Assembly (NCBI RefSeq): GCF_000024005.1
Contig: NC_013132.1
Coordinates: forward strand, 8,116,001 to 8,180,000
DNA length: 64,000 bases
Direction: 5' to 3'
Source of the DNA: Chitinophaga pinensis DSM 2588
Lineage (GTDB): Bacteria > Bacteroidota > Bacteroidia > Chitinophagales > Chitinophagaceae
Both the position numbers and the translations under genes were made by a program. Within the stretch, counting starts at the first letter, position 1. Each line of letters begins with the position of its first letter. Of the stretch, positions 1-64,000 are shown piece by piece. The notes beneath the pieces were generated by a model. It was not told the DNA's origin. It did not search any database and saw only the letters and a program-made list of their open reading frames with translations.

Positions 1-630
1 GCCTCCATGGTTTTCCACGATCACGCTGATATTGTGTGTATTGGCAAAGCCGGATAATTTAGCCAATGACTCAATCACCGCTTTGGATACATCATCTGGT
101 TTGCCCTCTCCCGCTGCATTTACGCGGATAGCATGACAACCCAGATATTCAGCTGCTTCTACCCATTTGTAGTGATTTTCCACAGCTTTCGTTCTTTTCT
201 TCACGTCCAGATCTCCCATCTCACCTTCTCCGTCAATCATAATGAGTACACTACGCACACCATTGTCGCTGCAACGCTTCTTGAGATCTGCCAGGTATGC
301 CTTATCGGTAGCTTTATCTTTAAAGAACTGATTCACATACTCAACTGCCTCGATACCAAAGTCATTCTTTGCTTTTGCGGGGAAGTCAAGGTGATTCAGC
401 TTACCGGAAAATAAAGCGTCATGAAAGGACCATTCTGCCAGAGAGATCTTAAAGAACAGCTCCTTCGCCGCAGCAGCGCCAGAGGTGCCTGCTACGTTGG
501 TACTGTCTTTGCTTTCCTTTGTGGAAGCGCCGTTGTTGCAGGCGGCCAGGACAGAAGGCAAGAGGCCTGCTCCCATTGTATACAATGCCATTTGCCTGAG
601 AAATTCCCTACGGTGTTTAGGATTGTTCAT
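1..630 (-). CDS. Exported sugar phosphate isomerase/epimerase-like TIM-barrel protein (partial)
   Basis: The gene is cut by the left window edge; 210 codons remain from an ATG at 630. The N-terminus MNNPKHRREFLRQM is a twin-arginine-like signal (RREFLR) followed by a hydrophobic stretch ending VLAAC, so the product could be a Tat-exported lipoprotein. After a Ser/Thr/Ala linker the body (LFFKISLAEWSFHDALF, GIEAVEYVNQFF, VENHYKWVEAAEYLGC, HAIRVNA, ISVIVENHGG) reads as the xylose-isomerase-like TIM-barrel family (AP endonuclease family 2 fold). Substrate is unknown. It is the most distal recognisable gene of the exported catabolic cassette, separated from the SBF transporter by about 210 bases, so it may have its own promoter. 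Confidence 0.8.
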   Translation of the reverse strand, partial: MNNPKHRREFLRQMALYTMGAGLLPSVLAACNNGASTKESKDSTNVAGTSGAAAAKELFFKISLAEWSFHDALFSGKLNHLDFPAKAKNDFGIEAVEYVNQFFKDKATDKAYLADLKKRCSDNGVRSVLIMIDGEGEMGDLDVKKRTKAVENHYKWVEAAEYLGCHAIRVNAAGEGKPDDVSKAVIESLAKLSGFANTHNISVIVENHGG

Positions 631-841
631 ATACGTGGTTTTGTATAACAAAATACAATTTATGGGTCAAAGTGAGTAACCTAATAAAAAAAACCGTAAA
701 AAATTACCTTAAAAGAATAGTTTTTTCACATTTTGTGATTATCTTGATAGCCACTTAACTTGTAATTCCCGTTTGTCTTTATGTAATATTCCACTCAAAT
801 AATGTGCGACGCATTGTTTTCAGCACATTATACGTGATAAA

Positions 842-1906
842 CTAAAGCCGTTCCGTTTCCAGCGGGACGGCTTTGTCATTCAGTTCCACCTCCACCGGTG
901 GATGCCTGTGCCACCAGGATGCCAGCAGTGAGCCGGTTACATTCATCAACGGACCAAATACAGCAGGCGCCAGGCCGACAGTAGCAATCTTACCCATGTT
1001 TTTAGCAATGGCCGTTGCCAGTCCGCCGTTCTGCATACCTACCTCTATCGCTATTGTACGGCAATCCTGTTCATTCATCCTGATCAGGCGGCATAACCAG
1101 TATCCCAGCCCATACCCGGACAGGTTATGTATCAATGAAGATAGGATCAGCAATACCCCTACATCCAGCAGACTCTCCCGTCCTTTAGCCGTAATAATGA
1201 CAATTATAAAAGCGATCGCCGACATCGAGATCTTCGGCATGATGTTATCCAGCCATTTCAGTTTGCCGCTAAGGAAATGATTAAATACCAGTCCTCCCGC
1301 TACCGGAAGTATTACGATCTTGCAGATATCCCACATCATCGCTGTTACACTGATATCCACATAGCTGCCTGCCAGCCAGCGCATCAGGAAAGGCGTCACA
1401 AAAGGCGCCAGCATAGTGGAAACAGCTGTCAGGGTGACTGACAATGCAAGATTCGCTTTCGCCAGATAAGAGATCACATTAGAAGCCATCCCACAAGGCA
1501 CGGTACCTATCAACACTACACCTGCCGCTATCTCCGGCGGGAACTTAAACAGATGCGCCAGGAACCAGCCGACGAAAGGCATAATGGTGAAATGGCAAAC
1601 CACACCTGTAAATACGCCCATCGGCATTTTAATAACGCCATAAAAATCACGTACGCTCATGGCTGTTCCCATACCAAACATGATGATCTGTATCAGTGGC
1701 GTGATCAGCTTCGACAAGTCAAAACCACCCACAGTCAGAAAGTATTGAGGATAATACATAGCGGTTGTCACTGCCGCGAATATGGTCAGCGTATATACAA
1801 AACCGCGCGTCTGTTCACGTCTGGAGCAGATAATAGCCAGTACGATCCAGCACGCAATGATGAAAGGCCCGGCAAAGGGAGGTATTGTACTCATAAGTGG
1901 AAACAT
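842..1906 (-). CDS. Bile acid:sodium symporter family (BASS/SBF) transporter
   Basis: The 354-residue protein is highly hydrophobic, with about nine or ten membrane segments. Family-type motifs are visible: MFGMGTAMSVRDF, then GTVPCGMASNVISYLAKAN in the first unwound-helix repeat and EVGMQNGGLATAIA in the second. BASS proteins are sodium-coupled importers of organic anions, which include bile acids and, in other members, pyruvate and 2-oxo acids. It starts 25 bases downstream of the RraA-like gene, so co-transcription is likely. By context I infer import of an organic acid made by the exported enzymes upstream; the sequence itself does not give the substrate. Confidence 0.88.
   Translation of the reverse strand: MFPLMSTIPPFAGPFIIACWIVLAIICSRREQTRGFVYTLTIFAAVTTAMYYPQYFLTVGGFDLSKLITPLIQIIMFGMGTAMSVRDFYGVIKMPMGVFTGVVCHFTIMPFVGWFLAHLFKFPPEIAAGVVLIGTVPCGMASNVISYLAKANLALSVTLTAVSTMLAPFVTPFLMRWLAGSYVDISVTAMMWDICKIVILPVAGGLVFNHFLSGKLKWLDNIMPKISMSAIAFIIVIITAKGRESLLDVGVLLILSSLIHNLSGYGLGYWLCRLIRMNEQDCRTIAIEVGMQNGGLATAIAKNMGKIATVGLAPAVFGPLMNVTGSLLASWWHRHPPVEVELNDKAVPLETERL
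844..871 (-). terminator. Hairpin overlapping the 3' end of the SBF transporter gene
   Basis: A 12-bp stem (AAAGCCGTTCCG / CGGGACGGCTTT, one wobble, 7-base loop) includes the stop codon and the last codons of the transporter. The downstream T-run on the minus strand is weak, so this is a possible rather than certain intrinsic terminator. Confidence 0.4.
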
Positions 1907-1931
1907 TAATCAATCATAGTTATTAATCAGA

Positions 1932-2846
1932 CTACCAGGTCCGCTTCTCTAACATTTTGTCGAGTGCCTGACGAGTCATAGGTTGTTGTCCCTGTTGTTT
2001 GTGCTGCCAGTCCAGGAAGGCTTGTCTGATCGCATCCGGCCAGTTATTGTCAAGCTCACCGGGCGTATACTTACCTGCCTTCAGCATCTCAAAACTGAAC
2101 TTATCTTTTACCTGGATAAAAGCAGCGATCCCTATCACCTTTTCTGCAAGATGCGCCGGTACGAATACCACCCCTTCACTGGAGGTTAAGACAAGATCAC
2201 CAGGTAATACCACCGCACGACCGATACGCACCGGCACATTCAAACCCGATAACATTACATTCTTCAGAAAAGAAGGATCCCAGTCTCTTACCAATGCATT
2301 GAATCCTTCAATTTCTTTCAGTCCTTCCAGGTCTCTTGCAGCAGCATCGAATACCACGCCGTTACCAGATCGGGCATAGATAGCATTCCCCAGTGTAGAA
2401 CCTATCAAAGTACCGTCCGCAATCTTCCCGAAACCATCTGCCACATACACATCACCTTTGCTCAATTGCTGTATAGGCCAGGAATTACTATTACCTTTAA
2501 AACCTTTCTGCTGTCCTCTCTCCTTCACATGTGCTTCAACATCCGGACGTGCAGGAATAAACATCGCTGTTACTGCACGTCCTATGATAGGTTTGTTATC
2601 ATAAATCATTTTCCATCCTCCATCAAACTGACAGTGATAGCCCTCTCCTTCCAGTATGGTCCAGACATCGTCCAGACTCACCGTACGCGCCTGTTCTATG
2701 ATGGCGTCGGGTATTTTGGGTCTACCATCAGGAAAACGTTCTCCTTTCCAGTCAGCAGTCAGGAATACCAGTTCCTCCTTTGGAATTGTTTGTGCACGGA
2801 GAAAAAATGGGACCAGCAATAATGGGAAGAAGTGGAACAATTTCAT
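1932..2846 (-). CDS. Exported RraA-family protein (HMG aldolase / oxaloacetate decarboxylase-like)
   Basis: This 304-residue protein has a Sec signal (MKLFHFFPLLLVPFFLRAQ). The RraA fold follows: GRAVTAMFIPARPDVE, DVYVADGFGKIADGTLIG, GNAIYARSGNGVVFDAAARD (Arg171-Asp172 match the family substrate/metal-binding Arg and Asp), and later VVLPGDLVLTSSEGVVFVPA. Catalytic RraA relatives cleave 4-hydroxy-4-methyl-2-oxoglutarate-type aldols or decarboxylate oxaloacetate; RraA itself is an RNase E regulator. The presence of Arg-Asp and the metabolic neighbours favour an enzyme. A signal peptide is unusual for this normally cytoplasmic family. An AT-rich heptamer array lies directly upstream of the start codon. 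Confidence 0.85.
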   Translation of the reverse strand: MKLFHFFPLLLVPFFLRAQTIPKEELVFLTADWKGERFPDGRPKIPDAIIEQARTVSLDDVWTILEGEGYHCQFDGGWKMIYDNKPIIGRAVTAMFIPARPDVEAHVKERGQQKGFKGNSNSWPIQQLSKGDVYVADGFGKIADGTLIGSTLGNAIYARSGNGVVFDAAARDLEGLKEIEGFNALVRDWDPSFLKNVMLSGLNVPVRIGRAVVLPGDLVLTSSEGVVFVPAHLAEKVIGIAAFIQVKDKFSFEMLKAGKYTPGELDNNWPDAIRQAFLDWQHKQQGQQPMTRQALDKMLEKRTW

Positions 2847-2847
2847 T

Positions 2848-2881
2848 CAATTAAGAATTAAAAATTAAGAATTAAGAATTG
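2848..2881. repeat. Heptamer array (AATTAAG type), single arm
   Basis: Four to five imperfect copies of AATTAAG/GAATTAA end one base before the RraA-like start codon. On the mRNA the array therefore forms the immediate 5' leader. No inverted partner arm is visible in the 70-base gap. Confidence 0.75.
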
Positions 2882-2915
2882 GTTGCAAGGGAATGACGAT
2901 TCCATTCAGGAGAGG

Positions 2916-4154
2916 TTACTTATGCTGTGCTGCTAATCCGTTGAGATCATATACTATCTTACCGGCACGAACGGTTAATTCACACAGTAATTTACTGTCG
3001 CCTTCCATACGGGTGTTCGCATCTGTAAAACCGAATTTACCATTTTCCACGCGGAGCAAGGCAATATCAGCAATACTGTGCTCAGACAAACTACCCAGTT
3101 CCTCGTGGCGGATTACTTTCGCCGCTTCTGATGTAGTAGCCTTTACCAGTTCAGGTACAGACATCCCCATATTCAGGAATTTAGACATCACGTTCAGCAG
3201 GTCTTTCATATCACCGTTCATACTACCAGTGTGGATATCTGTGCTGATCGTGTTAGGAAAGAATCCTGCTTTTAATGCAGGTACAGCCTGTGAATAACTG
3301 AAACTGGTGCCGCCATGTCCGACGTCGAAAATGATGCCCTTTTTACGGGCTTCAAATACGAACGGACGAAGTTTACCATTATCATCCACAATTGACATAC
3401 GCCCCTTTACTTTTGCATAAGCATGGGTAAAAATATCACCGGGACGCAGGTGCTGCATAAAGAGTTCCTCCAGTGACAAAGGCGGATTACTTCCTCCGAA
3501 ATCGATCATTACAGGCGTTCCTGTCACTTTACCCGCTTCAACCGCACGATCTACCGGCGCCCACTCTGCCCCCTCATAATGGGCTACTTTTACGCCGACT
3601 ACCCACTGTTTATAACGACGTATCGTCAGCGCTGTCATCTTCCCATCCATATCGGAGAGATCCTGTTCATAGGGACCGCCCTGCATACCACCGCCTACGA
3701 TATTGATAAATGCCAGTACACGGGTTTTGGAATGCATGATCGTCTGATTCAGGAACTGCTCAAAATTCCGCCAGCCGGAACTGCCGGCATCTACTACCGT
3801 AGTAACGCCACAACGAAAGGTAAAACCATCCGGTGCGATCGCATCGTAACTGTTATTAAGATAGCGATTCGGTGTAGTACCGATAAAGTTGTGTGTGTGA
3901 ATATCTATCAGACCAGGCGTGACATATAATCCTTTTGCATCGACCACGTTCTTTGCAGTAGCCGCATCAATATTGGCAGCTACTTTTGCAATCGTATCAT
4001 TTAACAATGCAATATCCATCACTGCATCGATACCATTCTTCGGATCAAGAACATGCCCGCCTTTGATCAGCAATGTATATTGCTGCGCGTGAGCATTGAC
4101 AAATAAAAGGCTCCCTGATACCAGGAGTACCAGGTATTGGATAATGCGCTTCAT
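2916..4154 (-). CDS. Exported amidohydrolase/deacetylase family metallohydrolase
   Basis: The 412-residue protein has a Sec signal (MKRIIQYLVLLVSGSLLFVNAHA). It is a dihydroorotase-like metallo-hydrolase: an early beta-sandwich (GGHVLDPKNGIDAVMDIALLNDTI), His86-x-His88 in GLIDIHTHNF, a candidate carbamylated Lys189 (VVGVKVAHYEG), later metal histidines in IFTHAYAKVKG and FDVGHGGTSF, and the Asp of STDIHTG. The family, often called EF_0837/AHA_3915-like deacetylase, is commonly encoded beside a SelA-like ammonia-lyase, as here. The likely chemistry is hydrolysis of an N-acyl or cyclic amide bond; the substrate is unknown. A bulged hairpin lies between it and the upstream SelA-like gene. Confidence 0.88.
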   Translation of the reverse strand: MKRIIQYLVLLVSGSLLFVNAHAQQYTLLIKGGHVLDPKNGIDAVMDIALLNDTIAKVAANIDAATAKNVVDAKGLYVTPGLIDIHTHNFIGTTPNRYLNNSYDAIAPDGFTFRCGVTTVVDAGSSGWRNFEQFLNQTIMHSKTRVLAFINIVGGGMQGGPYEQDLSDMDGKMTALTIRRYKQWVVGVKVAHYEGAEWAPVDRAVEAGKVTGTPVMIDFGGSNPPLSLEELFMQHLRPGDIFTHAYAKVKGRMSIVDDNGKLRPFVFEARKKGIIFDVGHGGTSFSYSQAVPALKAGFFPNTISTDIHTGSMNGDMKDLLNVMSKFLNMGMSVPELVKATTSEAAKVIRHEELGSLSEHSIADIALLRVENGKFGFTDANTRMEGDSKLLCELTVRAGKIVYDLNGLAAQHK

Positions 4155-4229
4155 CTAATTACTTTTTAATGTTGAGACCTGAATGGAGAGTGGTTTCCGT
4201 ATATACTCACCGTGAAAGCATACAAATTA

Positions 4230-4278
4230 AAAACAGGGCAGAGCCGATAACGTTAGAGCTTATTGTTACCAGCCCTGC
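4230..4278 (-). terminator. Bulged hairpin between the SelA-like and deacetylase genes
   Basis: Read on the minus strand, CAGGGC pairs with GCCCTG and GGTAAC with GTTATC (one wobble), with an asymmetric internal loop. Five Ts follow. It could terminate or attenuate transcription within the catabolic cassette. Confidence 0.45.
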
Positions 4279-4311
4279 TTGCTCCTGTTAGGTGACTAAA
4301 CACACCATTTA

Positions 4312-5556
4312 TCAACCATGCGCTTCTGACAGTGCTTTTTCTGTCAGTACTTTTTTTAGTTGTGTTGCTACTATTTTTTCCTGTCCTGGCACCAGCATCC
4401 AGGTTGTCACATTGAAAGTATGCTGGTTCGCGCCATCGGCCACTTCTATGGAAGGATTGCCACTACGCAGTTTCTCCCTGACCTCTGCGGCCGTTGCCGG
4501 GATCTTCTTGGGATCCCAGGAAATATGTAATGTCGGGATATGATTCGCGACCGGCGGCACCACTACTTTGGTTTCCACACCAGATACAGACTTTACCGCA
4601 TCGCTGATCAACTTGATCTGCGCTTCCCACATTTTCCACTCCTTATCATGATCTGTACCGAGATAGGTTTCCAGCGCAACGAGCATACCAAGAATCTCTT
4701 CTTTATTCACCTTCAGTCCTCTTCCTATGGTATTACCACGCGGCGGCGCACTGAGTCTTCCTGCTTCAATGTATTTCTTTCTGCCCAAGAGCAGTCCCGC
4801 GCTCTGCGGACCACGTATGCCTTTACCACCGGAGAAACATACCAGATCATAACCCATAGCGGTATATTTAAACAGGTTTTCAACCGGAGGCACATCAGCC
4901 GCGCAATCTATCATCGTTGGAATACCATGAGCCTGAGCAATCCTGAGGTATTCTTCCACCTGTATCTTACCATCGAAGTTGTTCGCATTCAGGAAATACA
5001 TCAAAGCCGTCTTGTCACTGATCGTCTTTTCCAGTTCTTCTTTTGTTTCGATATAAATCACTTTCAGCCCTACGTTCTTCAAAGCATGTGCATAAGCGAT
5101 ATCATGCGCTTTCTGCATAATGACTTCCGTCTTCATACCGCTGCCTTCCAGGAAAGGCAGCTGTGCCACCTTCTTTTCATCCATACCGGTCAGTACACCT
5201 GCTGCCCCTAAGGTCATAGCTGCGGCTGCACCGGAAGTAACCGTTGCATATTCACAACGGAGCAATTTTGCGATACGCTGTCCAACCTTATCCTGCAATT
5301 CATCCAGCAGCACATATTCTTTGGAGGCGTAATTGATCGCGCTCATTACTTCGTCCCGCATCAGGGAACCCGTCATGAAGGTATATGTACCGGCCGCATT
5401 GATAAACGTACGGATACCCAGTTCTTTGAAATAGTCTTTTGCACCTGCTGCCGCTTGTGCTGATCCGTCAGTTAAGGGCAATAGTTTAGCGCTGCCTGCA
5501 AATGCACCGAATACGGGTATTGCAGACATATTTTTCAATAAGTCTCTGCGTTTCAT
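4312..5556 (-). CDS. Exported SelA-like / D-glucosaminate-type ammonia-lyase (PLP enzyme)
   Basis: This 414-residue fold-type I PLP enzyme belongs to the SelA-like group that includes D-glucosaminate-6-phosphate ammonia-lyase. Visible features are the TSGAAAAMTLGAAGVLTG cofactor loop, IPTMIDCAADVPP (Asp contacting the pyridine) and YDLVCFSGGKGIRGP with the PLP Lys245. The N-terminus MKRRDLLKNMSAIPVFGAFAG has a twin-arginine-like K-R-R-x-L-L-K motif and a hydrophobic core, which suits export of a folded PLP enzyme. Known relatives eliminate ammonia from amino-sugar acids through an enamine. It lies 34 bases after a RidA gene, and RidA proteins hydrolyse enamine/imine products. True selenocysteine synthesis is unlikely because no selB or tRNA-Sec is near and the protein carries an export signal. 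Confidence 0.85.
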   Translation of the reverse strand: MKRRDLLKNMSAIPVFGAFAGSAKLLPLTDGSAQAAAGAKDYFKELGIRTFINAAGTYTFMTGSLMRDEVMSAINYASKEYVLLDELQDKVGQRIAKLLRCEYATVTSGAAAAMTLGAAGVLTGMDEKKVAQLPFLEGSGMKTEVIMQKAHDIAYAHALKNVGLKVIYIETKEELEKTISDKTALMYFLNANNFDGKIQVEEYLRIAQAHGIPTMIDCAADVPPVENLFKYTAMGYDLVCFSGGKGIRGPQSAGLLLGRKKYIEAGRLSAPPRGNTIGRGLKVNKEEILGMLVALETYLGTDHDKEWKMWEAQIKLISDAVKSVSGVETKVVVPPVANHIPTLHISWDPKKIPATAAEVREKLRSGNPSIEVADGANQHTFNVTTWMLVPGQEKIVATQLKKVLTEKALSEAHG

Positions 5557-5590
5557 ATGTAAAAAGAAAAGAGTAAAAAAAAGCGTTTCT

Positions 5591-6052
5591 TTAGAGGGTA
5601 GCGATGCAATCCATCTCTACGAGAGAATCGCCCGGCACACCACCATAAACAGCTACTGTAGTGCGTACAGGAGGGTTACTGCCAAAACGCCCTTTGTATA
5701 CTTCGTTCATTGCTTTGTAGTCATTCAGGTCGTGCAGGAACACACTTACCTTCAGCACCTTATTCATAGAAGAACCTGCCTTTATCAGTACTTTCTCCAT
5801 TTCTTTCAGTACGTGGTCTGTATGCGCTTTGATATCGCCTTCAAAGTGAGCGCCGATACCTGCTACGAATACCATGTTGCCATGTACTCTGAAGCTGGAG
5901 AACAACGGTACATCCTGGTCATATACAATTTCGCCCTGTGGCGCACTGTCGGGTAATGCCGGAGCGGCGGCTTTTGCGATGGCGTTGATACCTGTTATAC
6001 CAGCCAGCGTGGCTGCCATCTTCTTTAATACGGATCTTCTCTGGTTTTGCAT
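5591..6052 (-). CDS. Exported RidA-family enamine/imine deaminase
   Basis: The first 35 of 153 residues form a Tat-like signal (QRRSVLKKM, then an Ala-rich core ending KAAAPALPD). The rest is a full RidA/YjgF/UK114 domain. Arg130 in PPVRTTVAVYGG and Glu146 in SLVEMDC match the active-site Arg and Glu of catalytic RidA. RidA hydrolyses 2-aminoacrylate-type enamines and imines released by PLP enzymes. The neighbouring PLP lyase, also exported, is the obvious source. It starts 10 bases after SusD, so it is part of the SusCD transcript. A signal peptide on RidA is unusual. Confidence 0.9.
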   Translation of the reverse strand: MQNQRRSVLKKMAATLAGITGINAIAKAAAPALPDSAPQGEIVYDQDVPLFSSFRVHGNMVFVAGIGAHFEGDIKAHTDHVLKEMEKVLIKAGSSMNKVLKVSVFLHDLNDYKAMNEVYKGRFGSNPPVRTTVAVYGGVPGDSLVEMDCIATL

Positions 6053-6062
6053 GATTTCGGTA

Positions 6063-7598
6063 TTAGTTATTTTTATCCCACCATACGCGGGTTGTCATAA
6101 GATTCGCTCCCTGACGGCTGATAGCTTCAGCCAGGCTTTCACTGTTCACACTTTCTTCAGAAGGTGGATACAGCAGGCGACGTGGAATAGTACCACCCGT
6201 TGTATTACCAGCTACATTCACCGGTGTCAGTGCTGGATAACCGGTACGACGCCAGTTGGCATGTATCTCCTGTTCGTCCAGGAATAACGCTACCCATTTC
6301 TCCTGACCAATCATTGCTTTCATCGCTTCTGCGCTACCTGTCAGCGGATGTGCCGCCTGATAAGCGGTAATCTTTTCCGATGCAATCACCCCTCCGCTAC
6401 CGAACAATGCCCAGTTACGCATAGAAGCGCCTATTGCATTGGAGAAAGCAGTAGCAGCGTTTCCTTCCCACCATCCCTGTACAGCAGCTTCTGCCAGCAG
6501 CAGATTTACTTCAGCAGCACTGATGATAATAAACGGTGCATTGTATTGTAAAATAGTAGCCGGATTAGGCTCGGAAAGGCTTGGAAAATCAGTTGGTTTA
6601 TTCAGCAAACCATTGGGCATTCCCTTCTGCAAAGCTGTACTGGTGTCTGCTTTACCATTGTTCCATACGATTGCTATTACATTCAGACGGGGATCTTTAT
6701 TCGTTTTCAGCACATCGATGAAGGTCTGCGCCAGCTTACCACCTTCGGTATTGCTGTTACCGTTCGCTACTGCATAGTCATTGGACAACATACTGGCAGC
6801 AGCCGGATTACGGTTGATCGCCTGTGAACCATCTACATATTTCATGGTAGCGATATCTGCATCTGTTGTAACCACACCGCCATCAATCGCTTTCTTCACC
6901 CAGGTTTGCGCTACAGCAGGAGATTTTCTGGAGATACGCATACCCAGACGTAACATCAGGGAATAAGCGAATTTCTTCCATCTTGTTACATCACCGGAAT
7001 AGATAAAATCACCCGCACCGAAAGTAGCTGTAGCAGGATTCAGTTTTGCGGCCGCTTCATCCAGCTCTTTCAGCATATCGTTATAGATAGCTTCCTGTGT
7101 ATCATATGCCGGTGTGAAATCATTCTCCGTATACCCTTTTACTGCCGCGGAATAAGGAATATCCCCATAGAGATCAGTAAGGCGGTGCATGATATACACA
7201 CGGAAGATACGTGCGATGGCATGTTTATTCACATCTGCAGGCGCATCAGGATTCAATGCATTGATCGTAGTACCGATTTCGTTTACCGCTGTAGTATATC
7301 CGGTTGTGAAATAATCATAAGGATAAGTACCCTGCTGGAAATAATATTTATCACCGATACCTGGTACATCTTTATAAGTAGCGAAATGCTGCATAGAGCC
7401 ACCACAAGCCAGTACATCAGTAGCGAAGTAACTGTTACCAAACGCATCCAGTAAAGCCTTACTGAACATATATTCAGGCTGTACAGTAGTAGATGCATCC
7501 GGGTTGATGTTCATTTCTTCGAATCCTTTATCACAGGATTGAAAAGTCAGCATAGAAGCGACTGCTGTATATATGAGAAAGTTAAAGCGCATTTTCAT
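6063..7598 (-). CDS. SusD/RagB-family outer-membrane nutrient-binding lipoprotein
   Basis: The 511-residue protein has a lipoprotein signal ending FQSC. The mature start (DKGFEEMNINPDAST) and FRVYIMHRLTDLYGDIPYS are typical of the SusD-like_2 group, in which a TPR-helical body binds the ligand over a TonB-dependent pore. ISAAEVNLLLAEAA and LFLDEQEIHANWRRTGYP near the C-terminus are also family-typical. It lies 19 bases after the SusC gene. The ligand is not evident. No glycoside hydrolase follows, so an acidic or amidated small molecule is at least as likely as a glycan. Confidence 0.93.
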   Translation of the reverse strand: MKMRFNFLIYTAVASMLTFQSCDKGFEEMNINPDASTTVQPEYMFSKALLDAFGNSYFATDVLACGGSMQHFATYKDVPGIGDKYYFQQGTYPYDYFTTGYTTAVNEIGTTINALNPDAPADVNKHAIARIFRVYIMHRLTDLYGDIPYSAAVKGYTENDFTPAYDTQEAIYNDMLKELDEAAAKLNPATATFGAGDFIYSGDVTRWKKFAYSLMLRLGMRISRKSPAVAQTWVKKAIDGGVVTTDADIATMKYVDGSQAINRNPAAASMLSNDYAVANGNSNTEGGKLAQTFIDVLKTNKDPRLNVIAIVWNNGKADTSTALQKGMPNGLLNKPTDFPSLSEPNPATILQYNAPFIIISAAEVNLLLAEAAVQGWWEGNAATAFSNAIGASMRNWALFGSGGVIASEKITAYQAAHPLTGSAEAMKAMIGQEKWVALFLDEQEIHANWRRTGYPALTPVNVAGNTTGGTIPRRLLYPPSEESVNSESLAEAISRQGANLMTTRVWWDKNN

Positions 7599-7617
7599 CC
7601 GTAGTAGTTTTAAGAGA

Positions 7618-10600
7618 TTAGAATTTCACCATCAGGTTAGCACCAAAGCTTCTTGTACGAGGCATACCAAATGCTTCGAAACCTTGTGCATTGCCGTTTG
7701 TGTAGCTGGATTCCGGATCGAAGTTGTCGGTCTTCTTGTAAAGGATCAGCAGGTTACGTGCTACGAAAGACAAGGAAGCACTCTGTACGATTTTGAGTTT
7801 CGCTACCGGAATCTGGTAGCTGAATACCACCTGGCGTAATTTCACAAAGCTGCCGTCATACAGGAAATGATCCGTGTAGTTCTTCGTGTTATCGTAGTAA
7901 AGACGCAGATTGGCTACCGGAATCGTGTTATGATAGTCATTTCCTTTTTCATCCACACCATTCAGTTCAATACCATTTTCTCTGCCTACGAGTGTTTTCT
8001 TGTGCAGACCAAAACGGGTCGCATATACATCCGTACCGGAGAATACTTTGTTGCCAAACTTGCCGTCTACCAGGATGTCGAGGGACAGGCGTTTGTAGTT
8101 AAACGTGTTGCTCAGACCCATTGTCAGCGGCGGTACACCTCTGCCTAATGCTTTCAGTTCACTTTTCTGCTCATAGCCGGAGGTACTGTTGTAAACGGTC
8201 TGTCCTTTTTCATTCTGTACAGTAGTGTAACCCATGATGATACCATAAGGCTGTCCTACTGTGTTGTGTACAAATGCCCAGCTACCTACGCTTGTCGCCA
8301 TTTGCAGGGTATTCAGACCTGCAGCCAGCTGTTCTACTTTACTGACATTGTAGGCCATGTTGTAGCTCACATTCCAGGAAAAGTCTTTACGTTTGATTGG
8401 CGTACCTGTCAGGAGTAATTCAACGCCTTTGTTGGAGAGTTTACCTACGTTCAGTAACGCATTGTTATAACCGGAGGCGGTAGAGATCGCAGTGCTTACG
8501 ATATCGTCTGTCGTCTGTTTCTTGTAGTACGTCAGGTCAATGCCCAATCTGTTATTCAGGAACTGCGCTTCACCACCAACTTCATATGTAGTAGAGGTCA
8601 ATGGTTTCAGGGTAGAGTTGGTTACCAGGTTCACTGCATTAGACTGCGTTACCTGCTGTACCGGACGACCCAGGTGACCTCCCTGTAACATCGTATATGT
8701 CTGATTCAGGATATATGGATCCGGCGTTGCACCACCTACCTGTGCCCATGAAGCACGCAGTTTTGCAAAGCTGATTGCCTTTGGCATCTTCACCGCATCA
8801 GAGAGGATAAAGCTACCACCTACTGAAGGATATAGAATGCTGTTGCTCTGTGGACTCAGTGTGGAGAACCAGTCCTGACGCGCTGTAAAGTTCAGGAAGA
8901 AGATGGATTTGTAATCCAGGTCCAGGGAACCAAATACTGAGTTGGTCGCTACTTTACCTCTTGTTGGCGTAGTTGTAGAGGTGGTCAGGTTAGTAGAGCT
9001 GTAGAAGAACGGAATGATAAACTGTGTACCTGCAATAGCCGTCTGGTTGGTATTAAAACGACGGGCATTAGCACCTACCAAAGCATTCACGCCGATGTTA
9101 CCTGCGATCTTGGTGTTGTAACCGGCAGTTACCATAGAGTTAGTTTCAGCTACAGAGTTTCTCAGTTCACTGTATTCACCTGCTGCGCCGGTTGTGTACA
9201 CAGTACCGGTTGGGATGATACCGATGTAGTTGTAATCAAAAAAGTCACGGCTCACTGTTCCTTTTACGTAGAGATTTTTCAGCAGATCATATTTAACGCT
9301 GGCCTGACCGATGAAACGGTTTTTGGTATCGTTGTTTTTAAATCTGTTGACAACAAAATAAGGGTTGGAAGCGTAGGCTGTTTCATTCCACTGGATCTCA
9401 CGACCGGTTTCATCATAACCCGGATCCATCCAGCGTACGTCAACTGTGTTGGCTACCATATAAACGCCCCAGTTGGGGTTACCGGTGGCATCCCCGGAAC
9501 TGGGACGGTTGGTTGCATTCTCAACATTATATTGCGCTATAGCTTCTATGCTCAGTTTTTTACCCAGGAAAGCATTCAGGTTCAGGTTCGCAATCTTCTT
9601 GTCGAACTTTGAATTTGGAATGATAGCTTTACTGTTGGTATTTGAGAGGGAGAAGCGGAAATTTACTGCTTCGCTACCACCGTTGAAGGCTACTGTATTG
9701 GTAAAAGTAGATCCGGTACGGTAGAAGTTTTTGATATTATCTTTCTGTGGAGTATATGAATGCATTTTCCCATCGAAAGCTACATATTCTGTACCATCCA
9801 TTTTAGTACCCCATGAACGGCGGCCGTAGGTGATCGCCTCTGCCTGTGAAGTCGGCTTCAGACCTTTGTCACCCTGACCATATTCATACTGCCAGTCAGG
9901 CAATACAGCAGGCGATTCCAATGTCATGGTTGTATTGTAATCAACACCGATACCTTTACGTGCACGACCTTTTTTAGTGGTAATCACAATCACACCATTT
10001 GCAGCACGGGAGCCATACAGCGCCGCAGCAGATCCACCTTTCAGTACACTGATAGTTTCGATATCATCCGGGTTGATACCACCGATACCATCGCCTCTGT
10101 CTACGTTTTGTCCGCCACCACCTGTAGTCGGCGCACCACCCGGTGTCGTATTATCGATCGGCATACCATTCACTACATACAGTGGCTGGTTATTACTACC
10201 CAATGAGCTGTTACCACGGATGATGACACGGCTGGAACCACCAGGACCGCTCGCCAGACTGGTTGCATTCACACCAGGAATCTTTCCGCTCAATGCATTT
10301 GCAACGTTCACTTCACGTGCCTGTGTGAATTCACTACCTTTTACTTCAGATACTGCGTATACCAGGGCTTTCTTTTCCTTTCTGATACCCAATGCCGTCA
10401 CTACTACTTCAGATAATGATTCATTCGATTCTGCCAGACTGATAGCCAGTGGCGCATCAGCATCGGTTACATTTACTTCTTTCTTAGCAAAACCCATGGA
10501 GCTGATCACCAGTACAAAAGGCGGTGTAGCGCCTTTGAGGTTCAGTTCGAAGCTACCATCAGGACCGGCCATAGCTGCCACATTGGAATTACCTTTGAGT

Positions 10601-11061
10601 ACAATGCTTGCACCAGGTACAGGCGAACCATCAGGACCGGTTACTTTACCTTTCAGTTTATCAGCCATCAGACTGTTCACGTTGAGGATAGTGGATGCTG
10701 AAGGTGTATATATAGAATATTGTGTTTTATTGACACGCATATAAGCAAGCGCAAAGTCAGACAAGAGCAGGCGTAATGCTGCTTCTGTCTCCATGCTTTC
10801 CGCTTTTTCCATTAGTTCTGCTGATATCAGTTTCCCATCCAGTAATCCCTCTTTATAAGCGATACGGACATTTTGAAATTTCTTTAGCTTTATTAAAGCT
10901 TCTTTAAGGGACACAGTGGCAGATACGTGTTTTACAGGGATCTTATCAGACTGCCTCATGGCATACATCGAGGGCGTCTGTGCGCTGACAGATATGGCAA
11001 TACCTGGCAGCAGGGCACAAGAGAGCAGCCCCAAAACGAGATTTTGGTTCAAAATGTTCAT
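7618..11061 (-). CDS. SusC/RagA-type TonB-dependent transporter with STN signalling domain
   Basis: This is a 1147-residue outer-membrane protein. In order it has a signal peptide ending SVSA, a secretin/TonB N-terminal (STN) domain at about 45-115 (VSLKEALIKLKKFQNVRIAYKEGLL), a carboxypeptidase-regulatory-like domain at about 137-215 (LKGKVTGPDGSPVPGASIVLKG), a TonB box region (LSEVVVTALGIRK), a plug with GPGGSSRVIIRG and IETISVLKGGSAAALYGSRA, then a beta-barrel ending RSFGANLMVKF. The STN domain and the adjacent FecR and sigma genes mark it as a transducer that signals ligand occupancy to the anti-sigma factor. Energy comes from TonB-ExbBD. Confidence 0.95.
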   Translation of the reverse strand: MNILNQNLVLGLLSCALLPGIAISVSAQTPSMYAMRQSDKIPVKHVSATVSLKEALIKLKKFQNVRIAYKEGLLDGKLISAELMEKAESMETEAALRLLLSDFALAYMRVNKTQYSIYTPSASTILNVNSLMADKLKGKVTGPDGSPVPGASIVLKGNSNVAAMAGPDGSFELNLKGATPPFVLVISSMGFAKKEVNVTDADAPLAISLAESNESLSEVVVTALGIRKEKKALVYAVSEVKGSEFTQAREVNVANALSGKIPGVNATSLASGPGGSSRVIIRGNSSLGSNNQPLYVVNGMPIDNTTPGGAPTTGGGGQNVDRGDGIGGINPDDIETISVLKGGSAAALYGSRAANGVIVITTKKGRARKGIGVDYNTTMTLESPAVLPDWQYEYGQGDKGLKPTSQAEAITYGRRSWGTKMDGTEYVAFDGKMHSYTPQKDNIKNFYRTGSTFTNTVAFNGGSEAVNFRFSLSNTNSKAIIPNSKFDKKIANLNLNAFLGKKLSIEAIAQYNVENATNRPSSGDATGNPNWGVYMVANTVDVRWMDPGYDETGREIQWNETAYASNPYFVVNRFKNNDTKNRFIGQASVKYDLLKNLYVKGTVSRDFFDYNYIGIIPTGTVYTTGAAGEYSELRNSVAETNSMVTAGYNTKIAGNIGVNALVGANARRFNTNQTAIAGTQFIIPFFYSSTNLTTSTTTPTRGKVATNSVFGSLDLDYKSIFFLNFTARQDWFSTLSPQSNSILYPSVGGSFILSDAVKMPKAISFAKLRASWAQVGGATPDPYILNQTYTMLQGGHLGRPVQQVTQSNAVNLVTNSTLKPLTSTTYEVGGEAQFLNNRLGIDLTYYKKQTTDDIVSTAISTASGYNNALLNVGKLSNKGVELLLTGTPIKRKDFSWNVSYNMAYNVSKVEQLAAGLNTLQMATSVGSWAFVHNTVGQPYGIIMGYTTVQNEKGQTVYNSTSGYEQKSELKALGRGVPPLTMGLSNTFNYKRLSLDILVDGKFGNKVFSGTDVYATRFGLHKKTLVGRENGIELNGVDEKGNDYHNTIPVANLRLYYDNTKNYTDHFLYDGSFVKLRQVVFSYQIPVAKLKIVQSASLSFVARNLLILYKKTDNFDPESSYTNGNAQGFEAFGMPRTRSFGANLMVKF

Positions 11062-11117
11062 AGTTTTTTTTTACGTGTCCTAGTATTCCCGCGTTAAGCG
11101 TGTGTTTTTCACACCGT

Positions 11118-12176
11118 TTACTTTCCTGAAGCGATGACTAATTCCTTCTCTGAAGGCTGTTCAATTCTGACGTTGAGCGTAGTGGTAATTACAGTCAATA
11201 GTTCTTCTACATTAGCTACGTTAATATCTCCCTCTATCTTTAGCTTTTTGATGGATTGTTCACTGACCTTTACAGTATAACCGTAATTATCCTGTAATGT
11301 CTCTATTATTTCTCCTAAAGTGGCATCGGTAAACGTCAGTGGTACCTGTATCCAACGTCTGATCGATTCTGGTTTGTTTATTTTTTTGGTTAGCAATAAA
11401 TGATTGTCTGCATACTCGATATAATCTCCAGGCAACATGACCACTGCTTTGGGCGCAGCTGGTCCTTCTTTGAACCCTACCTGTATTTTACCTGTTACCA
11501 GTCCTACTTTTGTTTTTCCGTGGCGGCTTCTTACATTAAATGAAGTACCCAGTACTTCGATGGTCAGTCCATTGCTGTGTACCAGGAAACGTTGACCGGG
11601 TCTTACATTGGTGGTATCCCTGTTCAGGTGTTTGACATCGAAGAAAGCCTCTCCTTCTATCCATACTTCTCTGGGAGCGATCGTATCCCATTTTTCCTGG
11701 AAGGAGATAGAAGAGGTTGCGTTCAATGTCACTACTGAATGATCGGGCAGGGTGATCGTTCTTTTCTCGCCGTATCCTGTAGCGATCATCTCTATGTGTG
11801 GCCTGTTCAGCTTACTATAGATCAGGTATCCGCCGGCAGTAGCTACCAATGCGATAGCGGCTGCTCGTACCCAGACATTCATTCTGCGGAAGATACCTGG
11901 ACGACGGGATTCCTCTGCTGCAATAGTGGCAGTGATCCTGTCCAGCAAATGCGCTTTATTGTCCTTGTTTTCCCAGATTTCCTGCGAACGGTAAGTACGG
12001 ATCACACTGACTGCAAAATTGAAATTCTCAGCAGCTGAAGGGTACTGTACAGGGAATTCGCTCCAGAACTGTGCTACAAGAACGTCCTGCTCTTTGCCTG
12101 ACACCCATTTAATGAAGGCGTCATCATCCAGGAAATTCTCCAGTGTATACGTCGTATATTTTTCATTGTTCATCAC
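11118..12176 (-). CDS. FecR-family anti-sigma factor / signal transducer
   Basis: The 352-residue protein has a cytoplasmic N-terminal region, one membrane helix at about 107-123 (AAAIALVATAGGYLIY), and a periplasmic FecR domain (GEKRTITLPDHSVVTLNATSS, VWIEGEAFFDVKHL, LTIEVLGTSFNVRS). A DUF4974 domain follows at the C-terminus (PLTFTDATLGEIIETLQDNYGYTV). It should hold the neighbouring sigma factor inactive until the STN domain of the SusC partner signals. It starts 42 bases after the sigma gene and precedes susC by 56 bases, the standard order for this regulatory set. Confidence 0.93.
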   Translation of the reverse strand: MMNNEKYTTYTLENFLDDDAFIKWVSGKEQDVLVAQFWSEFPVQYPSAAENFNFAVSVIRTYRSQEIWENKDNKAHLLDRITATIAAEESRRPGIFRRMNVWVRAAAIALVATAGGYLIYSKLNRPHIEMIATGYGEKRTITLPDHSVVTLNATSSISFQEKWDTIAPREVWIEGEAFFDVKHLNRDTTNVRPGQRFLVHSNGLTIEVLGTSFNVRSRHGKTKVGLVTGKIQVGFKEGPAAPKAVVMLPGDYIEYADNHLLLTKKINKPESIRRWIQVPLTFTDATLGEIIETLQDNYGYTVKVSEQSIKKLKIEGDINVANVEELLTVITTTLNVRIEQPSEKELVIASGK

Positions 12177-12218
12177 GATATCCCCTATTTACTACTATTA
12201 GACATGACATGGCTGAAA

Positions 12219-12839
12219 TTATCCCTCCGTTACCGGAATTTTTTTAGAAAAATTTCTAAAGAGGAATATCATTATGCTGAGGAAGGTCAGGAAGCATTTA
12301 TCTGACACTTTATGAAGGTTGTCGAGGGCCTTATATAATAATTTATAAGTGGAGCTCATATTGATGTCCATAATGACGGATATTTCCTCATAGGACATTC
12401 CTTCATAAAAACGGAGAAAGATGATTTCCTGCTGACGGGCAGGCAGTGTATTAACAAGTGCGATGACCTGATTTCTGAGTTCCTGTTCTTCCTGGCGGAA
12501 AGAGGCATCAGGTATAAAGTTGACAGCAAAGGCTCCCTGTCCGGATGCATTGTCCAGTTCTACAAATTTAGACAGGGATTGTATTTTACGAAACAATGTA
12601 GAGCGTAATGCTTTATACAGGTAATTCTTCACGGAGGCTGGATTGCCCAGTCTTGCGCGGGTAGTCCATAGTCTTACAAAAAGATCATGTACTACATCCT
12701 GGATCAGATCCGCATCCTGCGTAAATTTGCGGCCGTAATTGTTCAACAATTCATAAAATTCACCGTAGAGCGCAGTAAAAGCGTCCCAATCCCCCTGTTT
12801 AAACGCATTCCACCATAACACGTGACTCTCCGATTGCAT
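12219..12839 (-). CDS. ECF-type RNA polymerase sigma-70 factor
   Basis: The 206-residue protein has region 2 at about 15-80 (FTALYGEFYELLNNYG, DLIQDVVHDLFVRLW) and region 4 at about 120-175 (LVNTLPARQQEIIFLRFYEGMSYEEISVIM, then a helix-turn-helix). It belongs to the ECF group found with FecR and SusCD in Bacteroidota. After region 4 there is a hydrophobic segment (FLTFLSIMIFLFRNF) and a basic end. This is common in the group, but its role is unclear. It should drive transcription of the downstream susCD and catabolic genes once FecR releases it. Confidence 0.93.
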   Translation of the reverse strand: MQSESHVLWWNAFKQGDWDAFTALYGEFYELLNNYGRKFTQDADLIQDVVHDLFVRLWTTRARLGNPASVKNYLYKALRSTLFRKIQSLSKFVELDNASGQGAFAVNFIPDASFRQEEQELRNQVIALVNTLPARQQEIIFLRFYEGMSYEEISVIMDINMSSTYKLLYKALDNLHKVSDKCFLTFLSIMIFLFRNFSKKIPVTEG

Positions 12840-12913
12840 TAGCAGTTAGTTTATCAAGACGATTCCTAATAATACAAAAAAAATACCGCCCGGTGATAAC
12901 ATTTTCGTTCGTG

Positions 12914-13990
12914 TCAGATTTTTACGATTATATTTCTTTTATACATGATCCATACTGGTATGAACATCAGGATGACCAGGGTGATCGCCGCTGCAAGGGA
13001 TGCATTGAACGGAGATAAGAAAGCGCCATATGCGCGGAACATACCGCCGGACATACCTTTAAATATCATAGGAATGGCGCCGGATAAAACATAGGCGGTG
13101 ATCGCATTACGGCCGAATGCTACGAAAGGAGGCGTGATACTTTTATACTGTTGCACATCGATGAGCCAGTAAGAAAGTGCAAGGCCCATAGCTGCCAGTC
13201 CGCCTGTATACAAAACAAAGGAACTTGTCCATAATGATTTATTGATCGGGAAAAAGCCATCCCATATCAGCCCTGCGATAACAGACAGAAAACCTGCTGC
13301 AAACAACCAGGACACCTTATCCGCATCCGCCACATCTTTTCTGCGTAACCAGTCGCCGGTCATAATACCCAGCAATCCTGTGGATATCGCAGGCAGTGTA
13401 CTAAGCAATCCTTCAGGGTCCCAGGTGCGGGCCTGTTTCCAGAGATGCTGCTCTCCCAGTACTGTTCTGTCTATCCAGGCAGCCAGATTGGTTTCCGCTT
13501 CCAGGTTGGCCGGACCATACCCGGGTACCGGGACCACTGTCATCAGCAGCCAGTAGATCACCAGGAACGAAATGCAGAGCCATATACGGGGCTTAGTGCC
13601 CGTTTTTAAGTATAGTAAGGAAATAACAAGGAAAACGATAGAAATGCGCTGTAATACGCCTAAAATCCTCAGATTATGGAAATCAAAAGAAGGGATCAGA
13701 CGAAAAGCCAGTCCGATAGCAAAAAGTATCGCCGCACGGCGGATGATATGAATGATCAGTGAGGTATGTCCGCTGACATCAGCCTTCCTGCTGCTCAGCG
13801 CAAAAGTAACCGATACACCGACCATAAAGAGGAAGAAAGGAAAAACCAGGTCTGTTGGTGTACAGCCATTCCATTTTGAATGTTCCAGTGGCGGATAGAC
13901 ATACGACCAGCTTCCCGGATTATTCACCAATATCATGGCAGCGACAGTTAATCCGCGGAAGAAGTCGAGCGAAAGGAGCCTTTGTTTCAT
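12914..13990 (-). CDS. HGSNAT-type membrane acyltransferase (heparan-alpha-glucosaminide N-acetyltransferase domain)
   Basis: This 358-residue polytopic protein begins LSLDFFRGLTVAAMILVNNPG, followed by the WNGCTPTDLVFPFFLFMVGVS block that marks the HGSNAT/YeiB-like acyltransferase family. About ten membrane segments follow. Members move acetyl groups from cytosolic acetyl-CoA to sugars across the membrane. The bacterial substrate is usually unknown. It sits 74 bases upstream of the sigma gene on the same strand, so it could feed transcription into the locus, but there is no clear functional link. Confidence 0.82.
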   Translation of the reverse strand: MKQRLLSLDFFRGLTVAAMILVNNPGSWSYVYPPLEHSKWNGCTPTDLVFPFFLFMVGVSVTFALSSRKADVSGHTSLIIHIIRRAAILFAIGLAFRLIPSFDFHNLRILGVLQRISIVFLVISLLYLKTGTKPRIWLCISFLVIYWLLMTVVPVPGYGPANLEAETNLAAWIDRTVLGEQHLWKQARTWDPEGLLSTLPAISTGLLGIMTGDWLRRKDVADADKVSWLFAAGFLSVIAGLIWDGFFPINKSLWTSSFVLYTGGLAAMGLALSYWLIDVQQYKSITPPFVAFGRNAITAYVLSGAIPMIFKGMSGGMFRAYGAFLSPFNASLAAAITLVILMFIPVWIMYKRNIIVKI

Positions 13991-14041
13991 TGAACGTAAG
14001 ATTTAGTGCTGGTACCTGTTAAGATAGCAGAATAAATTTTA

Positions 14042-14734
14042 TCACAAAAGCTCCTTCCCCTGATTTTCTCTGAATGCGATAAAAGCTTCTCTTCCGTAGT
14101 GGTCTGCCTTACGGGTTGTTTCTGGCAAACGGTATGTTACACTCATTTTTAGTACCATCGCGGTAGCAGTATCCAGGGATACTTTATGTCCGGTAGAAAC
14201 GAATACAGGACTGATGCCGTTCTGTGTTCTGAGGGCATTGCCAATATGTTCTCCATTGTCTTCTGCAAGTAAAGGACTGACAGCGCCTCTTTCAGCAGCC
14301 AGTTCTTCATACTTACCGAATAAGCGGGTTTTACCACATCCCAATGCAGGTACATCTAATAGTACCCCCATATGACAGGCAAGTCCGAAGCGACGGGGAT
14401 GCGCGATTCCCTGTCCGTCACAGATGACGAGATCTGGCCGGCGTTCCAGTTTCTTCCAGGCTTCCAGCAATACCGGCATTTCCCGGAAAGAAAACAGTCC
14501 CGGGATATATGGAAAGGTGACCTGCATACAATGCGTGGCTACTTCCACTACTTCAAGGGTATTGAAATCAAGTAAGACAAAGGCGCCTGCAATGAGGTCG
14601 CTTTCCTTGTCATATTCTACATCCACACCGGCAATGAGTTTGATGTGGGCAGGCAGTTCGTCCGTCCGGATCACCTTTGGACGCAACTCTTCCTGTAATT
14701 GTATCGCCTCCTGTTCTGTGAGCATCGTGTTCAT
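14042..14734 (-). CDS. nfi: Endonuclease V (deoxyinosine 3' endonuclease)
   Basis: The 230-residue protein matches endonuclease V, which nicks DNA one base 3' of deoxyinosine in repair of deaminated adenine. Visible motifs are AGVDVEYD (first metal Asp), VTFPYIPGLFSFREMPVLLEA (the PYIPGxLxFRE signature with the active-site Tyr and Glu), DLVICDGQGIAHPRRFGLACHMGV (second metal Asp and the GxGxAHPR loop) and later STGHKVSLDTA. The length is normal. It is divergent from the small lipoprotein gene, with a 117-base shared intergenic region. Confidence 0.95.
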   Translation of the reverse strand: MNTMLTEQEAIQLQEELRPKVIRTDELPAHIKLIAGVDVEYDKESDLIAGAFVLLDFNTLEVVEVATHCMQVTFPYIPGLFSFREMPVLLEAWKKLERRPDLVICDGQGIAHPRRFGLACHMGVLLDVPALGCGKTRLFGKYEELAAERGAVSPLLAEDNGEHIGNALRTQNGISPVFVSTGHKVSLDTATAMVLKMSVTYRLPETTRKADHYGREAFIAFRENQGKELL

Positions 14735-14851
14735 GATAAATTTCCTTTACTTCCTAAACGTTTCACGGCTGCTGCCTGTAACTTTTGAGTCCGCCAGCGC
14801 GTTTAACTGACAATTCCAACCCCCGTGATTAATCAACCAGACTAAACGAAA

Positions 14852-15163
14852 ATGAAACGTATTATTACCATTTGTGCCCTAATATCAGCATTTGCCTGCT
14901 CAAAAGACCATAGCAGGACTTTTAAAGGAATAATAACTGAATCGGACAATTGCTGCTCCTCAATGGAAGGGGGTAGAATTTACAAAGTGAATATCGTTGG
15001 ATCTGACAGTACGGTCACGACGGTATTACCGGCAGACTACAAGCTTGGAGATGCCATTGCATTCAATATGCATATAAATGATACACCTCCTGCAATACTA
15101 TGTCTTGCCATCTGTACAATGCCAGGTCTTGTGAAGTTATCGGATGTGACAAGAGTAGAGTAA
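14852..15163 (+). CDS. Small hypothetical lipoprotein
   Basis: The 103-residue protein has a short lipoprotein signal (MKRIITICALISAFACS, lipobox FAC). The mature part is a short beta-rich domain (RTFKGIITESDNCCSSMEG, GRIYKVNIVGSDSTVTTVLP, DYKLGDAIAFNMH) with several Cys. I do not recognise a named family; an OB-like or SH3-like barrel is possible. Its stop is 7 bases from the convergent SMI1/KNR4 stop. Confidence 0.7.
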   Translation: MKRIITICALISAFACSKDHSRTFKGIITESDNCCSSMEGGRIYKVNIVGSDSTVTTVLPADYKLGDAIAFNMHINDTPPAILCLAICTMPGLVKLSDVTRVE

Positions 15164-15170
15164 CAAACCG

Positions 15171-15626
15171 TTATTTCTTAATAACGCCATCAAACTTCAA
15201 TACTTTATTCAGCTCTTCCCTGATCAACTGAGAAAAGGAGGGTTTAAAAACATCAGCTTTACCCGCATCCAGGACATACACAGCAGGATCGTCTTCTTCT
15301 GACGCACAATCGAAGAAATAAGAGGAAAGTCCCTGCCACTGGCCGAAGAAGAAGTGACTGTCTTTTATTACAAAGGCGGTGGAGCCCGTGTCTGCCAATG
15401 ATTTAACAGCATCTTTCCTGTTCTGTGCCAGGTAGGATACTTCACTTGAATAATTTCTCAGAATACGTCCCTTTTTCTTTCCGAATATAGAGATGAACTC
15501 CACGTAGGCTAAGGGAAGCTTTACATTATACTGTAACTCTATTGCTTTGATCTCTTCCGCGTTAACTCCTTGAGGATCACCCAGGTTCTTTGGATACTGT
15601 TGTAAAAAATCCAGATACTTTGCCAT
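15171..15626 (-). CDS. SMI1/KNR4-family protein
   Basis: This 151-residue cytoplasmic protein has the SMI1/KNR4 (SUKH) layout: an N-terminal helix, EIKAIELQYNVKLPLAYVEFISIFGKKKG, then FFFGQWQGLSSYFFDCASEEDDPAVYVLD and a C-terminal helix (SFSQLIREELNKVL). SUKH proteins are often immunity proteins of polymorphic toxins, but no toxin gene lies nearby. The role here is therefore open; it could be a solitary or housekeeping member. Confidence 0.8.
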   Translation of the reverse strand: MAKYLDFLQQYPKNLGDPQGVNAEEIKAIELQYNVKLPLAYVEFISIFGKKKGRILRNYSSEVSYLAQNRKDAVKSLADTGSTAFVIKDSHFFFGQWQGLSSYFFDCASEEDDPAVYVLDAGKADVFKPSFSQLIREELNKVLKFDGVIKK

Positions 15627-16237
15627 GTGATAATCTGATAATAAAGCATAATATTAATTATTTTTTTCATGGAAACGTAGGATTTTTTCCACGGCCTGTT
15701 GCGCCTGGTATCAGACCATATTGCGCATAGCTGCGAATAGTCGTTATAATGGAGAAAGGGTATAACAGGCATACAGCAAAGTAAGCGACGGCACCGCTGT
15801 AAATAGGGGTTAAATTGCACCTGTATGCCGTCGGGCACTGAAACAGATGACAATCATCAATGGAGAAAAAGAAGTGAGGGAAAATGGGGTAGCTGGGTCA
15901 AATAATGGAAGAAAGGCCATTCGTACTGTCCCTATCCCAAAATAGATGCCAGAATGTAGTACATTCTACACACAATAATCCCGCAACGCCACATGAGTGC
16001 GACACATACAAGCCACTAACTACTAGGGCTCAATACATTAAGCAGTGCAGTCAGATTTTATCAACATTCACTGATTTGGCTGATTGGGCGCACCATTGCT
16101 GCCCGTATCCCAAACACAAAAGCACGGGGTTTCCTCCGTAAATACAGATACAGTTCGAACCTGGTAGCACTCCACACTACGAAACTGGTATGATTTTACG
16201 CGCAATTAATTAGCGTTCACCATTTAAACCAGACAGG
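15627..16237. other. 610-base intergenic region without a convincing gene
   Basis: No open frame here has family-like or codon-biased content. It holds an inverted repeat GGCATACAG (15768-15776) / CTGTATGCC (15821-15829) and a nested GACGGCA / TGCCGTC pair. There is also a short palindrome AGAATGT-AGT-ACATTCT at 15951-15967 that could be an operator. A structured RNA or decayed gene is possible but unproven. Confidence 0.4.
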
Positions 16238-16660
16238 ATGAAAAAGAATACCAGGGATGTTGCTGTTATCGCAGGAGTAAGCGTCATTGCCGGATCCCGC
16301 GCTACACTGGCGCCGGCGTTACTGTTTCCGGAAAATAAAGTACTCACGATGATGGCTGCCGGTGAGGCTTATGTGGATAAATTACCGGGCATCGGCGACA
16401 GAATAGCGCCTGCGGGGCTTGTCGGACGAAGCATTTCAGGTGCCATTACCGGTGCTGTAGTGAGTAAGCGCAGACAAAGGAATATGTGGCTGGGAGCGCT
16501 TGTAGGAGCCGCAGCAGCCTGCGCCGGAGCTTATGTAACTTATTATGCCCGCAAGAAAATAGGGCAGATCACACGTACTCCCGACCCTGTTGTCGGACTG
16601 ATAGAAGACGTAGCAATGATCTGTCTCGGCAGCATATTACTCGACGACGACCGAATATAG
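16238..16660 (+). CDS. DUF4126-type small membrane protein
   Basis: The 140-residue Gly/Ala-rich hydrophobic protein has three or four membrane segments. VIAGSRATLAPALLF, DKLPGIGDRIAPAGLVGRSISGAITGAVV and GALVGAAAACAGAYVTYYARKK resemble the DUF4126 family, whose function is unknown. The gene stands alone and is followed by a hairpin. The family call rests on motif resemblance only. Confidence 0.65.
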   Translation: MKKNTRDVAVIAGVSVIAGSRATLAPALLFPENKVLTMMAAGEAYVDKLPGIGDRIAPAGLVGRSISGAITGAVVSKRRQRNMWLGALVGAAAACAGAYVTYYARKKIGQITRTPDPVVGLIEDVAMICLGSILLDDDRI

Positions 16661-16675
16661 ACTATGTATAAACCT

Positions 16676-16704
16676 AAGGCCGTCCACCATCGGCGGACGG
16701 CCTT
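16676..16704 (+). terminator. Terminator-like hairpin after DUF4126 gene
   Basis: A perfect 10-bp stem AAGGCCGTCC / GGACGGCCTT has a 9-base loop, 15 bases after the stop codon. No strong T-run follows. Confidence 0.6.
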
Positions 16705-17057
16705 CGCTTGTCTGATAATAGCCATCATCATATTTGCAGCTTTTCCCAATCTTACCGAGTCATTCTATCTAAGTCCTTCGACCAGGATTTCCTTTCTACG
16801 TTCCTCCTGCACTGTACACCGAATATTACCTCCGGATTATTGTCATTGATATACGAAATACAGATGCATAATCTGCGAGAAAAGCATACGCATTACTGTT
16901 GATAATCTCCTTAAAAAGTGCCAGTGCTTAATGAGTAAGTAGGGAATTATTTTTGTCAGTCAGAAAATTAAACACCAACAAAGGAGAAAACATCATTTAA
17001 CAGGTAACGTAAGATACTTCGTGCAGCAGCTATGGTGAGTAATCAGACAGGCATTAA

Positions 17058-17121
17058 AAAGGCTTTATCCTTCGTTAATCCTTCATTCAAAATGGAAGGA
17101 TTAACGAAGGGTAAAGCCTTT
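17058..17121 (-). terminator. Long intrinsic terminator of the fucosidase gene
   Basis: A 27-bp stem (17058-17084 with 17095-17121, one mismatch or wobble) closes a 10-base loop and is followed on the minus strand by five Ts. It lies about 25 bases downstream of the fucosidase stop. Confidence 0.85.
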
Positions 17122-17144
17122 CTGATAAGCATTATAAGTAGTAC

Positions 17145-18548
17145 TTATCTTCTTTCATCAAAGATACCGAATTCTGCAATAGCAGGAGCATCTTTGAATT
17201 CATCGATCAGTATACGCACTTTACCACCCCATACTCTGTTAAAGCGATGGATCTTCACACGACCGCCACCTTCACCTTGTGTAATTGGTTTCCATACACC
17301 GTTTTCGTTGTATTCCAGGCGGTATTTTTTGATATTGCTGCCGTCTTCAACGATGGTGATCATATTGAAGCTTTTATCTTTATCAAAGATGATTTCATAC
17401 CATGGTTGTTTTACAACCGGGTTGGACTGCCAGCTGCTACCGAAACGGTCGTCATTCGCAAAATCCATGATATTCATATCATTGCTCCAGCTGGAGTTGC
17501 TGCGCTGGAATTTAGCAATATTAGAAGAGATGATCGGTGCTTCTGCTGGTGTCAAGGCAGGCATAGCACCTGTGTTTTTCCAGCGCTTTCCTACTTCTTC
17601 CAGTGCTTTAACAGCGTTAGGATCGATCAGACCGTCGCGGTTTGGCGCAACGTTCAGGATGAAGTTACACCATGCTTTATTCAGCGGTACCAGGATGTCG
17701 TCTACCAGTTTTGCCGGATCTTTTACAGGAGTCGTCGGGAAATCAGATTTCCAGAACCATGCGCTGTTGATTGGCAGGCAGGATAATGCCGGCAGTCTGT
17801 TTGCTTCTTTAGAGATGTGCTGACCAGCACCCTGCTCATAAGACTTGATATCGGTGTAAAACAGGGCCTCTGTCGGGTATTTTGCCGCGTTGAGGTCCAT
17901 TACCAGGCAATTAGGTTGCAGGGTCTTAATAAGGCGATAAACCTCTTCAAATGGTACTTCATCATAAGAGATCCTGGACCATGGAGCATCCCATCCATCG
18001 ATAATGAGTGCACTGATCTCGCCGTAGTTGGTCAGGAGTTCGGTCAGCTGTGCTTTCACCATATCGATGTGCTGACGGGTAATGTCATGCGGACGCAGTT
18101 TGTGGTGGGTATCCAGGATAGAGTAATACAGCATAACTTTCAGTCCTTTGGCCCTGAATGCGTTTACATATTCCCTTACCACATCTTTCTTGTAAGGGCT
18201 GTTCATCACATTATAATCTGTCGTCTTGGTATCCCAGATACAGAAGCCGCTATGATGTTTGGTGGTCAGACAGCCATAGCTCATATTAGCTGCTTTCGCG
18301 GTGGCTGCCCATTGGTTACAATCCAGTTTTTTAGGATTAAACAGGGATACCGGCGCTTCCGGATCAGGCCAGTCCTGATCAGCGAATGTTGGGATGTTAA
18401 AGTGAATAAACATACCGAAACGCAAATCGACAAATTCCTGTTGTAATGTTGCCAGTTGTTTTGCGGTTGATTTCACCTGCGCCTTTAACATGGCCGGCAT
18501 CGCCAACAGCATGCACAGCGCAAGACGCAAAAAGAATACATTCTTCAT
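17145..18548 (-). CDS. Secreted alpha-L-fucosidase (GH29) with C-terminal discoidin-like domain
   Basis: The 467-residue protein has a Sec signal (MKNVFFLRLALCMLLAMPAMLKAQ). The GH29 barrel shows RFGMFIHFNIPTF, YGCLTTKHHSGFCIWDT, RAKGLKVMLYYSILD, GEISALIIDGWDAPW (Asp184 is the likely nucleophile) and WCNFILNVAPNRDGLID. A beta-sandwich resembling an F5/8C domain follows at about 350-467 (DDRFGSSWQSNPVVKQPWYEIIFDK, KIHRFNRVWGGKVRILIDEF). GH29 enzymes release terminal L-fucose from glycans. The gene is isolated from the SusCD locus, with its own long terminator. Confidence 0.9.
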   Translation of the reverse strand: MKNVFFLRLALCMLLAMPAMLKAQVKSTAKQLATLQQEFVDLRFGMFIHFNIPTFADQDWPDPEAPVSLFNPKKLDCNQWAATAKAANMSYGCLTTKHHSGFCIWDTKTTDYNVMNSPYKKDVVREYVNAFRAKGLKVMLYYSILDTHHKLRPHDITRQHIDMVKAQLTELLTNYGEISALIIDGWDAPWSRISYDEVPFEEVYRLIKTLQPNCLVMDLNAAKYPTEALFYTDIKSYEQGAGQHISKEANRLPALSCLPINSAWFWKSDFPTTPVKDPAKLVDDILVPLNKAWCNFILNVAPNRDGLIDPNAVKALEEVGKRWKNTGAMPALTPAEAPIISSNIAKFQRSNSSWSNDMNIMDFANDDRFGSSWQSNPVVKQPWYEIIFDKDKSFNMITIVEDGSNIKKYRLEYNENGVWKPITQGEGGGRVKIHRFNRVWGGKVRILIDEFKDAPAIAEFGIFDERR

Positions 18549-18812
18549 AATGTCTGAATACGATTTTTAGATTTTGAGACCCGAGAGTTCGTGGATAAAT
18601 AAAATTTCTACAGCTACTAAAATAGAACAATCAGATTAGGCTTTTCAGCTATGAGAAGACAATATAATGAATTGCGAATTTCCCATTAGTTGATGTCTTT
18701 TAACAATTTAACAGGAATCTACATGAGTGCGCAGCAAAAAGTGGCATGGTGTTGGATTTATGGGCAGTAAAGAGAACAACAGCAAGAGTCATTAAAAACA
18801 AACACAATTTAT

Positions 18813-19670
18813 ATGAAACTTAGATTCATAGCACTATCATTATCCCTTCCAATTTTCTTATTCTCCTGCGTGAGCACAAAGAAGTTTAAAGCTTCTGAGG
18901 CGAAGTACGCGGAACTGTCATCGCAGTATGCAAGCTTACAGGGTAAGCTGGAAGATTGCCAGCGCAGCCTGCGTGATACCGCATCAGCTTTTGAACGCAG
19001 CAGAAACGTAAGTGAAGAAAGAGTGGAAGGGCTCAAACAAAATAACAGCACCTTACTTAACCAGTTGAAAGATCTCTCTGTGATCAGTAATTCACAGGCG
19101 GAAAGCATTAAGAAATCACTGGATAACATCGGCGCTAAAGACGCTTACATACAGGACCTGCAGTCTGCGATTGCACGTAAAGACTCCCTGAACATGGCAC
19201 TGGTGATGAACCTGAAAGGTGCTATCGGTAACCTGGATGATAAGGATATTAACATCAAAGTGGAAAAAGGTGTAGTGTATATCGATATCTCTGATAAGAT
19301 GTTGTTTGAAAGCGGTAGTTACGATGTTACACCAAAAGCGAAGGAAGTACTTGGTAAAGTGGCTAAAGTGCTGTTAAATCAGCCTGATATCGAATTCATG
19401 GTAGAAGGTCATACCGACAGCAACCCTTATAAGAAAGGTGTATTACTGGACAACTGGGATCTGAGTGTGAAAAGAGCTACTGCTGTAACAAGGGTATTGC
19501 AGAATGATTACAATATTCCGCCAGCTCATATCACTGCGGCAGGTAGAAGTGAATATCTGCCAATCGCCAGCAATGATACGCCAGAAGGACGCGCTACCAA
19601 CCGTCGTACACGTATCGTGATTCTGCCTCAGCTGGATCAGTTCTTCAAACTGCTGGAGAAAAAACAATAA
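18813..19670 (+). CDS. OmpA-family peptidoglycan-binding lipoprotein
   Basis: The 285-residue protein has a lipobox (FLFSC) at about residue 19. An extended coiled-coil region covers about 25-130 (AKYAELSSQYASLQGKLEDCQ, LKQNNSTLLNQLKDL). A C-terminal OmpA domain follows at about 155-275, with ISDKMLFESGSYDVTPKAKEVL, FMVEGHTDSNPY and RATAVTRVLQN plus ATNRRTRIVILP. The domain should bind diaminopimelate-containing peptidoglycan and tether the outer membrane. It stands alone, followed by a terminator. Confidence 0.92.
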   Translation: MKLRFIALSLSLPIFLFSCVSTKKFKASEAKYAELSSQYASLQGKLEDCQRSLRDTASAFERSRNVSEERVEGLKQNNSTLLNQLKDLSVISNSQAESIKKSLDNIGAKDAYIQDLQSAIARKDSLNMALVMNLKGAIGNLDDKDINIKVEKGVVYIDISDKMLFESGSYDVTPKAKEVLGKVAKVLLNQPDIEFMVEGHTDSNPYKKGVLLDNWDLSVKRATAVTRVLQNDYNIPPAHITAAGRSEYLPIASNDTPEGRATNRRTRIVILPQLDQFFKLLEKKQ

Positions 19671-19692
19671 TCATCCATTTCATTATAGCAAG

Positions 19693-19726
19693 AAAGAGCG
19701 TCTCTCTAACGGGGGGCGCTTTTTTT
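19693..19726 (+). terminator. Intrinsic terminator after the OmpA lipoprotein gene
   Basis: AAAGAGCGTCTC pairs with GGGGGGCGCTTT through several G-T wobbles and is followed by a run of Ts, about 22 bases after the stop codon. Confidence 0.65.
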
Positions 19727-19729
19727 GTG

Positions 19730-20458
19730 TCAGATAACGACTGACATAGCCGTGCGGGTGTCTGTATCCAGTATCAGGATGCCTTCATTGGTAGCATCCA
19801 GCTGCTCCAGGACTGCCCCGGTACTATCCCATACGGCCGACTTGCCGGCACACTGGAAACCGTCCGATTCTCCTACTGCGTTAGATAATAAGACCATCAT
19901 ATCATATTCGCAGCCTATTCTGGACAAACGGTCAAAGGCATTTTCAATGCCACCCGTCGATTTTACGGAACTGGCCAGGTAAAACTGTGCACCACACTTG
20001 TAAGCGTCCTCTACATGTTGTGGAACGGATAGCTCGTAGCAAATGGCCAGCGCCACATCTCCGTCTTCTCCCAGCAGACTGAGACTACTTTCTCCGCTGA
20101 CAAAATAGGGGTCTTCATCTGCATGGAGATATTTCTTTGCATATACATGCCGGCTTTCCTGCGGCTGGAACAGCACCATACTGATCGTAATACCTGCAGC
20201 CGTTTTTAAGGGCACTCCTACCCCGATGGTAATCGCTTTTTCATCGCTGATATCCTGAAAGACATTCAGTCTTTCGTCATGCAGTTCTGTGGCCAGTTCT
20301 TTTGCCAGGGTAGGTTCATAACCTGTGATAGATAATTCAGGGAAGATGATAGTATCTGCGCCATTGGATACTGCGAGATCGATAATTTTCTTGTGATTTT
20401 CGATGTTAGTCAGGATGTCCCCTTTTACCGCTCTTGCCTGCGCTACGCAAAGTTTCAT
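19730..20458 (-). CDS. Carbon-nitrogen hydrolase (nitrilase superfamily)
   Basis: The 242-residue protein carries the nitrilase catalytic triad: Glu41 (FPELSITGYEP), Lys108 or Lys109 (YAKKYLHADEDPYF) and Cys140 (VALAICYELSVP). The fold length is typical of single-domain amidases of the omega-amidase/YafV/carbamoylase type. The substrate cannot be assigned from sequence. It is convergent with the OmpA gene and divergent from the histidine kinase. Confidence 0.88.
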   Translation of the reverse strand: MKLCVAQARAVKGDILTNIENHKKIIDLAVSNGADTIIFPELSITGYEPTLAKELATELHDERLNVFQDISDEKAITIGVGVPLKTAAGITISMVLFQPQESRHVYAKKYLHADEDPYFVSGESSLSLLGEDGDVALAICYELSVPQHVEDAYKCGAQFYLASSVKSTGGIENAFDRLSRIGCEYDMMVLLSNAVGESDGFQCAGKSAVWDSTGAVLEQLDATNEGILILDTDTRTAMSVVI

Positions 20459-20611
20459 AGTCTAGTGAGTTTTTAAATGGACGCCTAAAAAAATAAAGAC
20501 TAATCTAATCAATAAATGGTGATCAGACGGCATAAAATTTTAAAGAATATACTTTAAATAATCCGAAATTTGGATAGGAATGCAAGTTCAATTCTCCATA
20601 AACAGCGGACG

Positions 20612-22327
20612 ATGCAAGTACAACATCTTTTAGACACGAATGAGGCCCGTTTAAAGGCTGTGATTGAGGCAACCCCGGAATGTATCAAAATTGTAGCCCC
20701 GGACGGGACTGTGCAGTTTATGAACAAGGCCGGGCTGTGTATGGTGGATGCTACTGAAGCCCAGACTGTTGAAGGATGCTGCGTATTTGATATTATCGCC
20801 GCTGAACACAGGGACCGCTGGATTGAAAACCATAACAGGGTATGCAACGGTGAAAGCCTGAACTGGGAATTTGATCTGATCAGCCTGAACGGTACCCGGC
20901 GCCATATGGAAACACACGCCGTTCCGATGCCCAATGGCGATGGCACATTTTCACAACTCGCTGTTACCCGTGATGTTACGGAAAGAAAACGGTCAGAGCA
21001 GACGCTAAAGAGACATGACATCATTCTCCGGGGACAAAAATATGCGCTGGAACAGGCTGTACACGGCAAACCTATCAAAGAAGTACTGGAAACCCTGGTA
21101 AAAACAGTGGAGGATCAGTCAGATGGTTCTTTAATGGCCTCCATTCTGCTGATAGATCCGGAGGGCAGGCGGATGTTGCATGGTGCATCACCCAGTTTGC
21201 CTGCCGGTTACAATGAGGCCGTCAACGGTGTAGAGATCGGCCCGGCTGTGGGTTCCTGCGGAACTGCTGCCTTCAGAGGAGAAGAGATTACCGTACAGAA
21301 CATTGCCGATGATCCCTTATGGGCCGATTATAAAGAACTGGCCTTATCACATGGTTTGCGCGCCTGCTGGTCCATACCGATCCTCTCTTCGCAGCAGCGC
21401 CCTATCGCAACATTTGCACTCTATTATAGCATAGAACAAACACCTGCTCCGGAAGACAGGGAAGCGGTGGAATTACTGGCAAGAACGGCCGGGATCGTGA
21501 TAGAATGGTACAGGGAGATCGCTGAGCGCAAGGAATTAATGGCCCAATTGGAGACCCGTGTCAGCGAGCGTACCAATGAGCTCAATAACGTCAATGCCGC
21601 TTTACAGAGCTCTAATGATACCCTGGAACAGTTTGCACACGTGGCCAGTCATGACCTGAAAGAACCGGTCCGGAAGATCAAGATATTCACATCCAGACTG
21701 GAGGATGAAACGGGACATTTACTGAATGAGCGAGGAAAGACTTACCTCCATAAGATCCAGTCATCCGCAGAGCGTATGTCTACCATGATAGAAGGGGTGC
21801 TCAACTACTCTGTGCAGAACGGAGCCCCTAAGATCAACGAAAAAATAGACCTGAACATCATCATAGAAGAGATCAGGAATGACCTGGAGGTCGTGATCCA
21901 GCAGAAACATGCAGTCGTGAATGCGGGTCCCCTACCGGTCATAGAGGGCGATCGCATACTGATACACCAGTTGTTCTATAATCTGCTGAACAATTCACTG
22001 AAGTTCACTACTGAGCAGGAGCGACCTGTCATCACCATTGAAGCGACGCCGGTGCTGCAACACGAGGATGCCAGTTATAATATTCTGATAACGGATAACG
22101 GTATCGGCTTTGATCAGCAGCAAAGCGAAAAGATATTCGATACCTTCACCCGCCTGAATTCAAAGGACAAATACGACGGTACGGGCCTCGGACTGGCCTT
22201 GTGTAAGAAGATCGTACAACGCCATCATGGGACTATTATGGCGAGCAGTGAAAATGGGAAAGGCGCTACTTTCAGTCTGATATTGCCAGTCGTACAACCC
22301 GCATCAGCCGATCTGCAACCCGTATAA
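20612..22327 (+). CDS. PAS-GAF sensor histidine kinase
   Basis: The ATG at 20612 gives 571 residues; an in-frame TTG at 20570 would add 14. In order there is a PAS domain (about 10-130, EARLKAVIEATPECIKIVAPDG, ending RDVTERKRSE), a GAF domain (about 145-305, ASILLIDPEGRRMLHGASPSLP), a coiled coil (TRVSERTNELNNVNAALQ), HisKA with His347 (HVASHDLKEPVRK), and HATPase_c (NLLNNSLKFT, ITDNGIGFDQ, YDGTGLGLALCKKIV). No membrane helix is seen, so it senses a cytoplasmic cue. GHKL motifs are intact. No response regulator adjoins it, so it is an orphan kinase. Confidence 0.92.
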   Translation: MQVQHLLDTNEARLKAVIEATPECIKIVAPDGTVQFMNKAGLCMVDATEAQTVEGCCVFDIIAAEHRDRWIENHNRVCNGESLNWEFDLISLNGTRRHMETHAVPMPNGDGTFSQLAVTRDVTERKRSEQTLKRHDIILRGQKYALEQAVHGKPIKEVLETLVKTVEDQSDGSLMASILLIDPEGRRMLHGASPSLPAGYNEAVNGVEIGPAVGSCGTAAFRGEEITVQNIADDPLWADYKELALSHGLRACWSIPILSSQQRPIATFALYYSIEQTPAPEDREAVELLARTAGIVIEWYREIAERKELMAQLETRVSERTNELNNVNAALQSSNDTLEQFAHVASHDLKEPVRKIKIFTSRLEDETGHLLNERGKTYLHKIQSSAERMSTMIEGVLNYSVQNGAPKINEKIDLNIIIEEIRNDLEVVIQQKHAVVNAGPLPVIEGDRILIHQLFYNLLNNSLKFTTEQERPVITIEATPVLQHEDASYNILITDNGIGFDQQQSEKIFDTFTRLNSKDKYDGTGLGLALCKKIVQRHHGTIMASSENGKGATFSLILPVVQPASADLQPV

Positions 22328-22331
22328 AAAA

Positions 22332-22368
22332 CGCGGTCCGGAATAGCAGACTGCCATTCCGGACCGCG
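22332..22368. terminator. Bidirectional terminator between histidine kinase and exbD genes
   Basis: A perfect 13-bp GC-rich stem (CGCGGTCCGGAAT / ATTCCGGACCGCG) with an 11-base loop lies between two convergent genes, 5 bases after the kinase stop. Confidence 0.8.
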
Positions 22369-22386
22369 GTATAATACCTTGTTTTA

Positions 22387-22797
22387 TTACCCTTTACTCT
22401 GTGGATTGGCAGTTGCCAATACCACTTTTGCCCCGATTTCACGGGCTACTTCCATCACTTTTACGACTTCTTCCACCGGCACTGTTCTTTCTGCGTTGAT
22501 AACAATGGTCGGATCCACTGTTTCACGTCCGAGTGCAGGGATCAGCATCTGTTTCAGGCTTTCGAAAGGCACCTTGTTTGTCCCTACGAAGAATTCCTTT
22601 TTATCATTGATGCTGACTACCACCGTTTGTCTTGCTTTCGTATTGCTCTTTGCTTTGGGCAATGTCAGCTTGATCACATTCGGATTGGCCAGCGTAGATA
22701 CGATCAGGAAGAACAGCAACAGAATGAACAGGATATCATTCAGTGCGCCGTTGTGCAGCTCCAGATGCCGCTTGTTTCTTCTATTGCGTAAATTCAT
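22387..22797 (-). CDS. ExbD/TolR-type biopolymer transport protein
   Basis: The 136-residue protein has one N-terminal membrane helix (DILFILLLFFLIVSTLA), preceded by Asp21 in ALNDILF, the proton-pathway Asp of ExbD/TolR. A periplasmic domain follows (VVVSINDKKEFFVGTNKV, PTIVINAERTVPVEEVVKVMEVAREIG). With ExbB it forms the proton-driven motor that energises TonB or Tol. It starts 27 bases after the exbB-like gene. No TonB gene lies nearby. It could serve the SusC transporter at 7.6-11 kb, but that is inference. Confidence 0.92.
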   Translation of the reverse strand: MNLRNRRNKRHLELHNGALNDILFILLLFFLIVSTLANPNVIKLTLPKAKSNTKARQTVVVSINDKKEFFVGTNKVPFESLKQMLIPALGRETVDPTIVINAERTVPVEEVVKVMEVAREIGAKVVLATANPQSKG

Positions 22798-22824
22798 ATT
22801 TTACAATTACAGATGATCAATGAT

Positions 22825-23538
22825 TTATCTTGTTGGTTCCTGCAAAATATCAATGAACTCTGCTGAAGCGCCTTCCATTTTATTGATCACCTTATCGATC
22901 TGTGCATTCAGGAAGCTGTAACCGATGTAGGCTACCAGACCGATGATCAGACCTGTAGCGGAAGTGATCATCTTTACGTAGATACCACCAGCAATCGTGC
23001 CCAGGGTGATATCGGACGTGATAGAGATATTAAAGAACGTCTGGATCATACCTGCGATAGTACCCAGGAATCCGAACATCGGAGCGATACCTGCGATAAT
23101 AGACAGGATCACCAGGTTCTTTTCCATCTTATAGATTTCCAGTTTACCTACATTCTCCATGGATTTCTCGATACTTTCGATAGGTTTACCTATACGTTGT
23201 ACCCCTTTGTCGATCATACGTGCTATAGGACTGTTGGTGTTTTTTGACAAAGAGCGGGCAGCGGAGATATTGCCATTGGAGATATGATCCCTGATCATGG
23301 GCATAAAGTTATCTTCCAGCTTACCGGCTTTGGAGATGGTCAGATATCTTTCCACGAAAGCGAAAACAGCGATCACGGAAAGGATACCTAAAGGTATCAT
23401 CAGCACACCACCTTTAGCGATCAGGTCGAGTAGTCTGATTTGCTGATCGGCAGCTGCCGCGGTAGCCGCTGTGGCAACGGTGTCTGCCTTTGGCTGTAAT
23501 AGAGAATCCTGTAATAATGTAACGAGTCCTAAGAGCAT
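22825..23538 (-). CDS. MotA/TolQ/ExbB proton-channel family protein
   Basis: The 237-residue protein has three membrane segments: about 44-62 (GGVLMIPLGILSVIAVFAFVE), about 150-170 (SIIAGIAPMFGFLGTIAGMIQ) and about 190-212 (KMITSATGLIIGLVAYIGYSF). The APMFGFLGTIAGMIQTF loop is diagnostic of the family. It is the motor stator partner of the downstream ExbD. A Bacteroidota -7 box (TACTTTTG) lies about 20 bases before the start codon. Confidence 0.93.
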   Translation of the reverse strand: MLLGLVTLLQDSLLQPKADTVATAATAAAADQQIRLLDLIAKGGVLMIPLGILSVIAVFAFVERYLTISKAGKLEDNFMPMIRDHISNGNISAARSLSKNTNSPIARMIDKGVQRIGKPIESIEKSMENVGKLEIYKMEKNLVILSIIAGIAPMFGFLGTIAGMIQTFFNISITSDITLGTIAGGIYVKMITSATGLIIGLVAYIGYSFLNAQIDKVINKMEGASAEFIDILQEPTR

Positions 23539-23557
23539 GAATAAATTTTTAACCTTG

Positions 23558-23565
23558 CAAAAGTA
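23558..23565 (-). promoter_or_regulatory. Putative -7 box of exbB-exbD
   Basis: TACTTTTG on the minus strand matches the Bacteroidota TAnnTTTG -7 consensus, 19 bases before the exbB ATG. A TTG lies about 16 bases further upstream. Confidence 0.5.
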
Positions 23566-23657
23566 TATATTTCAAATGCAACAAGGGAGGAAGATACCAA
23601 TAATATGGTAAACATTTAACGTATGTTCCGGCAAAATATTGCCAATCAACGAACTAA

Positions 23658-24902
23658 TTAGCTACGTTCTTCCCAAACCTGTGCCAGATGGACAATAGTT
23701 TGCACGGCTTTTTCCATGTCCTGGATACTCACATACTCATTTTTGCTGTGCAGGGCCATCTCACCAGTGAAGATATTCGGACAGGGTAAACCCATAAAAG
23801 AGAGTCTGGAACCGTCTGTTCCGCCACGGATGATCAGCCTTAAAGGCTCTACCCCTGCGCGTCGGATGGCTTCTTCTGCATTAGCTGTTACCTCCGGATG
23901 CAGGTCCAGCACTTCTCTCATATTGCGGTATTGCTGTGTAACGGTAAGGGTGGCGCTGGCCTGTGGATAACGGGCCATCACCGTATTCATAATATTACGC
24001 AGGAAGGCGGCATGATCTTCCAGTTTAGCCGTTATGAAGTCACGCAGTATAAAATCGATCTCCGCATGTTCTACGATACCGTGTATCCTTACCGGGTGAA
24101 TAAAGCCCTGACGGTCTTCCGTAGTTTCGGGTGACAGACTGTCTTTCGGAAGCGCATCCACGATTTCGCTGGCTATCTTAATGGCACTCACCAATTTATC
24201 CTTGGCTGTACCCGGATGTACGCTAACACCGTTTATGGTGATCTTTGCGCCATCTGCAGAAAAGCTTTCATTCTCCAGTGAACCACGTTCACCACCATCT
24301 AATGTATAACCAAACTGCGCACCCAGGCGTTGCATATCCAGTTTTTCCACACCACGCCCTACCTCTTCATCCGGTGTAAACAGGATACGGATATCGCCAT
24401 GTTTGATTTCAGGATGTGCCAGCAGGAACTGTGCGGCATCCATAATTTCAGCTACACCTGCTTTGTCATCTGCACCTAACAGCGTAGTTCCACTGGCGGT
24501 AATAATATCATCTCCTTTTTTAGAAACCAGGTAAGGATGCTCGGTAGCTCTGATCACCGTACCCTCTTCCGGCAAAGCAATATCGCCTCCGTCATACTGA
24601 CGATGAACAATTGGTTTTACATCTTTACCACTACAATCGCTGGAGGTATCCATGTGAGAACAGAAACAGATAACAGGCACCTGTTTATCTGTATTACCGG
24701 GGATCGTGGCAAACACATAACCATGTTCATCCATGATGGCATCTTTGATGCCCATTTCCTGTAACTCGCTGACCAGCAGGCGGCCAAGATCTTTCTGCTT
24801 TTCTGTGGAAGGAAAGGTCTTGCTGAGTGGATCTGATTGTGTATCTATCTGTACATAGCGCATAAAGCGCTCAGTTACCGTGTATTTATAATTATTGAAC
24901 AT
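23658..24902 (-). CDS. pepT: Peptidase T (tripeptidase, M20 family)
   Basis: I chose the internal ATG at 24902 (MFNNYKYTVTERFMRYVQIDTQSD), which gives 414 residues, the usual PepT length and start; a further ATG at 24935 would add 11 unrelated residues. Zinc ligands and catalytic motifs are visible: FCSHMDTSSDCSG, TLLGADDKAGVAEIM, FTPDEEVGRG, YTLDGGERGSLENESFSA, GVSVHPGTAKDKLV and RGGTDGSRLSFMGLPCPNIFTG. PepT removes N-terminal residues from tripeptides in the cytoplasm. Confidence 0.95.
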   Translation of the reverse strand: MFNNYKYTVTERFMRYVQIDTQSDPLSKTFPSTEKQKDLGRLLVSELQEMGIKDAIMDEHGYVFATIPGNTDKQVPVICFCSHMDTSSDCSGKDVKPIVHRQYDGGDIALPEEGTVIRATEHPYLVSKKGDDIITASGTTLLGADDKAGVAEIMDAAQFLLAHPEIKHGDIRILFTPDEEVGRGVEKLDMQRLGAQFGYTLDGGERGSLENESFSADGAKITINGVSVHPGTAKDKLVSAIKIASEIVDALPKDSLSPETTEDRQGFIHPVRIHGIVEHAEIDFILRDFITAKLEDHAAFLRNIMNTVMARYPQASATLTVTQQYRNMREVLDLHPEVTANAEEAIRRAGVEPLRLIIRGGTDGSRLSFMGLPCPNIFTGEMALHSKNEYVSIQDMEKAVQTIVHLAQVWEERS

Positions 24903-25085
24903 ATTGCAAACGTAAGGAATTTCGGATTCCGGCAAATAAGTACAGCCCGTTTTCTATGTCCGGCAGAAAAAATCACTGTTTAAATCGCAATTCTGATCCA
25001 AAACAGTACAATCATCTACATGAAGATCTATATAAGAACAAAACACCAAATAAAAATACTTTATAATAATTTTGTTCCACAATAC

Positions 25086-25093
25086 TAAGTTTG
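25086..25093 (+). promoter_or_regulatory. Putative -7 box of the metE riboswitch transcript
   Basis: TAAGTTTG matches TAnnTTTG and lies about 58 bases upstream of the riboswitch P1 stem. A good -33 TTG at normal spacing is not seen. Confidence 0.4.
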
Positions 25094-25150
25094 CACAGAA
25101 AATAAACAAGGTTACTTATATTGTTGTGGAACTTAAATGCCACTCAATAA

Positions 25151-25342
25151 CTGTTTGCGGTGTTCTTCCGGTAAAAAAGAAGGAATTAAAAAGGAACCGT
25201 GTGTAAATCACGGGCTGACGCGCAACTGTAAGTAACCTCCCGGGTTATGGCCGGCATATGTCCATTGTCGGGTACGTCTGCAGACGTACAGACGAGAAGG
25301 ACGGTCATAACTGTTACAAGCCAGGATACTTGCCACAGACAG
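25151..25342 (+). promoter_or_regulatory. Cobalamin (B12) riboswitch controlling metE
   Basis: The core of the cobalamin aptamer is recognisable: AAGGAACCGTGTGTAAATCACGGGCTGACGCGCAACTGTAA (25191-25230; CCGTG pairs with CACGG), a peripheral hairpin around 25271-25290 (GTACGTCTGCAGACGTAC), and the B12 box AAGCCAGGATACTTGCC at 25318-25334. P1 closes by CTGTTTG (25151-25157) with CAGACAG (25336-25342). It precedes the B12-independent methionine synthase. The expected logic is repression of metE when cobalamin is present. The 168-base expression platform shows no obvious intrinsic terminator, so control may be translational. Confidence 0.92.
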
Positions 25343-25510
25343 ATTGATGTATGCTTTCGCGAATATGGAGCAGTCATCAGGTTATCAGCGCCGGCACTCT
25401 ATTGTTGACATCCCGTCAGCGATCTGCCGCCTGTCCCTGCCCTTCTCATTCCCGTATCGCATACCTGCAGTAAGTCTCCTATTATTTCACTCCTTTAAAA
25501 ACATGCAAGT

Positions 25511-27820
25511 ATGCAAACCAACATTCTTGGCTATCCGCGTATTGGTAGCAACCGGGAATTGAAGAAGGCCAATGAAGCCTATTGGACCGGAAAGATCTCC
25601 CTTGAAAAATTACAGCTTACCGCCAGACAGTTACGCCGACAGAACTGGGAGACATTACATCAGGCAGGAATTGACCTGATTCCTTCAAATGATTTCTCTT
25701 ATTACGATCAGATACTTGATATGTGTATCATGACCGGCGCTATACCTGCCCGTTTCCAGGCATTAAAGGAAAGTCTTGTTACACCGAGCAGTCCGGAGCT
25801 GTATTTCGCGATGGCACGTGGCTATCAGAAAAACGGATTTGATGCAACGGCCATGGAAATGACTAAATGGTTTGATACCAACTATCATTACCTGGTACCT
25901 GAATTTGATGCTTCACAGGAATTCAGTCTGCTGTACAATAAATGCCTGGAAGAATTCAAAGAAGCACAGGCGATCGGCATCCATACCAAACCTGTATTGG
26001 TAGGTCCTGTCAGCTTCCTGCTCCTGGGAAAAATAAAAGAGGAATCCTTACAGCTGCCAGCCTTGCTGGATAAACTATTACCGGTATACATCCAAGTATT
26101 ACAATCACTTTACCAGGCAGGCGCTACCTGGATACAGATAGATGAACCTACCCTTGTACTGGACCTGACACCGGCACAACAGGACCTCTTCCTGCAGGCA
26201 TATGCGAAGATCAGAAAAGCAGTTCCTGCACTGAAACTTCTGCTGACTACCTACTTTGGCGGATTACAGGATAATACAGCCCTGACCACACAGTTGCCGG
26301 TAGATGCTTTACATATAGACCTGGTCAGAGCGCCGGAACAACTGGATACTTTACTGGCGGCTTTACCTGCCGGTTTACAACTTTCTGTAGGTGTTGTGAA
26401 TGGTCGTAACATATGGAAAAACAACTACGATACGTCCCTCCTGCTGATTAATAAGGCGATTGCAGCCCTTGGAAGAGAACGAGTACTCATAGCGACTTCC
26501 TGTTCACTGCTGCATACACCTTATGATCTTGAACTGGAAACAGACGAATCCGTACTTACACCACAGATCAAAAACTGGATGGCTTTTGCAAAACAGAAAG
26601 TGTATGAAGTGATCGCGTTGAAAGATATTCTGAATGGTCATGATGAATTGCTGCTGCAAACAAACCAGCACACCATGCAGGAAAGAGCAACAGCTGCTAT
26701 TATTCATAAACCAGCTGTTAAAGCGCGCCTGGCAGCCCTGACGCCTGCAGATGCAGCACGTAAAAGCATATTCACTGCCCGTCAGAAAGCACAGGAAGAA
26801 GTATTGCAATTGCCGCTGTTTCCTACAACGACAATCGGCTCTTTTCCGCAAACAGAAGATATCAGAAAGCTACGCGCCGATCTGAAAAAAGGAGATATTA
26901 CAAAAGAAGGATACGATACAGCTATTCGTAAAGCCATACAGGATTCTGTACAGTTACAGGAAAGCCTGCGCATAGACGTACTGGTACATGGAGAGTTTGA
27001 GCGTAATGACATGGTGGAATACTTTGGTGAGCAACTGGAAGGATTTGTATTCACAAAAAACGGCTGGGTACAGAGCTATGGTTCCCGATGCGTAAAACCA
27101 CCGGTGATATATGGCGATGTGCAACGTAGTACACCGATGACAGTTGAATGGAGCAGTTATGCACAATCGCTGACAAACAAACCGATGAAAGGAATGCTGA
27201 CAGGCCCTGTTACCATTCTTCAATGGTCTTTTGTAAGAGATGATCAGCCACGTGCTGAAACCACATTACAGATAGCATTGGCTATCCGGGATGAAGTGGT
27301 GGATCTTGAACAGGCAGGCATCCGGGTAATACAGGTGGACGAACCTGCTATCAGAGAAGGGCTTCCATTACGTCAGGCGGACTGGCAATCTTACCTGGAC
27401 TGGGCTGTAAAAGCCTTCCGTGTATCAGTTTCCGGCGTGGAAGATGCCACACAGATACATACGCACATGTGTTATTCAGAATTCAATGATATTATCAGCA
27501 ATATTGCTGCAATGGACGCAGATGTGATCACCATAGAAACATCGCGTTCACAGATGGAATTGCTGGAAGTATTCTCCACTTTCCATTATCCGTATGAGAT
27601 CGGACCAGGCGTATATGATATTCACTCACCACGCGTGCCTACCGTAGCTGAAATGACAGAACTGCTGGAAAAGGCTATACAGTTGTTGCCGGCACGGAAT
27701 ATATGGGTGAATCCGGACTGCGGACTTAAAACCCGTAAATGGCCGGAAACAGAGCAGGCATTACGCAACATGGTAGCTGCCGCCCGCAACATGCGTGTAG
27801 CGGTTCAGACAATGGTATAA
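25511..27820 (+). CDS. metE: Cobalamin-independent methionine synthase
   Basis: The 769-residue protein is full-length MetE, transferring the methyl group of 5-methyltetrahydrofolate (triglutamate) to homocysteine. The N-terminal barrel starts TNILGYPRIGSNRELKKANE. The catalytic barrel holds TTTIGSFPQTEDIR, GMLTGPVTILQWSFVRDDQPR, IQVDEPAIREGLP and the zinc ligands His650, Cys654 (HTHMCYSEF) and Cys737 (NPDCGLKTRKW). It is preceded by a cobalamin riboswitch, which implies that the organism also has or imports B12 and probably has MetH. Confidence 0.97.
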   Translation: MQTNILGYPRIGSNRELKKANEAYWTGKISLEKLQLTARQLRRQNWETLHQAGIDLIPSNDFSYYDQILDMCIMTGAIPARFQALKESLVTPSSPELYFAMARGYQKNGFDATAMEMTKWFDTNYHYLVPEFDASQEFSLLYNKCLEEFKEAQAIGIHTKPVLVGPVSFLLLGKIKEESLQLPALLDKLLPVYIQVLQSLYQAGATWIQIDEPTLVLDLTPAQQDLFLQAYAKIRKAVPALKLLLTTYFGGLQDNTALTTQLPVDALHIDLVRAPEQLDTLLAALPAGLQLSVGVVNGRNIWKNNYDTSLLLINKAIAALGRERVLIATSCSLLHTPYDLELETDESVLTPQIKNWMAFAKQKVYEVIALKDILNGHDELLLQTNQHTMQERATAAIIHKPAVKARLAALTPADAARKSIFTARQKAQEEVLQLPLFPTTTIGSFPQTEDIRKLRADLKKGDITKEGYDTAIRKAIQDSVQLQESLRIDVLVHGEFERNDMVEYFGEQLEGFVFTKNGWVQSYGSRCVKPPVIYGDVQRSTPMTVEWSSYAQSLTNKPMKGMLTGPVTILQWSFVRDDQPRAETTLQIALAIRDEVVDLEQAGIRVIQVDEPAIREGLPLRQADWQSYLDWAVKAFRVSVSGVEDATQIHTHMCYSEFNDIISNIAAMDADVITIETSRSQMELLEVFSTFHYPYEIGPGVYDIHSPRVPTVAEMTELLEKAIQLLPARNIWVNPDCGLKTRKWPETEQALRNMVAAARNMRVAVQTMV

Positions 27821-27860
27821 ACATTACCAGATAACCATTTATCCATTATTCAAACCAATG

Positions 27861-27890
27861 AAGTGCGGCAGGATTTCCTGCTGCACTTTT
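27861..27890 (+). terminator. Intrinsic terminator after metE
   Basis: AAGTGCGGCAGG pairs with CCTGCTGCACTT (one wobble) around a 4-base loop, followed by TTTT, 40 bases after the stop codon. Confidence 0.8.
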
Positions 27891-27970
27891 GTATTATCTG
27901 CAAGATGCACATAGCCAGCACTTTAGGAATCTATTCCTGTTTACTAGATTATGATTCGTAACTTTAACGC

Positions 27971-28213
27971 ATGGCTTGTCATGAAACCATTACCTGCCCA
28001 CGCTGCAATGCAGCTTTTGAGTGCCGCGTTGGTTCTATCCTTCGCTGCCAGTGCCAGCAGGTAACGCTGACAGAAGAAGAGCGTGCCTTTATAGGCGAAG
28101 CTTATTCCGGATGTTTATGTGCCGGATGTTTGAATGACATGAAAAAGAGTTACAGGCAAACCCGCTTTAAGGAACGCCTGCTGCAATTATTCTCCCTGCG
28201 GTTTAAAAGATAA
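27971..28213 (+). CDS. Cysteine-rich CWC-family protein
   Basis: This 80-residue protein carries eight Cys. The pattern is HETITCPRCNAAFECRVGSILRCQCQ, then GCLCAGCLNDMKK, typical of the small cysteine-rich CWC family, presumably zinc-binding. Function is unknown. Its stop is 17 bases before the thioesterase start, so the two are probably co-transcribed. Confidence 0.8.
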   Translation: MACHETITCPRCNAAFECRVGSILRCQCQQVTLTEEERAFIGEAYSGCLCAGCLNDMKKSYRQTRFKERLLQLFSLRFKR

Positions 28214-28230
28214 ATTAGTAGAACAACGAT

Positions 28231-28626
28231 ATGGCATACGAAAAACAGATAGCCGAATCCGTTACACGGATATTCAAAGCGGTATTTCCTAACACAGTGA
28301 ACCATTATGATACTTTATTTGGCGGTACAGCGATGCAGCTTATGGATGAAGCAGCATTTATAACAGCGACCCGTTTCAGCCGTATGCGTATGGTCACCGT
28401 GTCAAGTGACAAGATAGATTTTAAAATGGCGATCCCTCATGGTACGATCATAGAATTAGTAGGAACAGTCGTACATGTAGGTACTACCAGTCTGAAAGTA
28501 GAGGTGGATATTTTCGTGGAGCAGATGTACAATACACACCGGGAAAAGGCCATTTCAGGCTCCTTTACTTTTGTTGCGATCGATGATCAGAAACGTCCGA
28601 CAAAGATTGTACTGACACATGAATAA
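28231..28626 (+). CDS. Acyl-CoA thioesterase (YciA/BACH-type hotdog)
   Basis: The single-hotdog protein of 131 residues has NHYDTLFGGTAMQLMDEAAFITATRFSRMRMVTVSSDKIDF, which holds the catalytic Asp of the YciA/ACOT7 group, then GTIIELVGTVVHVGTTSLKVEVDIFVE and SGSFTFVAID. It hydrolyses acyl-CoA to free acid and CoA in the cytoplasm. The acyl preference cannot be read from sequence. Confidence 0.9.
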   Translation: MAYEKQIAESVTRIFKAVFPNTVNHYDTLFGGTAMQLMDEAAFITATRFSRMRMVTVSSDKIDFKMAIPHGTIIELVGTVVHVGTTSLKVEVDIFVEQMYNTHREKAISGSFTFVAIDDQKRPTKIVLTHE

Positions 28627-28649
28627 TGTGCTATTATCGCATGACATTA

Positions 28650-28694
28650 AAAGCAGAAGGCTGATTACCTCTTGGATAATCAGCCTTCTGCTTT
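28650..28694. terminator. Bidirectional terminator between thioesterase and FKBP genes
   Basis: A perfect 18-bp stem AAAGCAGAAGGCTGATTA / TAATCAGCCTTCTGCTTT with a 9-base loop separates convergent genes. Confidence 0.85.
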
Positions 28695-28720
28695 AATAAT
28701 TTAACTTCCCTTCTGAACGA

Positions 28721-29149
28721 CTACTTGATCTCAACCAGTTCGATATCGAAGATCAGGGCTTCACCAGCCAGGGGATGGTTAGCATCCAGTGTAATAGAAG
28801 TATCGCCGATAGCAGCAACCTTAACAGGGAATACCTGACCCTGTGGGTTACTCATCTGCAGATCCATACCTACCTGTGGGTTCAGATCAGATGGAATGTT
28901 TTCCTTTGGAAATTCCATGATCAACTCATCATTTTTAGGACCATATGCTTCTTCAACTGGGATATTCAAGGTTCTTTTTTCACCAATAGTCATGTCAACA
29001 ACACCATTGTCGAAGCCTTTAATAACCATACCGGCGCCAACCTTAAATTCCAGCGGGTCTCTGCCTTCGGACGAATCAAAAGTTGTTCCGTTGGTCAGGC
29101 GGCCATGATAATGCACACGCACCGTATCTCCGTTTTTAACTGCTTGCAT
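28721..29149 (-). CDS. FKBP-type peptidyl-prolyl cis-trans isomerase (SlyD-like)
   Basis: The 142-residue protein has the SlyD/FkpB layout: GDTVRVHYHGRLTNGTTFDSSEGRDPLEFKVG, then GMVIKGFDNGVVDMTIGEKRTLNIPVEEAYG with an IF (insert-in-flap) domain, and DANHPLAGEALIFDIELVEI. It lacks the His-rich metal-binding tail of E. coli SlyD. The likely role is a cytoplasmic folding catalyst/chaperone. Confidence 0.93.
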   Translation of the reverse strand: MQAVKNGDTVRVHYHGRLTNGTTFDSSEGRDPLEFKVGAGMVIKGFDNGVVDMTIGEKRTLNIPVEEAYGPKNDELIMEFPKENIPSDLNPQVGMDLQMSNPQGQVFPVKVAAIGDTSITLDANHPLAGEALIFDIELVEIK

Positions 29150-29456
29150 AATAATTTAATTAAAAGTGTTATTGGATAATTACCGCAAGGTAAGAAATTA
29201 GTAAATAGGTATTCAATTTAACATTATTCCTCTAAACTACCAATCGTTAATATCTTGCCTGATTTAAACTATTTTTACGGCCTGTATCAGGTCGTCTCAG
29301 CGCTTTTTTACTGTTGTGCTACCTTACAAAAACAAATGAAATACAAACTCAGTGCATCGGAAACAGGCGAAGCCGCGCACCTGCACTGACACCATTTTAA
29401 AACCATCAGGAAGAAATACTTATTATATGCAGAGTGAGTTAAAGGACCAACAAAAT
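29150..29456. other. 307-base divergent region between FKBP and fmt genes
   Basis: The region is AT-rich near the FKBP start. I see no gene or RNA. In-frame sequence upstream of fmt (from 29352) lacks formyltransferase similarity and I leave it out of the CDS. Promoters for both genes must lie here, but no clear TAnnTTTG box was found. Confidence 0.5.
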
Positions 29457-30374
29457 ATGAGGATCATTTTTATGGGCACCCCTGATTTCGCAGTGGCTTC
29501 GCTCGACATACTGGTGCAAAACGGCTATAACGTGGTGGCTGTGATCACAGCGCCCGATAAACCTGCCGGAAGAGGCTTACAATTACAGCAGAGTGCTGTT
29601 AAACAATATGCAGTGTCCAGGAACATTCCGGTATTGCAACCGGAGAAACTGAAGAATCCGGATTTCCTGACGGAATTAAGGGCTTTAAAAGCCGATCTGC
29701 AGGTAGTGGTGGCTTTCCGTATGTTACCTGAAGTAGTATGGGATATGCCGCCTTTAGGCACGATCAACGTACATGCTTCGTTGTTGCCTAACTACAGAGG
29801 CGCAGCCCCTATCAACTGGGCCATCATCAACGGAGAGAAAGAATCGGGGGTAACCACCTTCAAACTCCAGCATGAAATCGATACAGGCGATATCCTGTTT
29901 AGCCAGTCTGTAGTAATCAGAGATGATGAAACTGCCGGTGAACTCCATGACGACCTGATGGCAACGGGCGCAGGTCTGCTGTTAAAAACAGTACAGGCAC
30001 TGGGTTCCGGCACAGCAGCCGGTACACCACAGGCGCATATCAAAGCGGAAGAAATCAAACATGCACCAAAGATCTTTAAAGAAGATTGTCAGATAAAATG
30101 GGAACAACCTGTCGAACAGATCTACAATCTTGTACGTGGTATGAGCCCCTATCCTACTGCATGGACTATGCTTGCCGGAAAGAGCGTAAAGATATTCAAA
30201 GCGACCAGGGAACATGCACAGCCTTCTGTTGCCCCGGGTGAAGCAATCAGCGACAACAAAACCTATCTGAAAATAGCGGCGCCGGATGGCTATCTATCCC
30301 TACAGGAGATACAGATGGAAGGTAAAAAGCGGATGGATATAGAGGCATTCCTGAGAGGAAACAAGGTCAATTAG
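29457..30374 (+). CDS. fmt: Methionyl-tRNA formyltransferase
   Basis: The ATG at 29457 gives MRIIFMGTPDFAVASLD, the canonical Fmt start, and 305 residues; an in-frame start at 29352 would add 35 unrelated residues. The formyl-transfer motif INVHASLLPNYRGAAPINWAIINGE holds the catalytic Asn-His, and Asp is in LQHEIDTGDILF. The C-terminal domain (about 200-305, IYNLVRGMSPYPTAWT) binds the tRNA. Fmt formylates Met-tRNA(fMet) with 10-formyl-THF. The 3' flank is the heptamer array that hosts an insertion sequence. Confidence 0.96.
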   Translation: MRIIFMGTPDFAVASLDILVQNGYNVVAVITAPDKPAGRGLQLQQSAVKQYAVSRNIPVLQPEKLKNPDFLTELRALKADLQVVVAFRMLPEVVWDMPPLGTINVHASLLPNYRGAAPINWAIINGEKESGVTTFKLQHEIDTGDILFSQSVVIRDDETAGELHDDLMATGAGLLLKTVQALGSGTAAGTPQAHIKAEEIKHAPKIFKEDCQIKWEQPVEQIYNLVRGMSPYPTAWTMLAGKSVKIFKATREHAQPSVAPGEAISDNKTYLKIAAPDGYLSLQEIQMEGKKRMDIEAFLRGNKVN

Positions 30375-30399
30375 GAATTAGGAATTAGGAATTAGGAAT
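30368..30399. repeat. Heptamer array (AATTAGG type), left part, element 1
   Basis: About four head-to-tail copies of AATTAGG lie directly after the fmt stop. The array continues across the insertion sequence at 31840-31862. The last 10 bases (AATTAGGAAT, 30390-30399) are repeated at 31840-31849. Confidence 0.85.
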
Positions 30400-30436
30400 C
30401 TATAGTGTCCGGTAAAAATATGGGATTAAGTCATAA

Positions 30437-30462
30437 AAAAAGGAGGCCGAGGCCTCCTTTTT
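30437..30462 (+). terminator. Inward-facing terminator at the left IS end
   Basis: A perfect 12-bp stem AAAAAGGAGGCC / GGCCTCCTTTTT with a 2-base GA spacer lies between the left terminal repeat and the transposase start. Read rightward it ends in five Ts, so it should stop readthrough from fmt. Confidence 0.75.
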
Positions 30463-30496
30463 CAGTAAGTTTAAGTTACCACACTAGAACTTACTT

Positions 30497-31735
30497 ATGA
30501 GCAAAAGTAAATTTTTTTCCGGACAGCCGATTTTTAATCAACTACTTTCTTTTATACCAACCACGTTGATAGATAAAGTCTGTAGAGAGACAAACGCAGA
30601 TTACTATTATAAGCATTTTAAGGCTTTTGACCATTTGGTAACAATGCTATTTAGTAGTTTTCATCAGTGTACTTCATTACGAGAGCTTCATACAGGATTG
30701 TTAGCCAACCAGCATCGGCTTCACCATTTGGGCATTAAACATACCCCGCGTCGAAGCACTATTTCCGATGCTAACAGGACGCGTCCGGTGGCGTTTTTTG
30801 AAAAGCTCTATCATCGTCTATATAACCATCATTATCAAGCGTTTTCCCCGGACAGCCGAAAGAGAAAATCGTTGGTTGACCGGTTATTCATAGTGGACTC
30901 GACGACGGTCAGCCTATTTTCTAATGTAATGAAGGGGGCAGGTGTAATTAGAATGGACGGCAGAAAGAAGGGAGGAATAAAGGCGCACGTATTGATGACG
31001 GCCAAAACAGAACTACCAAGCTTTACTATTCTGACGGAAGCTGCCAAAAATGATAGAATCATTATGCCACAGTTAGAGCTCTTGCCAGGTTCTATAATAG
31101 CCATGGATAGAGCTTATGTGAACTATAAACTCATGAAGGAATGGACTGAAAAAGAGATCACGTGGGTAACTCGTGTAACCAAGAGTATGAAAATAAAATT
31201 ATTGACACGAAACAGATTAAAAATACTCCATAAAAGAAAAGGTATCTTAAAAGATTGGGTTATTCAACTAGGTAACCCTCTAACAGAGGAGAAAAGTCCT
31301 GTACAGACGGCGCGTGTAATCAGCATTTACGATAGAAATACAAAAAAGAAAATACATCTGTTAACAAACAATTTTACTTATACGCCGACAACGATCAGGA
31401 AATTGTATCAAAAGCGATGGGCAATCGAAATGCTTTTTAAAAGAATTAAGCAGAACTCTCAATTAAACAATTTTTTAGGTGAAAACAAGAATGCTATAAG
31501 TATACAGCTCTGGTGCACGCTAATAAAGGATTTACTGACAAAGATCGTAAAAGACAAGCTGACAGAGAAAGGGAGTAAAAAATGGTCTTTTAGTAACCTA
31601 ACTGGCTTTCTAAGGTTACATCTTTACACTTATATCCACCTAATGAATTTTCTGGCAGAACCCGAGTATGCACTTTTACAGCATAATAAGGGGCCAGATC
31701 AGATAAACCTGCAATTGAAATTATTCTCCTTTTAA
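30497..31735 (+). CDS. IS4-family transposase (DDE)
   Basis: The 412-residue transposase has the DUF4372-like N-terminal domain (FFSGQPIFNQLLSFIP, FKAFDHLVTMLFSSF, SLRELHTGLLANQHRLHHLGI). The catalytic domain shows the first Asp in FIVDSTTVSLFSN, the second in SIIAMDRAYVNYKLM, and the Y(2)R(3)E(6)K-type box in YQKRWAIEMLFKRIKQN with Glu. Length is normal and there are no frameshifts. Base composition is more AT-rich than its neighbours, which suits recent arrival. Confidence 0.93.
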   Translation: MSKSKFFSGQPIFNQLLSFIPTTLIDKVCRETNADYYYKHFKAFDHLVTMLFSSFHQCTSLRELHTGLLANQHRLHHLGIKHTPRRSTISDANRTRPVAFFEKLYHRLYNHHYQAFSPDSRKRKSLVDRLFIVDSTTVSLFSNVMKGAGVIRMDGRKKGGIKAHVLMTAKTELPSFTILTEAAKNDRIIMPQLELLPGSIIAMDRAYVNYKLMKEWTEKEITWVTRVTKSMKIKLLTRNRLKILHKRKGILKDWVIQLGNPLTEEKSPVQTARVISIYDRNTKKKIHLLTNNFTYTPTTIRKLYQKRWAIEMLFKRIKQNSQLNNFLGENKNAISIQLWCTLIKDLLTKIVKDKLTEKGSKKWSFSNLTGFLRLHLYTYIHLMNFLAEPEYALLQHNKGPDQINLQLKLFSF

Positions 31736-31740
31736 AAAAA

Positions 31741-31780
31741 GAGGGGGGGCTTGCTTTTATAATAGCAGTAAGCCCCTCCC
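31741..31780 (-). terminator. Inward-facing terminator at the right IS end
   Basis: GGGGCTT pairs with AAGCCCC (inner GCT/AGC). Read on the minus strand the hairpin is followed by seven Ts, so it should stop leftward transcription entering the element. Confidence 0.6.
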
Positions 31781-31839
31781 ATCTATATTGAGTTTGAAAG
31801 GAATAAAGGGGTAATCCCAATTTTAACCGGACACTATAG

Positions 31840-31862
31840 AATTAGGAATTAGGAATTAGGAA
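31840..31862. repeat. Heptamer array (AATTAGG type), right part after the IS, element 1
   Basis: Three copies of AATTAGG continue the array interrupted by the insertion sequence. They are followed directly by the tag TGCAGCGGAGAT (31863-31874), which recurs after another array at 53497-53508. Confidence 0.85.
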
Positions 31863-31899
31863 TGCAGCGGAGATCGAAATCGAGATTGATTAGTTGAAT

Positions 31900-31950
31900 A
31901 TATAAAAGATAAAGGCGTCCAGGATGAATGGACGCCTTTATCTTTTATAT
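31900..31950. terminator. Bidirectional terminator at the centre of repeat element 1
   Basis: A perfect 21-bp stem (31900-31920 with 31930-31950) closes a 9-base loop and has A/T runs on both sides. It serves convergent fmt and LysM genes. Confidence 0.85.
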
Positions 31951-32000
31951 GTTTAGAGATAGTCAGAATAGTATGGTCTATGGGAGACCTGTCTATCTAA

Positions 32001-32046
32001 ATTACTAATTCTTAATTCCTAATTCTTAATTCCTAATTCCTAATTA
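32001..32046. repeat. Inverted heptamer array (TAATTCC/TAATTCT), right arm of element 1
   Basis: About six copies of TAATTCC or TAATTCT lie in inverted orientation to the array at 30368-30399/31840-31862, ending just before the LysM gene stop. Together the arms bracket the 21-bp terminator. Confidence 0.8.
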
Positions 32047-32052
32047 TTTCTT

Positions 32053-33093
32053 CTATTCTTCGTAGTTCAGCTGGCAGTAGAATTTCGCCTCGTTTGTACC
32101 CAGTGCTTCCAAAGCAGAATCACTAAGTTTAATGATCAGGCCTTCATTCTGCTTGATCTGTGGAATGGCTTCCAGTACTTTAGCATAGATGAACTTACCA
32201 TTCAGCGGATTGGTCACTTTAATAATCGTACCTCTTGGCGCTGTATTGTGCAAGGCATAATATTTACCGGGGCTGGCGTTACTCTTGAACCATCCGCCCG
32301 GGCCTTTTTCAGCAGTCACACTCTTCCCATTGCTTGTCTGCTGGTTATACAGCTGCTCGAAAGAAGATCCTGCACTGGCTGCCGGAGCTGGTTTAGTAGC
32401 ACCGCTATTGGTAGCAGGAGCCGGCGTTGGTGTGGTAGTAGCTGGTTCTGGCGGCGCCTGCTGATCTGGTTTTGCTACCGGAGGAGCGGGCGTAGTACCT
32501 GCCGCAGGCGTAGTCGCTACCGGCGTTGATGGCGCTGGTGTGGACGGCGTCGGCGTTGGTGTCGTAGCTGGTGGTGTGCTTACCGGATGGGTAGCAGGAG
32601 CTGGTGTAGTGGATGGATTGCTGGCTACCGGTGCAGAAGCAGGAATACCTGTTCCTTTCAGATAACCGACGATAACGAATCCATCTTTCTGTAAACCATC
32701 ACCTGTCATATTGTTCCAGCGACGGATATTATCCAGTGATACCTTGTTATGGTTCACACTGAGACGGTACAGGGTTTCTTTTTCCTCTACCTTATGATAC
32801 ACAGGTGTTCCGCCTGCATCTGTTTTCTGTGAAAAATTGGTGTTGTTTAAGGGGATCTTTACAGATTGTCCCAGCTGCAAACCTTGTTCAGCTGAGATAT
32901 TGTTTTCGCTTGCAATCTCTTTCGGAGACAAACTGTAGGACCTGCCCAGGCTGTAAAGAGTTTCTCCTTTCTTTACAGTGTGCAGTACATACAGATCGGG
33001 AGAGGTACCCTGTACCTGGACCCTGTCCTGTGCCTGTACTCCACCGGCAACACATAATACAAGTCCCGCAATTGTCATGAACGTTTTTACCAT
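32053..33093 (-). CDS. Exported LysM protein with RlpA-like double-psi beta-barrel
   Basis: The 346-residue protein has a signal peptide (ending GGVQA). Two LysM repeats follow at about 35-80 (YVLHTVKKGETLYSLGRSYSLSPKEIASEN) and about 98-145 (YHKVEEKETLYRLSVNHNKVSLDNIRRWN). Next come a Pro/Thr/Ala-rich linker of about 80 residues (150-235) and a C-terminal domain (about 255-346, YYALHNTAPRGTIIKVTNPLNGKFIYAKVLE) resembling the double-psi barrel of RlpA. The likely role is peptidoglycan binding or lytic activity in the cell envelope. The catalytic state of the barrel is uncertain. Confidence 0.85.
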   Translation of the reverse strand: MVKTFMTIAGLVLCVAGGVQAQDRVQVQGTSPDLYVLHTVKKGETLYSLGRSYSLSPKEIASENNISAEQGLQLGQSVKIPLNNTNFSQKTDAGGTPVYHKVEEKETLYRLSVNHNKVSLDNIRRWNNMTGDGLQKDGFVIVGYLKGTGIPASAPVASNPSTTPAPATHPVSTPPATTPTPTPSTPAPSTPVATTPAAGTTPAPPVAKPDQQAPPEPATTTPTPAPATNSGATKPAPAASAGSSFEQLYNQQTSNGKSVTAEKGPGGWFKSNASPGKYYALHNTAPRGTIIKVTNPLNGKFIYAKVLEAIPQIKQNEGLIIKLSDSALEALGTNEAKFYCQLNYEE

Positions 33094-33140
33094 TACTACG
33101 CTGTTTATACCTTTCAGGTAACTAAATTAAAAATTTTTGC

Positions 33141-34535
33141 CTACACTTCTTTCAGAATACGGAGTTCTTTAGGATAGTAATTGTTGATACGGTTTGGTAA
33201 TATTTTCGCCCATCCGAGCGCCATCCCTTCATACTTCATCAGCGCCCAGCCTTTCACATCTGTAGTTACCTCAGGGTCTTCTTTTCTCAGATAGCGCAAA
33301 GACTGCTCACGGGTCAACGTCACTTGTGGGATTGTATCCCTGATCATATTGCTCATTGCCAGCTGATGATCAGGAATCAGCTCTTTCGCTGCCAGCTGAC
33401 CTGCTTTTACGCCAGCTTTCCGCAAATATAAGTGCTGTTGTAGTAAAGAAACAACAGACGCCATATTTTCCGGAAATATTAATACCTCTCCCTGATGGTC
33501 CATCATAAAGAGGTTGTCCGTATTTTTCAACCATTGTGCGACTTTCTCCTGTTCTTTCTTTGCAACCGGTGTAATGCTATCCCGTTGTTTCTTAGTGGAA
33601 TACTCGTCACCGGAGGTCTTGCGGAAACAGGTGATAAAGAAGCCTTCACCTTTTACTTTGTCAGGGTAAAAACGATATCCTTCTCCCTGTTGTGGTCCTG
33701 CTGTGGTCTTCACAATATGCCAGTCTTCACTGACTGGTATCGCGATATTCTCTACTGAAAAGTTATCCTGTATCCATTCCATGATCTCCTCGTCTTCCTG
33801 ACGGGAATAAGAGCAGGTAGCATAGATCAGTATCCCGTTCTCTTTTAACGTATTCCACACGTCTGCAAGTATGCGCTGCTGACGCTGACTGCACAACATC
33901 ACATTTTCAGGCGACCACTCTTCCACCGCTTCCGGTTCACGTCTGAAAAGTCCTGAACCGGAACAGGGCGCATCCACCACCATCACATCAAAGTATCCGG
34001 GCAATCTGCCAAAATCACGCGGGTCATTGTTTGTAACAACCACGTTTGCAGCACCCCATTTGCTGATATTATCGCCTAAAAGCGCCGCTCTGCTTTTGAT
34101 CACCTCATTGGATACCAGCACACTGTCGGCGCTGATTATCGATTGCAGCAGGGTTGATTTACCACCCGGCGCTGCGCAGAGATCCAGTACTTTCAATGGC
34201 GCGTCCAGGTCACATACGTGTCGCATTACCTGTTCCACGAACATAGAAGATGCTTCCTGTACATAATAAGCGCCTGCATGGAAAAAAGGATCAAAGGTAA
34301 AAGACGGTCTTACCGGCAGATAGTATCCATACTGTGACCATGGCACCCGGCTGACGGTTGTCTCTGTCAGTGATTGCAGCACCTTTTGCACTGCCTGTTC
34401 ATCCTGTAATTTGTTCGGATTTATCCTGAGAGAAGTGATTTTTTCGCCTGCCTCATGTATACGCAAAAAGGCTGCCAAATCCATGCCTGGCAGTCCTGAT
34501 AGTGTGTCTGTAAATTTTTTCGGTAAGAAATCCAA
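33141..34535 (-). CDS. RsmB/RsmF-type rRNA cytosine-C5 methyltransferase (NOL1/NOP2/Sun family)
   Basis: The 464-residue protein carries the SAM motif VLDLCAAPGGKSTLLQS, the catalytic motif DAPCSGSGLFRR and the release Cys in IYATCSYSRQEDEEI, all diagnostic of RNA m5C methyltransferases. A C-terminal RNA-binding region at about 330-464 (MDHQGEVLIFPENM, DVKGWALMKYEGMALGWAK) resembles the PUA-like tail of RsmF. It probably modifies 16S rRNA; the target base is inferred. Confidence 0.9.
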   Translation of the reverse strand: MDFLPKKFTDTLSGLPGMDLAAFLRIHEAGEKITSLRINPNKLQDEQAVQKVLQSLTETTVSRVPWSQYGYYLPVRPSFTFDPFFHAGAYYVQEASSMFVEQVMRHVCDLDAPLKVLDLCAAPGGKSTLLQSIISADSVLVSNEVIKSRAALLGDNISKWGAANVVVTNNDPRDFGRLPGYFDVMVVDAPCSGSGLFRREPEAVEEWSPENVMLCSQRQQRILADVWNTLKENGILIYATCSYSRQEDEEIMEWIQDNFSVENIAIPVSEDWHIVKTTAGPQQGEGYRFYPDKVKGEGFFITCFRKTSGDEYSTKKQRDSITPVAKKEQEKVAQWLKNTDNLFMMDHQGEVLIFPENMASVVSLLQQHLYLRKAGVKAGQLAAKELIPDHQLAMSNMIRDTIPQVTLTREQSLRYLRKEDPEVTTDVKGWALMKYEGMALGWAKILPNRINNYYPKELRILKEV

Positions 34536-34592
34536 CCCCTTATTTTTGCAGCAAAATACTGAAAAAACGGGGCATAGCAGTCAGATGGCCAT

Positions 34593-35987
34593 TTATAGGC
34601 TGTTCACAATCTCTGCCACCAGCTGTTGCAGTACCTGTTTAGCATCGCCAAACAGCATGGATGTTTTAGGTTGGAAAAAGAGGTCATTTTCAATACCGGC
34701 ATACCCCGGTTTCATGCTGCGTTTATTGACAATCACGCTTCTGGCATTTTCTACTTCCAGTATCGGCATACCATAGATCGGGCTGGAAGGGTCGCTTTTT
34801 GCAGCCGGGTTTACCACGTCATTTGCGCCTAATATCAGTACCACATCCGTCGTATTAAACTGTCCGTTAGCCTGTTCCATCTCCAGCAGTTTGTCATACG
34901 GCACGTCTGCTTCAGCCAGCAATACGTTCATATGCCCCGGCATACGGCCGGCCACAGGATGGATAGCATACCTAACTTCCACACCTCTTGCCTCCAGGAG
35001 TGTTTCCAGTTCATGACAGGCATGTTGCGCCTGTGCAACAGCCAATCCATAGCCCGGTACGATCATCACTTTATGTGCATAGGCCATTACGACCGCTGTA
35101 TCTGACAAGCCAATCTCTTTATAAGCGCCCTGTTCCCGGGTAACGCCGCCTGCTTTCGCACCACCAAATGCGCCGATCAACACATTCTTCAGGGAGCGGT
35201 TCATTGCTTTACACATCAGGATCGTCAGGATAGTTCCTGCAGAACCTACCAGGATCCCTCCTGTCAGCATCACCGGATTATTATACAGGAAACCGCCACA
35301 GGCAGCTGCGACACCAGTAAATGAATTCAACAGGGAAATCACCACCGGCATATCTGCTCCGCCGATAGGCAGCACGAAAAATATACCGTAGACCAGTGAC
35401 AGCACAAGTACTGTGGCAAATAAGGCCACTGTGGCGGAGGGTAATGTAACGGTCACGAATAGGGTCAGCAGCATGATGACTGCCAATACTGACAGATTAA
35501 CGATATGCTGTCCCTGGAACGAAATATCTCTGATACGTCCGTTCAGCTTTCCCCATGCAATCACGGATCCCGCAAATGACACAGCACCGATGATCATTCC
35601 TGCGAATATAATCCCCAGTTGCCCGTGCACATTTGGTATATCAGCCAGCGTACCCGCCATATATTCAAATTCCACGACAGAGATCAGTGCCGCACAGGCA
35701 CCTCCCATGCCATTAAACAGACTAACCATTTCAGGCATAGCGGTCATTTTCACTCTTCTGGCAGAAATAAGACCTATCACGCCGCCTACTACCAGACCTG
35801 TAATAATCCAGCCGTAATTGTGTAATCCGTGTCCGTTATGTCTGTAAAGGAAAATTGTTCCGAGTATGGCCAGCGCCATTCCTCCCGCAGCAATGGCATT
35901 GCCTTTCCTGGCGGTAGCGGGATTACTCAGCATCTTTAATCCGACGATAAATGTGACAGAGCCTATCAGATAGATCAACGATAACAT
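34593..35987 (-). CDS. pntB: NAD(P) transhydrogenase subunit beta
   Basis: The 464-residue membrane subunit has about nine helices (domain II), then the NADPH-binding domain III from about 285: VMIVPGYGLAVAQAQHACHELETLL, YAIHPVAGRMPGHMNVLLAEADVPYD, DVVLILGANDVVNPAAKSDPSSPIYGMPILEV. These are family-diagnostic. With PntAA and PntAB it uses the proton gradient to reduce NADP+ with NADH. It is the last gene of a three-gene operon, 20 bases after pntAB. Confidence 0.96.
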   Translation of the reverse strand: MLSLIYLIGSVTFIVGLKMLSNPATARKGNAIAAGGMALAILGTIFLYRHNGHGLHNYGWIITGLVVGGVIGLISARRVKMTAMPEMVSLFNGMGGACAALISVVEFEYMAGTLADIPNVHGQLGIIFAGMIIGAVSFAGSVIAWGKLNGRIRDISFQGQHIVNLSVLAVIMLLTLFVTVTLPSATVALFATVLVLSLVYGIFFVLPIGGADMPVVISLLNSFTGVAAACGGFLYNNPVMLTGGILVGSAGTILTILMCKAMNRSLKNVLIGAFGGAKAGGVTREQGAYKEIGLSDTAVVMAYAHKVMIVPGYGLAVAQAQHACHELETLLEARGVEVRYAIHPVAGRMPGHMNVLLAEADVPYDKLLEMEQANGQFNTTDVVLILGANDVVNPAAKSDPSSPIYGMPILEVENARSVIVNKRSMKPGYAGIENDLFFQPKTSMLFGDAKQVLQQLVAEIVNSL

Positions 35988-36007
35988 AGTGCAATGATTA
36001 GATACAA

Positions 36008-36322
36008 CTATTTGGTCTTTTTCGATTTGAACATCTCAAGCATTCTGTCAGTCACGACAAAGCCACCTACTACGTTTATCGTTCCCAGTATCACTGCCAG
36101 AAATCCAAGTATCAGCGCCAGGTAATTTTCATCGCTGGCCTGTCCCATTACGATAATCGCCCCGATGATCACAACGCCGTGGATCGCATTGGCGCCACTC
36201 ATTAGTGGGGTATGTAATACGGATGGTACGCGGGAGATGACCTCCACGCCAAGGAAGATGGAAAGAATAACAATGTAGGTCAGCTCAAGATGTTGTTCTA
36301 AAAAAGAAAAAACAGCTTCCAT
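36008..36322 (-). CDS. pntAB: NAD(P) transhydrogenase subunit alpha, membrane part
   Basis: The 104-residue protein has three membrane helices (LTYIVILSIFLGVEVISRVP, GVVIIGAIIVMG, ALILGFLAVILGTINVVGGFVV) and the conserved VPSVLHTPLMSGANAIHGVV loop of transhydrogenase domain IIa. A split alpha subunit marks the three-subunit form found in many bacteria. Spacing to its neighbours is 35 and 20 bases. Confidence 0.95.
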   Translation of the reverse strand: MEAVFSFLEQHLELTYIVILSIFLGVEVISRVPSVLHTPLMSGANAIHGVVIIGAIIVMGQASDENYLALILGFLAVILGTINVVGGFVVTDRMLEMFKSKKTK

Positions 36323-36357
36323 GATGGGGAATATTGATGTCAGGTAATAACAGATAC

Positions 36358-37488
36358 TTACAGCTTGACGCCTTCGGCCTGCTTCAGCCGTTCATTGGTA
36401 ATAGCACCGCTATGGGTGATACACGCGCCCTGCACAATGTCATCTGAAAAGTTCAGCACGAGGTCTCCGTTCTTTATCAGTAGCTGCAAAAAATTGTACA
36501 TATTCTTTGCGTATAATTTACTTGCATCGGAGGGCATAGAAGATGGCAGATTGGAATCACCGATGATCGTGACACCCTGATGTACGACCGTCCTGTTGTT
36601 TTCAGTAAGGGACGTATTTCCACCGGTGGCAGCAGCCAGGTCTATAATCACCGAACCCTGTTTCATTCTCTCCAGCATGGCTGTCGGTATCAGTAAAGGG
36701 GCTTTACGACCGGGAATCTGTGCAGTCGTGATAACAATATCTGCTTTAGCGACACTATCTGCGATCTTTTCCTGCTGCCGTTGTTTATAATCAGCACTTT
36801 GTTCTACAGCGTATCCACCTGCAGCGGATGCATCGGCAGCGCCTTCTACTTCTATAAATCGTGCACCCAGACTCATGACTTCTTCCCTCACAGCGGGACG
36901 TGTATCAAACACTTCTACTACTGCACCAAGTCGTCTGGCAGTAGCAATCGCCTGTAAGCCTGCCACACCTGCTCCGAGTATCAGCACTTTTGCGGGTGCA
37001 ATACTACCTGCTGCGGTCATAAACATTGGGAAATAACGGCTGTAACTGGTCGCAGCGAGCAATACAGCCTTGTAACCGGCAATATTGGCCTGTGAACTCA
37101 ATACATCCATACTCTGCGCCCTGGTCGTGCGGGGTACACTGTCGAGACTGAAAGCAGTCAGCTGTTTGTCAGCCCATTGCTGCATCAGCGCTGTATTATA
37201 CAATGGCTGATAAATACCGGCCAGCACCTTCCCTGCCGGGATCATCTTCCAGGACGATTCTTCAGGGATCTGTATGCTGAGGATAATATCTGCCTGTTGC
37301 AGGATCTCTCCGGCAGGTTTGATCTGGGCTCCTGCCTGTATATAGGATTCATCGGAGTAATATGCCCGGGTTCCGGCATCCGGTTCAATCCAAACCGTTA
37401 CTCCCTGTTTTTCTAACTGCTTAACTATCTCCGGCACTAAAGAAACCCTGTTTTCTCCTGGCTGTTCTTTAAGGACGCCTGCAATCAT
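36358..37488 (-). CDS. pntAA: NAD(P) transhydrogenase subunit alpha, NAD-binding part
   Basis: The 376-residue soluble domain I has GENRVSLVPEIVKQLEKQGVTVWIE at the start, VLILGAGVAGLQAIATARRLGAVVEVFDTRPAVREEV (Rossmann NAD site) and IVITTAQIPGRKAPLLIP. It is the alanine-dehydrogenase-like NAD(H) domain of the proton-translocating transhydrogenase and the first gene of the operon. Confidence 0.95.
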   Translation of the reverse strand: MIAGVLKEQPGENRVSLVPEIVKQLEKQGVTVWIEPDAGTRAYYSDESYIQAGAQIKPAGEILQQADIILSIQIPEESSWKMIPAGKVLAGIYQPLYNTALMQQWADKQLTAFSLDSVPRTTRAQSMDVLSSQANIAGYKAVLLAATSYSRYFPMFMTAAGSIAPAKVLILGAGVAGLQAIATARRLGAVVEVFDTRPAVREEVMSLGARFIEVEGAADASAAGGYAVEQSADYKQRQQEKIADSVAKADIVITTAQIPGRKAPLLIPTAMLERMKQGSVIIDLAAATGGNTSLTENNRTVVHQGVTIIGDSNLPSSMPSDASKLYAKNMYNFLQLLIKNGDLVLNFSDDIVQGACITHSGAITNERLKQAEGVKL

Positions 37489-37668
37489 CTAGTGGAATTT
37501 ATGATCTGAATTTACGGTAGTTTTTCTAAATATAAGGTATCACAACAAGTTGAACAAAAAACTCTCCGGCTCAGCAGAAAAGGCTTGGCAGGATATTAGT
37601 GTGCATATCTGCAGAAGACAGTCCAGAATCAGGCTGAGCTTGTTTTTGAAAATCTAAACTTACATTTT

Positions 37669-39126
37669 ATGCCAAAAGATCAAAATGGAAAATTTACCCC
37701 GATAAAGGGAAAACCTTCCGGTAATGGAAAGGAGGGATTAGGTTTGAGAAAGTCCATTTCCCCTGATGAGCTGGAAGCAGACCTGGAGATGACGGACAAA
37801 TACACCGTGGGGCCAGATGAACTGCAGCCAGGCGTCCATATGCGGCATCCCAACAGAGATACTGCTAAAAAAGCTGTGCAGCAACAGAACAATCTCAGAG
37901 AAGCGCCCGCTGATAAGACGTTAGATGAAACGTTTGATCAACTCCAGCACAATATTACTGCTACTGAAATTGAAGGCAGAGTCAACAAAAATATCTTTGC
38001 GGAACTGGCGGCAGAAAAAGGTAACATATGTATTACACTATATATGCCGACACATGCATCCGGACAGGCAGTAAATGAGCAACAGGATCTGATCTGTTTT
38101 AAAAATATATTGCAACAGACACAAAAGCAACTTGAAGAAAAATCAATATCACCATTGCAGATACGCCAGTTGTTACAGCCCGGATATGAGTTACTAAAAG
38201 AAGAAATGTTCTGGAAAAATCAACAGGACGGACTGGCCTGCTTTATCACAGAGAACTCTTTCCGCTATCTGCGCCTGCCGTTGACTATGCAGCAACAGAT
38301 TTACTGCAATCATAGCTTTATGTTAACTCCGCTGCTGCCGGTATTAACCAGTACCGAACAATTTTACTTGCTGACCTTCAGCAAACACAACGCTAAATTG
38401 TTTCTCGCCGACGCATTTGGAATGAAAGAAGTACCTGTAGAAGGGATGCCAAATGGTATGGACGATGTTATACACTTTGAAGAAAAAGGCGATCAGCAGT
38501 TATTCCGTACAGGAAGCTCTGGTGGTGGTCACGGCGCCAATTATCACGGTATGAATTCCAACCCGGATCATAAAACGGATATCGCAAATTATCTGGAAGA
38601 AGTGGACAAAACCATATGGAAAGAAGTGCTGCATAACAAGCACATTCCATTAATCATGGCTGCAGTCGATTATCTCCAGCCTATTTTCAGAAAGGTGACC
38701 CGCTATCAGCATGTAGCTGATGAAGCGCTTACTGGAAATTTTGAACATGAGAAAGCGACAAAAATTTACAGGCAGGCCAGAGAGAAAATGCAGCCATTTT
38801 TTGAGAAAAGGAAGGAGCAGGCTTTAGATAAATACAATAACGGATCAACCAGTGCATTAACGGCATCCATTCCGGATGATGTTATACCTGCTACCTATTA
38901 CGGTCAGGTAGATTGTTTATTCGTTGAAAAGAATGCACAACTATGGGGTACCTTCGATGAGAAAGAAAACAGGGTGATTATACACGAAGCGCAACAACCC
39001 CAGGACGAATGCCTGCTGAATAACGCCATCACCCAAACCATTCTCCACAATGGCGATGTGTTCATTCTGGAGAAAGACAAAATGCCAGCTGAGAGCAGTA
39101 TAGCTGCTTCATTGCGCTATGCATAA
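37669..39126 (+). CDS. baeRF3-like protein with N-terminal extension
   Basis: From about residue 100 the 485-residue protein resembles the bacterial archaeo-eukaryotic release-factor-like family 3 (baeRF3): ICITLYMPTHASGQAVNEQQDLICFKNIL, FLLTFSKHNAKLFLADAFGM-type strands (YLLTFSKHNAKLFLAD), HFEEKGDQQLFRTG, and IPLIMAAVDYLQPIFRKVT, which match the eRF1/Pelota-like core. The first 95 residues (KFTPIKGKPSGNGKEGLGLR, SPDELEADLEM, HMRHPNRDTAKKA) form a polar extension I do not recognise. Function is unproven; the family is proposed to act on ribosomes. It has its own terminator. Confidence 0.7.
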   Translation: MPKDQNGKFTPIKGKPSGNGKEGLGLRKSISPDELEADLEMTDKYTVGPDELQPGVHMRHPNRDTAKKAVQQQNNLREAPADKTLDETFDQLQHNITATEIEGRVNKNIFAELAAEKGNICITLYMPTHASGQAVNEQQDLICFKNILQQTQKQLEEKSISPLQIRQLLQPGYELLKEEMFWKNQQDGLACFITENSFRYLRLPLTMQQQIYCNHSFMLTPLLPVLTSTEQFYLLTFSKHNAKLFLADAFGMKEVPVEGMPNGMDDVIHFEEKGDQQLFRTGSSGGGHGANYHGMNSNPDHKTDIANYLEEVDKTIWKEVLHNKHIPLIMAAVDYLQPIFRKVTRYQHVADEALTGNFEHEKATKIYRQAREKMQPFFEKRKEQALDKYNNGSTSALTASIPDDVIPATYYGQVDCLFVEKNAQLWGTFDEKENRVIIHEAQQPQDECLLNNAITQTILHNGDVFILEKDKMPAESSIAASLRYA

Positions 39127-39131
39127 AATAG

Positions 39132-39162
39132 AAGACTGACCAGGCCGTTCCTGGTCAGTCTT
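39132..39162. terminator. Bidirectional terminator
   Basis: A perfect 13-bp stem AAGACTGACCAGG / CCTGGTCAGTCTT with a 5-base loop lies between the convergent baeRF3-like and membrane-protein genes. Confidence 0.85.
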
Positions 39163-39170
39163 TCATCTTT

Positions 39171-40268
39171 TTATTCTCCTTCAGCAGGTGGTTCTGCCTG
39201 TTTAATTTTCAGTTGGAAGGTACTGGCTGTCGTGGCCTTAGCTGGCTTCGCAGATAGTGTTACACTCTCTTTGTCTTTCAATGCCTCCGGTAATGTGTAA
39301 TTGAAACTGATACTATCCGGCTTCCGGTCCGGATCCTCTACAGGGGTATTTTCGATAGTAATGCTGATATCACCTTCGTTTAATTTCGTACCTGTCAGGG
39401 TGACCAATGTAGCTTTTCCAACCTCCAGCGGATCTGCTGTCACGCCACTTATTTTCGGCGCTCCGTTTGTTAACTGATCCGGCCTTTCTTCCTTAGGATT
39501 GGTACGAAACAGCACATCAAAGATCTCTTTCAGCTTTAATGTGGCCCTGTCTGTGAATAGTCCTGACAACAATGATATCGTCATCAGTCCGTAGATATTA
39601 ATGTTCGAACTATCATCGCTCATATTCAGAAATCCTCCCCTGAACACAAAATAAATCGCAATGGCCAGTGCTGCTGCCGTGAATGGTTTAACAACATACC
39701 AGAGCACCCAGCTCTTCCTGAATTTACCAGCGCCGATAAAGGTGGTAAATGAGGTCGATATGTGTATCATATTACCGAGAAATCCGGCCACACCCACCAG
39801 TATCAGTAACAGCGTATTGATATGTATCAGGTCATCTTCACTGCCTTTGTAATAAACAGTCCGGCCCTTTACCTGGGTAAGTGCGGAGTCATCTGTCGCT
39901 GCCGTTGCTGATGTTGCTGCTGTGTTGTCAACCGCCGCCTGTGCTCCTGTAGTATCTGTTTCACTACTGTCTTTCTTTGCGGCTGTTGCCGGTATATTTA
40001 CAACCGGCTTTTGCAGAAGGGAAGTGTCGATGATTGAATCCACCAGACGTATATGAAACCATTTATTAACATACAATGAGGTGGTATTTTCTTTGGGACC
40101 GGGTATCCTGTCCGGCCAGTGCGCAATGAGGTAGATTGCGCTGAATAATGTAAAAAAGATGATCAGTAAACCCGCCAGCCATTTTCCTCCGGACGTGATT
40201 TCATTGCCATCATTATCCCTGAAGGAAGGAGGTGGAGATTGTGGGGCAGCATTCTGCGTTTCAGCCAT
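39171..40268 (-). CDS. Membrane protein of unknown function with C-terminal IPT/TIG-like domain
   Basis: The 365-residue protein has an N-terminal helix (GGKWLAGLLIIFFTLFSAIYLIA), a polar Ala/Thr/Ser stretch, then three helices at about 155-245 (LLLILVGVAGFLGNMIHI, WYVVKPFTAAALAIAIYFVFRG, YGLMTISLLSGLFTD). A C-terminal soluble domain at about 275-365 (GAPKISGVTADPLEVGKATLVTLTGTKLNEGDISI) looks like an IPT/TIG immunoglobulin fold. I do not recognise a named family. The TIG-like end suggests a binding or signalling role. Confidence 0.7.
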   Translation of the reverse strand: MAETQNAAPQSPPPSFRDNDGNEITSGGKWLAGLLIIFFTLFSAIYLIAHWPDRIPGPKENTTSLYVNKWFHIRLVDSIIDTSLLQKPVVNIPATAAKKDSSETDTTGAQAAVDNTAATSATAATDDSALTQVKGRTVYYKGSEDDLIHINTLLLILVGVAGFLGNMIHISTSFTTFIGAGKFRKSWVLWYVVKPFTAAALAIAIYFVFRGGFLNMSDDSSNINIYGLMTISLLSGLFTDRATLKLKEIFDVLFRTNPKEERPDQLTNGAPKISGVTADPLEVGKATLVTLTGTKLNEGDISITIENTPVEDPDRKPDSISFNYTLPEALKDKESVTLSAKPAKATTASTFQLKIKQAEPPAEGE

Positions 40269-40438
40269 AAAAGATGAATTAAAATAGTTGAGAAATATTG
40301 CCAGATAAGGCGTTGCGGCATTATGTCTTTATGTGCTCATTTTGTATATGGATATCAACACGACAAATGAAGTATATGGGGTTTGGGGTCTGATTTATTT
40401 ACACTACAAGTTAACAAAAAACAGGGATAATAAAAAAT

Positions 40439-40462
40439 GTGGGATGCCATAAGACATCCCAC
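40439..40462 (-). terminator. Intrinsic terminator of the DUF72/unknown/Fpg operon
   Basis: An 8-bp stem GTGGGATG / CATCCCAC with an 8-base loop lies 9 bases after the glycosylase stop. On the minus strand it is followed by a run of Ts (ATTTTTTA). Confidence 0.75.
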
Positions 40463-40470
40463 CATATCAG

Positions 40471-41250
40471 CTATTCAAACAGTTCCTGTTCGTTTGTATA
40501 ATATGTTTTCCGGCTATTCAGTTCTTGTTGCTCAATAACACCTCCGGTCGGACTATGCGTCTTTTTAGGCTGGTGTATTTTCATAAAATCACGTATCTCA
40601 CCTGCAATGATATCCGGATGTTCCTTACGGATCTGTTTTTCGGCTTCTTTTAACACGTTATGAATTGCTGCATGCAGCGCTTTGACCTTCGTTGCAGGGA
40701 TCTTATTGGCAATAGAAAACGGGGAAATACCGGCTTCCCATAATATCTCGTCTGCATAGGCATTACCAATACCCCTGATAATATGCTGATCGAGCAGTAT
40801 TTTCTTGACAGCCGTCTTTTTCTTCGCCAGTTGCTCCTTCAGAAATGTCAATGTGAATTCCTTTGATAATGCATCGGGCGCTGCTGCTGCTTCGGGATTC
40901 AGTGAAGGCACTGCTGCTCCTTGAAAGTCCGTCAATGCAAGTCCTTTCCCGTCCTCAAATAACAGCGCTATTACCGTATGTTTATTCGTGTTTTCTTCTT
41001 CGAAGTAATACAACTTGCCATGCAGCATCAGGTGCATCCCCAGCACAGCCTCATTTTTAAACCTGAAACGCAGTTCCTTCCCCTCTCTGTAAACGCTCTC
41101 CAGCGTCTCACCTTCCAATGCTTTCTTAAAAGCTGCGGGTGTGTCCTTGGCTTTTTTGGTATTCTCCAGTTTAATGACTTTCAATTTTTTACCTGATAAT
41201 GCTTTATCAAGGTTGTGGCTGAATACCTGCAGATCTGGTAATTCGGGCAT
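40471..41250 (-). CDS. Fpg/Nei-family DNA glycosylase without zinc-finger cysteines
   Basis: The 259-residue protein begins MPELPDLQ, keeping the catalytic Pro2 and Glu3 of Fpg/Nei. It has the helix-two-turn-helix region (KKTAVKKILLDQHIIRGIGNAYADEILWEAGI) and ends in GVIEQQELNSRKTYYTNEQELFE. The usual C-x2-C...C-x2-C zinc finger is absent, although the loop Arg (NSRKTYY) that enters DNA is in place, as in zincless-finger enzymes such as NEIL1. It excises oxidised bases. It is the last gene of a tight operon (9 bases after the unknown protein). Confidence 0.88.
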   Translation of the reverse strand: MPELPDLQVFSHNLDKALSGKKLKVIKLENTKKAKDTPAAFKKALEGETLESVYREGKELRFRFKNEAVLGMHLMLHGKLYYFEEENTNKHTVIALLFEDGKGLALTDFQGAAVPSLNPEAAAAPDALSKEFTLTFLKEQLAKKKTAVKKILLDQHIIRGIGNAYADEILWEAGISPFSIANKIPATKVKALHAAIHNVLKEAEKQIRKEHPDIIAGEIRDFMKIHQPKKTHSPTGGVIEQQELNSRKTYYTNEQELFE

Positions 41251-41259
41251 ATAACTGAT

Positions 41260-41973
41260 TTATTTGGAGAGTGATTGCACTATTGCGGATCCGATAGCGT
41301 TGACAAATTTTTTATCTTCCATTCCATCAATTTTCCAACCTTTCTTCATCCGTCTGATAATGCCCATACTGGCATCATTGAGGATAATGTCATATTCTTC
41401 ACAGAAACCATCATGACAGGTTTGTCCGATAGGAATGGCTTCTCCAAGGTAATGCTTTTCATTATAAGTAAGATCAAGGGGAGCCGGCTCTTTTTCCAGC
41501 TGTGCGATAATCTCCTGCAGGAATTCAATCAGATGCTTTCGTTGCGTCTTTCCTGACAGACTCCACTTCTCTTTATCAGCCCGTTTATGCGCCAGCTTCA
41601 GCTTCAATCCTGCCATTGAAGTTGTGTAATCATTAGCATTCAACTTGCGTACATTCTGATGTGCCATGATATACCAATGATATTCTGTACCTACCGGCAC
41701 TCCTGAACCTTCCGGTGCATGCCCTGCCCTTCGTTTGGTCACTGCATACGACAACTCCCAGAGGTCGGGTGTAATCTTTGTTTCTTTCCAGACGCCCGCA
41801 TCATAGTTCCATTTATGACTCCTGCCTATCTTCATGCCTGTGTACTGCCGTCCTTCAAACTCCTTAAACTCATTATATGTTTTTGACAGGTCTTTTTTAA
41901 CCGCTTTCTTACGTGGTGGGGTCGCAGCGGCTGCTTTCTTTTTTGCAGTTGTTTTCCTTGTGGCTGTTTTCAT
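41260..41973 (-). CDS. Unknown protein with histone-H1-like basic N-terminal tail
   Basis: The 237-residue protein starts with a Lys/Ala/Thr/Pro-rich tail (MKTATRKTTAKKKAAAATPP, RKKAVKKD), like histone-H1/Hc-type tails and probably DNA-binding. The folded part contains GRQYTGMKIGRSHKWNYDAG, WELSYAVTKRRAGHAPEG, GTEYHWYIMAHQNVRKLNANDY, and CHDGFCEEYDIILND. I do not recognise a family for it. It lies between a DUF72 gene (4 bases) and an Fpg/Nei glycosylase (9 bases), so a nucleic-acid repair role is a reasonable guess. Confidence 0.75.
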   Translation of the reverse strand: MKTATRKTTAKKKAAAATPPRKKAVKKDLSKTYNEFKEFEGRQYTGMKIGRSHKWNYDAGVWKETKITPDLWELSYAVTKRRAGHAPEGSGVPVGTEYHWYIMAHQNVRKLNANDYTTSMAGLKLKLAHKRADKEKWSLSGKTQRKHLIEFLQEIIAQLEKEPAPLDLTYNEKHYLGEAIPIGQTCHDGFCEEYDIILNDASMGIIRRMKKGWKIDGMEDKKFVNAIGSAIVQSLSK

Positions 41974-41977
41974 AACA

Positions 41978-42718
41978 TCATACTTTAGTCATATCAATCA
42001 ATGTCTTTGCATTTTCGATGGCGTATCCATGAACGTCATTATTGAAAAACACCCAAACAATATGCCCTTCTTGCTGCCAGTCAAGTACTTTTTGCGCATA
42101 CTTTTCCAGGGTTCTATGGCTGTAGGATGTTGCATAAGAGCCATCCGGACCATGAAAACGCACATAGATATGCCGGGCGGTGACAAACTCTCCATATGGC
42201 CAACGCTTACCAGATTCAGCTATCACAAAAGTGACTTTATACTTTTCAAGTAAGGCGATAGCATTATCTTTCAGCCAGCTGTCATGTCTGGGTTCAATAG
42301 CGAAAGTGTAACCTTTGTATTGCTTGAGCACTTCAAAGAAGTGGCTCACTTTATCCTCATGAAATCCCAGTGTGGCCGGCAGCTGAATCAGCACTGGTCC
42401 CAGGTGCTTTTGCACGGGATCAAAAACATCGAAGAACCTGGGCAATGTATCTTCAGGATCATTTAGCTTTTTAATATGGGTAATGTAACGGCTGATCTTA
42501 GGGCAGAAACGGAATCTGCTGTTCACCGTAGCGGTCCATTTTTCAACAGTAGCAGGCTTAGGAAGATGATAGAAACTGGTATTGATCTCTGCCGTGTGGA
42601 AATGACCGGCATAAAAAGAGAGGTAATCTGTCGGTTTGAGGTCTGGCGGGTAGAAGATCTCCCGCCAGTGTTTGTAACTCCATCCGGAGGTTCCGATATG
42701 TATTTTACCTGTTGCCAT
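41978..42718 (-). CDS. DUF72 family protein (YecE-like TIM barrel)
   Basis: I chose the ATG at 42718 (MATGKIHIGTSGWSYKHWRE), giving 246 residues; an ATG at 42730 would add four. DUF72 motifs are plain: IGTSGWSYKHWREIFYP, FHTAEINTSFYHLP, FRFCPKISRYITH, GPVLIQLP, FAIEPRHDSW and YVRFHGPDG. The family has a TIM barrel with resemblance to endonuclease IV-like folds, and its function is unknown. It is the first gene of the operon with the basic-tail protein and the Fpg/Nei glycosylase. Confidence 0.9.
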   Translation of the reverse strand: MATGKIHIGTSGWSYKHWREIFYPPDLKPTDYLSFYAGHFHTAEINTSFYHLPKPATVEKWTATVNSRFRFCPKISRYITHIKKLNDPEDTLPRFFDVFDPVQKHLGPVLIQLPATLGFHEDKVSHFFEVLKQYKGYTFAIEPRHDSWLKDNAIALLEKYKVTFVIAESGKRWPYGEFVTARHIYVRFHGPDGSYATSYSHRTLEKYAQKVLDWQQEGHIVWVFFNNDVHGYAIENAKTLIDMTKV

Positions 42719-42757
42719 TATAATATGCAACAGAAAAGTATGCCAATGAAGATGAAC

Positions 42758-44086
42758 TCAACAGTATCCTTTCGCCGCCTGTATAATAGCGGGCACCGCC
42801 ACACCTGTCACATAGTTACCTCCCAGTCTGATGCCAGGATAACGCTGTTCAAAGAAGCGGATCTGTTGTCTGGTCTGTGCATAACCTACATTTAACTGTG
42901 GGATCGCCCTGTTCCATTCACTGAAACGTTGCATTTCAGGAGGCGTCGTCAGTCCCAGCAGTTCCATCAGTTCATTTACTACGGTTTGTTGCAGCTTTTC
43001 AGGTCCCAGTTGGTCAAACAGCTGTTCCTGTCTTGCGCCACCTACAAACACCGTAAACAATACTTTGCCTGTTGGCACGCGGGAAGGGAATATAGCACTG
43101 TTACAGATAGCGCCCAGGAAATGTTTTCCTGCAGCATGTGGCACCAGGAATCCAAAACCCGCCGGTGCTTTCTGCTGGGCTTCCTGTCCGAATCCAAGGT
43201 GCAGTACGCCCATACGGGGATAAGGCACCTCGCTGAGATGTGCGGCGAGAGAAGAATCCAGCCCCTGTATTGCAACAGCCGTACTATATGCAGGTGTCGT
43301 GAAAATCACACGGGATGCGTTCAACATGGCGGTATTACCGCTCTCTGTATATTGTAAAATATAGTCGTCTGCCCCACGGGTAACGCCTGTTATAGCACAA
43401 TTGAATCTTATTTTACTGGTAAGCAGGGATTGTAATCTGTTGGTCAGTGTGGCATTACCTCCTTTAAAGGCAATGATCTTACGGCCGCCCATAGCGCCTT
43501 TATTCTTCATCAGTCCCTGCGTAACACTACCGTATTTCTTTTCCCACTGTGGCAGCATCGGGAGGACCTCCCCTACTGACATCAGATCAGGATTACCTGC
43601 ATAAATGCCGGAAAGTACGGGCTCAAACAGGTATTCATTTATTTCCTTTCCAAAGCGGCGGGTCACAAAGGAGGAGACTGTTTCTTCTCCTTCCGGGGCA
43701 GCCGCTTTGCGAAATCTTTCTGTGAACAACCGCCATTTAGCGCCGCCACTGATATAGTCCGATTGCAGTATCTTAAACGGATGTGGAGATACGGCATGTA
43801 ATTTATTATTTCTGACCAGGAAGCGGTTTTTACTGGCAGCAGCTGCTTCCAGCACCTCCTCCTGCAAACCCAGTTGATCGATATAGGCCATGAACTCGGG
43901 AGAAGCGGCCAGAGAATTCGGGCCTGCATCCAGTTCGTAACCGTCTATATGTAATGATTTTACAACACCTCCCGCATAGGAAGAGGCTTCCATAATTTCA
44001 TAGGGAATGCCCTTCTGCTGTAATTCGTAGGCAATACTTAGTCCGGCAATACCGGCGCCGGCAATGATAACGGGTTGTGTTTGCAT
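42758..44086 (-). CDS. hemG: Protoporphyrinogen oxidase (HemY/HemG-type, FAD)
   Basis: The 442-residue flavoprotein has the FAD dinucleotide motif VIIAGAGIAGLSIAYELQQKG and the YAGGVVKSLHIDGYELDAGPNSL block of protoporphyrinogen oxidase, plus FGKEINEYLFEPVLSGIYAGNPDLMS. It oxidises protoporphyrinogen IX to protoporphyrin IX using oxygen, the step before ferrochelatase. It lies 25 bases after hemH on the same strand and next to the hemACDEFBL run. Confidence 0.93.
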   Translation of the reverse strand: MQTQPVIIAGAGIAGLSIAYELQQKGIPYEIMEASSYAGGVVKSLHIDGYELDAGPNSLAASPEFMAYIDQLGLQEEVLEAAAASKNRFLVRNNKLHAVSPHPFKILQSDYISGGAKWRLFTERFRKAAAPEGEETVSSFVTRRFGKEINEYLFEPVLSGIYAGNPDLMSVGEVLPMLPQWEKKYGSVTQGLMKNKGAMGGRKIIAFKGGNATLTNRLQSLLTSKIRFNCAITGVTRGADDYILQYTESGNTAMLNASRVIFTTPAYSTAVAIQGLDSSLAAHLSEVPYPRMGVLHLGFGQEAQQKAPAGFGFLVPHAAGKHFLGAICNSAIFPSRVPTGKVLFTVFVGGARQEQLFDQLGPEKLQQTVVNELMELLGLTTPPEMQRFSEWNRAIPQLNVGYAQTRQQIRFFEQRYPGIRLGGNYVTGVAVPAIIQAAKGYC

Positions 44087-44111
44087 GGTTGCGGATATTG
44101 GTCATAACTGG

Positions 44112-45140
44112 TCAGGACATCGCTGTCATCCATTTTACCACTGCGCCCACCCATAGCGGATGTACATTCAGACAAGGTATCATGGTAAAGCTGTCGCCAC
44201 CACTATTTATAAAGGTATGTTTACCTTCCACTGCAATTTCTTCCAGCGTTTCAAGACAGTCCGACACAAATGCAGGACAAGCCACCAGCAAACGCTTCAC
44301 TCCCTTCTTTGGCAATTCCTCCAGCGTAGCGGCAGTATAAGGTTTCAGCCATTCTTCCCTGCCCAGGCGGGACTGGAAGGTAACGCTCCACTTCTCTCTC
44401 GGTATTTTCAGTTTCTCTGCTACCAGTTCGGAGGTAATAAATACCTGGTGACGATAACAGAACTCATGTGCAGGAGAACCGACATGGCAGCAGTCTTCTA
44501 CCTGCAGACAGTGTTTTCCTGTAATATCTCCTTTTCGTATGTGCCTCTCAGGTACACCATGATAGCTGAATAACAGGTGATCAAAGTCCTGCGACACATA
44601 GGGACGCATACTCTCTGCCAGCGCGTTGATATAATCAGGCTCGCTGTAGTAGGGAGGTACGATATTTAAAGTAAACGGATACTTCTTTTTCTTATGTACA
44701 GCCTTTGCGTGCTCTACAGCCGTCTCATAAGAAGACATGGCATAGTGCGGATATAAAGGCAACAGGATCACTTCTTTCAGATTGGGATTCTGCTTGAGCA
44801 GCTTGTCATATGCGTCTTCCTGAGAAGGATTACCGTAACGCATAGAGATTTCCACAGGCATCTGCAGATCATGCTGTACAGCGTTCTGCAATTGCTTTGT
44901 CAATGCGATCAACGGAGAACCCTCTTCCCACCAGATGGATTTATAAGCCTCTGCTGACTTAGGCGCACGCCTTGGCACTATAATACCTTTGATCAGCATT
45001 AAGCGGAACAGATACGGATAGTCAATTACCCGTTTATCCATTAAAAACTCATTGAGATAACGCTTAACATCCGGTACTGCCGTAGAATCCGGCGACCCGA
45101 GGTTCATCAGAATAATTCCTTTATCAGATTTAGCTTCCAT
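44112..45140 (-). CDS. hemH: Ferrochelatase
   Basis: The 342-residue protein begins GIILMNLGSPDSTAVPDVKRYLNEFLMD, a ferrochelatase signature, and has the metal-site His in LLFSYHGVPERHIRKGD, the second site in LLVACPAFVSDCLETLEEIAVEG, and VTFQSRLGREEWLKPYT. It inserts Fe(II) into protoporphyrin IX. A strong promoter lies just upstream. Several Cys are present, but I cannot tell whether they bind an iron-sulphur cluster. Confidence 0.95.
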   Translation of the reverse strand: MEAKSDKGIILMNLGSPDSTAVPDVKRYLNEFLMDKRVIDYPYLFRLMLIKGIIVPRRAPKSAEAYKSIWWEEGSPLIALTKQLQNAVQHDLQMPVEISMRYGNPSQEDAYDKLLKQNPNLKEVILLPLYPHYAMSSYETAVEHAKAVHKKKKYPFTLNIVPPYYSEPDYINALAESMRPYVSQDFDHLLFSYHGVPERHIRKGDITGKHCLQVEDCCHVGSPAHEFCYRHQVFITSELVAEKLKIPREKWSVTFQSRLGREEWLKPYTAATLEELPKKGVKRLLVACPAFVSDCLETLEEIAVEGKHTFINSGGDSFTMIPCLNVHPLWVGAVVKWMTAMS

Positions 45141-45160
45141 CCTTATACTTAAAATTGTTG

Positions 45161-45189
45161 CAAATGTAACGGCTTATCCCGCCTGCAAA
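45161..45189 (-). promoter_or_regulatory. Bacteroidota-type promoter of hemH-hemG
   Basis: On the minus strand TTTG (-33) is followed after 17 bases by TACATTTG (-7, TAnnTTTG), about 20 bases before the hemH ATG. Confidence 0.65.
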
Positions 45190-45352
45190 TGTCATACAAT
45201 TGTTGAAATAATTTAATTATTAACTATAATGTAATAGATAACGTATATCAGTATGTAAACTGACAAAAGTCATTTTTATGCATGTCATTATACCAGCAGT
45301 AGAAATGACACACTAATGACAGCCTGCTGCCCTTTCTTGCAGTCTATGCAAG

Positions 45353-45360
45353 TATTTTTG
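45353..45360 (+). promoter_or_regulatory. Putative -7 box of the hemACDEFBL operon
   Basis: TATTTTTG matches TAnnTTTG and lies 24 bases before the ATG at 45385. This supports that start over the upstream in-frame ATGs at 45316 and 45346. Confidence 0.5.
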
Positions 45361-45384
45361 CACCCGGAAGCTTATAAGAACAAA

Positions 45385-46638
45385 ATGCAGGGTAGTCATT
45401 CAAAAGATATAGCCCATTTTCATATCGTTGGTATCAACTATAAGAAAACAGATGCTGCTATAAGAGGATCGTTTGCTATTAACCAGGTACAATATCAGCA
45501 CTTACTCGAAAGTGCAAAGTCCCTAGACCTGGATGATATTTTTGTACTCTCAACATGCAACAGAACTGAGATCTATGGTTTTGCCAATGATCCACAGCAA
45601 CTGGTGGAGCTGGTGTGCAATGAAACCGATGGTGATTGCAATCTATTCAGCCAGTTATCTTATGTGAAAACGGGAGAAGAAGCCATTAAACACCTTTATC
45701 AGGTAGGCACAGGACTGGACTCACAGATCCTCGGGGATTATGAGATCATCGGTCAGATACGCAATGCAACGAAATTTTCCAAAGCAAATGGTTGTTTCGG
45801 CGGATTCCAGGAAAGACTGGTGAACAGCGTATTACAGGTATCCAAGCTTATCAAGAATGAAACAGGTCTCAGCTCCGGTACCGTTTCTGTGGCATTTGCC
45901 GCAGTACGCCTGCTGGAACATAAAGTGCCTGATATTCATCAGAAAAAGATATTGCTGGTAGGCGTAGGTAAGATCGGCCGTAATACCTGCAAGAACATGA
46001 TGGACTATCTTGGCGTGACCAACGTCACATTGGTGAACCGTACTACTGCCGTAGCACAGGAATTTGCCAATCAGCACGGTCTGCGCTATGCGCCATATGA
46101 AAATCTTGCAGAAGAATTACAGGCGGCAGATATTATACTCGTAGCCTCTAATGCACCGGAACCAAACGTACTGGCAGAACATTTCCAGCAATCCTCGCGC
46201 AAACTGATCATCGACCTGTCTATTCCATTCAACGTAGCGCCGGACGTAAAAGAGCTGTCGCATATTGAGCTCGTGAATGTGGATGAACTGTCTAAGATAC
46301 AGGATGAGACATTGCAGATGCGTTTGCAGGAAGTGCCGAAAGCACTGTCTATCATCGAGGAGCACATGAACGAGTTCCTCTACTGGTATAAAATGCGTAA
46401 ACACGCGGTGGTACTGAAAGCCGTAAAAGATAAACTGACGGAAATCCATACCAAGGAGATACAGCAGCAGAAGAACGGTAGTCAGTATAACCTGGAAGAT
46501 ATTGAAGCAGTATCCTCCCGCATCATCCAGAAGATGATCAACCTGATGGCAGGTAAAGTACGCCGCGAAACAGATAAAAGTGACCAATATATCGCCATGA
46601 TCAATGATATCTTTGAGACCGGCGTTAACCAGGAATAA
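45385..46638 (+). CDS. hemA: Glutamyl-tRNA reductase
   Basis: Starting at 45385 (MQGSHSKDIAHFHIVGINYK) the protein has 417 residues. It has the catalytic Cys58 in VLSTCNRTEIYG, VGTGLDSQILGDYEIIGQIRNA, SSGTVSVAFAAVRLLE, an NADPH site (KKILLVGVGKIGRNTCKN) and a C-terminal dimerisation helix. It reduces glutamyl-tRNA to glutamate-1-semialdehyde, the entry step of the C5 haem pathway. It leads a seven-gene operon with spacings of 3 bases (hemC), a 14-base overlap (hemC/hemD), and 5-42 bases thereafter. Confidence 0.95.
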   Translation: MQGSHSKDIAHFHIVGINYKKTDAAIRGSFAINQVQYQHLLESAKSLDLDDIFVLSTCNRTEIYGFANDPQQLVELVCNETDGDCNLFSQLSYVKTGEEAIKHLYQVGTGLDSQILGDYEIIGQIRNATKFSKANGCFGGFQERLVNSVLQVSKLIKNETGLSSGTVSVAFAAVRLLEHKVPDIHQKKILLVGVGKIGRNTCKNMMDYLGVTNVTLVNRTTAVAQEFANQHGLRYAPYENLAEELQAADIILVASNAPEPNVLAEHFQQSSRKLIIDLSIPFNVAPDVKELSHIELVNVDELSKIQDETLQMRLQEVPKALSIIEEHMNEFLYWYKMRKHAVVLKAVKDKLTEIHTKEIQQQKNGSQYNLEDIEAVSSRIIQKMINLMAGKVRRETDKSDQYIAMINDIFETGVNQE

Positions 46639-46641
46639 TTC

Positions 46642-47565
46642 ATGAACAGAGAAATAAAGATAGGTACAAGGGACAGCCAGCTCGCACTGTGGCAGGCAAA
46701 TAAAGTAAAAGGTCTGCTGGAAGCGCAGGGTTACAGTACGGTACTGGTACCTATCAAAAGCGAGGGAGATATCGACCTCGTTACTCCACTTTACGAAATA
46801 GGCGTACAGGGCATCTTCACCAAGAGCCTGGATATCGCACTCCTCAACGGCCGTATTGATATTGCCGTTCACTCTCTCAAAGACGTTCCGACACAACTGC
46901 CTAAAAATATTATTCAGGCCGCTGTCCTGGAAAGAGGCCCTGTAAAGGACCTGCTGGTATACCGTCAGGATACCGCCTTCCTCGGACAGCCGGAGTATAT
47001 CGCAAACATTGCTACCAGCAGTGTACGCCGTAAAGCACAGTGGCTGCGTAAATATCCGAAGCACCAGCTGCATAACCTGCGTGGGAATGTGAATACCCGC
47101 CTGCAGAAGCTGGCTGCTGAAAACTGGGACGGTGCTATCTTCGCTGCCGCCGGACTGGAAAGAATAGGTGTACGTCCTGCCACTTCTATAGAACTTGACT
47201 GGATGCTTCCCGCTCCTGCCCAGGGCGCTGTAGTAGCCGTATGCCGGGAAGATGATGATTTCTGCAGACAGGCATGTGCGCCTTTCAACGACCTGGCTAC
47301 AGCCCTCTGTACCCGCGTGGAACGCGATTTCCTGCGGACACTGATGGGTGGTTGTACTACGCCGATCAGCGCATATGCGACGATCAGCAATGAAACAGTA
47401 CACTTCAGCGGAGAACTGTGCAGCCTGGACGGACAACAGCTCTTTACTATTACAGAACAGCTCCCCTTACAGGATGCCGGCGTGATAGGCAGAAGCGCGG
47501 CAGAAAAGATCCTCGCACAGGGAGGAGATAAAATTGTTGCTGAGATAAAGAATGCCATCAAATAA
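46642..47565 (+). CDS. hemC: Porphobilinogen deaminase (hydroxymethylbilane synthase)
   Basis: The 307-residue protein has the family motifs IGTRDSQLALWQANKVK, GIFTKSLDIALLNGRIDIAVHSLKDVPT (catalytic Asp region), SSVRRKAQWL and the dipyrromethane-cofactor Cys238 in LMGGCTTPISAYA. It joins four porphobilinogens into hydroxymethylbilane. Its 3' end overlaps the hemD start by 14 bases, implying translational coupling. Confidence 0.96.
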   Translation: MNREIKIGTRDSQLALWQANKVKGLLEAQGYSTVLVPIKSEGDIDLVTPLYEIGVQGIFTKSLDIALLNGRIDIAVHSLKDVPTQLPKNIIQAAVLERGPVKDLLVYRQDTAFLGQPEYIANIATSSVRRKAQWLRKYPKHQLHNLRGNVNTRLQKLAAENWDGAIFAAAGLERIGVRPATSIELDWMLPAPAQGAVVAVCREDDDFCRQACAPFNDLATALCTRVERDFLRTLMGGCTTPISAYATISNETVHFSGELCSLDGQQLFTITEQLPLQDAGVIGRSAAEKILAQGGDKIVAEIKNAIK

Positions 47566-48298
47566 AAGATATCGCATATTAAGCACCAGAGCTGTAGACC
47601 CGGAACTGGTCAGCAGCGCTGCGGAACAATCTGTAGATATTATCCCGCAGGCTTTCATCCGTACCAGGCCACGGGTTGATGATCGTCTGCTGCAACAGGT
47701 ACAACAACTGCTAAAGGAAAAGGTAACGGTCGTTTTCACCAGTGTGAATGCGGTCAACGCCATACAAAACCTGTATTTCCGGATCTTGCCGGCAGATGCA
47801 GTTACGGAACAGGCCAATATGCCCGGATGGGATGTATATTGCCTGGAAGGCGCTACCAAAGAAGCCCTTTCCCGTACAGCCATTCCCCACAATATTACCG
47901 GCACAGCAGCCAATGCAGCCATGCTGGCGCAGACCATTGTCAGGAATGAAGAAAAAGGTCCGCTGGTCTTCTTCTGCGGAGACAGGCGCAGAGACGAACT
48001 GCCAGATATACTACGGCAACGGAACATCGGCCTGAACGAAGTGATCGTATACGAGACAACGGAAACGCCGGCCGTCACCGGAGCAACATATGACGGTATC
48101 TTCTTTCTCAGTCCCAGCGCTGTACAAAGCTTCTTCTCCGTCAATCACCTTGCGCAGCATACCGTATGTTTTTCAATCGGCCCGACTACAGCGGCAGCAC
48201 TTGAACAACATACCAACAATAAAATTATTATCAGCACCGGTCAGCGTATGGCTGATATGGTGCAGACAGCAATATTCTATTTTAACAACATCAACTGA
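47552..48298 (+). CDS. hemD: Uroporphyrinogen-III synthase
   Basis: The 248-residue protein is poorly conserved, as is usual for HemD, but shows the two-domain pattern: [12 protein letters not shown] at the start, [44 protein letters not shown], and [17 protein letters not shown], ending with [15 protein letters not shown]. It cyclises and inverts ring D of hydroxymethylbilane. Position inside the hem operon confirms the call. Confidence 0.9.
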
Positions 48299-48303
48299 TA
48301 CGA

Positions 48304-49329
48304 ATGAGCGCCTTAAAGAATGACCTTTTACTGAGAGCTTTACGCGGAGAAACAACAGAACGTGTTCCTGTGTGGATGATGCGCCAGGCTGGCCGCTACC
48401 TGCCTGACTATATCAAACTGCGGGAGAAATACTCCTTCTTTGAACGCTGTATGAACCCCGAACTGGCTACGGAAATCACTGTGATGCCCGTACACCAGGT
48501 AGGCGTAGATGCTGCCATCATCTTCTCTGATATTCTCGTAGTGCCACAGGCAATGGGTATGGAAGTACAGCTGATCGAAAAGATCGGTCCTGTATTGCCG
48601 GATCCGGTAAAAGGTGCAGCTGATCTTCAGAAACTCTGCGTTCCTGATGTAAAGGACACCCTCAATTACGTATTTGAAGCGTTGGCTTTAACCAAGAAAA
48701 CACTGGATGGCGCTGTTCCGCTGATCGGTTTTGCAGGTGCACCATGGACATTGCTCTGCTACATGGTACAGGGTAAAGGTTCCAAGACTTTCGATGCGGC
48801 TAAAGCATTTTGCTACCAGCAACCGGAAGTAGCACATCAGCTGCTTCAGATGATCACTGATACAACGATCGCTTACCTGAAAGAACAGGTAAAAGCAGGC
48901 GCAGACTGCTTACAGTTGTTTGATTCATGGGGTGGTCTGCTCAGTCCTCAGGACTTCGAAAACTTCTCTCTTCAATATATGCGTCAGATCGTGGCTGCAC
49001 TGAAAGATGTGTGCCCGGTTACCGTATTTGCCAAAGGTGCGTGGTTTGCACTGGAAGAAATGGCGGCTACCGGCGCTAACTGTCTGGGTGTTGACTGGGC
49101 TATTCAGCCAGCCCGCGCAAGACAGTTCGCAGGTAATAATGTCACCCTTCAGGGTAACTTCGATCCTGCCAAATTACTGGCTCCGATTCCTGAGATCAAA
49201 AAATCAGTAAAAGAAATGCTGACCGGCTTTGGTAAACATCGCTACATTGCGAACCTCGGCCATGGTATCCTGCCAAATGTGCCGGTTGACCACGCAAGAG
49301 CATTTATCGATACTGTCAAGGAATTCTAA
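48304..49329 (+). CDS. hemE: Uroporphyrinogen decarboxylase
   Basis: The 341-residue protein starts with [29 protein letters not shown], the HemE signature 1 with catalytic Arg and Asp. It then has [35 protein letters not shown] and DSWGGLLSP. It removes four carboxylates from uroporphyrinogen III to give coproporphyrinogen III. It follows hemD by 5 bases and precedes hemF by 12. Confidence 0.97.
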
Positions 49330-49341
49330 AGGAAACCAGTT

Positions 49342-50253
49342 ATGAACATTAAAGACAACTTTATTTCCCTTATTCACCGCCTGCAGGACGAGATCTGCAC
49401 AGCGCTGGAAAATATAGATGGTAAAGCCAGTTTTCGTGAAGACCGTTGGGAACGTCCTGGTGGCGGTGGTGGTAAATCACGCGTGATTGCAGATGGCAAC
49501 GTATTCGAAAAAGGCGGTGTCAATACCTCTGTTGTACATGGAGAATTGCCCGAACTGATGGCTAAACAGTTTGGTGTAGGCCAGGCTCAGTTCATGGCCT
49601 GTGGTATTTCCCTGGTTATTCACCCGGTGAATCCTTTTGTACCGACTGTACACGCCAATTTCCGCTATTTTGAACTGTATGACGATAACGGTACACTGAA
49701 AGATTCCTGGTTTGGCGGCGGGGCTGATCTGACGCCTTACTACCTGGATGAACAGGATGGTATACATTTTCACCAGACATTCAAAAATGCCTGTGATCCT
49801 TTTGGTACGGAGCTGTATCCGCTGTTTAAAAAGCATTGTGACGAGTACTTTATCAACAAACACCGTAATAATGAAGCCCGCGGTATCGGCGGTATCTTCT
49901 ACGACTATCAGCGTCCCGGTGAAAAGATGAATGCAGAACAGCTGTTCAACTTTGCCAAAGCCAATGGCGAAGCGTTTATACAGGCTTATCTGCCCATCGT
50001 GGAAAAGACGAAAGACATACCATATACAGATGCACAGAAAGACTGGCAGGAATACAGGCGTGGACGCTATGTAGAGTTCAACCTGATTCATGACAGAGGT
50101 ACTTTGTTTGGTCTGAAAACCAACGGCCGTACGGAATCCATACTTATGAGTCTTCCGCCAAGAGCACGCTGGGAATACGATTACCACCCTGCTGAAGGTA
50201 GTCCGGAAGCACAACTGGTGGAATTCCTGAAACCCAGAGAGTGGGCCGTTTAA
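49342..50253 (+). CDS. hemF: Oxygen-dependent coproporphyrinogen III oxidase
   Basis: The 303-residue protein is the aerobic enzyme: RWERPGGGGGKSRVIADGNVFEKGGVNTS, NPFVPTVHANFRYFEL, SWFGGGADLTPYYLDEQDGIHFHQTFKNACD, RGIGGIFYDYQ and GRYVEFNLIHDRGTLFGLKT are diagnostic of HemF. It converts coproporphyrinogen III to protoporphyrinogen IX using oxygen. No oxygen-independent HemN is in the locus, so this route is built for aerobic growth. Confidence 0.97.
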   Translation: MNIKDNFISLIHRLQDEICTALENIDGKASFREDRWERPGGGGGKSRVIADGNVFEKGGVNTSVVHGELPELMAKQFGVGQAQFMACGISLVIHPVNPFVPTVHANFRYFELYDDNGTLKDSWFGGGADLTPYYLDEQDGIHFHQTFKNACDPFGTELYPLFKKHCDEYFINKHRNNEARGIGGIFYDYQRPGEKMNAEQLFNFAKANGEAFIQAYLPIVEKTKDIPYTDAQKDWQEYRRGRYVEFNLIHDRGTLFGLKTNGRTESILMSLPPRARWEYDYHPAEGSPEAQLVEFLKPREWAV

Positions 50254-50275
50254 AACACAATAAAAACACATTTTT

Positions 50276-51241
50276 ATGATACGCAGAAACAGGATATTGA
50301 GAACATCTCCCGCCATCCGTGCGATGGTTGCGGAAACGATACTGACGCCCAGCGATTTTATTGCACCGTTGTTCATTGTAGAAGGAGAAAATGTGAAAGA
50401 AGAAATTTCTTCTATGCCCGGCTATTTCCGTTATTCACTGGACCTGACAGTGAAAGAAGTGAAAGAGCTCTGGAGCATGGGTATCAAAAGTGTACTGCTC
50501 TTTATCAAATGCGCAGATGAACTGAAAGATAATAAAGGTACAGAAGCGGTTAATCCACAAGGTCTGATGCAACGCGCTATCAGAGCGATCAAGGATGCCG
50601 TTCCTGAAATAGTGGTAATGACTGACGTAGCGCTGGATCCTTACTCTTCCTTTGGTCATGATGGTATCGTGGAAAACGGAGAGATTGTGAATGACGCTAC
50701 GGTAGAAGTACTGTCCCGCATGAGCCTCAGCCATGCAGAAGCAGGTGCTGATTTTGTCGCGCCAAGTGATAAAATGGATGGTCGTATCCTTTCCATCCGT
50801 AGTATGCTGGAACAACATAGCTTCCATAAGGTAGGTATCATGGCATATAGCGCGAAATACGCTTCCTGCCTGTATGGTCCTTTCCGCGATGCCCTGGATT
50901 CAGCTCCGGGCTTCGGCGATAAAAAGACCTATCAGCTGGATTATGCCAATTCCACCCAGGCACTGAAAGAAACCCTGATGGATGTACAGGAAGGCGCTGA
51001 TATTGTGATGGTAAAACCAGCACTGTACTATCTGGATGTGATTAAAAAGATCAAAGACGAGGTAAATGTACCGGTGAGCGCTTACCATGTAAGCGGAGAA
51101 TACGCTATGATCAAAGCAGCCGCAAAAATGGGCTGGCTGAATGAAGAAAAAGCTATTATTGAGGCGTTGACCAGCATCAAACGTGCAGGCGCCGATCTGA
51201 TCGCGACCTATTTCGCAAAAGACGCGGTGCGATTATTGTAA
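50276..51241 (+). CDS. hemB: Delta-aminolevulinic acid dehydratase (porphobilinogen synthase)
   Basis: The 321-residue protein has the two Schiff-base lysines, Lys194 (YSAKYASCLYGPFRDA) and Lys247 (DIVMVKPALYYLD). The metal-site segment reads VMTDVALDPYSSFGHDGIV: the Cys ligands of zinc-type HemB are replaced by Ala/Asp, so this is the magnesium-dependent, zinc-free type. It condenses two 5-aminolevulinates. It lies 22 bases after hemF. Confidence 0.97.
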   Translation: MIRRNRILRTSPAIRAMVAETILTPSDFIAPLFIVEGENVKEEISSMPGYFRYSLDLTVKEVKELWSMGIKSVLLFIKCADELKDNKGTEAVNPQGLMQRAIRAIKDAVPEIVVMTDVALDPYSSFGHDGIVENGEIVNDATVEVLSRMSLSHAEAGADFVAPSDKMDGRILSIRSMLEQHSFHKVGIMAYSAKYASCLYGPFRDALDSAPGFGDKKTYQLDYANSTQALKETLMDVQEGADIVMVKPALYYLDVIKKIKDEVNVPVSAYHVSGEYAMIKAAAKMGWLNEEKAIIEALTSIKRAGADLIATYFAKDAVRLL

Positions 51242-51283
51242 TCCGGTACACATGCTTTTCAGTTAAAAATATTTATCACTACC

Positions 51284-52573
51284 ATGTACACGCAAAGCAA
51301 AGCATTATTCGAAAAAGCAAAACAGGTTATTCCCGGTGGAGTAAACTCCCCTGTTCGCGCCTTCAAAGGCGTAGGCGGCTCTCCTATCTTCATGAAAAGC
51401 GCTAAAGGCGCCTATATGTATGATGTGGACGGGAAACGTTACATTGATTATATCAATTCCTGGGGGCCGATGATCATGGGACATGCCTATGAACCGGTAG
51501 TGAAGGCAATTCAGGAATATGCCACTTATTCCACCTCTTTTGGCGCACCTACAGAACTGGAGATCAAAATAGCAGAACTGATCATCAGTATGGTACCGAA
51601 TATAGAACAGGTGAGAATGGTGAATTCAGGTACGGAAGCCTGTATGTCAGCACTGAGACTGGCCAGAGGTTACACCGGCCGCAATAAATTTATCAAGTTC
51701 GAAGGTAACTATCATGGTCATGCAGATCCGTTCCTGGTAAGTGCAGGTAGCGGCGTAGCCACCCTGGACATACAATCTGTACCGGGTGTTACGCAGACCG
51801 TAGCCAACGATACGCTTACCGCTCCTTACAATAATTTACCGGCTGTGGAAAAGCTGATAGCAGAAAATCCTGACCAGATTGCCGCTATTATAGTAGAGCC
51901 TGTTGCCGGTAACATGGGTTGCATCCTGCCACAGGAAGGCTTCCTGCAGGGTTTGCGTAATCTCTGTGACGAACATAATATCCTGCTGATCTTCGATGAA
52001 GTGATGACAGGTTTCAGATTAGCGCGCGGCGGGGCACAGGAACTGTTCGGTATTAAAGCAGATTTGGTTACCTTTGGCAAGATAATTGGCGCAGGTATGC
52101 CTGTAGGCGCCTTCGCAGGAAGTAAAGAGATTATGGAACATATAGCCCCTGCGGGAAAAATTTACCAGGCAGGAACATTAAGTGGTAATCCGATTGCCAT
52201 GATTGCAGGCTATACATTGTTGCAGACGTTAAACGAGAATCCTGATATTTACCGGCAGCTGGCAGAAAAAGCCGCATATCTCGCCGGGGGATTACAATCT
52301 GTACTAAGTGCAGCAGGGATTGTACACCAGGTCAACAATCTCGGATCTATGATGAGTGTTCATTTTGCAGAGTATCCTATTATCAATTTTGAGGCTGCTT
52401 CAGGCGCCAACAATGAGTTGTTCAAACACTTCTTTCATGCTATGCTGGAACGTGGTATATACCTTCCGCCATCTGCATTTGAAAGCTGGTTCCTCAGCTC
52501 AGCCCTGACAACAGAAGATTTAGACGCGACCGTAGATGCTGCCCGTTCAGCTATACAGTCTATACATAGTTAA
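51284..52573 (+). CDS. hemL: Glutamate-1-semialdehyde 2,1-aminomutase
   Basis: The 429-residue PLP enzyme has [26 protein letters not shown] at the start, [43 protein letters not shown] and the PLP Lys266 in [18 protein letters not shown]. It isomerises glutamate-1-semialdehyde to 5-aminolevulinate, directly after HemA. It is last in the operon, followed by a terminator. Confidence 0.97.
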
Positions 52574-52598
52574 CAATTCAAATCCTGTGCAGAGTGGA

Positions 52599-52629
52599 AA
52601 AACGCCCCGATCATGTGTCGGGGCGTTTT
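52599..52629. terminator. Bidirectional terminator after hemL
   Basis: A perfect 12-bp stem AAAACGCCCCGA / TCGGGGCGTTTT with a 7-base loop has T-runs on both strands. It ends the hem operon and the convergent esterase gene. Confidence 0.88.
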
Positions 52630-52644
52630 ATTTTTACCAATATC

Positions 52645-53439
52645 TTATTTCTTATGGGAGAATATCCAGGGCAGCAGATTCGGTTCTGCAAACGCATTGT
52701 CCCAGCTGTTGTGCCCAACACCCGGATACTCCGTATACTTCACATCCGCTTTCAGTTTCTTCAGGGCCTCATAATAATTCTTTGATCCGAAAGTAGGTAC
52801 GACATTGTCCTCCGCCCCATGGAAGATCCACATCGGTACTTTTCTGAATTTAACCGCGTTATCCACATTACCGATACCACAGATCGGGAATGCAGCCGCC
52901 CACATACCAGGATAGCGTGCCAGTATATCATATGTTCCTATTCCCCCAAGTGATAATCCACCCAGGTACAATCTCCGGCTGTCTACCTTTCCGGCTTTTA
53001 CCAGACTATCCGTCAGTAATTTCACCAGCAGTCCTGGTGTTGCCTCCGGATCTGTTCCGTCGGAAAAGGACCGTTCAATTGCTTTACCGCTTGCATCACG
53101 TTTTACCTTCATACTTGCCCACATGGAATCCGGCGGACATTGCGGGAAGATCACAAAAGTCGGGAACTGCTGACGCAGCGAATCTTTCAGGAAAAGACTG
53201 CCACCATGCAGGAGCTGTGCGGCATTATCAGTCCCTCTTTCTCCGGAACCATGCAGAAACATCACAAGCGGATAAGCTTTCTGTGATTCATAATTCAATG
53301 GTTTCAGCATCCGGTAGCGCAGGGTATCCCCGTTGTGTACAAAAGTTTCATAACTGAATGCACTGTAGTCGGGGGTAGTCTGAGCCATAGAAGAGAGATA
53401 GGTGAACAATAAGAGCGCTAGGGCACGGAATGTTTTCAT
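52645..53439 (-). CDS. Exported alpha/beta-hydrolase (CE1/PHB-depolymerase-like esterase)
   Basis: The 264-residue protein has a signal peptide (MKTFRALALLLFTYLSSMAQ). The alpha/beta-hydrolase fold shows YPLVMFLHGSGERG (oxyanion region), the nucleophile Ser in YLGGLSLGGIGTYDIL, Asp in WIFHGAEDNVVP and His in PGVGHNSWDNAF. It resembles the PHB-depolymerase/feruloyl-esterase CE1 group, so it probably cleaves esters in the periplasm. The natural substrate is unknown. Its 5' leader contains a heptamer repeat array. Confidence 0.87.
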   Translation of the reverse strand: MKTFRALALLLFTYLSSMAQTTPDYSAFSYETFVHNGDTLRYRMLKPLNYESQKAYPLVMFLHGSGERGTDNAAQLLHGGSLFLKDSLRQQFPTFVIFPQCPPDSMWASMKVKRDASGKAIERSFSDGTDPEATPGLLVKLLTDSLVKAGKVDSRRLYLGGLSLGGIGTYDILARYPGMWAAAFPICGIGNVDNAVKFRKVPMWIFHGAEDNVVPTFGSKNYYEALKKLKADVKYTEYPGVGHNSWDNAFAEPNLLPWIFSHKK

Positions 53440-53450
53440 AAATGGAAGTA

Positions 53451-53493
53451 TTTGGAATTAAATTAAGGATTAAAAATTAAGAATTAAGAATTG
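53451..53493. repeat. Heptamer array (AATTAAG type), left arm of element 2
   Basis: About five copies of AATTAAG/AATTAAA sit 12 bases upstream of the esterase start. They are followed directly by TGCAGCGGAGAT (53497-53508), the same tag as at 31863-31874. Confidence 0.82.
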
Positions 53494-53528
53494 AAATGCA
53501 GCGGAGATTGGTGTGGATGGTAAAAGAA

Positions 53529-53570
53529 AGCGGGAGTAGCTATCCCGATAAGATACCTGCTCCCACGCTG
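53529..53570 (-). terminator. Hairpin at the centre of repeat element 2
   Basis: GGAGTAGCTATC pairs imperfectly with GATACCTGCTCC across CCGATAA, with outer GCG/CGC pairs. It lies downstream of the methyltransferase gene and may terminate it. No strong T-run is seen, so the terminator call is tentative. Confidence 0.45.
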
Positions 53571-53627
53571 AATTTTCTTATGTCAGTTCAAAAGGACGCT
53601 ATAATTGAACAGGAAAACCATTGTCTC

Positions 53628-53655
53628 CCAATTCTTAATCCTTAATTCTTAATTT
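53628..53655. repeat. Inverted heptamer array, right arm of element 2
   Basis: Three to four copies of TTCTTAA/TCCTTAA are inverted relative to 53451-53493 and end just before the methyltransferase stop. Confidence 0.75.
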
Positions 53656-53663
53656 CTGACTTA

Positions 53664-54455
53664 TTAATACTTCAATACAAAGTGCTGTTTGATCTTCATT
53701 TCCGGTTTGAAAAACACCAGTCCGATAAAGAACAGATCGATGGTAAAGGTCACTCTCGGATGCTGCTGAATGGTATGCCATGCACTTTCCATATCCGGCG
53801 TCCAGTGAATATCATCAAAGATAAACAGAGAATCATCGTGTACTTTCTCCAGGCATTGTTCGAAGTATGCCAGGGTTGGTGCGGAACGATGGTTACCATC
53901 AATATAGACATAGTCTAGTCTGGGCATTTCTTTCAACAATGCAGGCAATACGGTATCAAAATTACCCGTATGCTGTTTAATATTACTGAGCTGTAAGGAG
54001 GCAAAGTTTTTAGCTGCACGGGCGGCGATATTCGGACAACCTTCAATCGTATGTACGGTTGCGCCAGGTGCTGCCTTGGCCATATAGGAAGTAGACATCC
54101 CCATAGAAGTACCTAATTCAAGCAGGTATTCCGGCTGGAAGTACTGTATCAGGCGATAGAACAGCTGACCAAATTTAGCCGGTTTGGCGGCATGGCGGGT
54201 AATATCGCTTACTTTACGCTCACGGCCTGCATTGGTAAGAGAACCGGCTCCGAGGTCGGTTACCTGTAATGTTTCCGTACTGGCCAGCAGGGATTTTCTC
54301 ATTTGCTCTATTTCGCGGAACACAGGCGGTTTCTTCCTGTCGCGTAACACCTTTTCTACCAGGTCAAATACAAATGGAGAATGTACATCATGACGGTTGC
54401 CTGCGGTAAAGTAATAATGCAGGTACTTTTTAGCTAATTCCCACTGGAGGCCCAA
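53664..54455 (-). CDS. Class I SAM-dependent methyltransferase
   Basis: The 263-residue protein has a Methyltransf_24/O-methyltransferase-like core. Motif I is in YLLELGTSMGMSTSYMAKAAPGATVHTIEGCPN, then LDYVYIDGNHRSAPTLAYFEQCL (post-I/motif II with the metal-binding Asp) and DDSLFIFDDIHWTPDMESAW. The N-terminus (KYLHYYFTAGNRHDVHSPFVFDLVEKVL) is conserved in Bacteroidota proteins of this kind. The substrate is unknown. It starts 14 bases after the upstream glycosyltransferase stop, so the two form an operon. Confidence 0.85.
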   Translation of the reverse strand: MGLQWELAKKYLHYYFTAGNRHDVHSPFVFDLVEKVLRDRKKPPVFREIEQMRKSLLASTETLQVTDLGAGSLTNAGRERKVSDITRHAAKPAKFGQLFYRLIQYFQPEYLLELGTSMGMSTSYMAKAAPGATVHTIEGCPNIAARAAKNFASLQLSNIKQHTGNFDTVLPALLKEMPRLDYVYIDGNHRSAPTLAYFEQCLEKVHDDSLFIFDDIHWTPDMESAWHTIQQHPRVTFTIDLFFIGLVFFKPEMKIKQHFVLKY

Positions 54456-54469
54456 ATTAAACAGTTTAA

Positions 54470-55210
54470 TCAGTTATATATTTTCGCTTTGATCCACCCC
54501 CACCGATGCAGGCAATGCTGCATACTGACCCTCAATACTCCGAATCCGTAGATACTGCTGCGTTTGAAATTAATACTTGAGGCTTCCTCAAAGTATTTGG
54601 TGGGGCAAGTTACTTCACCTATTTCATAACCTTTCATAAAAATCTGAGATAACATCTCATTATCGAAGATGAAATCATCGTCATTGGCCATATAATCGAT
54701 GTTTTTCAAGACTTCTCCCGAAAATGCACGGTATCCGGTGTGGTATTCACTGAGCTTTTGTCCGATCAGCAGGTTCTGGGCTAATGTGAGGAAGCGGTTT
54801 GCCACGTACTTATAGACAGGCATCCCTCCTCTGAGTGCACCATTTCCCAAAATACGTGAACCAAGCACGACAGGGTACACATCATTTGCAATAATACTAC
54901 TCATGGCAATAATCAGCTTAGGTGTGTACTGATAATCCGGGTGCAACATAATGACAATGTCTGCTCCGAGTTCCCGGGCCTTGTTATAACAGGATTTCTG
55001 GTTTCCTCCATAACCTTTGTTGTTGTCGTGGCGCACAATGTGACTGATTCCCAGTTGCTTTCCTACAGCAACTGTTTCATCCCTACTGGCATCATCAACC
55101 AATACGACTTCATCAACAATGTCAAAAGGAATTTCATTGTAGGTTTTCTCTAGTGTCAAAGCGGCGTTGTAGGCAGGCAATACAACCACTATCTTTTTAT
55201 TATTTATCAT
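54470..55210 (-). CDS. Glycosyltransferase family 2 (dolichyl-phosphate-mannose-synthase-like)
   Basis: The 246-residue GT-A protein has KKIVVVLPAYNAALTLEKTYNEIP, VDEVVLVDDASRDETV, HIVRHDNNKGYGGNQKSCYNKARELGADIVIMLHPDYQY (the DxD-equivalent region), RILGNGALRGGMP and FDNEMLSQIFMKGYEIGEVTCPTKY. There is no membrane anchor. It probably moves a sugar from a nucleotide donor to a polyprenyl phosphate or other lipid. Confidence 0.9.
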   Translation of the reverse strand: MINNKKIVVVLPAYNAALTLEKTYNEIPFDIVDEVVLVDDASRDETVAVGKQLGISHIVRHDNNKGYGGNQKSCYNKARELGADIVIMLHPDYQYTPKLIIAMSSIIANDVYPVVLGSRILGNGALRGGMPVYKYVANRFLTLAQNLLIGQKLSEYHTGYRAFSGEVLKNIDYMANDDDFIFDNEMLSQIFMKGYEIGEVTCPTKYFEEASSINFKRSSIYGFGVLRVSMQHCLHRWGWIKAKIYN

Positions 55211-55283
55211 GAAAGTGGGTAATTTGCGGCCAAAGTTAACAAAGTAGTTGAAAGACTGCGGGTTTCAACTTATCATAAATTGT

Positions 55284-55291
55284 TATCTTTG
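55284..55291 (+). promoter_or_regulatory. Putative -7 box upstream of small ORF and exported protein gene
   Basis: TATCTTTG is an exact TAnnTTTG match. It lies 64 bases before the small ORF at 55355 and 190 before the ATG at 55482, between divergent genes. Confidence 0.5.
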
Positions 55292-55354
55292 TGTAAACTC
55301 GTTTTTTGGCACCATATTTTCATGGACTGTTAAAGAAACGCTAATAAACATAGC

Positions 55355-55477
55355 ATGCAGAAACAATTACAGGTCGCAACTAAAAGCGGACATTCTTTCG
55401 TCGGCTTTGTGGACAATGTGTATCCTGGTGTGAATGTTATGTTTTTGTCAAATCAGTCTAAAGATCACGCATTTTAA
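55355..55477 (+). CDS. Possible 40-residue small protein
   Basis: A short ORF starts MQKQLQVATKSGHSFVGFVD and ends with NQSKDHAF, four bases before the ATG of the exported protein gene. A TATCTTTG box lies 64 bases upstream. It could be a small protein, a leader peptide coupling translation to the next gene, or chance. No family is recognised. Confidence 0.35.
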   Translation: MQKQLQVATKSGHSFVGFVDNVYPGVNVMFLSNQSKDHAF

Positions 55478-55481
55478 TTCT

Positions 55482-56732
55482 ATGAGATATCTGACACTAC
55501 TACTGATTTTAATTTCAAGTTTCCATTATGCGCAGGCACAGGAACCGGAAAAACCAAAACCACCTACAACCACAGACGCTGAACTCAGGAATGTGGTGAT
55601 GCCTCAGGTAAGGACACAAGACACGACCATCCGCCGTATAATGGAGGAGTTGCAGCGTATTAACGACAGCGACAAGCAGAATTCCAATGCTATTCAGGGA
55701 TTACTGCAGGGCCGTGAAATAGACAACATTACCAAATATGAACTGATCAGGAATAATATCGTATTCGCCAGCGAAACATATTATCTGCTGAATAAAAAGA
55801 TCATTGACCTGAAGTCTCGTACCACCACTAACAACCTCGACGTATTCATCACTTCACTGAACAACCCTGAAAGTAAAGAACTGGGTTTCTCATTGAGTGA
55901 TCGTATCGTGGAACTGGTAGAGAAAGTAGTGTTGAAAGGTAAAGCGGATAAAAACGAAAAGAATGGCAAGATCGTGGAGTCTACCAAATCCATCATCGCC
56001 AGTCCGATCTTCCAGAGCTTTACTTCCCTGACTCCTCCCCTGGCAATCGCTAACTCTGTGATGAACTTTCTGCACAGCATCAGCGTGAACAACAAGGAGA
56101 TCAATCAGAATACACTGAAAGAGTTCGAAAAAGAACTGAACAAATATGTAGTGTATTACACCGCATTGAATGATGCAAACCAGAAATTTGAGTATGGTCT
56201 GAACTTCAACAAAGATCAGCTGAACTTACTGCAGGACAACCTGTATGATCATATCATGTTCACCGCCAGTGCCCTGAAATTCCAGCTGCCACAGCGTGGT
56301 AACAAGTCTATAGGAGAAACACTGAACGACTTCTTCTTCGACTTTAAAAGAGACAAGGTAGTTACCTATTTCAATGACCTGGAAACAAAGTACACCAAGG
56401 GCAGAAAGATCGATTACGAAGCATTGCTGCGTGAGAATCCCAATCTGAAAGAAGTGAATAACCAGCTGGAAGATCTCGTATTGCAGACCAAACGTTTTGA
56501 GAACCTGTACAATGAGTATTTCACCCTGCTGGATTCTTACTACGGTAAAGTAAACAGCTCCCTGAAAATTGCACAGGATAACGGTCTGGCTGATAAAAAC
56601 ACGATCGACACCAAACAGGCAGAGTTCCGTAACCTGAAAGATGAAGCAGTAAAAGAAATACAGGCTTCCATCAACATCAAGGAACTGTATAACAACACTG
56701 ACAAGATCAAATACAGATACAGAATATTCTAG
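55482..56732 (+). CDS. Exported helical protein of unknown function
   Basis: I chose the ATG at 55482, since MRYLTLLLILISSFHYAQAQ is a clear signal peptide; this gives 416 residues. An in-frame start at 55434 would add 16 residues before the signal. The mature protein is mostly charged alpha-helix, with coiled-coil-like stretches (IRRIMEELQRINDSDKQNSN, KEFEKELNKYVVYYTALND, LIRNNIVFASETYYLLNKKI). It has no membrane helix beyond the signal. I do not recognise a family. A strong terminator follows. Confidence 0.75.
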   Translation: MRYLTLLLILISSFHYAQAQEPEKPKPPTTTDAELRNVVMPQVRTQDTTIRRIMEELQRINDSDKQNSNAIQGLLQGREIDNITKYELIRNNIVFASETYYLLNKKIIDLKSRTTTNNLDVFITSLNNPESKELGFSLSDRIVELVEKVVLKGKADKNEKNGKIVESTKSIIASPIFQSFTSLTPPLAIANSVMNFLHSISVNNKEINQNTLKEFEKELNKYVVYYTALNDANQKFEYGLNFNKDQLNLLQDNLYDHIMFTASALKFQLPQRGNKSIGETLNDFFFDFKRDKVVTYFNDLETKYTKGRKIDYEALLRENPNLKEVNNQLEDLVLQTKRFENLYNEYFTLLDSYYGKVNSSLKIAQDNGLADKNTIDTKQAEFRNLKDEAVKEIQASINIKELYNNTDKIKYRYRIF

Positions 56733-56754
56733 TTAAGGCTACTTAACAGTTACG

Positions 56755-56816
56755 AATGACGGATTACGAATGATCAGGATCATCCCTGGTACTATTTGTA
56801 ATCCGTCATTTTTTTA
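56755..56816 (+). terminator. Intrinsic terminator within repeat element 3
   Basis: A perfect 13-bp outer stem AATGACGGATTAC / GTAATCCGTCATT encloses a second hairpin (ATGATC-AG-GATCAT). Seven Ts follow. The arms contain TTACGAA-type heptamer sequence. Confidence 0.85.
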
Positions 56817-56865
56817 TGCATACAGGCGTAATCTTGCAGGGGACCATTCCCGCTACAGATCACCG

Positions 56866-56898
56866 ATCGTCATAAATCGTAATTGATAATTCGTAATT
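56866..56898. repeat. Heptamer-like repeats (TCGTAAT type) in the oxyR leader
   Basis: TCGTAATTGATAATTCGTAAT lies within 12 bases of the oxyR start. It is inverted relative to the TTACGAA copies at 56750-56772, giving a degenerate third copy of the inverted-array element. Confidence 0.55.
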
Positions 56899-56905
56899 TT
56901 ACCGC

Positions 56906-57853
56906 ATGACCACAGTTCAACTAGAATATATCGTTGCGGTTGATACCTATAGAAGCTTTGTGCTCGCAGCCGAAAAATGCTTCGTTACACAACCCACACT
57001 CAGTATGCAGATCCAGAAACTGGAAGACGAGCTGGGGGTCAAGATCTTCGACAGGAGTAAACTGCCTGTGATCCCTACTGAGATAGGCGTGGAAATCGTC
57101 ACCCAGGCGCGTATCATCCTGAAAGAAAACGGGAAGATCAAAGAGATCATCGGAGAACATAAAAAGGAAGTTCAGGGCATTCTGCGTGTAGGCATTATTC
57201 CTACCCTGGCACCCTATCTCCTGCCACGTATCCTGACCGGTTTTATGAAGAAGTATCCTAAGGTAAAACTGGAGATATGGGAATATCCGACAGAACAGAT
57301 CATACAGCAACTCAAACAGGAACAGCTGGATTGCGGTCTGCTGGCTACCCCCCTCCATAACCCGAACCTGGAAGAACAACCTTTATTCTACGAATCATTC
57401 GTGGTATATGCTGCCAAAAACAACAGCCTGTTCGAAAGGAAGTATATCAAACCGGAAGATATTGATGTAAAAGAAGTGTGGTTACTGAATGAAGGCCACT
57501 GTATGCGGAACCAGGTGCTGAACATCTGCCGGGATAAATTCACCATGGGAGAATATAAAAACCTGGAGTATAACACGGGTAGCGTAGAGACCCTGAAAAG
57601 AATGGTGGACCTGAACGCAGGATATACCATTTTACCGGAATTATCCCTGCAGGATATGTCGGCCCGCCAGATGAATATGGTTCGGTATTTTAAGGCTCCT
57701 GAGCCTGTGAGGGAGATAAGTATAGTTACACACCGTTTCTTCATTAAACAGGCGCTAATAGCCGCCTTTAAGAAGGAAATACTGGCCCATGTACCTGACA
57801 AGATGAAGATCCAGAAAAACAAACAGGTAGTGGATATTGCCCTGGAGAAATAA
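56906..57853 (+). CDS. oxyR: OxyR-type LysR-family peroxide sensor
   Basis: The 315-residue LysR regulator has an N-terminal winged helix-turn-helix (LEYIVAVDTYRSFVLAAEKCFVTQPTLSMQIQKLEDELGVKIFDR). The effector domain carries Cys199 and Cys208 in LNEGHCMRNQVLNIC. Position and spacing are the same as the peroxide-sensing pair of E. coli OxyR (GHC-x8-C). It should activate catalase, Dps and related genes on oxidation. No such target lies in this window. Its leader contains TCGTAAT-type repeats. Confidence 0.92.
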   Translation: MTTVQLEYIVAVDTYRSFVLAAEKCFVTQPTLSMQIQKLEDELGVKIFDRSKLPVIPTEIGVEIVTQARIILKENGKIKEIIGEHKKEVQGILRVGIIPTLAPYLLPRILTGFMKKYPKVKLEIWEYPTEQIIQQLKQEQLDCGLLATPLHNPNLEEQPLFYESFVVYAAKNNSLFERKYIKPEDIDVKEVWLLNEGHCMRNQVLNICRDKFTMGEYKNLEYNTGSVETLKRMVDLNAGYTILPELSLQDMSARQMNMVRYFKAPEPVREISIVTHRFFIKQALIAAFKKEILAHVPDKMKIQKNKQVVDIALEK

Positions 57854-57871
57854 ACAGCTGAAATATAAAAG

Positions 57872-57903
57872 AAAAAGCATCCGCCTCAGGTGGATGCTTT
57901 TTT
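57872..57903. terminator. Bidirectional terminator between oxyR and M48 peptidase genes
   Basis: AAAAAGCATCCGCC pairs with GGTGGATGCTTTTT (one wobble) around TCA, with A/T runs on both sides. Confidence 0.85.
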
Positions 57904-57925
57904 CTTTTAGTATGTCGGACCGGTC

Positions 57926-58729
57926 TTACTTGATCGGTGTATAATACTTCATTGCTTCAGGCATAAGGCGCTGTAATTCAGCTACACGACGTTCATCGCT
58001 CGGGTGCGTGCTGGTAATTTCGGGTGGTTTGTTACCGCCGCTCTGAGAAGCCATACGTTGCCAGAAAGGAATTGATTCCTGTGGATTATAACCCGCCATT
58101 GCCATGAAGATCACACCCAGGTGGTCAGCTTCCAGCTCATTTTTACGGGAATATGCGAGCATACCCAGGTTACCGCCTACACCAAAAGACTGCAGGAAGA
58201 TATTCTGTGCAGCAGGGTTACGGTTCAGGGCTACGGAACCAGCTACCTGGATTCCCTGTGCCACTACCTGCTGGCTCATACGCTCGTTACCATGACGTGC
58301 GATAGCGTGCGCAATTTCATGTCCCATTACGCAGGCAAGCGCCGTTTCATTCTGTGTAACAGGCAGCAGACCTGTATACACCACTACTTTACCACCCGGC
58401 ATACACCAGGCGTTCACTTCCTTACTATCTACCAGGTTGAATTCCCATTTGTAGTTGGCAATCTGAGAACCGGCACCATGATCGTTCATGTACTTGGTAA
58501 CGGCATTCGCGATACGCTGTCCTACTCTTTTTACCATTTCAGCATCCTTACTGGTGGTTGCTGCGACAGTTTTATTCTGAGAAAGAAAACTCTGATATTC
58601 CTGGAGGGCCATAGATTGCATGGTGCTTTCAGGGATCAGGTTTAACTGGCTGCGGCCAGTAATAGGTACTTTGGCGCATGCTGTGATCAGCGCCAGGCCC
58701 GTACCGAGAAGAAGAAGTTTCTTTTGCAT
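57926..58729 (-). CDS. M48-family lipoprotein metallopeptidase
   Basis: The ATG at 58729 gives a proper lipoprotein signal (MQKKLLLLGTGLALITAC) and 267 residues; an upstream ATG at 58759 would add ten residues. The zinc site is HEIAHAIARHGNE, with the third ligand Glu in SRKNELEADHLGVIFMA. AWCMPGGKVVVYTGLLP and STHPSDERRVAELQRL are typical of the BepA/LoiP (Oma1-like) group. It probably degrades misfolded outer-membrane proteins in the periplasm. Confidence 0.92.
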   Translation of the reverse strand: MQKKLLLLGTGLALITACAKVPITGRSQLNLIPESTMQSMALQEYQSFLSQNKTVAATTSKDAEMVKRVGQRIANAVTKYMNDHGAGSQIANYKWEFNLVDSKEVNAWCMPGGKVVVYTGLLPVTQNETALACVMGHEIAHAIARHGNERMSQQVVAQGIQVAGSVALNRNPAAQNIFLQSFGVGGNLGMLAYSRKNELEADHLGVIFMAMAGYNPQESIPFWQRMASQSGGNKPPEITSTHPSDERRVAELQRLMPEAMKYYTPIK

Positions 58730-58790
58730 CTGAAATGTTTGTTTTTGACAGTGTTGCACCGTCCAAAGTGTGCTACTAACAGCTATTAAA

Positions 58791-58853
58791 GCAGTTTTTG
58801 ATTATCACTTATACGGCATGTAAATACCCTATAACGTAACAATCAAAAACTGC
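58791..58853. repeat. Inverted repeat between plsY and the M48 gene
   Basis: A perfect 13-bp inverted repeat GCAGTTTTTGATT (58791-58803) / AATCAAAAACTGC (58841-58853) encloses a 37-base loop, in which TTATA and TATAA can also pair. It lies upstream of the M48 start and downstream of plsY; it could be a terminator/attenuator or an operator. Confidence 0.6.
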
Positions 58854-58929
58854 GGAAAGTTAATTATTAATCTTATTCAGTGCAATAGATATGCCAGAAA
58901 GGGATGCGGCATACCATGTGTGGCGGAGC

Positions 58930-59583
58930 TTATTTTTTGTCTCTCCTGTTCCGGAATAAAGGAACTTTGCTCTCGTTACCGTTGATAAGACGGAAAATGT
59001 TTTTCTGGTGTGTCAGTACTACCATCAGTGCGACAGCGATGGCAAAAATACGGTAGAATACTTCGGGCTCGTTAAAGATGTACAGGATCAGAATCGGGAA
59101 AGCGATACTGGCGGAAATAGAGCTCAGGGATACATATCTTGTCAGGGAAAGGCTCAGCAGAAATACGCCTACGCAGCAGATTGCCACCAGCGGCTGAATA
59201 GCCAGTACAAGGCCAAACAGGGTAGCGATACCTTTACCGCCACGGAAGTTTGCCCAGATAGGAAAAATGTGTCCCAGCACTGCTGCCAGTCCGAGGCCGA
59301 TCTGAAAGTTCACCAGCTGTGTGGTAACCTCTGTCAGGTGCTCAGGATTCTGATAGTAGCCAACGAGATAAGCCAGACGCACGGCCATTACTCCTTTGAG
59401 CATATCTACCAGCATCACAAAAGAGCCCGCCTTTGGTCCCAGTACACGGAAGGTATTGGTAGCACCGGCGTTGCCGCTGCCATACTCCCGTATGTCCATA
59501 CCAAAAACGCCTTTACTCACCCATACCGCGGTAGGTACGGAACCGATCAGATAAGCACAAAATAGTAACAATAATTCTGTCAT
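58930..59583 (-). CDS. plsY: Glycerol-3-phosphate acyltransferase PlsY
   Basis: The 217-residue membrane protein has the PlsY motifs: AYLIGSVPTAVWVSKGVFGMDIREYGSGNAGATNTFRVLG, HIFPIWANFRGGKGIATLFG and TRYVSLSSI. Seven or so helices are seen. It acylates glycerol-3-phosphate with acyl phosphate in the first step of phospholipid synthesis. The partner PlsX is not in the window. Confidence 0.96.
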   Translation of the reverse strand: MTELLLLFCAYLIGSVPTAVWVSKGVFGMDIREYGSGNAGATNTFRVLGPKAGSFVMLVDMLKGVMAVRLAYLVGYYQNPEHLTEVTTQLVNFQIGLGLAAVLGHIFPIWANFRGGKGIATLFGLVLAIQPLVAICCVGVFLLSLSLTRYVSLSSISASIAFPILILYIFNEPEVFYRIFAIAVALMVVLTHQKNIFRLINGNESKVPLFRNRRDKK

Positions 59584-59715
59584 ACAACAAGTTAGGTTTT
59601 GCTAAGATAGTAAAATTCGTTCGTTAAAATTAAGAAAACATTAAGAATTTTGTTAACACGAAAATTGTATAGTTTTCAGAATAATATTAGTTAATTTATC
59701 TTGAACGGGCCCCAA

Positions 59716-60537
59716 CTATCGTGCTAATAATTTCATTGCCAGCCAATTATTCTTTTCCAGCTGCGTTTCCAGCACCAGTGCATGCTGTCTTGCTGCTTCC
59801 AGGATAGCAGTCTCGTCTTCTTTCAGTATTCCACTGAGTAATAAAATCCCGTCTCTTACCAGCAGACGGCGCATATCAGCCATAAATTCCAGCAAAATAT
59901 TGCGGTTGATGTTAGCAAGCACCACATTATAACTGTTCCTGATATTCTTCAGACTGTCAGCCTGCCATACCTTCACCGGTAATGCATTATTGCTGGCAAT
60001 ATTCTCCTTTGTGTTTTCCACAGACCATTCGTCTATATCAATCGCATCGATCACAGAAGCACCCATCTTACAGGCCAGAATAGCCAGGATGCCTGTACCT
60101 GTACCAAAGTCGAATACCTGCTTGCCCCTGAAATCGATATCCTGCATCAGCTTAATGACAGAATAAGTCGTTGCGTGATGCCCCGTTCCGAATGACATCT
60201 TCGGCGTGATCATTATCTCGTGCTGTGGCTGCGGATCAAACGGCTCATGAAAAGACGCCCTGATACCACAGAAATCGTCTACCTGTACCGGTTGAAAATT
60301 ACTCTCCCATACAGCATTCCAGTTCGTCTGTTCTATGCGTTCCTGCGTATATGTTAAGCCGAAACCTGCCGTGAGCTCGTTTGTATCTGCTTCATTAAAA
60401 TCTTCTGCAGGTATATAAGCCACCAGGATATTGCCCGGCTGTTCCTCAAAACCTTCAAAACCCTTTTCTGCTAACACTGCTACCAGTATGTCTTTCAATT
60501 CATCGGTACAGGTCAGGGTGATTGCGATATGTGCCAT
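59716..60537 (-). CDS. prmA: Ribosomal protein L11 methyltransferase
   Basis: I chose the ATG at 60537 (MAHIAITLTCTDELKD), giving 273 residues; an ATG at 60573 would add 12 unrelated residues. PrmA motifs include KMSFGTGHHATTYSVIKLMQDIDFRGKQVFDFGTGTGILAILACKMGA (SAM site), IDIDEWSVENTKENI and VVLANINRNILLEFM. It trimethylates L11. A TATCTTTG box lies only 5 bases upstream of the ATG, suggesting a leaderless or very short-leader transcript. Confidence 0.94.
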   Translation of the reverse strand: MAHIAITLTCTDELKDILVAVLAEKGFEGFEEQPGNILVAYIPAEDFNEADTNELTAGFGLTYTQERIEQTNWNAVWESNFQPVQVDDFCGIRASFHEPFDPQPQHEIMITPKMSFGTGHHATTYSVIKLMQDIDFRGKQVFDFGTGTGILAILACKMGASVIDAIDIDEWSVENTKENIASNNALPVKVWQADSLKNIRNSYNVVLANINRNILLEFMADMRRLLVRDGILLLSGILKEDETAILEAARQHALVLETQLEKNNWLAMKLLAR

Positions 60538-60542
60538 AGCAA

Positions 60543-60550
60543 CAAAGATA
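60543..60550 (-). promoter_or_regulatory. Putative -7 box abutting the prmA start
   Basis: TATCTTTG on the minus strand matches TAnnTTTG, with 5 bases before the ATG. Confidence 0.4.
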
Positions 60551-60663
60551 TAGAAACTAACTGCATGATACATAGCATACTGACGTCAAACCTGCGCCCA
60601 TTCCTGTTATTGTAATGTTAATTTGGCCATTTTCAGGGATATAGATACATAAAGTAAGTTTAT

Positions 60664-60671
60664 TATATTTG
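60664..60671 (+). promoter_or_regulatory. Putative -7 box upstream of the 195-residue exported protein gene
   Basis: TATATTTG matches TAnnTTTG and lies 27 bases before the ATG at 60699. A -33 TTG at standard spacing is not clear. Confidence 0.45.
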
Positions 60672-60698
60672 TGAAATACTTAATGAAACCATACTCAT

Positions 60699-61286
60699 AT
60701 GAAAACCTTGTTTTTAACAGTGACAATCCTCGTTGCAGCCCTCGCCAGCCAGGCGCAGGAGATCATCAAGTTGTACCCGGATGATACCATGAAAGATTCC
60801 ATCGTCTACCAGAACAAAACCAGCATCCTTGTGATCAATCGTGTAGATCTTATTAACTACATGAAAGGCATGGACACGTTATTACAGAAACAATGTTACA
60901 GCGATAACACCATGTTCCGTAATATACAGTTCAGCCACCTGACCGCACAGGAACTGGAATCACATTTCACTGCCGCACAGGCTTTCCTGGCTGATTCCAA
61001 TCACACAAATCTTGAGTACAATACTGATAAGTTTGTGCAGTTCTGGACAGAAGATGAGAACATTCTCCTGCCTTATATCGAGGACATGTTATCCAACCTG
61101 TTACAGGATGGCCGTATTAAAGTAATCGACAAAAGCACACAGAAATCAGTTCCGCAATACACGATCTTCTGGGAAGACGTAGCAGGAAAGGGTTTCAAAA
61201 TCTATAAATTACCTACCGGTAAGATCATTTTCAAAGAAAGTAATCACTATATCGAACAGTACGCCGGCACTGGCGCTGGAAGATAA
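60699..61286 (+). CDS. Hypothetical exported protein
   Basis: The 195-residue protein has a signal peptide (MKTLFLTVTILVAALASQAQ). The mature part starts EIIKLYPDDTMKDSIVYQN and is a mixed alpha/beta domain with acidic segments (NTDKFVQFWTEDENILLPYI). No Cys motif, repeat or known domain was recognised. It is monocistronic, with a promoter box and a terminator. Confidence 0.75.
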   Translation: MKTLFLTVTILVAALASQAQEIIKLYPDDTMKDSIVYQNKTSILVINRVDLINYMKGMDTLLQKQCYSDNTMFRNIQFSHLTAQELESHFTAAQAFLADSNHTNLEYNTDKFVQFWTEDENILLPYIEDMLSNLLQDGRIKVIDKSTQKSVPQYTIFWEDVAGKGFKIYKLPTGKIIFKESNHYIEQYAGTGAGR

Positions 61287-61321
61287 TATTCATCACCTGG
61301 ATAGATAGCGATAGTTAACAT

Positions 61322-61356
61322 AAAAGAGCCTGTATCTCACTGATACAGGCTCTTTT
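61322..61356. terminator. Bidirectional terminator
   Basis: A perfect 15-bp stem AAAAGAGCCTGTATC / GATACAGGCTCTTTT with a 5-base loop and a T-run lies between convergent genes. Confidence 0.87.
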
Positions 61357-61462
61357 TATTCGGTACCTGATGGAATCAGGTAGTCATGTAAGCAATGCTG
61401 AGAACGTTCGTTTATTTTTGATACATTCCCTTTTTATGCATTTATGCATATTTCATTGCTGA

Positions 61463-62275
61463 TCAGATATCAGAGTATTCCACAGGGTACAGAAAAATAA
61501 TCTCTGACCTGCTCACATTATGTGCATACTCCGGTTTTGCCAGCAATGTTTTCCATTGTGCATCGCTACTGAAAGCTTTCCAGTGTTCATCTCTTGATGC
61601 CTTGTTATCAAAAGTAGTCAGGTACATAAGATTAGGCATACGACTGCCACTTAATACATCTGCATAGAATACCGCATTAAAACCCAGTCTTTTGAAGATC
61701 CCTACTTCGTCACCTTTGTTAAACATATCTACCTTATTACGGTATAATTTATCCGACGGACTCTCATAACTGCGTAATTCGTATATACGTTCACTTTTGG
61801 CGCCCGTCAATGCAGGTAAAGCCATTTTCGGCATTCCTGGAAATGCCTGCAGGATAATCGTTTCCTGGCGTACGAATGTAGGCTGATCCCATGCTGCGTC
61901 AATGAAGTCTTTTCCTGCAGCCAGATAAGCACTGTTCTGTAATAGGGTAGCCGGCATATGTAACAGGGTTTCTGTCGAATTGCCCGGGAAAAATACATAG
62001 ATCCTGCGATCAGCCGCCGTATCGTTTCCTACAGGCTTAAATACGCCTACATGTGCGGCTCCTGCCTTGTGTAAAGCAGGCAGCAGTGCATCCTTCAGAT
62101 AAGCGTCCATACGTGCTTCCTGTGCGGCATCTTTCAGATGATAGATAAGTATGCTGTAATATTCTTTTTTCGGAGGTGCAGTACACGTAGCCTGTGATAA
62201 AGAGGGCAGCAATAAAAGCAGCAGACCGAAAGCCATGGCATGAAAGGCATTCAACGATATATGTGTTGTTTTCAC
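61463..62275 (-). CDS. Exported NIPSNAP-family protein
   Basis: The 270-residue protein has a signal peptide ending LSQA. Two ferredoxin-like NIPSNAP repeats follow: about 40-125 (YYSILIYHLKDAAQEARMDAYLKDALLPAL, HVGVFKPVG) and about 165-265 (SERIYELRSYESPSDKLYRNKVDMFNKGDEVGIFKRLGFNAVFYADVLSG, NLMYLTTFDNKASRDEHWKAF). Bacterial NIPSNAP proteins have no settled function; an exported dimeric alpha-beta barrel with enzymatic or sensing activity is likely. Confidence 0.88.
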   Translation of the reverse strand: MKTTHISLNAFHAMAFGLLLLLLPSLSQATCTAPPKKEYYSILIYHLKDAAQEARMDAYLKDALLPALHKAGAAHVGVFKPVGNDTAADRRIYVFFPGNSTETLLHMPATLLQNSAYLAAGKDFIDAAWDQPTFVRQETIILQAFPGMPKMALPALTGAKSERIYELRSYESPSDKLYRNKVDMFNKGDEVGIFKRLGFNAVFYADVLSGSRMPNLMYLTTFDNKASRDEHWKAFSSDAQWKTLLAKPEYAHNVSRSEIIFLYPVEYSDI

Positions 62276-62393
62276 CTGTGTGGAAGTTTTAATGACCTGA
62301 AAAATTATGTGCTAATACGGTAGTAAGATACAACATAACAACTCCGGAAGGTAGGCAGTTATATACTCACTTATAAAATAGCTGCAAAAAAGA

Positions 62394-62421
62394 AGCCGCT
62401 CTGTTTTCGTACAGAGCGGCT
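62394..62421 (-). terminator. Intrinsic terminator of pnp
   Basis: A perfect 11-bp stem AGCCGCTCTGT / ACAGAGCGGCT with a TTTCGT loop is followed on the minus strand by CTTCTTTTTT, 28 bases after the pnp stop. Confidence 0.85.
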
Positions 62422-62448
62422 GTTATATGTTTTAGTCTGTTTGCAAGA

Positions 62449-64000
62449 CTATTCTTCATCGAACATTGGTTCCTGTGGAGTTTCTGTTTCCGGAGGTGTG
62501 AAACGAGGACCACGATCGCCACGGCTGTCGCCACCATCACGTGGACCACGACGATCGCCACGGTCACCACCGCGATCTCCGCCACGATCATTACGATCAC
62601 CACGGAAAGGAGGACGGCCACCACGATCACCACGATCGCCTCTGTCACCTCTATCTCCTCTGTCACCGCGATCACCTCTGTCGCCACGGTCACCTTCAGG
62701 TCTTTCTACATAACCTTCTGGTTTTGGCATCAGTACACGACGGCTCAGTTTGAACTTACCGGTCTTAGGATCAGTACCTACCAGTTTCACTTTTACCTTT
62801 TCACCTTCAGTCAGTACACCTTCCATTGTTTCCAGGCGTTTCCAGGATACTTCGGAGATGTGCAGCAAACCTTGTTTACCAGGCAGGAACTCAACGAATG
62901 CACCGTAAGGCATTACTGACTTAACAGTTGATTCATAAGTTTCACCGATCTCTGGCACGGCTACGATACCTTTGATCCACTCGAGCGCTTTCATCAGCCC
63001 TTCTTTTTGTGCAGAGAAGATGCTTACTTCACCGGTTTCACCAACTTCTTCGATGTTGATGTTAGTACCGGTTTCACGCTGAATTTCCTGAATTACTTTA
63101 CCACCTGGTCCGATCACAGCACCGATGAATTCGCGGTCGATGATCAGTTTCTCCATACGTGGAGCATGTGGTTTTGGTTCCGGACGTGCAGCTGGCATAG
63201 CAGTGTACATGGCGTCAATGATGTGAAGACGGCCGCTACGTGCCTGCTCCAGTGCTTTGCGCATTACATCCATGCTCAGACCATCTACCTTGATATCCAT
63301 CTGGATACCACAGATACCATCACGGGTACCAGTTACTTTGAAGTCCATATCACCCAGGTGATCTTCATCACCGAGGATATCTGTCAGTACTGCCCATTTA
63401 CCATCGCTGGCACGGGAGATCAGACCCATTGCCACACCGGAAACGTGTTTAGGCAAAGGAACACCTGCGTCCATCAGTGCCAGGGAACCAGCACATACGG
63501 TCGCCATAGAAGAGGAACCGTTAGACTCGAGGATATCGGATACTACACGCACGGTATAAGCATATTCGCTTCCTGGCATCATCTGCTTCAGGGAGCGCAT
63601 TGCCAGGTTACCATGACCTACCTCACGACGGCCGGGACCGCGCATTGGTTTTACTTCACCTGTAGAGAACGGAGGGAAGTTATAGTGGAGTATGAACTTA
63701 GTATATTTTGAAGTTGCGGCGCTTTCGCTCAGCAGTTCATCATCCGGTGTACCCAGGGTTACTGTGGTCAGGGACTGGGTTTCACCACGTGTGAACAGTG
63801 CAGAACCGTGTGGAGAAGGCAGGATATCTGTTTCCATGGCCAGCGGACGAACCTGGTCCAGGCTACGACCGTCCAGACGAACGGACTGATCCAGGATCAT
63901 GTTACGAATCACTTCTTTTTCCAGGCTATGAAAATATTTACCTACCAGTGGAGCATCTTCTTCAGGCAGCTCACCCAGGTGTTCTACCAGCTCTTCGCTG
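62449..64000 (-). CDS. pnp: Polyribonucleotide nucleotidyltransferase (partial)
   Basis: The reading frame stays open to the right edge, so the N-terminal part (roughly 200 residues of a usual 700) lies outside. Visible are the second RNase PH domain ([71 protein letters not shown] with catalytic Asp), a KH domain ([32 protein letters not shown]) and an S1 domain ([32 protein letters not shown]). The C-terminus is a Gly-Asp-Arg repeat tail ending [17 protein letters not shown]. PNPase degrades RNA 3'-to-5' by phosphorolysis. Confidence 0.96.
62519..62700. repeat. Nine-base in-frame repeats coding the Gly-Asp-Arg tail of PNPase
   Basis: Tandem and imperfect nine-base units (GGTGATCGT-like on the minus strand) code for a run of about nine GDR triplets and related GGD/RGD units. 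The units are diverged at third positions, so this is an older coding repeat, though length change is possible. Confidence 0.75.

Follow-up and report, generated by a model that had tools for sequence, protein, structure and literature searches.

Why would four metabolic enzymes with export leaders be encoded in a single operon with a sigma/FecR transducer and a SusC/SusD pair? The question is raised by a 64,000-nucleotide stretch of the genome of the soil bacterium Chitinophaga pinensis DSM 2588 (hereafter, the window), in which nine ORFs, all on the minus strand, form one operon at 842..12839. Searches with Pfam and NCBIfam profiles identify, in order, an ECF sigma factor (12219..12839; Sigma70_r4_2, with the Bacteroidetes-type model TIGR02985 below its cut-off), a FecR-type anti-sigma factor (11118..12176; FecR), a SusC TonB-dependent transporter (7618..11061; TIGR04056), a SusD-like_2 surface lipoprotein (6063..7598; Pfam), a RidA enamine/imine deaminase (5591..6052; Ribonuc_L-PSP), a SelA/DgaE-like fold-type I PLP enzyme (4312..5556; SelA/Aminotran_5), an amidohydrolase/deacetylase (2916..4154; PRK09237), an RraA-like enzyme of the class II pyruvate aldolase/decarboxylase family (1932..2846; Pfam) and a BASS-family carrier (842..1906; SBF). 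The successive gaps are 42, 56, 19, 10, 34, 157, 69 and 25 bp; all ORFs, the order and the families of the one-strand cassette with mostly short gaps outlined in the earlier note were found again. Between the genes for the PLP enzyme and the deacetylase lies an RNA hairpin with a U-tract (4215..4296, minus strand) that shows compensatory changes and conservation among relatives. The carrier scores 131.1 bits with PF01758 (cut-off 24.3), and its nearest NCBIfam model, PanS (240.7 bits), falls short of the equivalog cut-off of 400. By family profiles, there is no dehydrogenase, lactonase, glycosidase or kinase among the operon genes. On the same strand, 74 bp upstream of the sigma factor gene, lies a gene for a NagX/DUF5009-like membrane acyltransferase (12914..13990; below the NagX cut-off), which is present in 14 of the 18 closest loci and is a possible associate of the operon.

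The reading that we favor, with a probability of roughly 0.55, is that an N-acetylated 2-amino-2-deoxy-aldonate, either N-acetyl-glucosaminate or one of its close isomers, is broken down by an exported, phosphate-free pathway, for which we infer, as the best available order of reactions, the one laid out in the earlier note. The sigma/FecR relay would switch on SusCD, and the acid, or oligosaccharides carrying it, would enter the periplasm, where the deacetylase would release acetate from the N-acetylated aldonate. The Tat-exported PLP enzyme would eliminate water and then ammonia, yielding a 2-keto-3-deoxy acid, with the enamine/imine from this enzyme being hydrolysed or tautomerised by RidA; the RraA-like enzyme would split the 4-hydroxy-2-oxo acid into pyruvate and an aldehyde, and the BASS carrier would import the 2-oxo acid.

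The best NCBIfam model for the PLP enzyme is TIGR01437, with a score below its cut-off; the NCBIfam scores, 203.8 and 163.5 bits, are below the respective cut-offs (600 for NF047797). The PLP lysine, Lys245 (K245), is kept in all 84 aligned rows and is shared with the homologous DGL (PDB 7lc0); elimination to a 2-keto-3-deoxy acid would be expected. However, DGL acts on a substrate phosphorylated by the PTS, as opposed to the phosphate-free substrate proposed here; its H162/H163 and R301/R332/R346 are replaced in the exported enzyme, and the Tat leader is absent from its aligned part. With the residue roles taken from PMC9529869, the R301, R332 and R346 columns contain Arg in 0/84 rows each; in the gapped alignment of the loop, His occupies the H163 column in 0/84 rows and the H162 column in 7/84, and the H163 equivalent, as placed by sequence alignment, appears to be lost. 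The absence of the phosphate arginines can be ruled out as a mark of export: all three are absent from L143, L144 and L146, which are homologues with no leader, R301 is the only one in leaderless L145 and L148, leaderless L147 has R301 and R332, and a second leader-bearing PLP-enzyme homologue from Granulicella keeps R301. We take this loss as evidence that the substrate is probably unphosphorylated.

The deacetylase exceeds the NF006689 cut-off (451.9 vs 371 bits) and keeps H86, H88, K189, H244 and D306. Thus, the HxH, Lys, His and Asp of the solved PRK09237 members (PDB 8je0, 8wzy, 2ogj and 2ics), a family that we take to be COG3964, are all in place. Unlike these members, the window enzyme is predicted to be exported and has Asp218, which is found in 74/74 aligned deacetylase rows, in the column of what is presumably the metal-ligand His of the M(V)H(V/I)G motif; His occupies this column in three of the four solved relatives and lies two columns on in 8je0. 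Because Asp218 replaces a metal-ligand His, the chemistry of this deacetylase may differ from that of the solved relatives. RidA scores 74.5 bits with PF01042 (cut-off 27.3), and R130 and E146, which we take to be the catalytic Arg and Glu, are conserved in at least 97% of 74 aligned rows. The RraA-like enzyme matches PF03737 with 54.9 bits (cut-off 24.5) and misses the cut-off of the specific NCBIfam member PRK08245 (96.9 vs 208 bits); R171-D172, presumably the functional Arg-Asp motif of the family, aligns to 3noj and is conserved among relatives.

The pathway had been put forward as a candidate undescribed one, but its chemistry is already on record: the closest published pathway appears to be ong, the oxidative chitin pathway of Pseudoalteromonas prydzensis, which acts on GlcNAc1A (2-acetamido-2-deoxy-gluconate) and is reported from Gammaproteobacteria and one betaproteobacterium (PMC9537276). 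The two share their logic, namely, TonB-type uptake, a deacetylase, a PLP deaminase (producing KDG in ong) and RidA, with deamination that does not require prior phosphorylation. In contrast to the leader-bearing window enzymes, OngB and OngC are predicted there to be cytoplasmic, and they belong to the D-aminoacylase group and to fold-type III, respectively, as opposed to the PRK09237 deacetylase and the SelA/DgaE-like enzyme. The ong pathway employs a KDG kinase, an SSS carrier, a MurR/RpiR regulator and a periplasmic GH20, whereas no kinase family is represented in the window operon; RraA and BASS, both encoded in the window, are not named for ong in the text available. The RidA of ong (OngD) is encoded in the cluster and is described there as essential in vivo (PMC9537276). 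This requirement alongside a fold III enzyme weakens the notion that RidA compensates only for the lost H163, as does the rhizobial homologue L147, in which both histidines are kept and RidA adjoins. A periplasmic version of such a pathway was not found among the best matches of longer lists drawn from the open-licence literature. For Natrarchaeobius, an archaeal GlcNAc route has been predicted, from chitinase clusters with a DGL homologue, a glucose dehydrogenase and a RutC-family gene; this route (PMC12343721) differs in starting with CE4/CE14 deacetylation, followed by oxidation and then an assumed kinase.

The enzyme set is conserved well beyond the window. Of 80 related loci, more than 70 have RidA and more than 70 the deacetylase, whereas RraA occurs in 53 and BASS in 45; among the 60 loci with full flanks, the deacetylase is found in 59, RidA in 55 (56 including L086), RraA in 45 and BASS in 37. 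Outside L032-L049, 15 of 42 full loci lack RraA, which means that cleavage is not a universal step. RraA is present in 18 of the 19 loci with BASS and in 9 of the 23 without (Fisher p 2e-4, with phylogeny uncontrolled). Loci with TRAP have BASS in 1 of 8 cases, against 18 of 34 other loci (p 0.054), which is suggestive only of TRAP replacing BASS, and TRAP shows no association with RraA (p 0.43). In a sample of 296 Bacteroidota genomes, 198 have a TIGR01437 match at E 1e-3, only seven, the window genome included, exceed 130 bits, and most of the weaker matches cover short stretches and are therefore taken to be other PLP enzymes. In the phylum of G353, the genome of a locus labelled Verrucomicrobia, 7 of 387 genomes have matches over E 1e-40, and all of these except G353 begin at model position 33-39, with the leader part unmatched. 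A Granulicella plasmid (Acidobacteriota) encodes leader-bearing RraA, SelA-like, RidA and deacetylase proteins together with a lactonase and an FAD oxidase; no BASS gene was found in the stretch examined.

The runs of relatives also contain genes that bear on the substrate: a glucose/sorbosone-type dehydrogenase (GSDH)-cytochrome c in 37 of 80 loci, an SMP-30/gluconolactonase in 8 and, in some cassette runs, CBM9 genes. In wider stretches taken from five of the six other genomes above 130 bits (all except G191), GSDH-type and lactonase-type genes are both present in 6/6 stretches. In these relatives, the exported dehydrogenase-cytochrome c and lactonase probably form the aldonate in place. The earlier note spoke of an amine-acid substrate; the missing phosphate site, together with the dehydrogenase, lactonase and carbohydrate-binding partners in relatives, narrows this class to what is apparently an unphosphorylated N-acyl aminoaldonate. 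The same partners make it unlikely that the substrates of the exported enzymes are instead N-acyl beta-hydroxy-D-amino acids such as N-acetyl-3-hydroxyaspartate, producing an oxaloacetate-type 2-oxo acid that RraA would decarboxylate to pyruvate for BASS: neither the GSDH-cytochrome c, SMP-30/gluconolactonase and CBM9 of relatives nor the lactonase and FAD oxidase of Granulicella would be needed for amino acids. Compatible with such substrates are the matches of the RraA-like enzyme to 4-carboxy-4-hydroxy-2-oxoadipate aldolase/oxaloacetate decarboxylases, the lack of a sugar enzyme in the window operon, and the activity of the functional analogue OngC, which also deaminates D-serine and D-threonine (PMC9537276).

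The sigma, FecR, SusC and SusD genes are adjacent in the window. The earlier note had called the SusC protein STN-containing; SusC is borne out by TIGR04056, but Pfam finds no STN match in the window copy even at E<=1. The domain is nevertheless likely there, since a match at the corresponding position is given by four orthologues (L091, 7.7e-7, above the cut-off; L052, 1.8e-4; L051, 0.012; L047, 0.074). In 22 of the 80 loci, SusCD and the enzyme set, whose joint conservation had been proposed as a test, share a single run; most of the remaining loci combine the PLP enzyme with at least two of RidA, deacetylase and RraA. No run in the 80 loci contains both a SusC/SusD-cluster and a GSDH-cluster gene, but the two are not strict alternatives: SusD-like pieces lie at the start of runs L056, L061 and L063, a SusC-like one lies at the end of the L109 run, and L164 has SusC, SusD and GSDH within one run. 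SusCD and sigma/FecR are one among several supply routes of the cassette and lie outside its core.

Rid proteins are damage-control enzymes, at least one of them (RidA or a second Rid protein) occurs in all 60 full-flank loci, and a second, PF14588-type Rid is found in 33 of the 80 loci. These observations would suit periplasmic detoxification or salvage, with the PLP enzyme and RidA disposing of reactive enamines, or of unusual D-amino acids that derive from the cell wall or a host, and little nutritional value in the carbon. We consider this improbable: dedicated uptake through SusCD under sigma/FecR control at some loci, and the BASS or TRAP carriers at others, fit nutrient use better, and the role of ong is nutritional (PMC9537276).

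Export itself was judged from the sequence and from counts across related loci. RidA (MQNQRRSVLKK) and the PLP enzyme (MKRRDLLKN) begin with twin-Arg, Tat-type leaders, and the deacetylase (MKRIIQYLVLLVSGSLLFVNAHAQQ) and the RraA-like enzyme (MKLFHFFPLLLVPFFLRAQ) with Sec-type ones. Across the related loci, a twin-Arg is shared by 80/82 SelA proteins with a complete N-terminus and by all 72 RidA proteins, and a hydrophobic core by 69/70 deacetylases and all 53 RraA proteins. A stricter Tat-like rule retains 80/82 SelA and 49/72 RidA, vs 47/697 other ORFs; the stricter uncharged-core test retains 68/70 deacetylases and 51/53 RraA, against backgrounds of 449/697 other ORFs, 11/38 in the FecR cluster and 0/26 in the sigma cluster. 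Because of the background among other ORFs, this test is weak on its own; better evidence comes from row-wide conservation and from the extra N-terminal stretch that solved homologues lack. In the tree, a branch separates the twin-Arg PLP enzymes from leaderless homologues (100/99 with 29 rows; 86/57 with 30 rows). Tat export of folded PLP enzymes is reportedly also a feature of PvdN and PtaA in Pseudomonas pyoverdine maturation, which is biosynthetic siderophore tailoring, in contrast to the catabolism proposed here. A cytoplasmic pathway resembling ong and Dga, with leaders that do not serve as export signals in this organism, is very improbable given the near-universal twin-Arg and Sec-type leaders and the clustering of leader-bearing PLP enzymes, even though leaderless homologues exist for all four enzymes, several of these also lack the phosphate arginines, and the uncharged-core background is high. 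Of the earlier interpretation, then, the leaders on all four enzymes and the conserved set hold up, whereas the novelty of the chemistry and the place of SusCD and the transducer in the core do not.

Where the aldonate comes from in the window organism is a separate matter. With no sugar enzymes in the operon and no LPMO_10 match in the genome, the aldonate would have to be supplied either by the GSDH-like and SGL genes, which the genome carries unlinked to the operon, or by another source; production of GlcNAc1A by an LPMO of the bacterium itself is unsupported. The genome also has one short BBE oxidase match, located far off in a frame of 41 codons, and one fold III D-serine-dehydratase-type gene elsewhere.

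Small-molecule catabolism is generally taken to follow import, with periplasmic chemistry consisting mostly of oxidation and hydrolysis, and the known comparable pathways act inside the cell. Building on the exported aminoaldonate pathway, we tentatively suggest that an entire amino-sugar route, from C1 oxidation through deacetylation and PLP-dependent ammonia elimination to C-C cleavage, could run outside the cytoplasm, with pyruvate-like products imported instead of sugars; the lyase would have lost the enamine-retaining proton donor of DGL, its job possibly taken over by co-exported RidA. If this is true, a conserved, exported PLP pathway shared by two phyla would place deamination, and possibly C-C cleavage, outside the inner membrane, and the unexplained need of ong for its RidA, OngD, would become testable beside a second, unrelated lyase. 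Such a pathway could also explain how Bacteroidota use oxidised forms of chitin or of other amino sugars.

The nine genes of the cassette, which encode an ECF sigma factor, FecR, SusC, SusD, RidA, a SelA/DgaE-like PLP enzyme, a PRK09237-type deacetylase, an RraA-like protein and a BASS transporter, lie in one row on the minus strand (12839 down to 842), separated by 10-157 bp, as the earlier note described, and Pfam and NCBIfam agree with its naming of the families. The C. pinensis genome examined is one contig of 9,127,347 bases, and its PLP enzyme shares 98% identity with that of a named C. pinensis strain. A minus-strand gene for a NagX/DUF5009-like membrane acetyltransferase (12914-13990) lies 74 bp upstream of the sigma gene and is retained in 14 of the 18 closest loci (L032-L049); NagX-like genes are also found near the PLP enzyme in loci L074 and L080, with a more distant one in L060. 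This neighbour is a possible link to amino sugars. Downstream of BASS, the start of a sugar-isomerase-like AP_endonuc_2 gene with a twin-arginine leader is present on the minus strand at the left edge of the window; the gene is complete in L032 (14905-15957), and 15 of the 18 closest loci have a member of its cluster. Elsewhere in the window, an ORF of 412 aa whose translation, judged by eye, resembles a transposase occupies 30497-31735 on the plus strand.

A scan of genome_contigs across 84,980 species yielded 475 stretches encoding a relative, and genes were counted by sequence clusters in the best 80 of the 475. RidA is present in 73 of these 80 loci, directly before the PLP enzyme in 72, and one more RidA, outside the ORF calls, was found in L086; the deacetylase is present in 72, RraA in 53 and BASS in 45. 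SusC and SusD are each found in 26 loci. The gene order with SusCD that the earlier note proposed to look for, SusC-SusD-RidA-SelA-deacetylase-RraA, recurs as one run in 22 of the 80, namely, L032-L049, L051-L053 and L091; in L034, the ORF calls add one of 82 codons in the gap. The last groups in the cluster count, through SMP-30/gluconolactonase, are each named from one Pfam-scanned representative; the further partners are glucose/sorbosone dehydrogenase (GSDH)-cytochrome c (37/80), a second Rid protein (33/80), CBM9_2 (22/80), TRAP genes (9/80) and SMP-30/gluconolactonase (8/80). Twenty loci end early at contig or stretch ends; among the 60 with full flanks, 59 encode the deacetylase, 55 RidA (56 with L086) and all 60 at least one Rid protein. 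Gene content and conservation are firm. The 18 closest loci come from Chitinophaga, one MAG named Flavihumibacter and one [Flexibacter], with L036 and L037 being two copies in one genome. A close copy was found in 10 of 36 sampled genomes of the genus, that of the window included, so the cassette is patchy within the genus. When L032-L049 are set aside, 42 loci with full flanks are left; 18 of the 19 with BASS also encode RraA, versus 9 of the 23 without BASS, in counts that ignore kinship.

The four enzymes carry leaders, as the earlier note maintained: read from the sequence, those of RidA and the SelA-like protein are of the twin-arginine type, and those of the deacetylase and the RraA-like protein are Sec-type. 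Across the 80 related loci, 80 of the 82 complete N-termini of SelA and all 72 RidA proteins show the twin-arginine motif, and 69 of the 70 deacetylases and all 53 RraA have a hydrophobic core; under a stricter rule, the counts are 80/82 for SelA, 49/72 for RidA, 68/70 for the deacetylase and 51/53 for RraA. For comparison, 47 of the 697 remaining ORFs in these loci are Tat-like and 449 pass the core test, which is therefore unspecific by itself. The Tat system transports folded, cofactor-loaded proteins, so its use for a PLP enzyme makes sense. The leaders are firm, and the enzymes would be periplasmic in vivo.

In a tree of 38 PLP enzymes, a branch with support 86/57 sets apart all 30 that have twin-arginine leaders, and 29 of these are united with support 100/99; the Salmonella D-glucosaminate-6-phosphate ammonia-lyase (DGL, PDB 7lc0), 8t7j, and rhizobial and haloarchaeal proteins lie outside. 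The exact placement of the Granulicella rows is unsure because several branches are long. When the window protein and 83 cluster members are aligned to DGL, all 84 rows have the PLP lysine. None of the 84 has arginine at any of the positions of R301, R332 and R346, which form the phosphate cluster of DGL according to PMC9529869: the R301 column is Thr/Ser in 83 rows, the R332 column Val/Ala in 79, with one Lys, and the R346 column Trp in 81. The six leaderless homologues from plasmids vary: all three arginines are absent from L143, L144 and L146, R301 is retained in L145 and L148, and both R301 and R332 are retained in L147; 8t7j retains all three, and of the two Granulicella SelA-like proteins, L142 has none of them and L150 has R301. 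Loss of the phosphate arginines is not confined to exported proteins.

At the column of the DGL proton donor, H163, histidine is found in none of the 84 rows, and at H162 in seven, within a loop that is gapped in the alignment. The H163A mutant of DGL is still active and accumulates a 293 nm intermediate (PMC9529869), which hints at what the neighbouring RidA may do in the cassette. A rhizobial homologue that has kept both histidines is likewise encoded beside RidA, so the lost histidine is ruled out as the sole reason for RidA. The second Rid protein, of the PF14588 type (L111 11230-11808 and relatives), has a lipobox-like motif in 21 of 33 cases and directly follows the PLP enzyme in 32 of the 80 loci; beyond L032-L049, it is encoded in 28 of the 42 loci with full flanks, and each of these 28 also encodes GSDH. 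Some loci encode an additional SelA-like protein beside the main one: a longer one, of 532-573 aa in the ORF calls, in L163 (10735-12456), L142 (7701-9299) and L166 (7169-8848), and a shorter paralogue with about 45% identity in L091, L095 and L070. The additional protein is perhaps a second lyase acting on another isomer.

In the alignment, the deacetylase retains H86, H88, K189, H244 and D306. Asp218 is present in 74 of 74 rows, Granulicella among them; three of four solved relatives have His in this column, and 8je0 has His two columns on. We take these positions, including the His of the Asp218 column, to be metal ligands in the solved relatives. The RraA-like protein retains the Arg-Asp pair of HMG/CHA aldolases.

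Between the PLP enzyme and deacetylase genes, a strong RNA hairpin with a U-tract is predicted at 4215-4296 on the minus strand (MFE -35.7, z -3.48). This intergenic stretch was aligned with its counterparts from 12 of the 18 closest loci, leaving out L037 (the copy of L036), L041 (another hairpin), and L043 and L047-L049 (short or no gap in the ORF calls). In this alignment, 95.1% of cells are paired, and both partners have changed in 6 of 19 pairs; at least as many two-sided changes arise in 6 of 500 shuffles, and at least as many further pair types in 62 of 500. The U-tract is absent from some rows. The hairpin has one match in the C. pinensis genome at E<=1 (150 of 3135 first-look candidates scored), and Rfam has no match in window positions 1-14500. 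It is perhaps an internal terminator or a stability element.

Outside Bacteroidota, a Granulicella tundricola plasmid encodes an outer-membrane barrel protein, RraA, a SelA-like protein (Tat), RidA (Tat), a second SelA-like protein (Tat), the deacetylase (Sec) and a 7-bladed lactonase with a twin-arginine leader. A gene annotated there with a BBE domain has FAD_binding_4 alone in its first 370 residues in Pfam, with no leader at the annotated start; in the 27 kb stretch of the plasmid that was covered, BASS is absent from the annotation and MFS transporters are annotated. GH125 genes lie near the cassette on this plasmid and in Confluentibacter L095. Six further Bacteroidota stretches from five genomes (L163-L168) all combine the cassette with gluconolactonase-like and GSDH-type genes, three of them being Pfam-checked and the GSDH of L166 falling below the cut-off; GSDH is on the opposite strand in L165 and L167, and SusC, SusD, GSDH and lactonase form a single run in L164.

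The dehydrogenase, lactonase and carbohydrate-binding partners point to conversion of an aldose to a lactone and then an aldonate, which in the relatives would be carried out by the dehydrogenase and the lactonase. The deacetylase followed by the DgaE-type lyase would turn an aminoaldonate into a 2-keto-3-deoxyaldonate, an RraA-family pyruvate aldolase would cleave the latter, and BASS would import the resulting 2-oxo acid. The likely chemistry is deacetylation and ammonia elimination on an unphosphorylated hydroxy-amino acid; the substrate is probably an aminoaldonate, and may be 2-acetamido-2-deoxy-gluconate (GlcNAc1A) itself. The operon in the window contains no aldonate-forming genes. Elsewhere in the C. 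pinensis genome, a GSDH-like gene has a separate gene for cytochrome c after it and lies a few genes away from one of SusC type, and a minus-strand lactonase-like gene (L176 7051-7941) is 51-56% identical to the cassette lactonases of the relatives, with one TAG in the matched stretch by one search and an open frame of 296 codons by another.

The oxidative chitin pathway (ong) of Pseudoalteromonas prydzensis comprises TonB receptors, a deacetylase, a PLP deaminase and a RidA protein, which is essential though its role is unexplained, and converts GlcNAc1A to KDG; its authors consider the last enzymes cytoplasmic and found ong in Gammaproteobacteria and one betaproteobacterium (PMC9537276). The ong lyase is of fold III and the deacetylase of the D-aminoacylase type, in contrast to the SelA/DgaE-like lyase and PRK09237 deacetylase of the cassette. 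The C. pinensis genome has one fold III D-serine-dehydratase-type gene, located elsewhere, and no match to LPMO_10. Among the matches listed in the open-licence literature, none describes such an exported cassette. Given the differences in location, enzyme types and host range, the cassette works like ong, yet is not a member of it, and looks like an independent, exported solution.
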